Assembly: GCA_030706635.1 (NCBI GenBank)
Contig: JAUZOD010000028.1
Location: 1 to 48,046 of the forward strand
DNA length: 48,046 nt
Origin: Bacteroidota bacterium
GTDB taxonomy: Bacteria > Bacteroidota > Bacteroidia > Chitinophagales > Chitinophagaceae
Direction of reading: 5' to 3'
Shown here: positions 1-48,046 of the stretch, piece by piece
Numbering within the stretch: the stretch's first letter is position 1
Layout: each line of letters starts with the position of its first letter
Notes under the pieces: generated by a model
The model's input: the letters and a program-made list of their open reading frames with translations, nothing else
Told to the model about the DNA's origin: nothing
The model's database searches: none
Translations under genes and position numbers: made by a program

Positions 1-44
1 AACCGGTCTTTTTTTGCTTATTACCTTTTGCTCGTTGCAAGTTA

Positions 45-350
45 TTACCTTCTTCTCCAATGACCGCGTACCCATTCTTCTCCATTACGGTCATGACGTC
101 TCCAATGACCCGGAACCCAGATCCAACCCGGATGCGGAGGCGCAGCCCAATGACCACCAACATAAACATAACTCCCGTTACGGGGTTCCCATTCTTCACC
201 AATCCATACATGGGTCCGACTCGGCGCAGCCGTTCTCACAACAACGGGAGCAACAGGCCGGATCTTAACATAGATCTGGGCTGAAGCACTAAAAGATACA
301 GCCAGAATAATAACCGAAAAAATGGCTACTCTGGATAACAGTTTTTGCAT
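45..350 (-). CDS. YXWGXW-repeat secreted protein
   Basis: A 101-residue protein with a clear signal peptide (about residues 1-24, ending FSASAQ). The mature part is dominated by aromatic-glycine repeats of the form W/Y-x-x-G-x-W: WIGEEW, YVGGHW, VPGHW and VRGHW, with an Arg-rich C-terminus. This matches the YXWGXW (WXXGXW) repeat family of small exported or envelope proteins, whose function is not established. The ATG at 348-350 directly precedes the signal peptide. It appears monocistronic. Family assignment is confident; no role can be read from the context. Confidence 0.85.
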   Translation of the reverse strand: MQKLLSRVAIFSVIILAVSFSASAQIYVKIRPVAPVVVRTAAPSRTHVWIGEEWEPRNGSYVYVGGHWAAPPHPGWIWVPGHWRRHDRNGEEWVRGHWRRR

Positions 351-456
351 AAGGGATGTTTTGTTTGCGGTTGGACTAAAGACCGGACAACAGGTTTAAT
401 CGCTTGAAAAATAAAAGATTAGTTGTATAATTTATTATATCTCAACGCCGTACGAC

Positions 457-1290
457 CTACAGGAGATCACCGAACAGAATGCGTACGCCAACCAGGGCCA
501 GGCATAAAGCCAGGGCCCGGATAATGATATTTCCTTTGATCTTATGAGAAAGATAGGCCCCCAATTGTGCCCCGGCCACCGCGCCTGCTCCTATTCCAAG
601 AACCATACGCAACACATAGGGGTCTTTATAATTGCCTTCTATAATATGGGTTATCACACTCACGGTAGCCATAACCGCCAATATAAAATGGGAGGTTGCC
701 GTTGCCACATATACCGGGAAGTTCAACCAGTTCACCAAAGCAGGAACATGAATGATTCCGCCACCAATACCCAATAAGGGGGAAAGATAACCAACGAGGA
801 TACTGATCATTATTCCATAGTATTGGTTATAGGTATAGGTATAGGTTGTTCCCCCCTTATCCGTCAACACATGGCGTCTAATCCTGTTTTTTACTTCGGG
901 CATTTTGTGACCGGCCACGACAATGCGCCTCTTTGAAACGAACAGAAAAATGGCCAGCACAATGAGCAGGATTCCAAAAACAATATGAAAAGCCAGTTTG
1001 GGTATATAGGCCGTTGTATATACGCCCAATACAGAACCCGGAATGGTAAACAGGGCAAAAATAATTCCGGCTTTAAAATCAATCCGGCCAGACCGGGCAT
1101 AAGCGAATGATCCCGAGATGGCATTCGCTGCCACAATGGCCATGGAAATGGCCGTGATAATATCCGGCGAAAGTTCAGGGTGTGTAATAATGAGTATGGG
1201 AACCACGATAAATCCACCGCCTGCGCCAATCAGGGTTCCCAGCGTGCCAACTCCAAATCCAATCAATAATAATATCAGCAAATGATCCAT
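457..1290 (-). CDS. Sulfite exporter TauE/SafE family protein
   Basis: A 277-residue polytopic membrane protein. Two internal halves each carry a Gly-rich motif (GAGGGFIVVP near residue 23 and GIGGGIIHVP near residue 173), the signature of the TauE/SafE (DUF81) family, with about eight hydrophobic segments. Members are proposed to export sulfite, sulfoacetate or other small anions across the inner membrane. A basic loop of about 35 residues separates the halves (near residues 118-155). The substrate cannot be told from sequence, and no sulfur-oxidation genes are adjacent. Confidence 0.88.
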   Translation of the reverse strand: MDHLLILLLIGFGVGTLGTLIGAGGGFIVVPILIITHPELSPDIITAISMAIVAANAISGSFAYARSGRIDFKAGIIFALFTIPGSVLGVYTTAYIPKLAFHIVFGILLIVLAIFLFVSKRRIVVAGHKMPEVKNRIRRHVLTDKGGTTYTYTYNQYYGIMISILVGYLSPLLGIGGGIIHVPALVNWLNFPVYVATATSHFILAVMATVSVITHIIEGNYKDPYVLRMVLGIGAGAVAGAQLGAYLSHKIKGNIIIRALALCLALVGVRILFGDLL

Positions 1291-1451
1291 TTCTGCGCCT
1301 GGTGGTTAAAATAGCTCTGGTATATCGGTCGCTCAAAAATAGGCAATCAAATCCGGGCATAAACCAAAGTCTTTAAATGCTCCATTTTGCAGCTTGGGTT
1401 CCCGGCAATCCCTGCCGCGCCATAAAACGTTTAAAGGAAGTCTAAACTGGT

Positions 1452-1491
1452 TTGGTATTTGCGGGAATAAAGTGCTTTTGGCAAATACCAA
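1452..1491. promoter_or_regulatory. 11-bp perfect inverted repeat upstream of the DUF2911 gene (operator-like)
   Basis: TTGGTATTTGC (1452-1462) is repeated as its exact reverse complement GCAAATACCAA (1481-1491), with an 18-bp spacer, 47 bp before the ATG at 1539. There is no T-tract, so it does not look like a terminator. The spacing (about 29 bp centre to centre) would suit two faces of DNA bound by a dimeric regulator, or a 5'-UTR hairpin. The function is inferred only from symmetry and position. Confidence 0.4.
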
Positions 1492-1538
1492 TCTGAACAA
1501 GGAATTGGAATTTTTTTTAACAGTTAAATGATAATCAT

Positions 1539-2078
1539 ATGAAACGAGCAGTTTTTACGAGGGCGGCTATACTCACGCTTACCGGCTTAGGTATGGCATC
1601 ACTCCTCTGGGCGCAGGGCGATAAATCCAAAAGACCCAGTCCCCCAGAAACCGCTACCGGAACGGTAGGCGGCGCAAGCATCAGCATCAATTACAGCAGC
1701 CCCTCCGTTAAAGGGAGGAAGATCTGGGGCGGACTGGTACCCTATGACAAAGTTTGGCGGGCCGGGGCCAATGAGGCAACGATATTTGAAACGGATAAAG
1801 CCATTGAAGTCGAAGGCAAGAATCTGCCGGCCGGAAAATACAGTTTGTTTGCCAAGCCGGGAGAAAATGAATGGACCATCATTCTGAATTCCGAAACCGG
1901 CCAGTGGGGAATAAAAAGGTCCGGAGATGCCAACCGGGATCCCGCAAAGGACGTGTTGAGTGTGATGGTTAAACCCCGGAAGTCTGCCAGGATGCAGGAA
2001 CGGCTGACTTATCAGGTTACCAGCCCGGGTTTTGTACTCGGTTGGGAAAACATTGAAGTTCCCGTTTCGATAAAATAA
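1539..2078 (+). CDS. DUF2911 domain-containing secreted protein
   Basis: A 179-residue protein with an N-terminal signal peptide (about residues 1-26, ending LLWAQ) and a DUF2911 domain from about residue 37 to the end. Typical features are the opening 'SPSVKGRKIWGGLVPYDKVWRAGANEAT' region and the later 'AGKYSLFAKPGENEWTIILN' stretch (each part recognisable, quoted in pieces). DUF2911 proteins are common, exported and uncharacterised in Bacteroidota. A perfect inverted repeat lies just upstream and a bidirectional terminator just downstream, so this is probably a single-gene transcript. Confidence 0.9.
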   Translation: MKRAVFTRAAILTLTGLGMASLLWAQGDKSKRPSPPETATGTVGGASISINYSSPSVKGRKIWGGLVPYDKVWRAGANEATIFETDKAIEVEGKNLPAGKYSLFAKPGENEWTIILNSETGQWGIKRSGDANRDPAKDVLSVMVKPRKSARMQERLTYQVTSPGFVLGWENIEVPVSIK

Positions 2079-2093
2079 CAGGAACACAAAAAG

Positions 2094-2129
2094 AAGAGGC
2101 TGTCCAGCGTGTTGAGACGGCCTCTTTTT
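2094..2129. terminator. Bidirectional Rho-independent terminator
   Basis: An 11-bp stem (2094-2104 with 2116-2126, one G-U wobble) with an 11-nt loop is followed by a T-run on the + strand. On the minus strand it is followed by a broken T-run (the A-tract before 2094). It sits between the end of the DUF2911 gene and the convergent AHSA1 pseudogene, so it can serve both. Confidence 0.8.
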
Positions 2130-2452
2130 ACTTTTTAACCGCCTCCGCTTCTACGAAGTTTTTAAGCGACTTCCCCAGAATAAAAGTCCAGCCTTCCATA
2201 AAACTTTCCTTCGCAAAATCCCGGTCATTTTGCGGGAACGTCTCCGGGAATTACCTCGGTCACCTTGCAGACATGCAAATATTTTTTATCCTCGCTACCG
2301 CCATAGAACTGAAATTCAAAGCCGACTTCAGGCTTAAATGCCGGAATATCAAAATACCATAATTTCATTTTCCGGTTATCGGTAATGGCTTGCCATACCT
2401 GCGCGGCAGGCGCATCGAACCTTTTTTCAATAGTCAGTGGTTTTATTGACAT
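2128..2452 (-). pseudogene. AHSA1/START-like (SRPBCC) protein, internally deleted
   Basis: From the ATG at 2450-2452 the frame reads a typical AHSA1-family N-terminus (KRFDAPAAQVWQAITD, then a KVTEVIPGD segment) but stops at 2225. The family's C-terminal end continues in another frame from about 2240 to the stop at 2128: ETFPQNDRDFAKESF, then MEGWTFILGKSLKNF. The two parts are joined at the codons after 'IPG', where roughly 35-40 residues normally found between them are missing. This is best read as an out-of-frame internal deletion, leaving a pseudogene. It follows the AhpD-like gene by 35 bp on the same strand and was probably its operon partner. Confidence 0.75.
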
Positions 2453-2487
2453 GATGGCTTCGTTTAATTGCCAAGGCCTCACGGCCT

Positions 2488-2934
2488 CTAAATTTTCTGA
2501 CCCGGCTGCCTGAGCGTGGCAATACAAATCCTGTTCCACGAATTGATGGTTACAACGGCCATAATCAGTTGTGCGGTGCCCGCTTCACCAAAATGCTGAA
2601 TGGCCTGTTCGTAGGTTTTGGAGGTTAATCCGCGTTTATGGATCATGGTTATCTCTTCCGTCATGGCCAGGATCAGCTTTTCCTCCTCATTGAATTGCGG
2701 AGATTCACTCCAGGCATTGAGCAGATAAAGACGCTGCTCTGTTTCACCGAGTTTACGGGCATCCCGGGTATGCATATCCAGGCAAAAGGCACAAGCATTT
2801 ATTTGGGACGCCCGCACCTTAATCAATTCTTTATATAAAGGATTAATGGGACTGGCAGCCATATATTTCTCCAAAGCCTGCATGGCGGCGTAGGCGTCCG
2901 GCTGAACGTCCTTCATGGAAAATCTTTCTTTCAT
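2488..2934 (-). CDS. AhpD-like carboxymuconolactone decarboxylase family protein
   Basis: A 148-residue protein of the AhpD/CMD fold. The redox-type motif is intact: Cys48-x-x-Cys51 with His55 (ACAFCLDMH), preceded by the usual 'LIKVRASQIN' helix. In characterised AhpD proteins these residues support alkylhydroperoxidase activity with a lipoyl or thiol partner. The substrate here is unknown. The ATG at 2932-2934 gives the standard family length. A broken AHSA1-type gene follows on the same strand. It is only distantly similar to the four larger CMD proteins at 27.3-30.9 kb. Confidence 0.87.
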   Translation of the reverse strand: MKERFSMKDVQPDAYAAMQALEKYMAASPINPLYKELIKVRASQINACAFCLDMHTRDARKLGETEQRLYLLNAWSESPQFNEEEKLILAMTEEITMIHKRGLTSKTYEQAIQHFGEAGTAQLIMAVVTINSWNRICIATLRQPGQKI

Positions 2935-3095
2935 ATTTATTCGTTTGAATGATACGGGTTTTTTTTATCCAAAGATAATTCCCAATCAGTTCAGGAACGG
3001 AATCCGGATTGCCATCAGGGTCTGGTCAAAAGAAATGAACAGTAATTACAGCGGGAATGGTGAAGAAAAACAGTGGTAGATCCGGGCCGGTGATT

Positions 3096-3767
3096 TCAGA
3101 ATTGTTCTATGATCAACCTTGATTTATCAGCTCCCAGTTTACCGAGCAAGTTCTGAATGCTTTCCACCATAGGATCCGGGCCGCAGATATAGAAATATTG
3201 GGAGAAATCGGTTATTTTATTTTTCAGGTAGGCTTCATCAATCCGGGAATTATCATACCGCCGCGTCTTCTCTTCTGTAAGTGTATTGATAAAATTGCTG
3301 CCCAGCATCTGGTCAAGTTCATCTTTGAGAATGATATCGGCTTCCGTTTTATTTGAAAATATCAACCGATTGTTGCCCAGTGCATTTTCTTTCTTCAGTT
3401 GCCTCAGGATAGCCAGGAATGGGGTAATGCCGGCTCCGCCGGCGATGAATGTCCCCTCTCCGTGATAATTAATGGTTCCAAATACATCGTGCAGGATAAG
3501 CTCATCTCCTATCTGCAATTTCCCCAGTTGGCTGGTAACACCCGGATGATCATTGTAAATCTTAATGGTAAATTCCAGATGATCCCATTCATTCAGGCTC
3601 GTAAAGGTGAACGGCCGCCGTTCTTCTTTCCAATCCGGCTTGTTGATACAGACATCCGTTGCCTGACCGGGGATATATTTGTAAGCAGGCGGCTTTTCCA
3701 GTGTAAATCGTCTTACGTTGTGGGTAACCAGCTCCGTTTTCAGAATCTGAACAATATATTCTTCCAT
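3096..3767 (-). CDS. FAD-binding ferredoxin-reductase-type oxidoreductase
   Basis: A 223-residue flavodoxin/ferredoxin reductase-like protein with no ferredoxin domain. The FAD-binding barrel contains the RPFTFTS motif (R-x-Y/F-S/T-type, near residue 54). The NAD(P) domain begins with GGAGITPFLAILR (near residue 109) and contains the CGPDPM motif near the C-terminus. The ATG at 3765-3767 is chosen because the upstream open frame (to 3956) encodes Cys/aromatic-rich sequence unlike the family. Electron partner unknown. It stands alone, with a gene-poor gap upstream. Confidence 0.85.
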   Translation of the reverse strand: MEEYIVQILKTELVTHNVRRFTLEKPPAYKYIPGQATDVCINKPDWKEERRPFTFTSLNEWDHLEFTIKIYNDHPGVTSQLGKLQIGDELILHDVFGTINYHGEGTFIAGGAGITPFLAILRQLKKENALGNNRLIFSNKTEADIILKDELDQMLGSNFINTLTEEKTRRYDNSRIDEAYLKNKITDFSQYFYICGPDPMVESIQNLLGKLGADKSRLIIEQF

Positions 3768-4685
3768 GCAGAAACAGCTTTTAACTGATAAATAAAAAAA
3801 ACATTCTTTTCCTCGCCGCACGCAAAAATACATACAAAAGAATGAACATGTTTTATTCGTATCCGGAATCATTTCAAAAGCGACGCCTGCAGATGCCTGA
3901 ATAAATCGTCTGCGCAACCTATAACCTTTCACAACAGCAATTCGGGCCGCCAACATATATCGGGCAAGTGCAAGCTATTTGTTAGAAGTGGCCTTAACGG
4001 CTGCTACCTTTTTTATCCAGGCTGTTGAACCGAGATTCTGTATAGCCCGGGCTTGAGCAGCTTTTATTCTTTTACCAAACAAGAATTGCAGAGCGGTCAA
4101 AAAAGGGACACCACGAAGCTGAAATTCTGACCTCGCAGCAAACCGGATAAAAGATACCGATGTTTTATATAACACAGCCTAAATAGATACTAAACACAGA
4201 CTAAACACAGACAAAACACAGGTAATGCCCTATTATCTTATGTATTTTATTACATTTTTATTAATTTATTATGATTTTTTATATATACGACCATCGCCAA
4301 GGTTGTGCTAAAATCCTTAACTGCTTATGGGTAAATTAATCAATGGCTTCAACCGGGGCCTCTCGGGGTAAAGTCGGCACCGGAATCGGTTCTTCCTGGA
4401 AAGGAATTCCCGACATCGAGGGTCCCGATAAGAAACGTACCGGGAAGATCTATCATATTTATCCGGCTTTTGTCGTCCACGACCTCAACAGGCAATCCTG
4501 CAGTGCTTACCTGGGCGCCGTTGTTACGGGATGAATTTAACTTTCTGTAAAAACTTTCTCCAGCCCGGTTCACTTCTAAACCAGATCAGCAGGGAATGAC
4601 TGATCCTTAAATATATTATATTGTGATCGCGGATTTACTGTCGGCGTGGAACGAGTATCGTATTAAATAGAAACAAACAGTATTT
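3768..4685. other. 918-bp gap without a convincing gene
   Basis: Three parts can be seen. At 3975-4175 (minus) a 66-codon ORF with no recognisable domain may be chance. At 4189-4300 there is an 11-bp tandem repeat followed by very AT-rich DNA. At about 4343-4573 a GC-richer island is open on both strands (63 codons plus, 74 codons minus) without a family I recognise. It may be a gene remnant or a non-coding RNA; the composition change relative to the AT-rich flank is obvious. Confidence 0.5.
4189..4221. repeat. Three tandem 11-bp repeats (ACTAAACACAG)
   Basis: ACTAAACACAG at 4189-4199 and 4200-4210 is followed by ACAAAACACAG at 4211-4221. A further AACACAG lies at 4171-4177. The array borders an AT-rich stretch. 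Function unknown; it could be a regulator-binding array or simple slippage. Confidence 0.7.
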
Positions 4686-4976
4686 ATGGATAAAAAGATC
4701 AAAAAAACTGAAGAGGATAAATTGGAAAATGAAAAATTTCCGCTTCCGGAATATCCGGCCAAAGAAGACATCTACAGTCGTGAAAAAGAAGAACCTTTTG
4801 ATGAACAGGGAGTGAAGAAACAAAAGTTAAAAAATAAGCTGGATGAAGGTCTTGATGTCCCCGGATCGGATCTTGATGACAACGACGAAGAAATTGGTGA
4901 AGAGGATGAGGAAAATAATTATTACAGTCTGGGCGGAGACGACCACAACAATCTGGAAGAAGATCAGGGAGAATAA
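4686..4976 (+). CDS. Highly acidic hypothetical protein
   Basis: A 96-residue soluble protein extremely rich in Glu and Asp, especially residues 50-96 (runs such as DLDDNDEEIGEEDEE), with no signal peptide or membrane segment and low complexity throughout. It is probably disordered. No family function is known to me. It lies 14 bp upstream of the HdeD-like gene on the same strand, so the two are probably cotranscribed. The coding call rests on the ATG, the continuous frame and the position. Confidence 0.65.
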   Translation: MDKKIKKTEEDKLENEKFPLPEYPAKEDIYSREKEEPFDEQGVKKQKLKNKLDEGLDVPGSDLDDNDEEIGEEDEENNYYSLGGDDHNNLEEDQGE

Positions 4977-4990
4977 CAATAGAATTTTAC

Positions 4991-5548
4991 ATGCCCTTAA
5001 AAAAAAAGATTCCAACCGCGTGGCTGTTAATGGTGATCGGTTTTGTGTTTGTTGCTATCGGCGTATTTGTGTTCCTCTTTCCCTGGCACGCCTATTACCG
5101 GCTTACAAAATATACGGGGATATTGTTGCTGTTGAACGCAATTTTATTGCTTTACATTGCCATTAGCAGAACCCGCAATGCGCGGGAGAGGAATTGGATC
5201 CTGGCAGAAAGCATTATTGACTTCCTGTTTGTTATGATCTTTTTTTTTAACGCGTTGCTTTCCTTCTTTGCATTGCCTTTTTTTATTGGGCTCTGGATGG
5301 GATTCGTGGGCGGTTTAAAGGTAGCGGCATCTCTTGCTTTGAAGAAAGTGCTGAAGGGTTGGGGGTTTATCCTGTCAGAAGGGATTGTCTCTGTCCTCTT
5401 TTCCATCTGGGTATTTAACGGACCATCCCCCAAGGCCATCGGCATTACCATACCTATTGGCTTGTTTGCCCTGCTGATGGGCGCTTTCAATATATTTGAG
5501 GCCTTGCGGTTTAAAAAAACAGAAAGCACACTCGATATGATGCTATGA
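4991..5548 (+). CDS. HdeD family (DUF308) membrane protein
   Basis: A 185-residue integral membrane protein with about six hydrophobic helices. The helical pairs and the 'SEGIVSVLFSIWVFNGP' region resemble the HdeD/DUF308 repeat family, whose E. coli namesake is linked to acid stress. Residue Trp-Pro-rich 'FLFPWHAYYRLTKYTGILLL' follows the first helix. It follows the acidic-protein gene by 14 bp and ends 10 bp from the convergent thioredoxin gene. The role in this organism is unknown. Confidence 0.75.
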   Translation: MPLKKKIPTAWLLMVIGFVFVAIGVFVFLFPWHAYYRLTKYTGILLLLNAILLLYIAISRTRNARERNWILAESIIDFLFVMIFFFNALLSFFALPFFIGLWMGFVGGLKVAASLALKKVLKGWGFILSEGIVSVLFSIWVFNGPSPKAIGITIPIGLFALLMGAFNIFEALRFKKTESTLDMML

Positions 5549-5558
5549 GTGTATAAAT

Positions 5559-5882
5559 TTACAGGGTGGTCCGTTCCGTAGATTGTGCTATGATCTGCCG
5601 CAATTGTGTGGCCGGAATTACGCCGGACTGACGCCACTTAATTTTACCCTTTTGAAAGATAATCAGGGTCGGTACGCTTTGAATCTGGTATGCATTGGCA
5701 ACCTGAGGATTCTTATCTATATCTATTTTAATGATCGTAATGGCGTCTTTTAAAGAATCCTTCAGCTCTTTCAGGATGGGTGGCATCATTTTACATGGCC
5801 CGCACCATTCAGCGGAAAAATCCACCAGTACCGGCTGATCGCCATGGATTAAATCATGAAAGGATTTTTTGTTTGTCGGCAT
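5559..5882 (-). CDS. trxA: Thioredoxin
   Basis: A 107-residue protein of standard thioredoxin length. The active site WCGPCKM (Cys at about residues 27 and 30) lies in 'VDFSAEWCGPCKMMPP'. The cis-Pro motif is present in 'QSVPTLIIFQKGK' (near residue 71). There is no signal peptide, so it is cytoplasmic. It reduces protein disulfides and is re-reduced by thioredoxin reductase. The ATG at 5880-5882 is the only sensible start. It lies downstream of the response regulator gene on the same strand (27 bp apart). Confidence 0.95.
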   Translation of the reverse strand: MPTNKKSFHDLIHGDQPVLVDFSAEWCGPCKMMPPILKELKDSLKDAITIIKIDIDKNPQVANAYQIQSVPTLIIFQKGKIKWRQSGVIPATQLRQIIAQSTERTTL

Positions 5883-5909
5883 AAATTGATTACTAATGGG
5901 CTATGATGG

Positions 5910-6347
5910 CTAACCGCGTACCAACTCAACAATTTTCTTAGCCAAAAGTTCATATCCGGCCAGATCAGACGGCTTCACAAAATAGGCTGAGGCGCCATGG
6001 TCCAAACATTCTTTTTCAAAAAAAGCAGCATTGGAGGTACTCCAGATGATCTTGGGTATGTCCTTATATCTTTCCTCCCCTGAAAGATTCACCAATATCT
6101 GGTAGCCGCTCATGACAGGAAGATTATAATCCATGATCATTAGGCCGGGCATGCGGTCATCCGGTAAATCAGCCAAAAAGGGCATTACCTTATCACCGCT
6201 GTTAATAAAATATACCTCCAGGCTGTGGCCCAGGTTTTGCAGTGAACCGGTAATTAATTCCACATCATCTATATCATCCTCGGCTAAAAGTATGTAGTTT
6301 TTGAAAGCTGTTTTATCTTTAATTATACTCGCCAGTGCAGGGTTCAT
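5910..6347 (-). CDS. Single-domain response regulator (CheY/Rcp1-like)
   Basis: A 145-residue stand-alone receiver domain. The acidic pocket is in 'LLAEDDIDD', the phospho-acceptor Asp in 'LMIMDYNLPVMSG', the conserved Thr/Ser in 'IIWSTSN' and the Lys in 'AYFVKPSD'. No output domain follows. It is divergent from the giant hybrid kinase gene (85 bp between starts), which suggests that it shuttles phosphate to or from one of the two neighbouring kinases. That link is inferred from position. Confidence 0.9.
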   Translation of the reverse strand: MNPALASIIKDKTAFKNYILLAEDDIDDVELITGSLQNLGHSLEVYFINSGDKVMPFLADLPDDRMPGLMIMDYNLPVMSGYQILVNLSGEERYKDIPKIIWSTSNAAFFEKECLDHGASAYFVKPSDLAGYELLAKKIVELVRG

Positions 6348-6432
6348 GAAAATGATTTAAGGGGAAGGTTGCACCAGATAAAAATAATCAATTAATCAGC
6401 GGACTTTGAAATAATTTAACCCACAAAGGATT

Positions 6433-9400
6433 ATGACCGTCAAAAAAAAGGGAATACAGAATGTGCCTGCCGGCAGGATCAAGCGAACCAAGCTGTTGAA
6501 TGGAAACGGCTTTTTACCGGAAGCCGCGCTAAACAGCAGACAATTATTAAGCATTCTATCCGAAATGCGGAATGGAAACTTCAGTGTACGGATGCCCGTG
6601 GACCTGCTCGGACTTGACGGCAAGATATGTGATACCCTGAATGAGATCATTTCGCTGAATGAGGCCCTGATGCTGGAATTAACAAAAGCCGGCAATATCA
6701 TCGGAAGACAGGGAAACCTGACCCATCGCCTGGTATTGCCCCAGATCGCAAGAGGCCGCTGGAACGAAGGCATTGATTCCATCAATGAACTGATCTCCAA
6801 TCTGGTTCATCCCACCATCGAAATTGCGCACGTGATCAGCTCTGTTGCAAAGGGCAATCTTTCGGAGGAAATGCACCTGCAGATTGGCAGCCATAAGCTG
6901 CAGGGTGAATTTCTTCGCATTGCCAAAGAGGTGAATGATATGGTGAAACAGCTCAACCTCTTCTCCATGGAGGTAACCCGGGTGGCCCTGGAAGTGGGTT
7001 CCGAAGGAAAACTCGGCGGACAAGCCAAAGTAAAGGGCGTTGCCGGTGTATGGAAAGACCTTACGGATTCGGTAAACCAGATGGGAAGCAATCTTACCGC
7101 TCAGGTACGAAATATTGCCGAGGTGACCACGGCCGTTGCCCGAGGAGATCTGTCCAGAAAAATTACGGTGGACGTAAAAGGCGAGATCCAGGAATTAAAA
7201 GACACCATCAATACGATGGTGGATCAGCTGAATTCCTTTTCATCGGAAGTTACCCGTGTGGCAAGGGAAGTGGGTACGGAGGGCAAACTCGGGGGCCAGG
7301 CAAAAGTGCGGGGTATTGCCGGCACCTGGAAAGATTTGACAGATTCGGTGAACCAGATGGCTTCCAATTTAACAGGGCAGGTAAGAAATATTGCTGAAGT
7401 AACCACAGCCGTTGCAAACGGCGACCTTTCCAAGAAAATTACGGTGGATGTGGAAGGTGAAATTCTGGAATTGAAAATCACCATCAATACGATGGTGGAT
7501 CAGCTGAATTCCTTTGCATCGGAAGTAACGCGCGTAGCACTGGAAGTGGGTACGGAGGGCAAACTGGGGGGCCAGGCAAAAGTGCAGGGTGTCGGCGGTA
7601 CCTGGAAGGATCTTACAGATTCTGTAAACCAGATGGGGTCAAACCTGACCGCACAGGTGCGGAATATCGCCGAGGTAACCACCGCTGTTGCGAATGGAGA
7701 CCTTTCCAGGAAAATCGAAGTGGATGTAAAGGGAGAAATCCTGGAGTTGAAAAATACGATCAATACGATGGTGGAGCAGTTGCGCGGGTTCGCTTCCGAA
7801 GTTACCCGTGTAGCCAGGGAAGTAGGTACGGAAGGGAAACTGGGCGGACAGGCAAATGTCCCCGGCGTGGCTGGAACCTGGAAGGATTTGACCGATTCTG
7901 TGAATCAGATGGCAGGAAACCTCACAACCCAGGTACGCAATATCGCGGATGTGGCCATTGCGGTGGCCAACGGGGATATGTCCAGAAAAATCACCGCAGA
8001 TGTGCATGGAGAGATCCTCGAGTTAAAAGAAACGCTGAATACCATGGTGGATCAACTGAGGGCCTTTGCGTCTGAAGTTACCCGTGTGGCAAGAGAAGTA
8101 GGTACGGATGGCAAATTAGGGGGACAGGCTTTTGTACCGGGTGTAGCCGGAACCTGGAAAGACCTCACCGATTCCGTGAATCAGATGACCGGGAACCTTA
8201 CGTCCCAGGTGCGTAATATCGCTGAGGTTACGAAAGCAGTCGCTTCGGGTAATCTTTCAAAAAAAGTTACTATTGATGTAAAAGGAGAAATTCTGGATCT
8301 GAAAAACACCATCAATACCATGGTGGATCAGCTAAATTCCTTTGCTTATGAAGTCACGCGGGTTGCCCGTGAAGTGGGCACCGAAGGTAAACTGGGCGGT
8401 CAGTCCGAGGTACAGGGTGTTGCCGGCACCTGGAAGGATCTTACCGATTCCGTGAACATGATGGCTTCCAATCTGACAAATCAGGTGCGCGGTATTGCCA
8501 AGGTGGTAACAGCGGTTGCTACGGGTAATCTGAAACAAAAATTATCTATTGTATCCCAGGGTGAAGTGGCCCAACTGACCGATACGATCAATGAAATGAT
8601 TGATACGCTGGCTGTATTTGCCGACCAGACAACCACCGTTGCCCGCGAAGTGGGTGTGGATGGCCGGCTGGGTGGCCAGGCCAGTGTTCCGGGCGCTTCA
8701 GGCACCTGGAAAGACCTTACGGAAAATGTAAACCAGCTGGCAGAGAACCTGACCACCCAGGTTCGTGCGATCTCCAAAGTGGCATCCGCTGTGACCAAAG
8801 GTGACCTGACGCAAATGATCCGCGTCGAAGCCAAAGGCGAAGTGGAAGAATTGAAAGATACCATCAACCAGATGATCGCCAACCTGAAAGAAACAACGCT
8901 GCTAAATCAGGAACAGGACTGGCTGAAATCGAATCTGGCCGATTTTACGCAGATGTTGCAAGGGCAAAAGGATCTGAATACGGTTACCCGGCGCATACTT
9001 TCCGAACTGGTTCAGGTGGTGAATGCACAGCAGGGCATGTTTTACATTCTGGGAGAAGATGAAAACATGCAGAATAAAAAACTTAAACTGTTTTCGGCTT
9101 ATGCCTATGGCAATGAAATGAATCTGAAAAAAGAATTTGCCCTCGGTGAGGGTCTGGTCGGCCAATGCGCAATAGAGAAGGAAAGAATATTACTGCACAA
9201 TGTGCCGGAAAACTATATTCGCATTCACTCCGGTCTGGGTTCGGCAAACCCGGTAAATCTGATCGTATTACCGGTACTATTCGGAACCGAAGTCAAAGCA
9301 GTGATTGAACTGGCGTCTTTCGACACGTTCAACCAGACCCATCTTAACTTTTTAAGTCAGTTGACCGAAAGTATCGGCATCGTACTCAATACCATCGAGA

Positions 9401-11688
9401 CCAATTCAAGAACGGAGGAACTGCTGGCACAATCACAGTCCTTAACCGATGAACTAAGAAGAACGAACGAGGAATTACAGGATAAAGCGCACCTGCTGGC
9501 AAAACAAAAGGAGGAGGTGGAAGATAAGAACAATGAAGTAGAAGAAGCCAGAAAATCGCTTGAAGAAAAAGCCGCCCAGTTGCAGCTCACATCAAAATAC
9601 AAGTCGGAATTCCTGGCGAATATGTCGCACGAGCTTCGTACACCGTTAAATTCCCTGCTTATTCTTGCCCAGCAATTGTTCGAAAATCACGATGGCAACC
9701 TGACGGAAAAACAGGTACGCTATGCAAAAACGATCCATAGCTGTGGGGATGATCTGATTCAGCTGATCAATGATATCCTGGATCTCTCCAAGATCGAATC
9801 CGGCTATATTTCAACAGACTTTATAAAAGTCAATTTCCTGGAAATTGCCGCTTTTGTAGAAACCACGTTTAAACACATTTCAGAAAACAAAAATCTGCGG
9901 TTCAATATAGAGCTGGATGAACATTTACCCGATAACCTGGAAACAGACGTTCAACGTCTTAACCAGATTCTGAAAAACCTGCTTTCCAATGCATTTAAAT
10001 TTACCGAAAAGGGAGAAGTCAAACTCAGGATCTACCAGGCCAATAAAAACTGGAAGCAGGAAAATCTAAGTCTCGATAGCGCTAAAAAAGTCGTTGCCTT
10101 TGAAATCAGCGATACCGGCATAGGCATTTCAAAAGATAAACAAAACATCATTTTTGAAGCCTTCCAACAGGCGGAAGGCTCCACGAGCCGGAAATACGGG
10201 GGTACCGGACTGGGCCTCTCCATCAGCCGCGGACTGGCAGACCTGCTGGGCGGAACAATCGAGTTGGAGAGCGAAGCGGATCAGGGAAGCCGGTTTACCT
10301 TATTCCTTCCGCTGGAATACAATGCCAGTCATGTTAAAAAAGAAAAACAAAGCAGTTTAACTTTCAGTGAATACAAAATACTGGAGCAGGACAACGATGC
10401 CTCCTCCATCCAGTCCGTCCCAACAGTAAAACTTCCCGACGTCAGAGACCTGGAAAAGATGAATGAGATCATTAATAGCACCGGTGACGACCGTCATTCG
10501 ATTACACCGGAAAGCAAAGTGGTATTAATTATCGAAGATGACATCCGGTTCGCGAAAATCATGATGGAAAAAGCGCACGAGATGAACCTCAAGGCTATTG
10601 TGGCTACAGAGTTTTCCGACGTTTTCTCCCTGATTAACAAATTCAATCCCATAGCCATTACCCTGGATGTAAAATTACCTGATGCCAGCGGATGGCGGAT
10701 ACTTGACCTGTTTAAGAACGATATCAATCTCCGGCACATTCCCGTCCATTTGATTTCAGGTGAGGAAAATAAATTGCTGGGTATGCAGCGGGGCGCACGG
10801 AGTTTCAATCTAAAGCCGCTAAAAAACGAGTCACTCACTTTATTATTCAACGACATCGCGGAGTACCATGAGCGAAAACAAAAAAAATTATTGCTCGTTG
10901 AGGACAATAAAATAGAATCATCCCGGATAGCCAGGCTTTTGGCAAATGAAAAGTTGCTGCAGATTGAAATTGCCAGTACAGGCAGGGAAGCCGTGGAACT
11001 GCTCAAAGAAAATGTTTACGATTGCATCGTCGTAGATTATCTGCTCCCCGATACATTCGGAATGGATCTGGTGATGGAAATAACCGAAATAAATAAATCC
11101 CGGATAGTTCCCATCATCATCCATTCCTCCAAGGATTTCAAACCCAGGGAGAAAATGCAGCTCAGGCAATATGCCAACAGGATATTACTAAAGGATGTGA
11201 AGTCGTCCGAGCTGCTGCTGGAGGAAGTGGTTACCCATCTTCATCAGGATCACCGGTATTTGCTTCCGGAGCAAAAAAAGATAATAGAAAACCTGCGATC
11301 AAAAGAAGACATCCTCTCTAACAAGACTGTTCTGGTGGTTGACGACGATGTAAGAAATCTTTTTGCCCTGACCACAGCTTTCGAAAGATACAATATGAAA
11401 GTGATCACGGCAGAAAGCGGACAGGAAGCCATCGATATACTGAGTGAAAACAAAAAGGTAGATATGCTCCTGATGGATATCATGATGCCCGAGATGGACG
11501 GATATGAGACGACTCAGAAAATAAGGCGGGAACATAAGAATAATCAACTACCCATCATTGCCGTGACGGCAAAGGCCATGAAGGGCGACCGGGAAAAATG
11601 CATTGAAGCAGGCGCCTCCGATTATATCCCCAAACCCGTCAAGATAGACCAGTTATTATCTTTAATGCGGGTATGGCTCTATAAATAA
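6433..11688 (+). CDS. Giant soluble poly-HAMP hybrid histidine kinase with three receivers
   Basis: A 1751-residue protein without membrane segments or a signal peptide. Order: divergent HAMP-like N-terminus (about 30-110); tandem HAMP units with a 92-residue period (about 123-822), seven carrying a G-T/V-WKDLT motif; GAF domain (about 826-992); coiled coil; HisKA with phospho-acceptor His1066 ([10 protein letters not shown]); HATPase (about 1172-1293, GTGLGLSIS box); and three receivers with Asp1412, Asp1535 and Asp1682. The architecture resembles fungal group III (Nik1/Os-1) kinases, which use 92-residue HAMP repeats for osmosensing, and similar bacterial proteins. The first two receivers lack the canonical MP after the Asp (DVKLPD, DYLLPD); the third is textbook (DIMMPEMDG). 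The REC-kinase gene starts 6 bp downstream. Confidence 0.95.
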
Positions 11689-11694
11689 AAATGA

Positions 11695-12981
11695 ATGGAT
11701 CTGACAGCCAAACGAACACACACTAATCTTAAGCGCACTTTGCCGGCGGTGAAAATACTCGCGGTGGATGACCGCGAAGATAACTTGCTGTCCATTGAAA
11801 CGATTCTTGAAAAAGAGGGGTACGAAATTGTTAAGGCAGACTCCGGAAGGGCCGCGTTAAAATTACTTTTGAAAGTGCATGACTTCTCTCTTATCCTGAT
11901 GGACGTTCAGATGCCGCTGATGGACGGTCTGGAAACAGCGACACTCATTTACGAAAGGGACAAGCTCAAACATATTCCGATCATTTTCATAACGGCTCAC
12001 GGATACGGCCATGACCTGATGTTCAAAGGATTCAAGATGGGCGCTGTGGATTATATTCACAAACCCATCGATCCGGCATTGTTGCGGTTCAAAGTGGGCG
12101 TTTTTATAGAACTATTTCATAAAACCAATGAACTGATTCTACAGGAAGAAAAGCTGAAAGCAATAAATCAGTCCTTGCAATCGGAAATAGAAGAGAGACG
12201 TAATTCGGAGCGAAGAGTTACTACACTTAATCAGCAATTGATCGAAAGCAATTCGGAATTGAAAGAAATTAATGAAGAACTGGACCGGTTTGCTTTTGTT
12301 GCCTCCCATGATTTGCAGGAACCACTGCGCAAGATATTATTGTTTAACGACATGATCTCCCAAAGGCTGGGAGACAGTCTGGACAAAGCCACCGCGGATT
12401 ATATCCGGAAGGTAAATAATGCAACCGGGCATATGAAATTGCTGGTGAATGATCTGCTGAAGTATTCCAGGAAAACCCAAACCCCGGAGGATTTCAAAAC
12501 GACGAATCTGAATGATCTGCTAACCGAGGTGATCTCTGACCTGGAGATGGATATCAAAAAAACAAAAGCCAGTATTCTCATAAGTCCCCTCCCCGATCTG
12601 GTTGTATTACCCACCCAGATGAAACAATTGTTTCAAAACCTGTTCAGCAATTCTCTTAAATTCAGCAAACCCGGTGGTATTCCTGAAATTGAAATCTCCA
12701 GTGAGCTCGCGACGATAGAAAATGAGGCCGAAAACAACGGGAAGCAAATCAGATTTCACAAAATTTCCTTCAAAGACCATGGCATCGGATTCGATACCAA
12801 ATATGCCGACGATATCTTCACGGTTTTCAAGCGGCTCCATAGCTATCATGAGATAGAAGGAAGTGGCATCGGATTATCCATTTGTAAAAAAATCGTAGAA
12901 AGGCATCGCGGAACCATAGCAGTACAAAGCGAACCAGGCATCGGATCTACGTTCATTGTTACGCTTCCGGAGACGCAATGA
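11695..12981 (+). CDS. Response regulator-histidine kinase fusion
   Basis: A 428-residue cytoplasmic protein. An N-terminal receiver (about residues 18-135) has acidic residues in VDDRED, phospho-acceptor Asp70 in LILMDVQMPLMDG and the Lys in YIHKP. A long coiled coil follows (about 137-196). The C-terminal kinase has a HisKA with His205 (FVASHDLQEPLRKI, phytochrome-type box) and an HATPase ending in SGIGLSICKKIVERH. Starting 6 bp after the giant kinase, it is almost certainly cotranscribed and could receive phosphate from it through Asp70. The ATG at 11695 is used; an overlapping out-of-frame ATG lies at 11691. A small GACGC/GCGTC hairpin spans the stop codon but lacks a T-tract. Confidence 0.93.
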   Translation: MDLTAKRTHTNLKRTLPAVKILAVDDREDNLLSIETILEKEGYEIVKADSGRAALKLLLKVHDFSLILMDVQMPLMDGLETATLIYERDKLKHIPIIFITAHGYGHDLMFKGFKMGAVDYIHKPIDPALLRFKVGVFIELFHKTNELILQEEKLKAINQSLQSEIEERRNSERRVTTLNQQLIESNSELKEINEELDRFAFVASHDLQEPLRKILLFNDMISQRLGDSLDKATADYIRKVNNATGHMKLLVNDLLKYSRKTQTPEDFKTTNLNDLLTEVISDLEMDIKKTKASILISPLPDLVVLPTQMKQLFQNLFSNSLKFSKPGGIPEIEISSELATIENEAENNGKQIRFHKISFKDHGIGFDTKYADDIFTVFKRLHSYHEIEGSGIGLSICKKIVERHRGTIAVQSEPGIGSTFIVTLPETQ

Positions 12982-13356
12982 GCGTCGGCGCCCCTGCCCG
13001 CCTGAGCTTTAGCCGCGTTCATGTTATATTTAACTTTTCACACGCTGCTTTTGTATTATTTTAACCGTGGAAATCGCTATTTTTGCTGGTCTGAAAAATT
13101 CATTTCACATATCATCCTTTTATCGCAGGCGCCATACCGCCTGCCAACCCGCGAAGCATATCGCTTTGTCCAATTTTAAGGACTTCAGTTCGCGTACCCC
13201 GGCCATATAGTTTTTTATTGGTTCGGGGTTCAATATCTACCATCACTTTTTTGAAGCATTTAACAGGTTCCCTGGCACGAAATCAAAAATGGATTTCTGA
13301 AGCCATGTCATTATATCAATTAAAATAGATTGACAAATACCGAAAACAGAATTTAT
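12982..13356. other. 375-bp intergenic gap
   Basis: No RNA family, terminator or clear promoter is recognisable. On the minus strand a 43-codon frame (13112-13243, ATG to TGA, rich in Lys/Arg/Gly) reads like protein but has no homologue I know. It could be a small protein, the end of a decayed gene, or chance. Confidence 0.4.
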
Positions 13357-13758
13357 ATGGAAAACAAAAAAAATAAGCTCGTATTGCTTAAAACCGATTA
13401 CGACATCCTGCTTTCCTACTCAAAAGATTCCCGGAATTTCCGGTCATTCGACCAAAAAAATGCAACGGAACTGCTGGATGAGCTAAAGAAGGGCGAAGTA
13501 ATTGATCAGCAAGATTTTCCTCCGGATGCTGTTCGCATTAACTCCAGAGTGAAAATTGAGGACTGCTTAACCAGGAAAATACTTAGCCTGATGCTGGTTC
13601 TTCCGGAAAAAGCGGACCTGCGTGCCGGGAGGGTTTCTGTTATGGCGCCCATCGGCGTTGCATTATTGGGTTATCGCAAAGGTCAGGAAGTGTGCTGGCA
13701 GGTTCCGGCAGGAAGAAAAGACTTTAAAATTGTTGAAGTCCAGAATACGGCAATATGA
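13357..13758 (+). CDS. GreA/GreB C-terminal-domain protein (Rnk-like nucleoside diphosphate kinase regulator)
   Basis: A 133-residue protein whose C-terminal half matches the GreA/GreB C-terminal FKBP-like fold: the 'RAGRVSVMAPIGVALLGYRKGQEVCWQVPAG' region is typical of Rnk-type proteins. The N-terminal part is short and lacks the coiled coil of true Gre factors. Rnk binds RNA polymerase in E. coli. I prefer the ATG at 13357 over an in-frame TTG at 13330 because the upstream nine codons add nothing conserved. Role here uncertain. Confidence 0.8.
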   Translation: MENKKNKLVLLKTDYDILLSYSKDSRNFRSFDQKNATELLDELKKGEVIDQQDFPPDAVRINSRVKIEDCLTRKILSLMLVLPEKADLRAGRVSVMAPIGVALLGYRKGQEVCWQVPAGRKDFKIVEVQNTAI

Positions 13759-13853
13759 AAATTTGAAATTGATTACCTTTATCCATCAGGCAATACCCGG
13801 TTTCGGGTCCATTCAATTCATCTTTCACAATAAAACAAGGTAAATTCCTTCTT

Positions 13854-14981
13854 ATGCATCCCGATACTTTGTCCGTTCATGCCGGTAATGTTGATGATTT
13901 AATTGGTTCCGTAGTACCCCCCATAAATTTATCAACCACCTTTGAACGTGATGAAGCAGGCAACATTGGAGGAAAGGGTTTTATTTATACGCGGATGGAT
14001 AATCCGAACCGAAGGGCGCTGGAAACGAAACTGGCCTTGCTGGAAGCTGGCGAGGAGGCAATCGCTTTCCCTTCGGGAAATGCGGCCGCCCTGGCGATTG
14101 CAGAATCCGTATTGGAGCCCGGCATGCATCTGATCATGCCGGATGACTGTTATCACGGGATTGCTTCTCTGATCAAAAACATGCTAGCCCGCTGGAAGGT
14201 ATCTCATACAGAGGTGGACATGACAGACCCCCGTCAGGTGGAAAAGGTCATTCAAAAAAACACGGGACTTATCCTTTTGGAGACCCCTTCGAATCCCATG
14301 CTAAAGATCACCGACATCGAGGCAGTCTCCAGTATAGCAAAAGCACATGGGATCCTGGTTGCCTGCGATAATACCTGGACCACGGCCCTGATTCAAAGAC
14401 CGCTTGAGTTGGGTGTTGACCTTGTTTTTCATTCTTCCACCAAGTTTTTTGGTGGTCATTCGGATATTCTGGGAGGCGTAGTTATTGTGAAAAAGAAAAA
14501 CGCTGTATCCCAGCGCCTGCGGGAGTTCCAGGTTACGGGAGGGGTCGTTCCCTCTCCTTTCGATTGCTGGCTGTTGAACAGAAGTCTCGCTACCCTTTCC
14601 CTCCGCCTCGGAAGACAGGTGCAAAATGCATTGACTATTGTAGATTTTCTGAAAACACATCCCCGGGTGGAAAAAATCTATTATCCGGGATTACCGGATC
14701 ATCCCAATCATGCTGTCGCAAAAAGACAAATGAATGGAAATTTCGGCTCCATGATTTCTATACAGGTAAAAGGTGGTGAAAAGGAAAGCATGCGGTTCGC
14801 CGGAAGGCTCCGGATATTCAAACACGCCACCAGCCTGGGGGGCGTGGAAAGCCTGATCGAGCACCGGAGAACGGCAGAGGGTCAATCCCCCAAAAGTCCG
14901 GATAATTTGCTACGCCTTTCCATAGGTGTTGAATACATCGACGACCTGATCGCCGATTTAAAAAATGGGTTTAACGGTTAA
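13854..14981 (+). CDS. Cystathionine gamma-synthase/lyase-type PLP enzyme
   Basis: A 375-residue fold-type I PLP enzyme of the Cys/Met metabolism family. Visible features are the N-terminal 'LSVHAGN', the YTRMDNPN substrate/PLP loop (near residue 45), 'FPSGNAAALAI', 'ETPSNP', the aspartate in VACDNTW, and the PLP lysine in HSSTKFFGGHSD (near residue 198). The C-terminal 'ATSLGGVESLIEHRR' motif is characteristic. It could be MetB, MetC or a gamma-lyase; sequence alone does not decide. No SAM-type riboswitch is visible upstream and no other methionine gene is adjacent. Confidence 0.9.
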   Translation: MHPDTLSVHAGNVDDLIGSVVPPINLSTTFERDEAGNIGGKGFIYTRMDNPNRRALETKLALLEAGEEAIAFPSGNAAALAIAESVLEPGMHLIMPDDCYHGIASLIKNMLARWKVSHTEVDMTDPRQVEKVIQKNTGLILLETPSNPMLKITDIEAVSSIAKAHGILVACDNTWTTALIQRPLELGVDLVFHSSTKFFGGHSDILGGVVIVKKKNAVSQRLREFQVTGGVVPSPFDCWLLNRSLATLSLRLGRQVQNALTIVDFLKTHPRVEKIYYPGLPDHPNHAVAKRQMNGNFGSMISIQVKGGEKESMRFAGRLRIFKHATSLGGVESLIEHRRTAEGQSPKSPDNLLRLSIGVEYIDDLIADLKNGFNG

Positions 14982-15129
14982 CCAGCACCCCTGGCGCTAC
15001 CCGGATCTCCCAGTAATCGGCCCTGGGATATCGCCCAGCGGCCAGATACCTGTTTTTCATCGTTTTGGAGACGGAATCAAATAATAATACGGCATTGCAG
15101 GCGTTTTATGTTCATAATCCTCCAATACC

Positions 15130-16176
15130 ATGAACAAATCACCCCTCCTTTTGCTTGTTGCAGCGGTAACCTTGTACTCCTGCAGCTCCACCCAGCTCGT
15201 ATATATCAGTGTAAAAGAACCTGCACCGGTTAGCATCCCAACCTATGTAAAAAATATCGGGATAATCAATAGAAGCCTGCCCACATCAAAAGCCAACAAA
15301 GCGATTGATGCGGTAGATAAAGCCGTTTCAATGGAAGGCAGGGATCTGGATAAAGATGGCGCGCAGGCAAGTATTGAAGGACTCGCCACCGAATTGCAGA
15401 AGGACGGAAAATTCGATGATGTAAAACCTTTAAATCCACCCGGACTTAAAACGGTCGGCCTGGGCGTATTCCCCGCTTCCTTAGGCTGGGACGAGGTTGA
15501 AAAAATATGCAGGGAAAACGGGGTGGATGCACTCTTCGCATTGGAAGTTTTCGACACCGATTCCAAATTAAGCTATTCCGCAAATCCCGTAAACATTCAG
15601 GTGCCTGTTGTAGGGAATGTGCCGGGAATAGAACATCAGGTAAACATGCAGACGGTTGTAAAAATCGGATGGAGAATTTATGATCCGGCCGGGAAAAACA
15701 TTCTGGACGAATATGAGATATCCAGACAATTATCATTTTCGGGAAGGGGTGTCAACCCCGTTGCTGCGGCGTCGGCTGTAATAAACAGGAATGAAGCCGT
15801 TAAAGAAGTTTCCACCGAAGTAGGACAGGCCTACGCTCAGAGAATTATTCCTTGCTGGATCAGGGTAAACCGGGACTACTATGTTAGAGGAACAGATAAT
15901 TTTGTTATTGCTAAAAGAAAAGCGCAAACGGGAAACTGGGATGACGCCGCTAAGCTCTGGCAAAACGAAACCAGCAGCAGTAATAAAAAAGTTGCAGGCA
16001 GAGCATGCTACAATATGGCGATCATCAATGAGATCAATGGCGATCTGGATGGAGCAATTAAATGGGCGCAGCGTTCTTATGAAAACTACAATAACAGGCT
16101 CGCGCTCGGATATGTCAATATCCTCAAAAACAGGCAAATAAAAGACGAGATTGTTCAAACTCAGAATGCGCAGTAA
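15130..16176 (+). CDS. DUF6340 family lipoprotein
   Basis: A 348-residue predicted lipoprotein: the signal peptide ends in a lipobox (TLYSC, Cys near residue 18). The body resembles DUF6340 proteins of Bacteroidota, with a conserved early segment (IGIINRSLPTS), a central beta-rich domain, and a C-terminal TPR-like region (about 265-330; AKLWQNE, then CYNMAIINEINGDLDGAIKWA). It is probably anchored in the periplasm or outer membrane. Function unknown. It is convergent with the methyltransferase gene and appears monocistronic. Confidence 0.82.
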   Translation: MNKSPLLLLVAAVTLYSCSSTQLVYISVKEPAPVSIPTYVKNIGIINRSLPTSKANKAIDAVDKAVSMEGRDLDKDGAQASIEGLATELQKDGKFDDVKPLNPPGLKTVGLGVFPASLGWDEVEKICRENGVDALFALEVFDTDSKLSYSANPVNIQVPVVGNVPGIEHQVNMQTVVKIGWRIYDPAGKNILDEYEISRQLSFSGRGVNPVAAASAVINRNEAVKEVSTEVGQAYAQRIIPCWIRVNRDYYVRGTDNFVIAKRKAQTGNWDDAAKLWQNETSSSNKKVAGRACYNMAIINEINGDLDGAIKWAQRSYENYNNRLALGYVNILKNRQIKDEIVQTQNAQ

Positions 16177-16213
16177 TCCATACCCCAGTCTGGTGATGTA
16201 TGCCTGATCGATT

Positions 16214-16942
16214 CTATTTGATTCCGCCGAAAGCCGCAAAGCTTCCGTTTTTGTGTAATATTTCAGTATGCCGGAAACCCGCCTGCTTCATCAGATCCAG
16301 TTGAAAGTTCACCGATCGCGGACTGTCTTCATGCTCAATATAATCCAATACTTTATCCCGGTAGGCCTCCCCGCCCAGCGATTCCAGATGCCGGGCATAC
16401 TGATCGGAAAAAAGACGGTTCAACGGTTCCGAGGCCTGGGTAACTAAATCTGAAATCCAGAAACTGCCTCCGGGTTTTAGTGAATAAAATATTTTTTTAA
16501 ACACCGCTGACCATTCCTCCGCTCCCCTTAAATGATGCAATACGGATGCAGCCAGTATGATATCAAAATGAAGTTCCGGCAATTCTGCTTTTAAGATATC
16601 TGCCTGCAGGATATTGACCTCACCCTGAGTGACCGCAGAAACCCTTTCCTTCGCCCGCTTAAGCATGGGCATACTCAGATCAATCAATGTGCAATGAAGT
16701 CCCGGAATTTTCTCCAGCATCTTCAGTGTGAAGTTTCCGGCACCACAACCGATATCCAGCAGCTGTTTCGAATTTGGATTAACAAAAAAGGCAGCGCGCG
16801 TTGTCAGATCCAGCATAACCGGCGCATCAATGATGGTCTGCTGTCCCGTATCCAGGTTGGAGAATCTTTCCACGTCCTGATCAAACCGGCTGCGGATCTC
16901 TTCAATACTTGATTTTTTTATATAATTTTCGTTCATATCCAT
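16214..16942 (-). CDS. Class I SAM-dependent methyltransferase
   Basis: A 242-residue Rossmann-type methyltransferase. Motif I is LLDIGCGAGNFT (near residue 60), followed by the acidic 'CTLIDLSMPML', 'ILQADILK' and the post-motif 'FDIILAASVLHHL'. The substrate is not identifiable. Its ATG immediately follows the TGA stop of the upstream MATE gene (TGA-ATG at 16945-16940), which suggests translational coupling. A second ATG two codons in could also be used. Confidence 0.9.
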   Translation of the reverse strand: MDMNENYIKKSSIEEIRSRFDQDVERFSNLDTGQQTIIDAPVMLDLTTRAAFFVNPNSKQLLDIGCGAGNFTLKMLEKIPGLHCTLIDLSMPMLKRAKERVSAVTQGEVNILQADILKAELPELHFDIILAASVLHHLRGAEEWSAVFKKIFYSLKPGGSFWISDLVTQASEPLNRLFSDQYARHLESLGGEAYRDKVLDYIEHEDSPRSVNFQLDLMKQAGFRHTEILHKNGSFAAFGGIK

Positions 16943-18298
16943 TCAGGAGTATTTTTTAATTTTTACTTTTTTAATGAACCGGGCCACGAGTAAAAGCGAC
17001 GCCATGGTCAATCCGGCAATAAATCCCAGCCATATTCCCGGAGAACGCATACCAAAATGAAAAGCAAGCAGGTAACCCAGCGGAAGCCCGATGGCCCAAT
17101 AAGCAATGGTAACCAGCAGCGTAGGCACTTTTACATCTTTGATTCCCCGCAACAATCCCGCCCCGATGGCCTGCGTACTGTCTGAGATCTGGAAAACGGC
17201 GGCAAATAGTAAAAGTACGGAAGCCAGATGAACAACTTCCGGATTCCCGTTAAATAATCCAGGCAATTGCCAGCGGAATAAGATAAAGCAAAAAGCACAA
17301 AAGCTGCCGTAGATGAGCGCTGTGATCAGCGTGCTTTTACCGATTGTCCTGATCTTGTTCCAATCGGATCTTCCGTAAGCATTGCTCACGCGGATGGAGC
17401 CCGCCTGTGATAGGCCCATGGAAACCATAAAAGTAAATGCTGCGCAGCTTAAAGCAATTTGGTGGGCAGCCTGTGACACAGCGCCGATGGTGCCGATGAT
17501 GATTCCTGAAACCGCAAACGCGCTCACTTCCATACCCAATTGCAAACTGCTGGGCACACCAATATACAGCAGTTCAAGCATGGTTTTCCCGTTGAATCTC
17601 CATTGCCGCTGCCTTACCAGTCTGTATTTCCGGAAAGTGCCGTGCTTCAGGATGATGATGCCCAGCACAACAAAAATTAGGATGCGGGTGATCAGCGTGG
17701 CCCATCCCGCACCCTCCAGTTCCATGCGTGGAAATCCCCAGTTCCCATAAATGAATAACCAGTTCAGAAAAGTATTTACCGGCAATGCACCCAGGGAAAG
17801 GATCATGGCGGTACGCGTATATTCCAGCCCGTCAGTAAACTGCTTGAGGGTCATGAACAATAGCATGGGTATGATGGAGATTCCCACCAACTGCATGAAG
17901 GGATAGGCCAGGGTTGCTACTTCCGGATCCTGACCCAGATGAAATAAAATTTGACGGCCTGCAAGAAGACCCAGAGAAATCAGGACGGCAAAAAGAGCGC
18001 AAAGACAAAAGCCGTTGAAGAAATAATGAGATACCTGCTGTGCATCGCGCCGCCCATTGGCCATAGACACCATCTGCGAAACAGACATGGTCATGCCAAT
18101 ACCGATCACAAATGGAATGTTCACGGCATTCATTACCAGGGCTGCCGCAGCCAGGTGTTTATAACTGATTGCGCCCACCATGGCCGTGTCAATGAGGTGC
18201 AGCGACATCTGCGCCAGCTCACCGATAATGATCGGCACCGCCAGGCGGATTGTTTTATAAGTTTCCGTATCTCCCCATCTGCTCATAATAAACTGCAT
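16943..18298 (-). CDS. MATE family multidrug/toxin efflux transporter
   Basis: An approximately 451-residue, 12-helix membrane protein of the MATE family, with typical segments 'PIIIGELAQMSLHLIDTAMVG' (helix 1) and 'MGLSQAGSIRVSNAYGR' in the second half. MATE pumps exchange H+ or Na+ for cationic drugs or metabolites. A GTG at 18328 opens the frame, but ATGs at 18298 and 18286 are better starts; I use 18298. The methyltransferase gene starts directly after its stop, so the pair is an operon and may modify and export the same compound (inference). Confidence 0.9.
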   Translation of the reverse strand: MQFIMSRWGDTETYKTIRLAVPIIIGELAQMSLHLIDTAMVGAISYKHLAAAALVMNAVNIPFVIGIGMTMSVSQMVSMANGRRDAQQVSHYFFNGFCLCALFAVLISLGLLAGRQILFHLGQDPEVATLAYPFMQLVGISIIPMLLFMTLKQFTDGLEYTRTAMILSLGALPVNTFLNWLFIYGNWGFPRMELEGAGWATLITRILIFVVLGIIILKHGTFRKYRLVRQRQWRFNGKTMLELLYIGVPSSLQLGMEVSAFAVSGIIIGTIGAVSQAAHQIALSCAAFTFMVSMGLSQAGSIRVSNAYGRSDWNKIRTIGKSTLITALIYGSFCAFCFILFRWQLPGLFNGNPEVVHLASVLLLFAAVFQISDSTQAIGAGLLRGIKDVKVPTLLVTIAYWAIGLPLGYLLAFHFGMRSPGIWLGFIAGLTMASLLLVARFIKKVKIKKYS

Positions 18299-18382
18299 AA
18301 AAGCCCACAAAGGTAGATTATACAGCACGGGAAATGAAACGGGAAACCCGTTTATCCACTATCTTGTAAAAAAAATAAGCTG

Positions 18383-19375
18383 ATGACAGCCATCCGATGG
18401 GGCATACTGGGTTCTGGAAATATCGCCCGGAAATTTGCGTCAGATCTCAGATATGTGGAGAATGCGAAGCTCGTAGCCGTTGGCTCCCGTCATCGATCCA
18501 CAGCAGACGCCTTTGCAGCGGAATTCAAGGTTCGCCACAAGCACAATACCTATGAAGCGCTGGCGGAAAATGCTGAAGTGGATGTGATCTATATTGCTTC
18601 CCCGCATGCCATGCACCACGCACATACACTCATGTGTCTCGAAAGAAAGAAGGCCGTGCTCTGTGAAAAAGCGCTGGCGATTAATTCGAAGCAGGTCAAA
18701 GAAATGATTGACCTCGCCAGAAAGGAAAAAGTTTTTTTAATGGAAGCGCTCTGGACGAAGTTTTTGCCCCACTATCAGAAATTGCAGGAAATTCTTAAAG
18801 AAGGAATATTGGGAGAGATAAAAAGTTTCCTGGTAAACTTTGGTTTCATTCCCAACATCCCTGTTCCGCAAAGATTGTTTGACCCGGCATTAGGCGGAGG
18901 AACCATGCTGGATATCGGCATTTACAATGTGTTTATGGCGCTTTCGGTTTTAGGCAGACCGGATGATATAGAGGCGACCATGACGCCTGCTATCACGGGA
19001 ATTGATGAACAGTGCGCCGTTCTGTTTAAATACAAAAATGGCGCGCTGGCGCAGCTGTTTTCAAGTTATACTTCTAACCTCGCCACGGAGGCTGATATCT
19101 GCGGAAATAAGGGCCGGATCCGGCTAACCCACCGTTTTTATGAACCCGGCACGACCATTGAATTCTATCCCGGTCGGGTGGATAGCAAACAGGTGCTGAC
19201 CGTTCCCAAAGAACCGGGACACGGCTATCACTATGAAGCACGCCATGTGGGAGAATGTCTGCGAATGGGACTAACCGAAAGTCCGGTCATGCGTTTTGCT
19301 GACAGCCTGTTGCTCATGGAAACATTGGATCGCATCCGGAAAATGGCCGGGATCCGGTATGCAGAGGACAACTGA
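18383..19375 (+). CDS. Gfo/Idh/MocA family oxidoreductase (dihydrodiol dehydrogenase-like)
   Basis: A 330-residue NAD(P)-dependent dehydrogenase. The Rossmann motif is GILGSGNIARKF (near residue 7), followed by the family EK motif in VLCEKALAIN (near residue 92) and MEALWTKFLP, which is typical of the trans-1,2-dihydrobenzene-1,2-diol dehydrogenase-like branch. The C-terminal alpha/beta domain has 'GGGTMLDIGIYNV'. The substrate may be a sugar or cyclitol. It is divergent from the MATE gene and followed at 116 bp by folE. Confidence 0.9.
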   Translation: MTAIRWGILGSGNIARKFASDLRYVENAKLVAVGSRHRSTADAFAAEFKVRHKHNTYEALAENAEVDVIYIASPHAMHHAHTLMCLERKKAVLCEKALAINSKQVKEMIDLARKEKVFLMEALWTKFLPHYQKLQEILKEGILGEIKSFLVNFGFIPNIPVPQRLFDPALGGGTMLDIGIYNVFMALSVLGRPDDIEATMTPAITGIDEQCAVLFKYKNGALAQLFSSYTSNLATEADICGNKGRIRLTHRFYEPGTTIEFYPGRVDSKQVLTVPKEPGHGYHYEARHVGECLRMGLTESPVMRFADSLLLMETLDRIRKMAGIRYAEDN

Positions 19376-19491
19376 CCTCTTTCTTCCGGTTTCCTGTAAC
19401 CTTTCCACATCGCAATGATCTAATGCAGGATAGCCATTTAAAACTACAGATAAATGGCAAATAAGAACAACTCCTGAACAAATAATACATA

Positions 19492-20157
19492 ATGAATTCG
19501 CCAGAGGCCAAACCCTATCTCAACGGTCATTCTATTGTAAAACAGCTGGTATCCAACCCCATATTCCCGGGAGACAAAGCCGAACTAACCCATGAAGAAA
19601 AAACAAAAGCCATAGCAGATCATTTCAGAGAGATCATGCTGATTTTGGGGTTGGATCTGAATGATGACAGTTTAAGAAACACACCTTCCCGGGTGGCAAA
19701 AATGTATATCGGGGAAATCTTTAGCGGACTCCTTGAAGAGAACGAACCCGATATCACACTCTTTGAAAACAAGTATCACTATTCAGAAATGCTAATAGAA
19801 AAAAGTATTTCTGTTTATTCTACTTGCGAGCATCATTTTGTGCCGATTATCGGAAAGGCACATATCGCCTATATGCCCAACGGTAAGGTGGTCGGACTTT
19901 CCAAACTTAACCGGATCGTCCATTATTTTTCAAAAAGGCCGCAAGTACAGGAAAGACTGACCGTGCAGATTGCCGGATATCTGAAAAAAGTGCTGCATAC
20001 CGAAGATGTTGCCGTAGTGATTGAGGCAACGCATTTATGCGTGATATCCAGGGGTATCCGGGATGTGGACAGCAGCACCATCACCAGCAGTTACCACGGT
20101 CAGTTCCTGGACGCAGAAAAAAGAAAGGAGTTTAATCGCCAGCTGAATCATCAGTAA
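19492..20157 (+). CDS. folE: GTP cyclohydrolase I
   Basis: A 221-residue protein of normal FolE length. The zinc/active-site motifs are intact: STCEHHFVPI (Cys and His ligands near residues 110-113), the SKLNRIV substrate loop, and ATHLCVISRG with the second zinc Cys, followed by SSTITSSYHG. It converts GTP to 7,8-dihydroneopterin triphosphate, the first step to folate and pterins (in some organisms also queuosine). The N-terminal 40 residues are less conserved. It stands alone between a dehydrogenase and a convergent lyase-like gene. Confidence 0.95.
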   Translation: MNSPEAKPYLNGHSIVKQLVSNPIFPGDKAELTHEEKTKAIADHFREIMLILGLDLNDDSLRNTPSRVAKMYIGEIFSGLLEENEPDITLFENKYHYSEMLIEKSISVYSTCEHHFVPIIGKAHIAYMPNGKVVGLSKLNRIVHYFSKRPQVQERLTVQIAGYLKKVLHTEDVAVVIEATHLCVISRGIRDVDSSTITSSYHGQFLDAEKRKEFNRQLNHQ

Positions 20158-20185
20158 ACTGTTTCACGATTAATGTAACCGGATT

Positions 20186-21037
20186 TTATCCTGTGTGGCT
20201 CACCAGTTTTTTCAAGTAATCATTGCTGATCTCATTATCCGTAATGCCGGATAATCCGTCTCCGTTTTTCAATTGCCGTGCAGCTTCCTTCATGGCACGG
20301 ATTGCAACTTTCAGAAAGCCGGGACCGGTGCTAAGCCGTGCTACCCCTATTTTTCCGAGCGTTTTTAAATCGGGGATTCCGGGAATAGCCAGAATATTTA
20401 CAGGGCAGGAAAGCGCGGCGACCAGTCTCGCAATATCTGGTTCCTTATTCATCGTAATCGGATAGATGCCATCCGCACCTGCTTCCAGGTAAGCTTTACC
20501 CCGCTTGACGGTCTCTTCATATTTTTCTTCGGCCGTTGCCCATTGGATTCCTTTCAAATAAACATCGGTTCTGGCATTGATAAAAAGAAGGATCCCCATG
20601 CCTTCGGCTGTCTCCCGTACAATCTGTAGTCTCCTGCACTGCAGTTCCGTCGGAAAAAGCATCTTATTCTTCAGATCATAGTCCTCAATATTAATACCGA
20701 CCACACCAGCTTCCAGAACCTGTTTAATATTTTCCCGGAGTTCATCTTCCGTTTCCGCGTATCCGCTTTCCACATCGGCCGTAATGGGTATATCCACACT
20801 TCCGGCAATATTCCTCAGCAAAACCAACAACTCACTGAATTTAATATTTTCGCCATCGGGCACACCATGAGTATAGGCAATAGAAGCGCTGGCCGTTGCA
20901 GCAGCAGAATATCCCAGGTCCTCCAACAGGGACGCACCTAAAGGGTCCCACACATTGGGCAAGATCAACAAAGATTTATTCCAATGCAATTCCCGGAATG
21001 CCTTTGCTTTGGTTTGCTGCAACTCTTTATTTAGCAT
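20186..21037 (-). CDS. Isocitrate lyase/PEP mutase superfamily protein
   Basis: A 283-residue TIM-barrel enzyme of the ICL/PEPM superfamily. The metal and catalytic region TADVESGY (near residue 84) and 'GINIEDYD' are visible, as is 'INARTDVYLKG'. Members include oxaloacetate hydrolase, 2-methylisocitrate lyase and PEP mutase. The KKCG-type catalytic loop of true lyases is not visible, so the activity is unassigned. It lies 18 bp downstream of the dicarboxylate symporter gene on the same strand, consistent with action on an imported C4-type acid (inference). Confidence 0.85.
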   Translation of the reverse strand: MLNKELQQTKAKAFRELHWNKSLLILPNVWDPLGASLLEDLGYSAAATASASIAYTHGVPDGENIKFSELLVLLRNIAGSVDIPITADVESGYAETEDELRENIKQVLEAGVVGINIEDYDLKNKMLFPTELQCRRLQIVRETAEGMGILLFINARTDVYLKGIQWATAEEKYEETVKRGKAYLEAGADGIYPITMNKEPDIARLVAALSCPVNILAIPGIPDLKTLGKIGVARLSTGPGFLKVAIRAMKEAARQLKNGDGLSGITDNEISNDYLKKLVSHTG

Positions 21038-21055
21038 TTTTATCTTTTTATATGG

Positions 21056-22324
21056 TCAATGAACCACGCTAAGATCAGGAGATATTTTTTTCTCCACCAC
21101 ACGCTGATAAACGCCTTCATCTATCTCCCCTTCACTCCGCGCAATTACGACTGTAGCTACGGAATTCCCAATGAAATTTATGATTGCTCTGCCTTCACTC
21201 ATGAAGCGGTCCACGCCAATCAGCAGCGCCAGACCCTCCAGCGGAATTACTTTGAGTGCCATCAAGGTGGAAGCCAGTACAATGTACCCGCTGCCCGTAA
21301 CGCCTGCCGCGCCCTTGCTGGTGATGAGCAGGATGCCAATAATCATCAATTGCTGACCAAGGCTCAGATCAATCTGAAAAACCTGTGCCAGAAAGATCAC
21401 GCTCATGCTCAGGTAAATCGTGGTGCCGTCCAGATTAAAACTATACCCGGTTGGGATCAACAGGCCCACAACTTCTTTTTCGCAGCCGGCTGCTTCCAGC
21501 TTTTGCATGATGGAAGGGAAAACTGCTTCACTGCTGCTGGCACCCAGAACAATCAAAATTTCCTCTTTAATGTAAAGCAGCAGTTTCCAAAAACTGAATT
21601 TATAATAACGGCAGATGGCATTCAGTACAACAAACAGAAAGAGCAATCCCGTAAGATAAAAACAAAGCATCAGTTTGCCCAGCAGAAAGATACTGCCGAA
21701 CCCGAATTTCCCTATAGTATAAGCCAGCCCGCCGAAGGCGCCGACAGGACTCAGCCGCATGATCATATTCAGCATTCTGAAAATGATCTTATTAAGTCTG
21801 GTGATACCATTCAACACCGGTTTCCCAAAATCACCGGTTTGTTTCAGCGCAACGGCAAATAGAATACTGAAAAAGAGGATCTGCAGAATATCTCCTTTGG
21901 CAAAGGCTTCTACAATATTGGACGGAATGATATGGGAAAAAAAATCTCCCCAGCTGAATTCACTGGCCTGCTTCGCGATATCGCTCACTACTGCCGATTG
22001 CGTCGCCGGATGAACAATACCGCTTCCTGGTTTTATGGTATTGGCAACAACGAGTCCGATGATCAGGGCCAGCGTCGAAACAACTTCAAAATAAATCAGG
22101 GCCTTCACGCCCAGCCTGCCGACTTTCTTCATACTGCCCGCGCCGGCTACGCCGATCACAATGCTGCAAAAAATCACCGGCGCAATAATCATGCGGATCA
22201 GGTTGATGAACCCATCCGCAATACCCTTGGCCGCAGCAGAAAAACCAGGAAACAGCCAGCCGACGAAAACACCCAGCGTGATGCCGATAAGGACCTGGAC
22301 GTAGAGAACTCTAAGATATTTCAT
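21056..22324 (-). CDS. dctA: Dicarboxylate/amino acid:cation symporter (DctA/GltP-type)
   Basis: A 422-residue transporter of the DAACS family. The scaffold is seen in helix 1 (LIGITLGVFVGWLFPG), the first re-entrant region, the serine-rich LGASSSEAVFP (near residue 265), 'PTGYSFNLDGTTIY' and 'SKGAAGVTGSGYIVLA', all hallmark motifs. It imports C4-dicarboxylates or acidic amino acids with H+ or Na+. I choose the ATG at 22322-22324; a GTG at 22354 would place the repeat element's heptamers in the N-terminus. It is probably cotranscribed with the downstream PEP-mutase-like gene. Confidence 0.9.
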   Translation of the reverse strand: MKYLRVLYVQVLIGITLGVFVGWLFPGFSAAAKGIADGFINLIRMIIAPVIFCSIVIGVAGAGSMKKVGRLGVKALIYFEVVSTLALIIGLVVANTIKPGSGIVHPATQSAVVSDIAKQASEFSWGDFFSHIIPSNIVEAFAKGDILQILFFSILFAVALKQTGDFGKPVLNGITRLNKIIFRMLNMIMRLSPVGAFGGLAYTIGKFGFGSIFLLGKLMLCFYLTGLLFLFVVLNAICRYYKFSFWKLLLYIKEEILIVLGASSSEAVFPSIMQKLEAAGCEKEVVGLLIPTGYSFNLDGTTIYLSMSVIFLAQVFQIDLSLGQQLMIIGILLITSKGAAGVTGSGYIVLASTLMALKVIPLEGLALLIGVDRFMSEGRAIINFIGNSVATVVIARSEGEIDEGVYQRVVEKKISPDLSVVH

Positions 22325-22330
22325 TGATCG

Positions 22331-22432
22331 ATTGGATGACGGATGACGGTTCACGGTTGACGGTTAACGGTTAACGGACTTTAATTTTGAATTCGCGCAG
22401 GAAATCGGTCAACCGTCAACCGTCATCCCAAT
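22331..22432. repeat. Heptamer-built palindromic element, copy A
   Basis: The left arm (22331-22378) is about six degenerate 7-bp units of the GTTGACG type (GATGACG, GTTCACG, GTTGACG, GTTAACG). The right arm (22405-22432) is about three units in inverse complement. The outer ends ATTGG and CCCAAT also pair. The loop contains TGAATTCGC. The core matches copy B at 42423-42502. It fills the gap between the pgm stop and the dctA ATG, ending 7 bp before the latter. Confidence 0.85.
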
Positions 22433-22438
22433 CTGCTT

Positions 22439-24079
22439 TTACTTAATCGCGCTATCAACAATCTCCTGTGCCTCTCCAAGCATTTTCCGTAAATGCTCTT
22501 TGCCACGGAAGCTCTCTGCGTAGATTTTATAGATATCCTCTGTTCCCGAAGGGCGAGCAGCGATCCAGCCATTTTCAGTGACCAGTTTGAGTCCGCCGAT
22601 CGAAGCCCCGTTTCCGGGGGCGTTCGTAAGGATGGAATTGATCTTATCGCCGGCCAGGGTCTTCTGCTGAATCTGTTCCGGTGAGAGTTTTCCCAGTTTT
22701 GCTTTTTGTTCAACGCTTGCTTTTGCTTCCACCCGGTCATACACGGATTCACCCAGCTCCCTCGTCAGATCCTGATAAATTTCACCCGGATCGCGTTTCA
22801 GGGCGGCGGTAATTTCAGCAGCCAGAAGACTTGGAATAAAGCCGTCTTTGTCTGTTGTCCATACAGCGCCATCCAGCCGGGAAAAAGAGGCCCCGGCACT
22901 TTCTTCACCACCAAAACAAAGCGAGCCGTTGAATAATCCATCCACAAACCACTTGAACCCGACCGGCGTTTCATATAATTTTCGGTTTAGCTTAGCCGTT
23001 ACCCGGTCAATCATCTGGCTGCTCACAACCGTTTTGCCAATCGCCGAAGTATTTTTCCAGAGAGGACGGTGTTGAATCAGAAAAAATATGGCAACAGACA
23101 AATAATGATTGGCCGGAAGCAATCCAACACTTTTCGTTACGATGCCATGCCGGTCATGATCCGTATCACAGGCCATGGAAACATCAAACCGGTCCTTCAA
23201 TCCGATCAGCTGCTGCATGGCATAAGGGGAAGACGGGTCCATACGGATCTTCCCGTCCCAATCCAAGGACATAAACCGAAAAGTGGGATCAACCACCTTG
23301 TTCACGACGGTCAGGTTCAGTCCATATTTTTGTGCGATCGGCTCCCAGTAATGAACACCCGCGCCTCCAAGCGGATCTACGCCTATACTGATTTTTGAAT
23401 CCCGGATGATATCCAGGTTGATCACTTTATCCAGATCGTTGATATAATGATTCAGATAATCGAAGCGATGCGTGCTGGAGGCGCGCAGGGCTTTTTCATA
23501 AGAAAATCTTTTCACATTCTTTAGCCCCTGCGCCAGGAATTCATTGGCCTTGGCCTCAATCCATTTGGTGATTTCCGTATCGGCAGGTCCGCCGTTCGGC
23601 GGATTATATTTAAATCCGCCGTCATCCGGCGGATTATGCGAAGGCGTAATGACGATGCCGTCCGCCAGTCCCGTTATGCGGTTGTTGTTATACGTGAGTA
23701 TGGCATGAGAAATCACAGGTGTTGGTGTGTATTCATCCTGGTTAGACAGCATCAGTTCAACCCCGTTGGCAGCCAGCACTTCGATGGCGCTGGTATAAGC
23801 CGGAATGGACAACGCATGCGTGTCAATTCCCAGAAATAGCGGCCCGTCAATTTTTTGCTGCCGGCGATACAAACAAATCGCCTGACTGATGGCCAGGATA
23901 TGCCATTCATTAAAAGAGCTGGTAAAAGAAGAACCGCGGTGCCCGGAAGTTCCAAAGGCAACGCGCTGAGCGGGAACTGCAGGATCCGGCTTATTTGAAT
24001 AGTACGCTGTGATCAGCCTGGGAACGTTTACCAATAGATCATTGCCGGGCAGCTTGCCGGCGGTTGCGCTTATTTTCAT
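22439..24079 (-). CDS. pgm: Phosphoglucomutase (alpha-D-glucose phosphate-specific)
   Basis: A 546-residue alpha-D-phosphohexomutase of the usual Pgm length. The catalytic phosphoserine is in ITPSHNPPDDGG (near residue 147), the metal loop is DTDHDRHG (near residue 303), the sugar-binding loop is GGEESAGAS (near residue 390) and the phosphate-binding loop is ARPSGTEDIYKIYAE near the C-terminus. It interconverts glucose-1-phosphate and glucose-6-phosphate in the cytoplasm. A palindromic repeat element separates it from the downstream dctA. Confidence 0.95.
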   Translation of the reverse strand: MKISATAGKLPGNDLLVNVPRLITAYYSNKPDPAVPAQRVAFGTSGHRGSSFTSSFNEWHILAISQAICLYRRQQKIDGPLFLGIDTHALSIPAYTSAIEVLAANGVELMLSNQDEYTPTPVISHAILTYNNNRITGLADGIVITPSHNPPDDGGFKYNPPNGGPADTEITKWIEAKANEFLAQGLKNVKRFSYEKALRASSTHRFDYLNHYINDLDKVINLDIIRDSKISIGVDPLGGAGVHYWEPIAQKYGLNLTVVNKVVDPTFRFMSLDWDGKIRMDPSSPYAMQQLIGLKDRFDVSMACDTDHDRHGIVTKSVGLLPANHYLSVAIFFLIQHRPLWKNTSAIGKTVVSSQMIDRVTAKLNRKLYETPVGFKWFVDGLFNGSLCFGGEESAGASFSRLDGAVWTTDKDGFIPSLLAAEITAALKRDPGEIYQDLTRELGESVYDRVEAKASVEQKAKLGKLSPEQIQQKTLAGDKINSILTNAPGNGASIGGLKLVTENGWIAARPSGTEDIYKIYAESFRGKEHLRKMLGEAQEIVDSAIK

Positions 24080-24225
24080 GGTGATTAAAGTTAGTTTAAT
24101 TTCATAAGCGAATATTCGTCAGAAAAAATATGAAACATTTTTTGATTTCATGTACGAGCCTGGTCTCCAGGTGAACTGACCTTATTAAACAGGATCGTAA
24201 AATCTCTTTTGACCTTATTGGCCTA

Positions 24226-25146
24226 TCCCATCCATTAGACCTGACGGGAGCCGTGGATGTGATTAAAGACACCGATCTTGTAAAAGGAAGCCCCACGAAT
24301 ATCGTTTCAGCCCTGCAGGGTAAGGTAGCTTTTGAACCGGGCCCACGCCGCGCAGTCTGCCCTATCCCGAAGAGCTTCAGCGATCCGCTTCGAATCCTGA
24401 TTCGATGGTTGATTTCAAAGGACCCAATGATTGTATCGGCCACAGCACCAACTGGCAGAACGGGATCTTTAAAACGGGGATAACAAATAATTATTCCCTG
24501 AATTTTTCCGGTTCTGATGATAAAGGCAGTTAACTCGTTTCCGGAAGTTATCTGGATCAGAAGGGTGTTATCCTGAATTCAAAATTTAACCAATATGGGA
24601 TCCGGGCGAATATTACCCGGAAAATTAATAACTGGCTGAGCTTTGGTTCGAACACGAATTTCAACAAGTCGCTGAATCAACTGGTAAAAACCAATAACGA
24701 AGACCTTAGCGGTGGCGTTGGCGTGGTAAAAGCTGCACTGGCTTTTGCGCCCGCGGCGCCACTCTACGATTCCGGCACCTCGTTCCTTGTCCTTACACCT
24801 TCAACGGCACAGGCGCCAACGGATATGCTGACGACTATTATGCAGGTCCCGGCAACGAGAATCTGAAATGGGAAACCACGAATCAGTATGATGGAGGTCT
24901 CGACCTGTCCTTTCTAAAAAACCGGATCACTTTTCATGCAGACGTATATTATAAAAGGACGCACGATCTTTTGCAGAACATCACCATACCAGCTTCTACC
25001 GGATTTTCCACCCAACTGGTGAACCGCGGCGAAGTGGAAAACAAGGCATTGGAACTCACTTTAACGCAATTCCCGTCAGCAATCATGATTTCACCTGGAA
25101 TCCTTCCGGCAACATTTCCTTCAACGCGGGTCCCAGTCTGCTGTTA
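24226..25146 (+). pseudogene. Shattered SusC/RagA-type TonB-dependent receptor
   Basis: Fragments of one receptor appear in order but in different frames. The plug segment LTGAVDVIKDTDLVKGSPTN with VSALQGKVA lies at 24241-24336. A barrel segment starts at 24438 (NWQNGIFKTG); in it an in-frame TAA at 24531 interrupts 'DDKGS-LVSGSYLDQKGV', and it continues to about 24780. A late barrel segment from about 24791 (GNENLKWETTNQYDGGLDL) suffers a 1-nt deletion near 25064 and then reads IPVSNHDFTWNPSGN. Large pieces between and after the fragments are missing. It is clearly inactive, and no SusD remnant follows. Confidence 0.85.
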
Positions 25147-25168
25147 ACAGCTCCCGGTCTTCGCCGGC

Positions 25169-25423
25169 AGTTCCGATAATATTTCTGAAATTGCTTATAA
25201 GGCCGGCTATAGTAGTATCGCCTATTTCAACCGGTCGTTTAAAAGGCAAAAAGGGTTGTACACCAAAAGAATACCGGAAAAAATTGTCATTGCCCAAGCC
25301 GAAAATGCGGATATCTTCCAAGGCCTATGGGATGGTTTAGCGGTATCCCGTCCTCTGCATAGCAGAATACTCAACCCGGGCGTCTTCATACGGAGTTTTT
25401 TTGAAATAGATAAGGTTATTTGA
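25169..25423 (+). pseudogene. AraC-family regulator, C-terminal helix-turn-helix remnant
   Basis: An 84-codon open stretch without a start codon. Its first part is the second AraC helix-turn-helix (NISEIAYKAGYSSIAYFNRS, then FKRQKG). The rest is unrelated low-information sequence up to the TGA at 25421. The N-terminal sensor and the first DNA-binding helix are absent. It abuts the receptor remnant on the same strand, so a deletion has probably fused the ends of two formerly separate genes. Confidence 0.75.
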
Positions 25424-25459
25424 AATAATTCATATATTTATTCCAACTAAACTCTGTCT

Positions 25460-26017
25460 TTGAGAAAAGTTGCTGCGATATTCCTTCAGTGCATCCTGCT
25501 GTTTAACATCGCGGGATATCGTGCCTGGTTCTACTATGCAGAACGGAATGCAGATATAAAAATGGAGGCATCCCTGGACAATAATGAATACAACGAGGCC
25601 GATCTGGTCACGCTCCGCGTTCCCCTCAACATGCCTTATCAAATAGACAATGCCCGTTTTGAACGAGTAAATGGAGAATTCAGTTTCGAAGGTAAAATTT
25701 ACAAGTATGTAAAACGTAGGGTCAGCAATGGCACCCTTGTTTTATTATGCCTTCCGGATGTTCAAAAAATGCACCTGAGGAAAGCAAAAACAGAATACGG
25801 CAACTATGCCAATGATATAAGTTCTTCTTCCAATAAAAATACGGGGCGTTCCGATTTACAAAAAAATCATTCCTGCAGCGAATACGAAGCTTTTCTGTTC
25901 CGTTTCAGTATACCGTCCATACTGCCGGCAAATTCCCGGATCATGGATAACACACAGGCCAGCCTTCCGGAATCTACGATAGCAGCACCCGCCAAACCTC
26001 CGCAGACGCTTGCCTGA
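25460..26017 (+). CDS. Uncharacterised exported protein (TTG start)
   Basis: A 185-residue protein beginning at a TTG (25460) that directly precedes a signal-anchor helix (about residues 4-26, 'VAAIFLQCILLFNIAGYRAWFYYA' region). A polar extracytoplasmic domain follows, with repeated Asn/Glu/Lys-rich segments and the recognisable 'LVTLRVPLNMPYQID' and 'GKIYKYVKRRV' stretches. I recall similar proteins next to TonB-dependent receptor genes in Chitinophagaceae, but I know no function. No ATG exists until residue 35, so TTG is the best start. The DUF3179 gene follows at 55 bp. Confidence 0.65.
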   Translation: MRKVAAIFLQCILLFNIAGYRAWFYYAERNADIKMEASLDNNEYNEADLVTLRVPLNMPYQIDNARFERVNGEFSFEGKIYKYVKRRVSNGTLVLLCLPDVQKMHLRKAKTEYGNYANDISSSSNKNTGRSDLQKNHSCSEYEAFLFRFSIPSILPANSRIMDNTQASLPESTIAAPAKPPQTLA

Positions 26018-26072
26018 TCTTTCTGCCGTTTACTATTCTCCTCTTTTTTAACTGCAGGGTTAATCATTATTT

Positions 26073-27257
26073 ATGTATCGATTACCGTTGATAACCGGCA
26101 TCGTGCTATTATTTCTGACCGAAATAACCAGGGTTTATTTCATCATGCCATTTCCCGGAAGCCAGCATGCAGATACCATCTGCCTCGCTTACTTCATCGG
26201 CAGGAATAAATGGATCCTGCGGATCATCGGGGTCGTGCTGGTTACATTCCCGGTCTATCGGATTTTTACAAGGGACAGACTTTGGAAGAGGATTTTACTT
26301 GCCACCGTTTTGATTTTTTATGGCATCATATTCTTCCTGTTCAATTTCCGCTTCGAAGCAGATAAAATGTTTTATCAGCCGACCCATAAAAATTTCGCGA
26401 CCGCAGTTAATAATACAATGGACAGCACCCGGCTGGTTATCGGAGTTGAAATCAATGGAGAAGCAAAAGCCTTTCCCATCCAGATCATCGGCTATCATCA
26501 CCAGGTGAGGGATACCATCGGCCATACACCAGTGATGATCACCTATTGCACAGTTTGCAGAACCGGGCGGGTTTATAGTCCAATGATCAATGGCCATCCG
26601 GAAAGTTTTCGCCTGGTCGGAATGGATCATTTCAACGCGATGTTCGAGGATCAGACCACCAAAAGCTGGTGGCAACAGGCAACAGGGATTTCGATAGCCG
26701 GGCCTTTGAAGGGTTCATCATTGAAAGAAATCCCCTCCCGTCAGCTGACCCTGGCAGCGTGGCTTCGGAAATATCCGGATACCAAGATCCTTCAGGCAGA
26801 CACTTTGTACAAAGAACAATACAAAGACCTCGCTGATTTTGACAAGGGAACCATCAAAGGGAGTCTCGAGAAACGGGATTCCGCATCCTGGAAGAAAAAA
26901 TCCTGGGTGATTGGGGTGAGAATGCCCGACCATGACAGAGCGTATGACTGGAACGAACTGGTTTTACATTCCATCATTCAGGACAGCATCGCCGGTTATC
27001 CCATCATGATCCTCCTGGAAAAAGATACTGCTTCTTTTTATGTTTTCAACAGGAATGTAGATGGCCGAACCCTTTGGTTTACAAAAACCCTCAACAGCCC
27101 AATGCTAACGGATACTAATACCCGTTCCTTGTGGAATATAGAAGGGCTTTGCGTGAGCGGAGCCTTAAAAGACAAACAGATGCAATCCGTTCCTGCTTAT
27201 CAGGAATTCTGGCACTCCTGGAAACAATTTCATCCGAATACCACCCAATACCAATAA
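26073..27257 (+). CDS. DUF3179 domain membrane protein
   Basis: A 394-residue protein with three N-terminal hydrophobic segments (about residues 3-25, 47-64 and 74-94) and a large DUF3179 domain after residue 105. The domain shows the family's PIQIIGYHHQVRDTIG region and a conserved Cys pair in TYCTVCRTGRVY (near residue 158), which might bind metal or form a disulfide. The domain is probably periplasmic and its function is unknown. It precedes the first CMD gene by 9 bp, so it belongs to the same operon. Confidence 0.85.
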   Translation: MYRLPLITGIVLLFLTEITRVYFIMPFPGSQHADTICLAYFIGRNKWILRIIGVVLVTFPVYRIFTRDRLWKRILLATVLIFYGIIFFLFNFRFEADKMFYQPTHKNFATAVNNTMDSTRLVIGVEINGEAKAFPIQIIGYHHQVRDTIGHTPVMITYCTVCRTGRVYSPMINGHPESFRLVGMDHFNAMFEDQTTKSWWQQATGISIAGPLKGSSLKEIPSRQLTLAAWLRKYPDTKILQADTLYKEQYKDLADFDKGTIKGSLEKRDSASWKKKSWVIGVRMPDHDRAYDWNELVLHSIIQDSIAGYPIMILLEKDTASFYVFNRNVDGRTLWFTKTLNSPMLTDTNTRSLWNIEGLCVSGALKDKQMQSVPAYQEFWHSWKQFHPNTTQYQ

Positions 27258-27266
27258 TCATTCATC

Positions 27267-27839
27267 ATGGCATACATCCAACTCAACAATCAGCTGCCCG
27301 GCATTACCGGCTTACTGGAAAACCGGAAAGATACCGGTGCCCCTATCCGCGAACTTACCCAGATCCTGCTTCGCGGAGAAAGTACACTTACGGAAATGGA
27401 GCGGGAACTGATCGCCACCATCGTTTCTTACCGCAACCAATGCCGCTTCTGCACCAATGCGCACAGCGCAACCGTAATCGCTCTTGGCGGAGATGCTGAC
27501 CTACTGGATAAAATCTATCATGATCCGGAAAACGCGCCGGTGAGTGAAAAAATGAAAGCCCTGCTGGCCATCGCAGCTAAAGTGCAGGAACTCGGAAAAT
27601 CGGTAAAGGAAGAGCATATCAGCAGGGCGAAAAAAGCCGGCGCAACTGATTTGGAAATTCACGACACGGTGCTGATAGCCGCCTTGTTCTGTTTGTACAA
27701 TCGTTACGTGGACGGTCTGGGGACTTATTGTCCTGAAGATCCTGCTTACTATCAAAAGCTGGCTTCGCGACTGGCGACCATGGGTTATGGAAGTCCGAAA
27801 GATCCGGGCGTACGCATAGGCGAGGAGAGCTTTAAATAA
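27267..27839 (+). CDS. CMD-family peroxidase-related protein, paralogue 1
   Basis: A 190-residue protein of the carboxymuconolactone decarboxylase/AhpD fold (uncharacterised peroxidase-related branch). It has Cys59-x-x-Cys62 and His66 (QCRFCTNAH), preceded by ERELIATIVS, plus the C-terminal signature 'EIHDTVLIAA' and NRYVDGL. The same plan recurs in three genes downstream. In AhpD the CxxC/His set supports peroxide reduction; other CMD proteins decarboxylate lactones. There is no signal peptide. It is the most N-terminally diverged copy and has a C-terminal extension. The MFS gene follows after 19 bp. Confidence 0.88.
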   Translation: MAYIQLNNQLPGITGLLENRKDTGAPIRELTQILLRGESTLTEMERELIATIVSYRNQCRFCTNAHSATVIALGGDADLLDKIYHDPENAPVSEKMKALLAIAAKVQELGKSVKEEHISRAKKAGATDLEIHDTVLIAALFCLYNRYVDGLGTYCPEDPAYYQKLASRLATMGYGSPKDPGVRIGEESFK

Positions 27840-27858
27840 CAAGACCAAATATTTAACA

Positions 27859-29136
27859 GTGAATGCAAATACCATAGAGCGTCCTGAAACCATGGCAATT
27901 CCGCTGCTGAAGGAAATTCATGTTCAGAAATACAAACGGGCACTGTTTATGATCTGCTTTTTCAGCAGTTTGTTTGGAGGCACCGTCTCCACTTTGATGT
28001 CTGTTTATTTGCCCGTGGCTGTAAAAGACCTGATGAGCAATACAAGTTCCGCGCAGTATGATAATATTACCGCTTACATCAGCGCGCTTTTTATATTCGG
28101 CTGGATGGTCGGCGGAATTCTTTGGGGCATCCTTTGTGATACCCTCGGCAGAAAAAAATCATTTATCTACGCTACACTGTGTTATGGCCTGTTCACTTTA
28201 ACGACTGCTGTTGCGCCTTCCTGGTTTATGGTTGTCGTCAGCCGGTTCATGTCGGGCTTTGGGATTGGTGGCGTACTGGTGATCACCACGATGCTGGTGT
28301 CTGAAGGTTATCAGGAAAAAAGAAGGGCCGTTCTGCTGGGCATTTTATCCATTTCGATTCCCGTCGGCATTTTTTCTGCCGGCCTCATTAATTATTTTGT
28401 CTCTTATTGGCGCTATGCATTCGTTGTGGGTGCGATACCGGTTGTGCTATCCGGACTGGCCGCCATTTTCTTTACAGAATCGGAACTGTGGCGAAGTGCA
28501 CAACGAAAAGGGATTCAGGCAAGAAATAACCTCAGGCAATTGTTCAATAATGAAAACGGCAAACACCTGGTCATGGGCTCGCTCATTTTCGGTACCGCCC
28601 TGATTGGCCTGTGGGCCACTTTTTCATGGCTTCCTTCCTGGATACAGAGCCTGATCCAGGGAGCAGGAGGACAAAAAGAACGGGGGCTCGCCATGATGAT
28701 GATGGGGGGCGGTGGTTTGCTGGGCGGTTTTGTTTCCGGATGGATCGTAAACGCCATCGGTGTTAAAAAAACACTGCTCCTGTGTTTCGGTATTTCCTTT
28801 ATCCTTTCTGTGATCTTATTCAAATTAACCACGGTCCTTTCTACTGCTGTGTATTTCCAGATTGCCCTGATCACTATTTTTTTCGGCATGAGCCAGGGAG
28901 CACTCTCGGTGTATATCCCCGATCTGTTTCCTGTCTCGCTTCGCGCAACGGCCACCGGAGTATGTTTTAATCTGGGTCGTTTCTTTACAGCAGTAGCTGT
29001 TTTTTTCATCGGTTCTCTGGTTGATTTTTTAGGCGGGTATGGGAATGCCATTTTCTGGTTCTCTTTTGTTTTCCTTATCGGATTCGTGATCACCTTTTTC
29101 AGTAAACCAGCTATTTACGCACAACAATCAAAATAG
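27859..29136 (+). CDS. MFS transporter
   Basis: A 425-residue, 12-helix major facilitator. The loop 2-3 signature is present as GILWGILCDTLGRKKSF (near residue 90), and 'SRFMSGFGIGGVLVITTMLVSE' is typical of the sugar/organic-acid or aromatic-acid symporter branch. The GTG at 27859 gives the longest frame; an ATG at 27892 is an alternative that would remove 11 polar residues. It is embedded between CMD paralogues 1 and 2 (gaps 19 and 6 bp), so it probably moves the substrate or product of those enzymes. Confidence 0.9.
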   Translation: MNANTIERPETMAIPLLKEIHVQKYKRALFMICFFSSLFGGTVSTLMSVYLPVAVKDLMSNTSSAQYDNITAYISALFIFGWMVGGILWGILCDTLGRKKSFIYATLCYGLFTLTTAVAPSWFMVVVSRFMSGFGIGGVLVITTMLVSEGYQEKRRAVLLGILSISIPVGIFSAGLINYFVSYWRYAFVVGAIPVVLSGLAAIFFTESELWRSAQRKGIQARNNLRQLFNNENGKHLVMGSLIFGTALIGLWATFSWLPSWIQSLIQGAGGQKERGLAMMMMGGGGLLGGFVSGWIVNAIGVKKTLLLCFGISFILSVILFKLTTVLSTAVYFQIALITIFFGMSQGALSVYIPDLFPVSLRATATGVCFNLGRFFTAVAVFFIGSLVDFLGGYGNAIFWFSFVFLIGFVITFFSKPAIYAQQSK

Positions 29137-29142
29137 ACCATC

Positions 29143-29685
29143 ATGGCATATATACCCGTTCAGGAAGGCTTACCGGGCATCAGAAGCCTGGTTCAATACA
29201 GACCGGAAACAGGAAAACCATTGTACGATTTAGTGCAGATCCTGCTGAGAGGGCCTTCCCCTTTAAGCCCCGCAGAGCGGGAGTTAATCGCGGCTTATGT
29301 TTCCAGCCGGAACGAATGCGGGTTTTGCATGAACAGTCATGCTGCCGCTGCACGCTGTTTGTATGGAGATCAAGAACAAATCGTGGATGATCTGTTGTAT
29401 AAAAATAATCAAACGGAGCTCTCTGAAAAAATGCAGGCCCTCCTGGCTATCGCCGGCAAAGTACAAAAGCTCGGAAAATCAGTCAGTCCACAGGATATTG
29501 AAACAGCGAGAAAAGCCGGCGCACAGGATGAGGATATTCATGACACCGTATTGATCGCAGCTACTTTTTCGCTCTTCAACCGGTACGTGGATGGGCTGGC
29601 AAGCTTTACCCCGACAAACGAATCGGCTTATGAAGCAATGGGAAAACGAATGAGTGAAAACGGATACGTGTTTCCTAACCAATAA
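29143..29685 (+). CDS. CMD-family peroxidase-related protein, paralogue 2
   Basis: A 180-residue CMD/AhpD-fold protein with Cys59-x-x-Cys62 and His66 (ECGFCMNSH), ERELIAAYVS before it, and DIHDTVLIAA and NRYVDGL later. It is the shortest of the four copies. It starts 6 bp after the MFS stop. It shares 'KLGKSV' and 'SEKMQALLAIAGKVQ' features most closely with paralogue 1. The four copies differ enough to be old duplications rather than recent amplification. Confidence 0.88.
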   Translation: MAYIPVQEGLPGIRSLVQYRPETGKPLYDLVQILLRGPSPLSPAERELIAAYVSSRNECGFCMNSHAAAARCLYGDQEQIVDDLLYKNNQTELSEKMQALLAIAGKVQKLGKSVSPQDIETARKAGAQDEDIHDTVLIAATFSLFNRYVDGLASFTPTNESAYEAMGKRMSENGYVFPNQ

Positions 29686-29696
29686 AAATAAAACGT

Positions 29697-30248
29697 ATGG
29701 CATACATCGATTTAAGAAATGAACTGCCGGGAATCCGCGGGCCGATGGTCTACCGGCCCGAAACCGGAAAAGTATTAAATGAGCTCGCGGAAATATTATT
29801 GCATGATGAGAACAATACACTTTCCCGGGGGGAAAGGGAACTGATCGGGACATACGTCTCCTCGGAGAATGATTGTTTTTTCTGTCAGAACGTGCATGGC
29901 GCCATGGCCCAGCACTATATGAAATCCGATATGCAGTTCATCGACCGGATAAAAAAAGACTTTCAGGCAACGCCGATCTCAGCGAAGTTAAAATCCCTTC
30001 TGGCGATCGCAGGAAGTGTTCAAAAGGGTGGAAAACAGGTAACGCCCGAGCAGATCGAATATGCCAAAAGTCTTGGTGCTACTGACCGCGAAATCCACGA
30101 TACCGTGTTGATCGCTGCTGCGTTCTGCATGTTCAACCGCTATGTGGACGGGCTGAATACCTGGGCTCCCCAGGACCGGCAGATATATGTGGACCGTGCC
30201 CCCATGCGGGCTGCAGAAGGATATTCACAAGCCGGTCTGGTAAAATAA
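29697..30248 (+). CDS. CMD-family peroxidase-related protein, paralogue 3
   Basis: A 183-residue CMD/AhpD-fold protein with Cys60-x-x-Cys63 and His67 (DCFFCQNVH; one residue is inserted upstream relative to the other copies). ERELIGTYVS, EIHDTVLIAAAFCMFNRYVDGL (in pieces) and the shared N-terminal 'LPGIRG...YRPETGK' pattern are all present. Start at the ATG 29697, 11 bp after paralogue 2. It is closest to paralogue 4 by eye (both have KGGK/QGGKSV-type loops and AAAFCMFNRY). Confidence 0.88.
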   Translation: MAYIDLRNELPGIRGPMVYRPETGKVLNELAEILLHDENNTLSRGERELIGTYVSSENDCFFCQNVHGAMAQHYMKSDMQFIDRIKKDFQATPISAKLKSLLAIAGSVQKGGKQVTPEQIEYAKSLGATDREIHDTVLIAAAFCMFNRYVDGLNTWAPQDRQIYVDRAPMRAAEGYSQAGLVK

Positions 30249-30276
30249 ACATTTTTAATTTCTTAAAAACAAACAC

Positions 30277-30861
30277 ATGCCTTATATCGATGTCGACAAA
30301 AACCTGCCGGGTATCAGGTCTCTTATGGCCTTCCGCCCGGAAACCGCGAAACCCCTGTCTGACCTGGCAGAAGCGCTGTTAAGGGATAATACAGGCCTTT
30401 CCCGTGCGGAAAGGGAACTCATCGCTACTTATGTTTCGTACCTGAACGATTGTTTTTACTGCCATAATTCGCACGGGGAACTCGCGGTTTGTTATCTCGA
30501 CGGAAACCGCGAACTGGTGGATGCGGTAAGAAAAGATTACCGGAATGCAGACATATCCGAAAAATTAAAAGCGCTGTTGCAGATTGCAGGGAAAGTGCAG
30601 CAGGGAGGAAAGTCCGTACTGCCGGAGAATATTGAAAATGCTAAACGGCATCAGGCTACGGACCGGGATATTCACGATACCGTTTTAATAGCCGCGGCCT
30701 TCTGCATGTTTAACCGATATGTGGACGGACTTGCCTCAACGGCTCCCAAAGACATGTCTTCCTATCCACTCCGGGCTAAACAGGTGGCTGAAAACGGGTA
30801 TGGTCCGCATATCTATTCAACTGCACAACCGCAGGCTTCCTCCGAAGAGATCCATGCATAA
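30277..30861 (+). CDS. CMD-family peroxidase-related protein, paralogue 4
   Basis: A 194-residue CMD/AhpD-fold protein with Cys59-x-x-Cys62 and His66 (DCFYCHNSH), ERELIATYVS and DIHDTVLIAAAF followed by NRYVDGL. The C-terminus carries an extra polar tail (about residues 180-194) absent from copies 2 and 3. It ends 37 bp before the SusC start, which ties the enzymatic block to the outer-membrane uptake pair. All four copies are leaderless and so probably cytoplasmic. Confidence 0.88.
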   Translation: MPYIDVDKNLPGIRSLMAFRPETAKPLSDLAEALLRDNTGLSRAERELIATYVSYLNDCFYCHNSHGELAVCYLDGNRELVDAVRKDYRNADISEKLKALLQIAGKVQQGGKSVLPENIENAKRHQATDRDIHDTVLIAAAFCMFNRYVDGLASTAPKDMSSYPLRAKQVAENGYGPHIYSTAQPQASSEEIHA

Positions 30862-30898
30862 ATCATAAACCAAAACAAACTTCTAACACTAATTCGCA

Positions 30899-33856
30899 AT
30901 GAGAAAATTCAAACTTCTAGCAGCCTTACTGCTGTATATCGTTATGCTGCCGACCGTATCATCGGGGCAGAACAGGCCTGTTAGCGGAACGGTGACCGAA
31001 CTCAATGGGAAACCCATATCCGGTGCAACTGTGCAGGTTAAGGGAACCACGATGGGAACCGTAACGGATGAGGCTGGAAAGTTCAAATTATCCGCGCCCT
31101 CCAACGCCAGTATTATCATCAGCTCCACCGGGTTTCGCAGCCAGACAGTCAAACTGGAAGAAAATGCCTCCAACCTCTCCCTTGTACTGGAGGAAGATGT
31201 TGCCAAACTAGATGAAATCATCATAACCGGTCTTTCAACCAGCGTGAAGCGAAGGAACCTCGCCAATGCAGTCGCCACCATTTCCGCCACGGAATTGAAC
31301 GGCGTTGCTGCGTCACAGACTTTTGACGGGGCGCTCAACGGGAAAATTCCCGGGGCTTATATCAATGCCAATACCGGCGCACCCGGCGGAGGCATGTCAG
31401 TAAAATTAAGAGGAGTAACTTCCGTTTACGGGAATACCCAACCGCTTTATGTGGTGGACGGCGTTTTTGTTGATAACAGCGCCACATCTGCAGGATTAAA
31501 CGTAATCACCGGCGCCCTGGCCGGCGGTTCCGTCACATCCAACCAGGACAACCCATCGAACCGCATTTCCGATATCCGTCCTGAAGAAATCGAAAATGTC
31601 GAGATCTTAAAAGGAGCTTCTGCCGCTGCCATCTACGGTTCAAGAGCGGCCGGAGGCGTTATCATCATCACAACGAAAAAAGGAAGACCCGGCCCAACCC
31701 GGATCACCCTTTCCCAGGATCTGGGCGAGATTAAAGCCAGTAAACTGCTGGGCGTTCGCCAATTCACGGCACAGAGGGCCGCCAGTTTGAGTAACGACAG
31801 CGCCACCGGAGTTGCCCTGAGCCAGGAATTTCTCGCAGCACAGTCGGCAGGAAAAATTTACGATTATGAGAAAGAAGTTTTTGGCAATACCGGGTTTGCA
31901 CGCAATACCTTATTGAGCATGAGCGGAGGCAATGAAAAAACAACCTTTTATTTTTCCGCCGCGCAAAAAGACGAAGGAGGCATTGTAAAGAATACAGGGT
32001 ATAGAAACAGCAGCCTCCGGTTCAATGCCGAACACCATGTTTCGGATAATGTCAAATTGACCATCAGTACGAATTATATCAATTCCGGCGCCGGCAGAAG
32101 TCTGACGGGAAATGATAATAAAGGCGTCTCCCTTGGCATTGCGCTTTCGTCCACGCCGGGTTTCGCAGAACTGCATCCGGATAAACTCGGCAATTTTCCA
32201 AATGACCCCTTCGCTTCCTCAAATCCTCTGCAGACAATTGCACTCATGCGTAATAATGAATCCGTAAACCGGTTTATCAGCGGGCTCACGCTGGGCGCCA
32301 CATTCCAAAGAAGCACAAAGAGTACTACCAAATTTGTTGCACAGGGCGGATTTGATTTTTACAACCTCGAAACGAATGTCCTTTTCCCCAGTGTATTACA
32401 ATTTCAGGCTGTCAACAAGGGAACTTCCATCCAGGGCTTTACGAAAAACCTAAATACGAATTATATTCTTTCCCTGGTAAACAGTCTTACGGTTTCCGAT
32501 AAATTATCATTGACCACTTCGGCCGGGCTTACGCAGGAAAGCGGAGATTATAATAATTTGCTGAACGTGGCCACCCAGGTCATTTCAGGTCAGTCCAATG
32601 TGGACCAGGCCGGTGCACTCACAGCAACCCAATTCAGAACACGATTTGAGAATGATGGGGCGTTCATACAGGAAGAAGCCAGCATCATGGATGCGATAAC
32701 CTTAACGGGCGGTGTACGGTTCGACCGCTCATCCAATAACGGTGATGCCAACAAATACTATGCTTATCCGAAGGCAGGCATTTCCTGGAATCTGACCCGC
32801 AGCGGCATTTTCAGCAGGGAAGGAATCTTTGATAATTTCAAAGTCCGGGCAGCTTACGGCGAGGCAAATAATGTTCCGGCGTATGGAAGCAAGTTCACCT
32901 CCATGGTGGTTTCCAATATTGAGGGTTTACCGGGATCACTGATCAATATCCAGAGAGGTCAGCCGGGAATAAAACCGGAAAGACAAACCGAATTTGAAGC
33001 TGGCTTCGATTTCAGTGTATTGAAAGGCGCATTGAGTTTTGAAGCAACTTTTTACGACAAGCACATTTTCGATTTCCTGATGCAAAGCAATCTGCCTTCT
33101 TCTTCGGGGTTCAGCACCAGCTGGCTCAACGCGGGCAACTTACGTAATCAGGGCGTTGAACTCGGCTTAAATGCCCGGCCCGTTTCGTCCAGGACCATTA
33201 CCTGGAATACTTCCCTGAATTTCTGGATAAACCGTTCGCTGGTTACCAAACTCACCATACCGCCGACACCCCAGGGTTCCTTCGGATATATACTGGGAAC
33301 ATTCCAGATAGAACAGGGAAAATCGGCAACCCAGATCATAGGCCTTGGCGGCCCCGGCGGCAGCATTGTGAAGTGGGGAGATGCAGAGCCTAAATTCCAG
33401 ATGAATACGTATAATGAAATTACCTTTCTGGATAAATGGAGCTTCCGCTTTTTGCTCCATTTGAAGGCGGGCGGACAAAACGTAAATCTCACGAGCCTGG
33501 AAAATGATTTTGGCGGCACCAGCGCCGACTATGATAAGGTCAGCAACAAACTGGGTGTGCCGGATGCCATTTACCGGATCATGTCGATCGGGTCAACAGC
33601 AAAAGAATTTGTTCAAAACTCCGGATACCTGAAACTGCGCGAAATTGGACTGTATTATAGCATCCATAAAATCCCTGTAAGTTATGTGAAAGGAATTCGC
33701 ATCGGGGTTTCACTCACTAATTTTTTAACGGTCACCAAATACAAGTCGTACGATCCTGAAGTTTCCAATTTCGGAGCCGGTTTTTCCAGCGGAGTGGATG
33801 TTGATCCATACCCTGCATCCAAACGGGCCGATTTTCATATTTCAATGGATTTTTAA
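30899..33856 (+). CDS. SusC/RagA-type TonB-dependent outer-membrane transporter
   Basis: A 985-residue protein with a signal peptide (about 1-23, ending SSGQ), an N-terminal carboxypeptidase-like regulatory domain (about 25-95; 'VSGTVTELNGKPISGATVQVKG' in pieces), a plug domain (about 105-260; 'QPLYVVDGV', 'ENVEILKGASAAAIYGSRAAGGVI' in parts) and a 22-strand barrel region to the C-terminus, which ends in an aromatic (MDF). It imports a ligand across the outer membrane with TonB energy, together with the SusD lipoprotein 32 bp downstream. The plug family differs from the shattered receptor at 24.2-25.1 kb, so they are not recent duplicates. Confidence 0.95.
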   Translation: MRKFKLLAALLLYIVMLPTVSSGQNRPVSGTVTELNGKPISGATVQVKGTTMGTVTDEAGKFKLSAPSNASIIISSTGFRSQTVKLEENASNLSLVLEEDVAKLDEIIITGLSTSVKRRNLANAVATISATELNGVAASQTFDGALNGKIPGAYINANTGAPGGGMSVKLRGVTSVYGNTQPLYVVDGVFVDNSATSAGLNVITGALAGGSVTSNQDNPSNRISDIRPEEIENVEILKGASAAAIYGSRAAGGVIIITTKKGRPGPTRITLSQDLGEIKASKLLGVRQFTAQRAASLSNDSATGVALSQEFLAAQSAGKIYDYEKEVFGNTGFARNTLLSMSGGNEKTTFYFSAAQKDEGGIVKNTGYRNSSLRFNAEHHVSDNVKLTISTNYINSGAGRSLTGNDNKGVSLGIALSSTPGFAELHPDKLGNFPNDPFASSNPLQTIALMRNNESVNRFISGLTLGATFQRSTKSTTKFVAQGGFDFYNLETNVLFPSVLQFQAVNKGTSIQGFTKNLNTNYILSLVNSLTVSDKLSLTTSAGLTQESGDYNNLLNVATQVISGQSNVDQAGALTATQFRTRFENDGAFIQEEASIMDAITLTGGVRFDRSSNNGDANKYYAYPKAGISWNLTRSGIFSREGIFDNFKVRAAYGEANNVPAYGSKFTSMVVSNIEGLPGSLINIQRGQPGIKPERQTEFEAGFDFSVLKGALSFEATFYDKHIFDFLMQSNLPSSSGFSTSWLNAGNLRNQGVELGLNARPVSSRTITWNTSLNFWINRSLVTKLTIPPTPQGSFGYILGTFQIEQGKSATQIIGLGGPGGSIVKWGDAEPKFQMNTYNEITFLDKWSFRFLLHLKAGGQNVNLTSLENDFGGTSADYDKVSNKLGVPDAIYRIMSIGSTAKEFVQNSGYLKLREIGLYYSIHKIPVSYVKGIRIGVSLTNFLTVTKYKSYDPEVSNFGAGFSSGVDVDPYPASKRADFHISMDF

Positions 33857-33888
33857 ACCCAGGACCAATTAAAAATAAAAATTTACAG

Positions 33889-35187
33889 ATGAAATCAATT
33901 ATCATAAACAGTCTGCTACTGCTGAGCCTTAGCGCTGTATTATTTTCCTGCAAAAAAGATTTTGGCAACCTGAACAGTCCAACCGTAGAAAGCTTCCTGG
34001 GCAATGCCGCACAAAGCGATCTCAATAACCTCGTCAGCGGTACCGAATCCGGACTTCGCACCAGCCTCGCCTTTTACCTCGATGATGTGGGCACCATTGG
34101 CAGGGAAGGATATCATTTTTCCGCTTCGGAACCCAGATACGTAACCGATCTGCTCGGTGCTGACGCAGCTACCCTGAGCAATAGTAATTTTTACATCAAC
34201 ACACCCTGGGCCAATGCTTACCGGGTAGTTAAAAACTGTAACCTGCTTATCCAGGCGGCAAACAATTCCACGCTCATTACGTCTGATCAAAAAAGCGGTT
34301 ATTATGGCTTCGCAAGAACCATTAAAGCCTATCAGCTTTTACTAAACCTTAACCTGACGGACTCCAATGGAATCAGGCTCGATGTGAGCGATCCGGATAA
34401 CCTCGGTCCAATTGTTTCCTATTCAGAAGGGCTGGCCGGCATCCTGGCATTGCTTGACTCTGCAAAAGCAGATCTCTCCGCCGGTTCGGTTGTTTTTTCT
34501 CTGTCGTCTGGTTTCAACGGATTTAATGATGCCGCAGGCTTAATTAAATTCAACCGGGCTCTGGCAGCCCGCGTCGATGCATACCTGGCCAACTGGCCGG
34601 ATGTTTTAACCGCACTCAGTGAATCCTTTTTTAGTCTGACCGCAGATTTTAACCTGGGTGTAAATCATGTGTTCGGAACAGGAACGGGCGATCAGCTCAA
34701 TCCCATGTTCTTTCCCCAAAACCAAACAGGAGAAGTGCGGGTAGCCCATCCGTCTTATGCAACCGATATACAGCCCGGGGACGACCGTATTTCAAAAGCC
34801 ACTTTGCGGCAGGCAACCGCGTCCCTCTCAGGATTAAGCAGTAACCGGGACGTTTGGGTGTACACTTCCAGCACGGCGCCCGTACCGATCATCAGGAATG
34901 AGGAATTAATTCTGCTGTATGCTGAAGCCAATATTCAGAACAGCAACTTTCCGGAAGGGGAAAAGGCTTTAAATATCATCCGGAACGGACATCATCTGCC
35001 AAACTATTCCGGACCGGTAACCAAAGATGCCCTGATAGATGAAATGCTTTACGAAAGAAGATACTCCTTATTTTTCGAAGGTCACCGCTGGATTGATATG
35101 CGGCGGTATAACAGATTAAATGAATTACCACTCGACCGGACGGGGGATGATATATGGTCTGAATTCCCATTGCCCGTATCGGAATAA
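33889..35187 (+). CDS. SusD/RagB-type substrate-binding lipoprotein
   Basis: A 432-residue lipoprotein with a lipobox ending at Cys near residue 21 (AVLFSCKKDF). The SusD/RagB C-terminal signature is clear (EMLYERRYSLFFEGHRWIDM and RRYNRL), and a TPR-like helical core surrounds 'WANAYRVVKNCNLLI' and 'GFARTIKAYQLL'. It sits on the outer membrane as the lid of the SusC channel. It is somewhat shorter than most glycan-binding SusD proteins, and no glycoside hydrolase gene lies in the same operon, so the ligand need not be a polysaccharide. A strong terminator follows. Confidence 0.93.
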   Translation: MKSIIINSLLLLSLSAVLFSCKKDFGNLNSPTVESFLGNAAQSDLNNLVSGTESGLRTSLAFYLDDVGTIGREGYHFSASEPRYVTDLLGADAATLSNSNFYINTPWANAYRVVKNCNLLIQAANNSTLITSDQKSGYYGFARTIKAYQLLLNLNLTDSNGIRLDVSDPDNLGPIVSYSEGLAGILALLDSAKADLSAGSVVFSLSSGFNGFNDAAGLIKFNRALAARVDAYLANWPDVLTALSESFFSLTADFNLGVNHVFGTGTGDQLNPMFFPQNQTGEVRVAHPSYATDIQPGDDRISKATLRQATASLSGLSSNRDVWVYTSSTAPVPIIRNEELILLYAEANIQNSNFPEGEKALNIIRNGHHLPNYSGPVTKDALIDEMLYERRYSLFFEGHRWIDMRRYNRLNELPLDRTGDDIWSEFPLPVSE

Positions 35188-35222
35188 AGTCGTTTTAGGT
35201 TTTCTATAGTGTATAGGTTTAA

Positions 35223-35250
35223 AAAGGCCCCTGATTCTTCAGGGGCCTTT
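35223..35250. terminator. Rho-independent terminator shared by convergent genes
   Basis: A perfect 12-bp stem (35223-35234 with 35239-35250, core GGCCCCTGA) with a 4-nt loop. On the minus strand it ends in a run of T (A-tract at 35221-35225); on the plus strand only TTT follows. It closes the SusD operon and the convergent 534-residue protein gene. Confidence 0.9.
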
Positions 35251-35280
35251 CAAAAAAAAAATCACTTTTCAAAAACCCCA

Positions 35281-36885
35281 TCACTCCAGAACGGTCACCT
35301 CTGAACCCTGTAAACGACGGATGAACAACACACCGCCCTGGTCTAACGATTTCCACCGGTACCCCTGCTGTTCACTACTATTTTCCTCGGAAATGGCTTT
35401 ACCATTTAGCAAAACGGCCGACGGTTTTTGGGTCATGCGAATGGTTTCGGTACCAGAACTGTCGTAGGTACGATAGAAAACGCGCAAACGACTGATGTTC
35501 TCTTCTTTCACTTCTGTCATCAGAAATTTATGGGCCTGCCCTCTGTAATCCACCCGTTGTATCACTGAACTGCTGGATACAATATGATCTGCCGTGGAGG
35601 GCGCCAATTCGGGATAAACAGCCATGGACCGGAGAAGATGACGCACATAATCACCATATCCGTCTGTCAGCCAGATTTCATCTTTGGGGTAACGGTTATG
35701 GCCATCCGCATTCACCATATACGTTGACCATGACAATTGCCGGATGGCATTTGCTTTTCGTGCCGTATCGCGGCTAAGGAATGAATATAAAAGTTCTGCA
35801 GCGGCTTCCCTGGAAGTATGACTTTGTCCGGGTACATGGTAAGCAGACTGTTCATTCACTACCGTTACACCATATTTTTTCCAGGTTTCATTTCCCAGAT
35901 CATGATAAATCCAATCAAAGATACCAGACACCTGTTTTTGCCAGTCTGGAAAATATATTCTGTATTCCATAATAAACCGGGCAAACGTGATGGCGTTAAT
36001 CTGGGTATTACTCCAGCCCGGAACATCTTCAAAAAACGGACCCCAGCGGTTATTCTTCAGTGGATAAGCCTTCATCCAGTTCAGCAAAACCTGAAAACTT
36101 TTTTGATAAACATCCGCATGCGTTGGATCAAGTTGCTGCAATGCCAGGAAAAGCTCCATCGTACCGCACCAGTTGGATGTGTAACGGGAAACATCTGTTG
36201 TTTCACCGGTATATGCGTTTACCTTAAAGGGTAAAGGAGAATGATCATAATCGCCCGGCTGCAGATGAGCAGCCAGTGTATGGGCTATTTTGATGGCTGC
36301 ATCGAGGTATTTTGCGCGGGTAGTTTGCATGTAATACTCGCTGCTGCACATCTTGTACAGATGGATCAGTTCCAGTGCAAAAGAGCCGGCTTTATCAGGC
36401 TGAAGAAAGCCCGGACCAATCATCATATCGCCGTCAAATACCCCTGAAAAAATCAGCGTATTATAGGGAAATGGCAGATCCGGCCACTGGCAGCCGGACG
36501 GCGAAAGGGAGTGGGAAAGATAATAATCCGCAATGAATTTCATATTCTGTTTAACCCGCTCGTTACCCGAATAGGCATACAGCAGCTGCCAGGAAGAAAG
36601 AGCCATCTGCAGCTGGTCACCACCAAGACCACGTGCATCATCTAAACCCGGCGTCCAGACCATGTGGTTCATATAATACGGCAACCCGTTCAGGTCGGTA
36701 CGCATGGTATCCCAGAAGTTCCAGACCCTGTTTATGATATAATCAAAAGACGTTCCGGGATCATCATTATACCAGGGTTTGATAATGCCTTTTCCATCCG
36801 TGCGGATGTTGTGATAACCCAGTTTTTCCTGGGCGTGCAGCGAAGGGAAAAGGAAGAGGCAGAGACATAAAACGAATGGCTTCAT
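35281..36885 (-). CDS. Secreted alpha/alpha-toroid (six-hairpin glycosidase-like) protein
   Basis: A 534-residue exported protein (signal peptide about 1-18, ending SLHAQ). The central 400 residues are helical with spaced aromatic/His/Asp motifs: 'FDYIINRVWNFWDTM', 'GLGGDQLQMALSSWQLLYAYSG', 'SNWCGTMELFLAL' and 'HTSREAAAELLYSFL'. These resemble six-hairpin glycosidase or lyase folds, followed by a beta-rich tail (about 430-534). No catalytic pair can be assigned. It is convergent with the SusD gene and could act on the same extracellular material, but shares only a terminator with it. Confidence 0.6.
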   Translation of the reverse strand: MKPFVLCLCLFLFPSLHAQEKLGYHNIRTDGKGIIKPWYNDDPGTSFDYIINRVWNFWDTMRTDLNGLPYYMNHMVWTPGLDDARGLGGDQLQMALSSWQLLYAYSGNERVKQNMKFIADYYLSHSLSPSGCQWPDLPFPYNTLIFSGVFDGDMMIGPGFLQPDKAGSFALELIHLYKMCSSEYYMQTTRAKYLDAAIKIAHTLAAHLQPGDYDHSPLPFKVNAYTGETTDVSRYTSNWCGTMELFLALQQLDPTHADVYQKSFQVLLNWMKAYPLKNNRWGPFFEDVPGWSNTQINAITFARFIMEYRIYFPDWQKQVSGIFDWIYHDLGNETWKKYGVTVVNEQSAYHVPGQSHTSREAAAELLYSFLSRDTARKANAIRQLSWSTYMVNADGHNRYPKDEIWLTDGYGDYVRHLLRSMAVYPELAPSTADHIVSSSSVIQRVDYRGQAHKFLMTEVKEENISRLRVFYRTYDSSGTETIRMTQKPSAVLLNGKAISEENSSEQQGYRWKSLDQGGVLFIRRLQGSEVTVLE

Positions 36886-36898
36886 AATGATTGATTGA

Positions 36899-37528
36899 TT
36901 ATCGGGTTCTCCATTTCCCCACCCAAACGAGAAAGAGGGAAATCAGAAAAAAAACAAAGATTAAAATAGAAGTATTGAGAAACACCTTTGGATAGCCGAG
37001 ATTACGAACATCCACAAACGGATAAGGATAATAGCCTGAAAAAGCACCACGCAGCAAAACGACCACAACATATAGTATTGGAAATATCAACCAGCCAAAT
37101 ACCGCTTTCCATCGCAGTCCGGATTTGGAGACAAAGAAAATCCAGAACAGAAGAAACAATAAAGGATTCACTGTATGTAGTAATTCATCCACCAGTTTCT
37201 GCAAACCCCGTGGATTCCAGAGCATCCTCAGGATGATGTTATATACAATACCAACCAGAACAATGTAGGTGGTAATGGCGGTAAGATTGGGGGGAGCCGA
37301 GAAAAATCTTCCCCATCGGGAAAGCGGGCTAAAAAGCAGGTAAGTAAAACAAACAGCCGCCAGCAGATTCGATAGTATGGTGAAAAAAGTAAAATAGCGG
37401 ATGACAGTTTCCGGAACAGAGGCCTGCCGGTTGGCCAGGATGAGATAAAATTGAAAGATGAGGGCGAACCATGCCAGACAGGCGCCGATCACCATAAAGG
37501 GCCGCTTAGCTTTTAACAGATTCTCCAT
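36899..37528 (-). CDS. Pr6Pr family membrane protein
   Basis: A 209-residue protein with six hydrophobic helices. The pattern 'YFTFFTILSNLLAAV' near residue 45, 'HTVNPLLFLLFWIFF' near residue 118 and the 'YPYPFVDV' loop near residue 170 match the Pr6Pr (putative six-transmembrane) family related to FAR-17a/AIG1 proteins. Eukaryotic relatives include fatty-acid-ester hydrolases. The conserved Thr and His are present. It ends 13 bp before the toroid gene's start region and is transcribed in the same direction. Confidence 0.8.
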   Translation of the reverse strand: MENLLKAKRPFMVIGACLAWFALIFQFYLILANRQASVPETVIRYFTFFTILSNLLAAVCFTYLLFSPLSRWGRFFSAPPNLTAITTYIVLVGIVYNIILRMLWNPRGLQKLVDELLHTVNPLLFLLFWIFFVSKSGLRWKAVFGWLIFPILYVVVVLLRGAFSGYYPYPFVDVRNLGYPKVFLNTSILIFVFFLISLFLVWVGKWRTR

Positions 37529-37578
37529 CCGGATGATTTAAAATAAGGGTTGGTTAAATATACGGGGTTTTTTATGCT

Positions 37579-38238
37579 TTATCTTTTCCAGAACCAAAGC
37601 CAAGCCAGTATCCAGCAAGCCAGGCAAACCGAAGCCAGGGTCAGGATTCTTTTTCCCTCTCTTCTATCCTGCTCATTGTAGGCAAACAAACGTTGGCCAT
37701 CGGGCAGGGTCCTTTGCATAAAAGCCATGCTGAACCCGATGATCATTCCCAATGGCGCTGCCAGCAGGGCCATCAGATAACCCAGCCAGGTCCAGGACTT
37801 ATCGGAAGCCTCAGGCCGGGAAAGCAATCTCATTTTTTCATCCTGAAAGCGTTTTAATTCTCCGGATGGAATAGATATCCCATGTTCCTGCAAAATCTTT
37901 TGCGCCAGGGCATAATCCAGGTATCCCCATTCATCAGGGTTCCGGATAATATCCATCAGTTCCGAATCGGTGAACTGGTAAAGATAATAGTCCTCTTCCA
38001 CCCTGTCGGCCTGCTTCCGGTAAAATAACTTCAGCACCCTGTCGGCCTCTTCAAAATCCGCAGCCCTGAGTTTTATCCTGATCTCCCTTTCCAGAAAGTT
38101 GTTGGCGAAACTGGGATCAAACAATTTTCCGCTGTCGTCCAATACCACTTCAATCCGGTGCTCCTTTAATTTTGCAGCCATTTCGACTGCCACCTCCGGA
38201 TCGTTGAATTTCTGGAATGTGAGAAAAGGTTCTTCCAT
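37579..38238 (-). CDS. DUF2007-like N-terminus plus membrane anchor, hypothetical
   Basis: A 219-residue protein. The N-terminal 70 residues (FQKFNDPEVAVEMAAKLKEH, then 'ADFEEADRVL') look like a DUF2007-type domain, proposed to be signal transducing. A helical middle follows, with two C-terminal hydrophobic helices (about 150-172 and 195-216). The frame is open to 38286, but the ATG at 38236-38238 is preferred because the upstream part overlaps the divergent MBL gene start at 38273. Function unknown. Confidence 0.7.
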   Translation of the reverse strand: MEEPFLTFQKFNDPEVAVEMAAKLKEHRIEVVLDDSGKLFDPSFANNFLEREIRIKLRAADFEEADRVLKLFYRKQADRVEEDYYLYQFTDSELMDIIRNPDEWGYLDYALAQKILQEHGISIPSGELKRFQDEKMRLLSRPEASDKSWTWLGYLMALLAAPLGMIIGFSMAFMQRTLPDGQRLFAYNEQDRREGKRILTLASVCLACWILAWLWFWKR

Positions 38239-38272
38239 AACCGTAAACTTAACACTAAATTCGCCGCCATAC

Positions 38273-39139
38273 ATGTCCTTATACATCGCCTCATTAAATT
38301 CCGGGAGTAATGGAAACTGTTACTATATCGGTAACAGCGACGAAGCCGTTTTCGTGGATGCCGGACTGTCCTGTGCCGAAACCGAACTGCGCATGAGCCG
38401 GCTGGGATTGAACATGAACAGCATCAGGGCAATCTTTATTTCCCATGAACACAGCGATCACATCCTGGGTCTTTCCGCCCTGGTACGAAAATATAAGATT
38501 CCGGTATATATCAATGCCGGTACATTAAAGGCGATCCATGGCAAGAGGCTGAAAGCCCACGCCCAGTTGATCGAAAGTCACCAGCCCGTAAACATCGGCA
38601 ATCTCTGCATTACCGCATTTCCCAAAAAACACGATGCCGGTGATCCGCATAGTTTTATAATCCGTCACCGGCAGACCACCGTGGGCGTTTTTACCGATAT
38701 CGGTCAGCCCTGCGAACAGGTGCTGAATTATTTCAGGAAATGTCACGCTGTTTTCCTGGAGGCGAATTATGACGAAGACATGCTGCAGAATGGAAAATAT
38801 CCTTATTTTTTGAAAAACCGGATCAGGGGAGGAAACGGCCACCTTTCCAATCTCCAGGCGTTTGAACTTTTTAGAAATCACAGATCCGCCTATCTGAGCC
38901 ATCTGCTGCTGTCACATCTTTCCAAAGAAAATAATTCCCCGGAACTGGTACAGGCATTATTCGACGCACACAAAACAGACACCCGGGTAGTCATCGCCTC
39001 GCGTTATCAGGAAAGCCAACTGTACCAGGTATCTTTTGAGAACGTTCCGGAATCGCTTCCTGCCGGCAATCTCACGACACCCGGAACGCCGGTCAGACAA
39101 AAGGAAAAAATACCGCTCCGTCAGTTGCGCCTGTTTTAA
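38273..39139 (+). CDS. MBL-fold metallo-hydrolase (YycJ/WalJ-like)
   Basis: A 288-residue metallo-beta-lactamase-fold protein. The N-terminus 'IASLNSGSNGNCYYIG' and the metal motif HEHSDH (near residue 59) are typical of the YycJ branch, and later ligands lie in 'KKHDAGDP', 'FTDIG' and 'GNGHLSN'. YycJ is a probable 5'-3' DNA exonuclease linked to mismatch repair in Gram-positives. The ATG at 38273 is chosen; the upstream open frame is antisense to the divergent gene. It is convergent with the CBU_0592-type gene. Confidence 0.9.
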   Translation: MSLYIASLNSGSNGNCYYIGNSDEAVFVDAGLSCAETELRMSRLGLNMNSIRAIFISHEHSDHILGLSALVRKYKIPVYINAGTLKAIHGKRLKAHAQLIESHQPVNIGNLCITAFPKKHDAGDPHSFIIRHRQTTVGVFTDIGQPCEQVLNYFRKCHAVFLEANYDEDMLQNGKYPYFLKNRIRGGNGHLSNLQAFELFRNHRSAYLSHLLLSHLSKENNSPELVQALFDAHKTDTRVVIASRYQESQLYQVSFENVPESLPAGNLTTPGTPVRQKEKIPLRQLRLF

Positions 39140-39148
39140 TGGTGACGC

Positions 39149-39421
39149 TTACCCTCCTTCCGGGATCTGCGCCGGACTTTTTCTCAGCCGGATGCATGTT
39201 TTAACCACAGCGACCAGCGATAAGATGGTCCAGACCCCTTCCAGGATCACAAAGGGAAAGTAGGGAATCAGGAAACTGGCATAACAGGCAATTGCCGCGC
39301 CGGAGAAATTCAGCAGTCCGTAGATCAGACTGTCTGTCCTGATAACTTTCAACAGGTTCAGTACAAAAGCAATCAATAGAATGCTCACGCCAAAACTTCC
39401 TAACGATTCTGAAAAATTCAT
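39149..39421 (-). CDS. CBU_0592-type small membrane protein
   Basis: A 90-residue protein with three hydrophobic helices (about 8-24, 32-50 and 52-70), a basic tail and the pattern 'LNFSGAAIACYASFLIPYFPFVILEGVWTI' (in pieces), matching the CBU_0592 family of uncharacterised inner-membrane proteins. The start at 39419-39421 is only 30 bp downstream of a minus-strand terminator hairpin, so its promoter must be very close or the hairpin acts as an attenuator. Confidence 0.75.
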   Translation of the reverse strand: MNFSESLGSFGVSILLIAFVLNLLKVIRTDSLIYGLLNFSGAAIACYASFLIPYFPFVILEGVWTILSLVAVVKTCIRLRKSPAQIPEGG

Positions 39422-39749
39422 GGGAAAAAGGTATAGCAGTTAAGATACGACAAAAAAAGCCCCCCCTGGGAACAGGGCGGGCGTTAACGATTGCTAGTCC
39501 ACGAGAAAATGTTAATCCCTAAACTTTCACTGCCGGCACCCTTTCCGGATAAGGCAATGGTTAATGGTTTTGGATACAGGGGCCTGAGAGATCAAACATA
39601 CACTCTTTGAAACCCTGCTGCCATGGGATAAAGCTCCTTTCTGATCCGGGTATTTCTCCCGGTATGGGAGGGTATAATACCCATTTCTTATCCTATTGAT
39701 ATCTCGTGCCGCTATTCTCCGTATTTTAAAGTAATCAACAACCTTCAAA
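39422..39749. other. 328-bp divergent intergenic region with strong secondary structure
   Basis: It lies between the CBU_0592-type gene (minus) and the secreted-protein gene (plus). Besides the minus-strand terminator at 39459-39482, it contains a compound hairpin at 39648-39682 (outer stem GGGTATT/AATACCC, inner stem CTCCC/GGGAG) and a CAGGG/CCCTG pair around 39577-39617. It may hold a non-coding RNA or a structured leader. It does not match an RNA family I can name. Confidence 0.45.
39459..39482 (-). terminator. Minus-strand Rho-independent terminator with no obvious gene upstream
   Basis: The arms 39459-39468 and 39473-39482 pair over 10 bp with one mismatch around a GGAA loop, and on the minus strand a run of seven T follows (A-tract 39452-39458). 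Any minus-strand transcript ending here must start between about 39490 and 39800, where no minus-strand gene is recognised. It could also be a leader attenuator of the gene starting at 39421. Confidence 0.65.
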
Positions 39750-40355
39750 ATGAAAAATATGCCCTGTAAACAAATCATTTTCTTTTTGCTCCTGGCCCTT
39801 ACCCTGGGAGCTGCTCTTGCATTTCGCAAATCCGACCGCGACGCACAAAGCCATCATCCGGAATGGCAACAACTGTCCTCCATGCTGAATTCCAATCCGG
39901 GAAATAATCTGGATACCGGTGGAAGATCCGTTAACCTGGACTCAGCCCAATTGTGCATTAATCGCTTTGAAGCGGTGATGCAAAACCACGGGTTTTCCAG
40001 CTCAGCCGGCCAGAAGGTGAACATCCATATCACCCGTACCAGTATGATCACCACCGGGGAAGTATTTCAGGGAAAGGGTTTACTGGAATGGCTTACCAAC
40101 ACCGCAGCCCAATATGATGCGGCCGGCAAGACACTGATGGTAAAGATCCAGCTCGGAATATATGACAGCGCTTATCTGAACACCTATCAACCCAATACCG
40201 CTTTAAAAAGTAAAAATCTCAACCGGATTGCCATCTTCCTGATTCCGTACGACAGTGCCCAGGCCGGCCAGCAGGGAATCCGTGCTATGGTAGCCCCTTC
40301 AGGAACCGGCACGTCCGGTGGGTCAGGATACGATTTGGGTGGAATTCAACCTTAA
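39750..40355 (+). CDS. Hypothetical secreted protein of a sensory operon
   Basis: A 201-residue protein with an N-terminal signal peptide (about 1-25, ending AALAF). The mature part contains a polar region (30-55), 'QLCINRFEAVMQNHGF' near residue 67 and 'LMVKIQLGIYDSAYLN' near residue 129, and ends in a Gly/Ser-rich tail. No family is recognised. It starts the four-gene run to 42418, ending 5 bp before the membrane-protein gene. It might be the extracytoplasmic ligand sensor or target of the kinase; this is inferred only from position. Confidence 0.75.
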   Translation: MKNMPCKQIIFFLLLALTLGAALAFRKSDRDAQSHHPEWQQLSSMLNSNPGNNLDTGGRSVNLDSAQLCINRFEAVMQNHGFSSSAGQKVNIHITRTSMITTGEVFQGKGLLEWLTNTAAQYDAAGKTLMVKIQLGIYDSAYLNTYQPNTALKSKNLNRIAIFLIPYDSAQAGQQGIRAMVAPSGTGTSGGSGYDLGGIQP

Positions 40356-40360
40356 CGCAT

Positions 40361-41014
40361 ATGCATATCGCCTGGTTTCAGTATTTTCAGATTGCCTGTC
40401 TGTTGGTCGCCCTCTACTGTTACCGCGGGCTTCGGGCCTGCTCCCTGCTGGCATTTATTCCCCTGCTGATCATTGTAAACATAACGGAGTTCGCGGGTAT
40501 CAATTTTCACTTTTCGGGAAGAGCGGGCAATTATTCGGTTTACAATCTTTACCTGCTCGTTTCCACTCCGTTCTACTTTTATTTAGCGGGTAAAATGCTA
40601 TTTTTAACCAGCAAGGAAAGAGTGGTTTTTTATACCATATGCATACTTTGTCTGATCCTGGTGTATGCCAATTTCTTTTTCATCCAGGGCATGTCGCGTT
40701 TTGATACGTATTCCCTGGTACTCATAGAAATCATGACCATTGTATTTTCCAGCTTAAGCCTGGTGCGGCTGACGATACTGGACCAGAATGAACTTGATTT
40801 TATGCGGGAGCCCTTTTTCTGGATCAATTCGGCCTACCTGTTATTCGGATTGATCACCCTGGTTGTATTGGGTCTTCAGGAGTACATATTATTAAACCAG
40901 ATTGAGATCGCCCATAAAACCTTATACTACGTCATCATGCCTACGTTAAACGCGGTTGTATATTCCGGCTATAGTTATGCTTTTATTTTATGCAGGACAC
41001 AAAAGACCAGGTAA
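40361..41014 (+). CDS. Multi-pass membrane protein, putative sensor partner
   Basis: A 217-residue protein with about seven predicted hydrophobic helices and no recognised domain. It overlaps the histidine kinase gene by 25 bp (40990-41014), indicating tight translational coupling. The kinase itself has only one helix and no sensory domain, so this protein may supply sensing in trans, as seen in other systems with split membrane sensors. That role is inferred from arrangement, not from a motif. Confidence 0.75.
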   Translation: MHIAWFQYFQIACLLVALYCYRGLRACSLLAFIPLLIIVNITEFAGINFHFSGRAGNYSVYNLYLLVSTPFYFYLAGKMLFLTSKERVVFYTICILCLILVYANFFFIQGMSRFDTYSLVLIEIMTIVFSSLSLVRLTILDQNELDFMREPFFWINSAYLLFGLITLVVLGLQEYILLNQIEIAHKTLYYVIMPTLNAVVYSGYSYAFILCRTQKTR

Positions 41015-41775
41015 TTTTTACGATTGTTGCAGTAATCATCATTCTGCTGTTCCTCGGGGTATTATTCCTGGTAATGCTGTTTCATTACAATAACAAAAAA
41101 GGACAGATGAGCAAGGAACAGCAATTGATGAAAGCAACATTCGACAAACAACTGCTCGAATCCAAACTCGAAATACAGGAGCAGACTTTTGATATGATCG
41201 GACAGGAGATCCACGACAATGTCGGGCAGATCCTGAGCCTGGCAAAGGTTCAACTGGGCATTCTGGAACAACGGCAGACGATAGAGGGGAATCTGGTAAG
41301 CGATGTAAAGGAAAGCATCAGCCAGGCCATGACCGAGTTGAGGGATATTGCCAAAAGCCTCAGCAGTGAACGTTTACAACTGCTCAGCCTGTCTGAAAGT
41401 ATCAGTCAGGAGATCCGCAGAATCAACCGCAGCGGGTTTATTAAAATCACCGCACAGGAAGAAGGCGTTGAAAAAAACCTGCCCGTTCAGCAAAAGCTCA
41501 TTGCGTTCCGCATGGTTCAGGAAGGTTTTCAGAACATCATCAAACATGCGGAGGCCTCTGAGGTAAAAGTTTCCATCCGGTATCAGGAAGAATGGGTGTA
41601 TATCTCGATCTTTGATAACGGTATCGGATTTGATCCTGAAATAGAATTAAACAAAAGAGAAGGACTTGGTCTTCAGAATATCCTCCGGAGGGCGGCCCTT
41701 GTCGGAGGAAAAGCAAATATTGTGAGCAAACCCGGAGAAGGAACAACGCTGGAAATACAAATTGCTTATGCGTGA
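40990..41775 (+). CDS. Sensor histidine kinase, HisKA_3 (NarX/LiaS type)
   Basis: A 261-residue kinase with one membrane helix (about 8-31), a short coiled coil, a HisKA_3 dimerisation domain with the phospho-acceptor His75 in QEIHDNVGQ, and an HATPase domain (N-box in MVQEGFQNIIKHAEA, G-box in FDNGIGFDP and GLGLQNI). It lacks a visible sensory domain. It overlaps the membrane gene upstream and the response regulator gene downstream (8 bp), so the three are coupled. Confidence 0.93.
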   Translation: MQDTKDQVIFTIVAVIIILLFLGVLFLVMLFHYNNKKGQMSKEQQLMKATFDKQLLESKLEIQEQTFDMIGQEIHDNVGQILSLAKVQLGILEQRQTIEGNLVSDVKESISQAMTELRDIAKSLSSERLQLLSLSESISQEIRRINRSGFIKITAQEEGVEKNLPVQQKLIAFRMVQEGFQNIIKHAEASEVKVSIRYQEEWVYISIFDNGIGFDPEIELNKREGLGLQNILRRAALVGGKANIVSKPGEGTTLEIQIAYA

Positions 41776-42418
41776 AACCAGAAACATCGCCATCGTGGAT
41801 GATCACACCATGTTCCGGAAAGGCCTGGCGGTGCTGATCAATTTATTTCCCTCTTATCATGTTTTACTGGATGTGGCCAATGGCAGGGAATTTACGGAAG
41901 TACTGGATCGGGATCAGCTTCCCGACATCGTGCTGCTGGATATTCACATGCCGGTAATGGATGGATATGCAACAGCATCGTGGCTCCGTGCCCATTATCC
42001 CGAAATCAAAGTAATGGCCCTGAGCACTATGGATTCGGATGTGTCCATTATTAAGATGATCCATCATGGCGCCCGGGGATATATCTTAAAAGATGCGGAT
42101 CCAAAGGAGCTTAAACTTGCCTTTGACGAAATAATGGACAAAGGATTTTACTACAACGAGATCCTGACCCGCAAAGTGATACAGTCCATTCATCATGGCA
42201 GCGAATCCGGCGATGGATTTCCAAAGCTGACCGACCGGGAACTGGAATTCTTACAACATGCCTGCAGCGAAAAGAACTATCAGCAGATAGCCCGGGAAAT
42301 GTTTGTCAGCGAACGCACCGTGGACGGCTACCGCGAATCCCTCTTTAAAAAATTTAATGTCAGCAACCGCGTCGGACTGGTTTTGTATGCGATCAGGAAT
42401 CAGTTGGTGAAATTGTGA
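41768..42418 (+). CDS. LuxR/NarL-type response regulator
   Basis: A 216-residue regulator. The N-terminal receiver has the acidic pair in IVDDHTMF, the phospho-acceptor in VLLDIHMPVMDG and Lys in GYILKDADPKE. The C-terminal LuxR helix-turn-helix (about 150-212) shows 'LTDRELEFLQHAC' and 'SERTVDGYRESLFKKF'. It pairs with the HisKA_3 kinase. The ATG at 41768 overlaps the kinase stop; a TTG at 41762 also opens the frame. Targets are unknown. Confidence 0.94.
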   Translation: MRETRNIAIVDDHTMFRKGLAVLINLFPSYHVLLDVANGREFTEVLDRDQLPDIVLLDIHMPVMDGYATASWLRAHYPEIKVMALSTMDSDVSIIKMIHHGARGYILKDADPKELKLAFDEIMDKGFYYNEILTRKVIQSIHHGSESGDGFPKLTDRELEFLQHACSEKNYQQIAREMFVSERTVDGYRESLFKKFNVSNRVGLVLYAIRNQLVKL

Positions 42419-42422
42419 AAGA

Positions 42423-42502
42423 GTTGACCGTTGGCGGTTGACGGTTGACCGACTTTCGTTGTGAATTCGCATATAAAATCGGTCAACCGCCAACGGTCAA
42501 CC
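42423..42502. repeat. Heptamer-built palindromic element, copy B
   Basis: The left arm (42423-42452) and right arm (42479-42502) pair over about 23 bp, with one extra GGTTGAC heptamer in the left arm. The loop core (ACTTT, then TGAATTCGC, then AAATCGGTCAACCG) aligns without gaps to copy A at 22331-22432, about 32 of 39 positions identical. It starts 5 bp after the response regulator stop; a T5 run follows the right arm at about 42512, so this copy might also act as a terminator. Confidence 0.85.
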
Positions 42503-42531
42503 ATATCAGCGTTTTTCCTTAAATTCGCCAC

Positions 42532-43902
42532 ATGCCCGTGGCCGCCTTTCAATCTATTTTCCCCTGGAACCAGGAATTAATTTCCACCCATCCCCTGCTG
42601 AACGACAGTGAACTGAGGAATCGCATTACAAATGCCGCGACGGCTTATGGCGAATGGAAAAATAAAACCTTCGCGCAACGCGGGGATATCCTGAAAAAAA
42701 CAGCGACGCTCCTGCGCCGGGATCTGGAAGTTCTGGCTACACTCATCAGCCGCGAAATGGGAAAAGTGATTAGCGAATCCCGGGCCGAAATTGAAAAGTG
42801 CGCCTGGGCTTGTGATTTTTATGCAGAAAATGGAGCGGCTTTTCTTCAGGATGAAATATTGGAGGCAGGCTATACGAAAAGCCTGGTCTCTTTCGAACCG
42901 GTGGGCGCTGTTCTGGCCATCATGCCCTGGAATTTCCCTTTCTGGCAGGTCTTCCGTTTTGCCGCACCTACCCTGATGGCCGGCAACGTCTGTTTGTTAA
43001 AACATGCGCCGAATGTTTGCGGATGCGCCCTGGCCATAGAACAGATTTTCCTTGAAGCCGGCGCAACCGAAGGCGTTTTTACCAGCCTGATCCTGGATGT
43101 TCCCGCCGTGGAAAAAATAATATCTTCTTCCATAGTTCAGGCAGTGACCCTTACCGGAAGTGAGCGGGCAGGAAGTTCGGTGGCCGCGATCGCCGGGAAA
43201 CATATCCGTAAATCGGTGATGGAACTGGGCGGATCAGACGCGCTGATCGTGCTGGCGGATGCTGATCTTCAGAAAGCCGCCGAAACAGCCATTCAGTCGC
43301 GTATGCAAAATGCCGGACAGTCCTGCATTGCGGCCAAACGCTTTATTGTGGTGAAGGAGGCCGAGACCGCATTCCTCGATAAACTTTTAACCGAAATTAA
43401 AAAACTAAAACAGGGAAATCCGCTGGAAAAGGGCATCAGCACGGGCCCAGTGGCAAGGCCAGATCTGGCGGAACATATTCAGAAACAAATGCAGGACGCC
43501 ATACAAAAAGGAGCAACCCTTCTCCATGGCGGAGAGGCATCGGGATGTAATGTACAGCCCGCCCTGCTTTCATCGGTAAAAAAGGGTATGTCGGTTTATG
43601 AAGAGGAAACCTTTGGTCCCCTGGCCGTTGTCATTACGGCAAAAAATGAAGAGGATGCTATCCACCTGGCCAACGATTCTGCCTATGGATTGGGCGGCAG
43701 TATCTGGACGCGTAATCTGGAAAAAGGATTTGCGCTGGCAAAGAAAATGGAGTCGGGCGCCGTTTTTATAAACGCCCTGGTCAAATCTGATCCACGTCTT
43801 CCCTTCGGAGGCATCAAACAATCCGGTTACGGAAGAGAACTGGGAAAAACCGGCATACGGGAATTTGTTAATATCAAGGCCATCGCAGGGCAGTCCGCAT
43901 AA
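42532..43902 (+). CDS. NAD(P)-dependent aldehyde dehydrogenase (succinate-semialdehyde type)
   Basis: A 456-residue aldehyde dehydrogenase. The catalytic Cys lies in [13 protein letters not shown] (near residue 265), the general-base Glu in [11 protein letters not shown] (near residue 231), and '[13 protein letters not shown]' and '[10 protein letters not shown]' are present. It is closest by eye to the YneI/Sad succinate-semialdehyde dehydrogenase group. It oxidises an aldehyde to its acid in the cytoplasm. The ATG at 42532 begins right after the palindromic element. The GH109-like gene follows at 42 bp, but a shared pathway is not obvious. Confidence 0.9.
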
Positions 43903-43944
43903 ATTGTAAATAAATCAACTCCATCACAAATAAAATAAGCACAT

Positions 43945-45288
43945 ATGAAAAGAAGGGATTTTGTAAGGAATATGTCCATCGCCGGAGCAGGAATGGGCCT
44001 GGTGACGCCCTATAAAATTTTCGCCCAACATGCGCCCGCCGCGAAAGTACGGCTTGGCATCATTGGTGTGGGACTCCGTGGCCAGAATCATTTGCACAAC
44101 GCGCTGCAAAGAGACGACGTGGATGTTGTCGCCATCTGCGATATAGACCCTTACATGCTGCAATCGGCCAGGGATATCATTACAAAATCCGGAAAGCCCA
44201 TGCCAAAAGTCTTTACAGGCGACCCACATGCCTACCGGAAACTGCTGGAGGAAAAAGATCTTCAGGGAATACTGATTGCCACCCCCTGGGAATGGCATAC
44301 GCCCATGGTCCTCGACAGTCTGGCAGCCGGAGTAAAATACGTGGCAACGGAAGTGGTGCTGGGCATCACGCTTCAGGATCACTGGGATGTTGTGAAGGCC
44401 GCGGAATATCATAAAGCCAACGTGATGATGCTGGAAAATGTTTGTTACCGCCAGGATGTGATGGCTATACTCCAGATGGTGAGGCAGGGTCTGTTTGGCG
44501 AACTGTTTCACATGCAGGCCGGTTATCAGCATGATCTGCGCGGGATAAAACTGAATGACGGCAAACCCGGCGGTGGCGTCGGTGTTGAATTTGGCGAGAA
44601 GGCTTTCTCAGAGGCCCGCTGGCGCACCAATCATTCCGTTCACCGGAATGCCGATCTCTACCCGACCCATGGCATCGGTCCCGTTGCCGAAATGCTGAAT
44701 ATCAATTACGGAAACCGTTTTGTTTCACTTTCTTCCTTCTCCTCCAAATCCAGGGGAATGCATGAATACATCGTAAAACACGGCGGAGAAAACCATCCCA
44801 ATGCCAAAGTGAAATTCAAACTGGGGGATATGGTCACCACCCAGATCAAAACCGCCAATGAAGAAACCATACTATTACAACTCGATACCAGCTCACCACG
44901 TCCTTATTCGCTGGGATTTCGTGTCCAGGGCACTAAGGGCATCTGGATGGATGTGAATCATTCCATCTACCTCGAAGGCGTAAGCACCTCCTCTGATGAA
45001 TGGGAAGAAGCAAAACCTTATCTGGAGAAATATGACCATCCGTTATGGAAAAAGTATGCCAAGGATGCTCTGGGCGCCGGACACGGGGGCATGGACTTTT
45101 TCGTTCTGCGGGCCTTTGTGGAAGCCATCAAACAGCAAACACCCACACCTATGGATGTATATGATGCCGCGGCCTGGAGCTCCATTACGCCCCTGAGCGA
45201 AATGAGCCTCGAATTGGGGAGCCAGACCGTGGAATTCCCGGATTTCACCGGCGGACAATGGATGTACAGGGAAAACCGGTTTGAATAA
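43945..45288 (+). CDS. GH109-like Gfo/Idh/MocA family protein (Tat-type signal)
   Basis: A 447-residue protein with a twin-arginine leader (KRRDFVRNMSIAGAG), a Rossmann motif (GVGLRGQNHLHNAL near residue 41) and 'ATEVVLGITLQDHW' near residue 137. The length and layout match the GH109 group of exported NAD-dependent glycosidases (alpha-N-acetylgalactosaminidase-type), although some members have other substrates. It is probably folded with its cofactor before Tat export. It is convergent with the retropepsin-like gene (3 bp gap). Confidence 0.85.
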   Translation: MKRRDFVRNMSIAGAGMGLVTPYKIFAQHAPAAKVRLGIIGVGLRGQNHLHNALQRDDVDVVAICDIDPYMLQSARDIITKSGKPMPKVFTGDPHAYRKLLEEKDLQGILIATPWEWHTPMVLDSLAAGVKYVATEVVLGITLQDHWDVVKAAEYHKANVMMLENVCYRQDVMAILQMVRQGLFGELFHMQAGYQHDLRGIKLNDGKPGGGVGVEFGEKAFSEARWRTNHSVHRNADLYPTHGIGPVAEMLNINYGNRFVSLSSFSSKSRGMHEYIVKHGGENHPNAKVKFKLGDMVTTQIKTANEETILLQLDTSSPRPYSLGFRVQGTKGIWMDVNHSIYLEGVSTSSDEWEEAKPYLEKYDHPLWKKYAKDALGAGHGGMDFFVLRAFVEAIKQQTPTPMDVYDAAAWSSITPLSEMSLELGSQTVEFPDFTGGQWMYRENRFE

Positions 45289-45291
45289 TCC

Positions 45292-46587
45292 TTACCGTCC
45301 TTCTATATACATATATTGAAAATTAAAAATTAATTCTTCGAAGTTGTCTGCAAAATCACGACCCAGATTTCCATAGAATCTTTCATCGGGAAAGATCTTC
45401 TGCGTAAGAACGTCTATGCTGTCCATCGTTATTTTTTTGTCCTGCAGGGACAAATGAAGGGCGGGGAGAACATAGACTTCTTTTTTTTGCACTCCGCCCG
45501 CCCCGCCATACTGCGCCGTTTTTTTAATTGCTTCCCGGAGGATCTGTGGTTTGAATTTTTCAAAGTAACCGGAATAGAGTATGGTCTTATCCGCTCCGAG
45601 ATCCAGATGAAAACACAGGGTATCCTCCCCCGCCGGTAAGGAAATAACGGGATCCAGCCCGTCTAATGCAAAATTGTGCAATCCGCTTTTGGCCGGTATT
45701 GAAGGAATGAACATCCTGCCATCCCGGTAAAGATGGATTTCCTTCAGTTGAGCGATGATCGGAAAACCAATGATCAGATCGAGCGAAAGCTTTAACGGGG
45801 CAATATATAATACGGAATCCGGCATAACCTGGAATACCGCATGCCTTACGAGAATCCGGCCAATATAGAGACTGTCTGCAATGCCCAGACCCACCTTGAA
45901 TTTTATGCCGGTGATCCCGGCGCCTTCTTCGTAAGAAACATTCAGCATCTTTAATCCCAGCCGGGCAGCATAGGTCTGCGTAATCGAAGAAATATTGGCC
46001 CGGGTATCAAATATGCCATCGTACCTGGATCCATTACATTTTACCGGAAGTTCTATCAACCCGATCTTGTTTTTCTTCCAGTAGATCGTTCCGCTGTCTC
46101 TAATCACCGTCTCCTGGGGCTGAACGGGCTTAAGCGCATTACGGATTAAAAGGTAATTTTTTACATCCCTGACCTTTTCATTGTCAAGCGCAGCGGAACA
46201 ACGCGCCAGCAGCAGGCTGTCACTCCTGGCGGCCTGACCATATTCGAATAATTTAAAATAACTATCGCTTTGCAATTGATATAAGGAAGCCTTCAAAGAA
46301 TCGGAAGATCCGGAAGAATAGTCTTTCAGGAAGCGATCAATATCTTCAATGGCTTCCTGGTTACGGTTAAATGCATTATCAACAAACGATTGAAAATATA
46401 ATCTTTGTTCTTCGCTGATCTTTTCTCCGGCTGCGCTTAACCTGGTCTCCAGCTTGAAATACTCCTTCTGATCCAGTAATTGCAGAAGCTGTTCGTTGTC
46501 CGGGTTGTGTTTCTGCCTTTCCGGATTACGGCAGCCGAAAAAGAGCAAGGTTAAACATCCAAAATAAAACGGGAAATAAAATTTCAT
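45292..46587 (-). CDS. Retropepsin-like aspartyl protease family lipoprotein
   Basis: A 431-residue predicted lipoprotein (lipobox LFFGC, Cys19). Residues 25-150 are helical, TPR-like. From about 160, two retropepsin-like lobes follow: the first triad region is Asp194-Thr-Arg-Ala-Asn (IFDTRANISS) and the second is Asp329-Leu-Gly-Ala-Asp-Lys-Thr (HLDLGADKT). In active family members the triad is D-T/S-G-A; here Gly is replaced by Arg in the first lobe and Thr by Leu in the second, so catalysis may be altered or lost. Periplasmic or outer-membrane location is expected. Confidence 0.8.
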   Translation of the reverse strand: MKFYFPFYFGCLTLLFFGCRNPERQKHNPDNEQLLQLLDQKEYFKLETRLSAAGEKISEEQRLYFQSFVDNAFNRNQEAIEDIDRFLKDYSSGSSDSLKASLYQLQSDSYFKLFEYGQAARSDSLLLARCSAALDNEKVRDVKNYLLIRNALKPVQPQETVIRDSGTIYWKKNKIGLIELPVKCNGSRYDGIFDTRANISSITQTYAARLGLKMLNVSYEEGAGITGIKFKVGLGIADSLYIGRILVRHAVFQVMPDSVLYIAPLKLSLDLIIGFPIIAQLKEIHLYRDGRMFIPSIPAKSGLHNFALDGLDPVISLPAGEDTLCFHLDLGADKTILYSGYFEKFKPQILREAIKKTAQYGGAGGVQKKEVYVLPALHLSLQDKKITMDSIDVLTQKIFPDERFYGNLGRDFADNFEELIFNFQYMYIEGR

Positions 46588-46636
46588 AAAAGACGGTTTA
46601 TTTCAGACTAAATACCGCAACCGCCATAACACAAAA

Positions 46637-46685
46637 ATGCCTGATGGATCTCTGGCATGCGTTTGCGGCAGGATCCATCAGGCAT
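46637..46685 (-). terminator. Rho-independent terminator of the sugar dehydrogenase gene
   Basis: A perfect 14-bp inverted repeat (46637-46650 with 46672-46685, ATGCCTGATGGATC) with a 21-nt loop. On the minus strand it is followed by T5 (A-tract 46632-46636). It lies just after the stop at 46700 of the minus-strand gene. Confidence 0.85.
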
Positions 46686-46699
46686 ATCTATACAATCTA

Positions 46700-48046
46700 T
46701 TATTTACCCTTGCCTGTTTTGGGCCTGGCCAGCGAAAGTATATATTGTACAATTTCGGTCAAATCTTTCCGCGCAATATCGGGATGGGCAGACATGGATA
46801 CATCACCCCAAACACCGCTTCCGCCCTTCATAATTTTCTGACTCAGGTATTGTGCCGCCTTGCTGTCCTTTTTGTATTTTTCTGAAACTTTTTGGAAAGA
46901 AGGCCCTATGGAACTTGCATTTTCCTTATGACAGCTTTTACAATCCAGCACCTGGGTCAGCGCGTAACCAGAAGCGTTGGGTCCATGTGCGGACGCAGAG
47001 GAATCAGGAACGGAAGTTTCCGCAGGCACCGGCGCAGTAGGCACGGAAGCATTATAATCAACGCGGGATAATCCGGCATCCGGATTTTTTGTAAACCAGC
47101 CGGTACCATATTCGAGCAGGTAGAGTCTTCCATCGGGACCAACCTCCATATCAATGCAATTATGCAATTTGGTATGCTCCATAAAAGGCTCCATCTGTTC
47201 AAAATCCCCGTTTGGCTGAAGCGTCACCGCTTTGATCCATCCGCGTATCCAATCATAGATGAACAGCTTCCCGTTATAATAGTCCGGATAACGGGTGGAA
47301 TCCGGAAACATGTCAGTATAATAAACCGGGCCGGCCATCGCATTGCGGCCGCCTGTGCCAAGGTCAGGAAAATCCGGTGATTCCGCGTAAGGATACCAGA
47401 TAAATGCGGGCTGCGCAGGTGGAAGATCCACCAGCCCCGTATTGTTCCTGGAATGGTTTTTTGGCGCCTGCGGATTGAACGCCGGGCCGGATTCCCCCGT
47501 GTTATAGTTATACGCACGATAAACATAGTTGTTCCCCACAAAAAACGGCCACCCGAAATAACCGGCTTTCCTGGCCTGGTTTATTTCATCGTATCCGCGG
47601 GAACCCCGGGTATCCATGCTATCCTCACCAGCATCCGGACCCACTTCACCCCAGTACAGATAACCCGTTTTCTGATCCACAGAAATACGGTATGGATTCC
47701 GGTTGCCCATCACATAGATCTCCGGTCTGGTTTTGGGCGTACCCGGCGGGAAAAGATTTCCCTTCGGAATTTCATAGGTCCCGTCATCATGAACCCTGAT
47801 CCGCATGATCTTTCCCCGCAGATCATTCGTATTGCCCGCTGACCTTTCTGCGTCATATTGCTCGTGGCCCGGCAGGTCGTTTAACGGAGCAAAACCATGG
47901 TTCACAAATTGCGCACCCGGTTCGTTAAAGGGTGTGGAGTTGTCTCCTGCCGAAAAATAAAGCAGGCTGTCCGGACCAAAGGCTATCGAGCCGCCGGTAT
48001 GACAACAGATCTGGCGCTGCGCTTTTACTTCCAGGATCACTTTCTC
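46700..48046 (-). CDS. PQQ-type sugar dehydrogenase fused to cytochrome c (5' end outside the window)
   Basis: The 3' part of a larger gene, with at least 447 residues visible and the frame open to the window edge. A six-bladed soluble glucose dehydrogenase-like domain (KVILEVKAQRQICCHTGG, 'GNRNPYRISVD', 'YFGWPFFVG', 'IDMEVGPDGRLYLLEYG') is followed by a Pro/Ala-rich linker and a class I cytochrome c domain with CKSCH (haem) and a distal Met near 'WGDVSMSAHPD'. It is probably periplasmic and oxidises sugars with electron transfer through the haem. Bacteroidota relatives often begin with a ThuA domain, which may lie outside this window. Confidence 0.9.
   Translation of the reverse strand, partial: EKVILEVKAQRQICCHTGGSIAFGPDSLLYFSAGDNSTPFNEPGAQFVNHGFAPLNDLPGHEQYDAERSAGNTNDLRGKIMRIRVHDDGTYEIPKGNLFPPGTPKTRPEIYVMGNRNPYRISVDQKTGYLYWGEVGPDAGEDSMDTRGSRGYDEINQARKAGYFGWPFFVGNNYVYRAYNYNTGESGPAFNPQAPKNHSRNNTGLVDLPPAQPAFIWYPYAESPDFPDLGTGGRNAMAGPVYYTDMFPDSTRYPDYYNGKLFIYDWIRGWIKAVTLQPNGDFEQMEPFMEHTKLHNCIDMEVGPDGRLYLLEYGTGWFTKNPDAGLSRVDYNASVPTAPVPAETSVPDSSASAHGPNASGYALTQVLDCKSCHKENASSIGPSFQKVSEKYKKDSKAAQYLSQKIMKGGSGVWGDVSMSAHPDIARKDLTEIVQYILSLARPKTGKGK

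Follow-up and report, generated by a model that had tools for sequence, protein, structure and literature searches.

A recurring Bacteroidota gene cluster of four AhpD-like proteins, an MFS transporter, a DUF3179 protein and a replaceable importer, with a possible role in small-molecule uptake and processing

We describe a gene cluster that may import an organic small molecule and convert it by thiol-redox chemistry, i.e. a conserved uptake-and-processing unit of Bacteroidota. We put the probability of this reading at about 0.4. It builds on the gene content of the cluster, its recurrence in other genomes, the separation of its CMD proteins into distinct clades, the replacement of its importer and a set of invariant residues, all of which are observed directly.

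The window, i.e. the whole stretch of 48,046 nucleotides that was analysed, belongs to a soil-type bacterium. As stated in a preliminary description of this DNA, eight open reading frames lie on the plus strand between positions 26073 and 35187, and the gaps between them (9, 19, 6, 11, 28, 37 and 32 bp) fall in the range of 6-37 bp given there. According to Pfam they code, in this order, for a DUF3179 protein, a CMD protein, an MFS transporter, three CMD proteins, a TonB receptor and a SusD, and NCBIfam model TIGR04056 identifies the receptor as SusC, in agreement with the claimed gene content. All eight genes are present, but the extent has to be enlarged, as a ninth conserved ORF, UP185 (25460..26017, plus strand, TTG start), lies 55 bp upstream of the DUF3179 gene and belongs to the set as a conserved partner. 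Between convergent genes, 3' of the SusD gene, a perfect 12-bp hairpin (35223..35250, plus strand) has a folding energy of -25.9 kcal/mol, compared with -13.3 for shuffled sequences (z -4.55), and is a probable terminator. The single terminator proposed earlier is therefore likely but not clean, since only three T follow the stem on the plus strand and the hairpin is absent from the output of a simple terminator scan.

The preliminary description made its reading depend on conservation of the neighbourhood in at least one related genome, and the same set was indeed found in other genomes. Its interpretation is thereby partly supported, namely for a conserved combination of transport and redox genes. 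At least three CMD genes co-occur with an MFS gene and SusC/SusD in 12 of the 117 family genomes, by a hand count that includes the host's own genome. The CMD subfamily is present in 23 of the 117; clusters of at least three CMD genes are found in 16 of these 23 and an orthologous SusC/SusD pair in 13. Among the 21 other CMD-positive family genomes that were read (G063, with one weak match, was left out), 12 have the orthologous pair. We also compared the best 80 of 560 loci, chosen on CMD similarity alone, many of which end at contig ends. Here an MFS gene is present in 64 of the 80 loci, UP185 relatives in 60 and DUF3179 in 40. The ORF caller can miss genes, e.g. CMD1 is missing from the gene string of L108 yet present in the tree described below. 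At least five genomes, e.g. those of L068 and L106, are common to the family regions and the 80 loci, and collected relatives were included at 43/45 for A2 and 45/76 for A3.

In the related locus L001 the order CMD1-MFS-CMD2-CMD3-CMD4-SusC-SusD is intact. Seven window genes were compared with this locus, and all seven have 78-91% protein identity; dN/dS is 0.02-0.07 for the six with a computable dS, which is close to saturation. A chance neighbourhood was rejected, since the set recurs in relatives and the gene order is unbroken in L001. The spread over the phylum is patchy (21 of 296 genomes), which counts against the best explanation. None of the titles and abstracts listed in searches of open-licence PMC papers describes the locus; a B. 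thetaiotaomicron CMD gene that appears in an iron table, in the excerpt of PMC10434189, is not the locus studied here.

The four CMD proteins are encoded on the plus strand by CMD1 (27267..27839), CMD2 (29143..29685), CMD3 (29697..30248) and CMD4 (30277..30861), and all are AhpD-like. The best NCBIfam model is TIGR01926, "peroxidase-related enzyme", with 94.1, 83.9, 77.7 and 95.6 bits, respectively, i.e. CMD1, CMD2 and CMD4 are over the cut-off of 81.8 and CMD3 is slightly below it. Six PDB sequences are matched by the CMD proteins. They had been called redox- or decarboxylase-fold proteins, but no decarboxylase-specific NCBIfam model matches any of the four at E 0.001, only the superfamily PF02627, and decarboxylation is not supported. 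No CMD protein reaches the cut-off of the AhpD subfamily TIGR00777, where only CMD2 is listed (19.2 bits versus 191.95).

The CMD tree across Bacteroidota, rooted at the midpoint, contains 268 of 284 rows. The clades comprise 96 rows for CMD1 (support 99), 60 for CMD2 (support 50), 53 for CMD3 (support 94) and 21 for CMD4 (support 82). The four window genes fall into four separate clades, one of them (CMD2) weakly supported, and are thus not recent duplicates; with this tree a recent local duplication was rejected. Two or more clades are present in at least 59 of the best 80 of 560 loci, and such counts per locus are lower bounds because the other 16 rows, identical over the last 150 residues, were dropped from the tree. 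CMD4 is linked to SusC, being present in all nine SusC-bearing loci among the best 80 of 560. Three annotated regions around plasmid-borne CMD3 relatives from Streptomyces have no neighbouring genes in common with the cluster; in a fourth region, from Nonomuraea, the stretch carries no annotation.

The motif CxxC-x3-His, claimed earlier for each CMD protein, is present in all four, and E47, N57, C62 and H66 are invariant in 268 of 268 rows. The complete two-Cys CxxC with the His occurs in the four window proteins and in 240 of the 268 rows, while in 28 rows, confined to CMD1 and CMD2, the first Cys is a Thr. The classical AhpD cycle is a two-Cys cycle; owing to the Thr replacement it is not obligatory here. 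Peroxidases of the AhpD type have AhpC or Lpd/SucB as partners. At the locus no electron donor or AhpC is obvious, and Pfam names neither AhpC nor Lpd/SucB among the eight genes.

The MFS transporter (27859..29136, plus strand, GTG start; PF07690, E 1.2e-33) has SLC22 organic anion carriers as its nearest solved chains (best E 5.5e-14). With 139.3 bits it is far under the cut-off of 418.55 of the aromatic acid/H+ symporter model TIGR00895. It is followed, after three CMD genes, by the SusC-type TonB-dependent receptor (30899..33856, plus strand; TIGR04056, 485.7 bits, cut-off 368.25) and the SusD-type lipoprotein (33889..35187, plus strand; PF07980, E 2.2e-15). The SusD was described as short, which does not hold: its 432 aa are normal for the lineage, and the alignments with at least 28 other places in the family span roughly 400 residues or longer. 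Among the matches listed, SusD relatives of at least 59% identity occupy 15 places, 13 of which adjoin a CMD cluster; in many genomes this search scored 15 candidates per genome. The orthologous SusC/SusD pair recurs with CMD genes in the family, but it is not the usual partner, being found in 9 of the best 80 of 560 loci. Among the 64 MFS-bearing loci of this set, 45 have another TonB receptor, nine have SusC and none has both. SusC/SusD is therefore replaceable, and the unit has two or more importers to choose from; Parafilimonas terrae (L068), for example, carries SusC, and Pedobacter psychroterrae (L017) the other receptor. The receptor count leaves aside the receptors found on the minus strand where L069, L074 and L077 end, and each of these loci has another receptor.

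The DUF3179 protein (26073..27257, plus strand) matches PF11376 with E 5.7e-61 and 206.9 bits, against a gathering score of 27. In the structure model (pLDDT 91) membrane helices are followed by a duplicated Rieske-like beta domain, and the two halves of this domain match each other with E 3.6e-15. The positive-inside vote is 40 of 44, and the domain is probably periplasmic. Rieske proteins and Rieske oxygenases make up 33 of the 50 Foldseek hits listed (sorted by title), all with E above 0.001; PetC3 superposes with an rmsd of 2.6 and a TM-score by target of 0.63, and several long alignments have an rmsd above 16. The ligands of a Rieske cluster follow the pattern CxH ... CxxH. This motif is absent from the DUF3179 alignments, and a true Rieske protein was rejected, the motif not being kept and hhalign giving probabilities of 0.4 (first half), 7.3 (second half) and 2.4% (whole) with a set of 29 Rieske-motif rows, of which at least L178_99 looks like a chance frame. 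The prediction is a Rieske-like domain that is duplicated within itself and lacks the ligands of a Rieske cluster. Instead, HHx15CxxC is found in 44 of 44 close sequences; with six distant relatives added, only H142 and C159 are kept in 8 of 8. According to excerpts of two reviews (PMC9312934, PMC13188914), the DUF3179 Cys position is UxxC/T, and selenocysteine members at the Cys motif are known in both the DUF3179 and CMD families.

DUF3179 is present in 10 of the 23 CMD-positive family genomes. By a hand count across the 117 genomes, 10 of 33 DUF3179 genes lie near CMD (about 5 kb), which is more than chance, and 23 of the 33 places are away from CMD. Among 20 such regions that were fetched, two (L146 and L147) are beside UP185 and PAP2 genes, and the remaining ones show no link to the CMD set. 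UP185 itself has no match in Pfam or NCBIfam, nor in a fold search (best E 0.24). Its model (pLDDT 80, pTM 0.57) consists of one long N-terminal helix, which we read as a putative membrane anchor, and a small beta domain. In 17 of the 23 CMD-positive family genomes UP185 relatives are about 10 kb or closer to CMD (hand count), while 20 UP185 regions away from CMD contain GH65 in 9, trehalase in 6 and PAP2 proteins in 17.

From these data we infer the direction of transport, the place of the DUF3179 protein, the redox chemistry and the order of the steps. An organic small molecule, perhaps anionic, would be bound by SusD and pass the outer membrane through SusC; in many relatives the other TonB receptor would do this step. 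The substrate may then meet the periplasmic DUF3179 domain before the MFS carrier takes it across the inner membrane into the cytoplasm. There, three or four specialised AhpD-like proteins would convert it at their invariant Cys-His-Glu centre, most simply by reducing an oxidised or electrophilic group. The AhpD-like RclX of Pseudomonas, described below, and the selenocysteine members of the DUF3179 and CMD families also speak for this reading. Besides the patchy spread, the points against it are the Thr at the first Cys in 28 of 268 CMD rows, the lack of an obvious electron donor or AhpC, the many DUF3179 genes away from CMD and the low score of the MFS protein with the symporter model. A bolder version, which we consider rather improbable, is a new pathway type: a (seleno)thiol redox relay, fed by TonB or SusC/D, on a non-glycan substrate. 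In it, a periplasmic Rieske-fold protein with a reactive Cys/Sec-His pair in place of its iron-sulfur site would cooperate with four AhpD-fold enzymes that diverged long ago and cannot replace each other. Some of these enzymes would have only one Cys in the active site, and they might assemble into a single mixed complex.

The cluster could instead serve stress protection, not nutrition, with CMD proteins that, like RclX, clear peroxides, reactive halogen compounds or related species, and with export of the products by the MFS protein. RclX, which is AhpD-like and protects Pseudomonas from HOCl and HOSCN according to an excerpt of PMC7950407, is the precedent, and haloperoxidase-like neighbours in some relatives are a possible oxidant source: PAP2-type neighbours occur in 22 of the best 80 of 560 loci, and one PAP2 family member, a single representative that is not from a CMD locus, matches a vanadium haloperoxidase with E 9.4e-18. 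However, the PAP2 proteins match acid phosphatases too and adjoin none of the window's genes, the neighbour-gene clusters contain no conserved stress regulator, and the TonB and SusC/D importers suggest uptake, so that we regard this role as unlikely. We think still less of an unusual locus for the use of polysaccharides or glycosides, in which the CMD proteins would act on the modified group of a sugar derivative. SusC/SusD is present and UP185 is common to GH65, trehalase and PAP2 loci, but the eight window genes include no carbohydrate-active enzyme according to Pfam, as noted in the preliminary description, and the sugar-type UP185 loci are separate from CMD in the regions compared.

Uptake of a siderophore-like metal chelate, imported by the TonB receptor or SusC/D and the MFS protein and relieved of its metal through reduction by the thiol proteins, appears quite improbable: the receptor in Spirosoma oryzicola carries a siderophore-transport term (PGAP), but the window SusC scores far below the cut-off of siderophore receptor models. 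We give least credit to independent genes without a joint function, held together by chance or mobility. The patchy distribution, SusC-like remnants in the flanks, which show local turnover, and one copy on a Spirosoma plasmid would fit, but the same set is present in many genera, the importers exclude each other and CMD4 is linked to SusC.

The annotation of Spirosoma oryzicola gives family names only, e.g. "carboxymuconolactone decarboxylase family protein", "TonB-dependent receptor" and "MFS transporter", and by naming the pieces in this way it leaves the unit unseen. The recurring set makes the role of TIGR01926 proteins, the role of DUF3179 and the non-glycan compounds importable by SusC/SusD testable in cultured relatives.

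Compared with known systems, the Foldseek hits listed for the DUF3179 protein are mostly Rieske chains, none with E below 0.001, but the protein lacks sequence-profile similarity to Rieske domains and their ligand motif. It shares PF11376 membership and the Cys at the UxxC/T position with the DUF3179 (seleno)proteins, and differs from others in its membrane helices and its pairing with CMD genes; the six distant relatives have other neighbours. The CMD proteins match in sequence the AhpD-like "peroxidase-related" proteins (TIGR01926; PDB 2pfx, 3c1l and 2prr; Pseudomonas RclX, PA0269), whose Cys/His/Glu type of active site is invariant here. Unlike them, they form four clades beside importers, and some CMD1 and CMD2 members have no first Cys. 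According to the excerpt of PMC7950407, the operon of RclX consists of one gene, whereas the CMD genes here are clustered with importers. Finally, the cluster is like SusC/SusD polysaccharide utilisation loci in its adjacent SusC and SusD with processing genes upstream, but unlike them in that the importer is swapped for another TonB receptor in 45 of the 64 MFS-bearing relatives (best 80 of 560 loci).

The cluster consists of eight open reading frames on the forward strand (26073-35187) with intergenic gaps of 6-37 bp, as the preliminary description had claimed, and the families named there are borne out by Pfam and NCBIfam matches. The first gene (26073-27257) encodes a DUF3179 protein (PF11376, E 5.7e-61). 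It is followed by four AhpD-like CMD proteins (PF02627), CMD1 (27267-27839), CMD2 (29143-29685), CMD3 (29697-30248) and CMD4 (30277-30861), an MFS transporter (27859-29136), SusC (30899-33856, above the TIGR04056 cut-off) and SusD (33889-35187, PF07980). CMD1, CMD2 and CMD4 score above the cut-off of TIGR01926, 'peroxidase-related enzyme', and CMD3 below it (77.7 bits vs 81.8). A perfect 12-bp hairpin with a short T tract lies 3' of SusD, and the gene beyond is convergent. This gene (35281-36885, reverse strand) encodes a 534-aa protein with no Pfam or NCBIfam match; L002, a region from another genome, has an ORF of similar length (540 codons) at the equivalent position.

A ninth ORF, UP185 (25460-26017, forward strand), ends 55 bp upstream of the DUF3179 gene. 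It has no family match in Pfam or NCBIfam and is a conserved partner of the cluster. Decayed SusC-like pieces in several frames are found directly upstream of the cluster (24534-25420), the best of them at 24710-25144 (E 9e-14 against SusC); what we read as an AraC-type helix-turn-helix tail comes next, at 25148-25420. Elsewhere, the window encodes a 1751-aa hybrid sensor kinase with six HAMP stretches and receiver domains (6433-12981), then a second kinase with a receiver, and a lone small CMD protein of another subfamily (2488-2934, reverse strand).

The cluster is a real, conserved locus. A genome collection was scanned with the four-CMD alignment, and the best 80 of 560 loci were taken on CMD similarity alone. 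These are mainly Bacteroidota of Chitinophaga, Mucilaginibacter/Pedobacter and Spirosoma/Larkinella/Dyadobacter kinds, with a few others. Among these best 80, MFS is present in at least 64, UP185 in at least 60 and DUF3179 in at least 40; at least 59 contain two or more CMD clades and at least 34 three or more, all being lower bounds due to contig ends. The phylum distribution of the CMD subfamily is patchy, since 21 of 296 evenly sampled genomes carry members at E 1e-30.

Within Chitinophagaceae, 23 of 117 genomes, our own included, carry the subfamily at E 1e-15, and 16 of these have three or more CMD genes inside ~10 kb, by a hand count of the listed places. In 17 of the 23 positive genomes UP185 and CMD are no more than ~10 kb apart. 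Regions were read for 21 of the 22 other positive genomes, and 12 of them have orthologous SusC/SusD (13/23 once the window is added). The co-occurrence of at least three CMD genes with MFS and the orthologous SusC/SusD, proposed earlier as a test, was found in 12 of the 117 genomes, own included. At least five genomes are shared with the 80 loci, so the two samples are not independent. DUF3179 is present in 31 of the 117 genomes, at 33 places; ten of these have a CMD gene inside ~5 kb and 23 have none there. A minimal CMD1-DUF3179 pair, without MFS or importer alongside, is seen in eight regions (L015, L018, L019, L028, L032, L050, L016, L123), six of them from Mucilaginibacter.

In a tree of 268 CMD rows the four proteins fall into four clades, CMD1 (96 rows, support 99), CMD2 (60, support 50), CMD3 (53, support 94) and CMD4 (21, support 82), which rules out a recent local duplication as the origin of the quartet; 38 rows fall outside. 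Each locus contributes at most one row to the CMD1-3 clades, and a single locus is doubled in CMD4. Compared with the window, the related region L001 has 78-91% protein identity over seven genes and a dN/dS of 0.02-0.07 in six of seven, with dS near saturation and not computable for CMD4.

Residues E47, N57, C62 and H66 are invariant in all 268 rows. At the first cysteine position, C59, 240 rows have Cys and 28 have Thr (15/96 CMD1 and 13/60 CMD2 rows, which takes three or more substitutions on the tree); eight of the 15 Thr-type CMD1 rows have a Cys one residue earlier. Both cysteines are retained throughout CMD3 (53/53) and CMD4 (21/21). Because the classical AhpD cycle employs both cysteines and the first is Thr in these 28 rows, the sequences indicate that CMD1 and CMD2 cannot everywhere depend on it. 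On a Streptomyces plasmid (L200, 8001-9545) a CMD3 relative (46% identity) precedes a gene for an oxidoreductase, with an enediyne chromoprotein gene nearby, and another Streptomyces plasmid (L202) has a comparable CMD-oxidoreductase pair.

The importer varies. The 64 MFS-bearing loci among the best 80 of 560 comprise 45 with another TonB receptor, most often encoded between CMD1 and MFS, nine with a SusC of the window lineage and ten with neither; none of the 64 has both (Fisher p 3e-6, overstated as the rows are related). The CMD4 clade is present in all nine SusC loci of the 80 and without SusC in only two, both Emticicia (L010, L023). CMD4 is immediately 5' of SusC in 12/12 family regions by best-hit label and in 8/9 SusC loci of the best 80; in L073 a UP185 relative is interposed. 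The automatic family table gives CMD4 in only 8/12 SusC regions, identical rows having been removed. SusD relatives at ≥59% identity adjoin a CMD cluster at 13 of 15 places, those at ≤56% at 0 of 14, and this SusD lineage is thus nearly confined to CMD-cluster loci.

UP185 is present in 56 of the 117 family genomes. Of the UP185 regions not beside CMD, 20 were read; 17 contain PAP2 proteins, nine a GH65 protein and six a trehalase. A single representative of each was tested: the GH65 protein scores as kojibiose hydrolase above the NCBIfam cut-off, the second matches trehalase, and the best PDB match of the PAP2 protein is a vanadium haloperoxidase. The CMD set and this second gene set are often side by side in Spirosoma, Larkinella and Algoriphagus, and the PAP2 type occurs in at least 22 of the best 80 of 560 CMD loci; the tie between them is loose. 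One locus recurs (L146-L168, e.g. L162 and L166; L165 in our own genome): GH65 of the kojibiose hydrolase type, UP185, a PAP2/haloperoxidase-like protein, beta-barrel(s), PAP2 and a TonB receptor; trehalase, MFS and LacI are found in some of these regions.

The DUF3179 structure model is confident (pLDDT 91), with helices 3-22, 46-67 and 70-93, which we read as membrane helices, followed by a beta domain that is internally duplicated, its halves matching one another (hhalign 98.5%, E 3.6e-15). Positive-inside counts, a rule of thumb, favour a periplasmic beta domain in 40 of 44 sequences. By title, 33 of the 50 listed Foldseek matches (452 in all) are Rieske proteins or Rieske oxygenases, e.g. 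PetC3 (rmsd 2.6, TM by target 0.63); none of the 50 has E <0.001, and rmsd exceeds 16 in several long alignments. Rieske sequence profiles gave no match. All 44 close relatives share HHx15CxxC, a spacing we take to be close to that of Rieske ligands. When six distant relatives are included, H142 and C159 alone are invariant (8/8), and position 162 is Thr in two. In the reviews PMC9312934 and PMC13188914, DUF3179 counts among the selenoprotein families, with the motif UxxC/T. We equate this U with C159, and read the protein as a Rieske-like scaffold that carries a reactive (seleno)cysteine. The regions around the distant members from Thiothrix, Pseudanabaena and Halomontanus, three of six, include thioredoxin-domain, DsrE or peroxiredoxin-like genes, which were not seen in the other three.

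A compound would be imported via SusC/SusD or the TonB receptor, possibly contact DUF3179 in the periplasm, pass through MFS, to which organic anion carriers are the closest relatives of solved structure, and finally be converted through thiol chemistry by the specialised AhpD-like proteins. A few relatives have esterase and Meth_synt_2 genes, a weak fit to an ester or alkylated substrate. No description of the cluster as a unit was found in the open-licence PMC literature searched. The arrangement is new and its parts are known, the most unusual features being the predicted fold of DUF3179 and the CMD proteins with a single Cys. According to PMC7950407, the AhpD-like RclX is required against HOCl and HOSCN in Pseudomonas, which makes it the nearest functional precedent for the CMD proteins.
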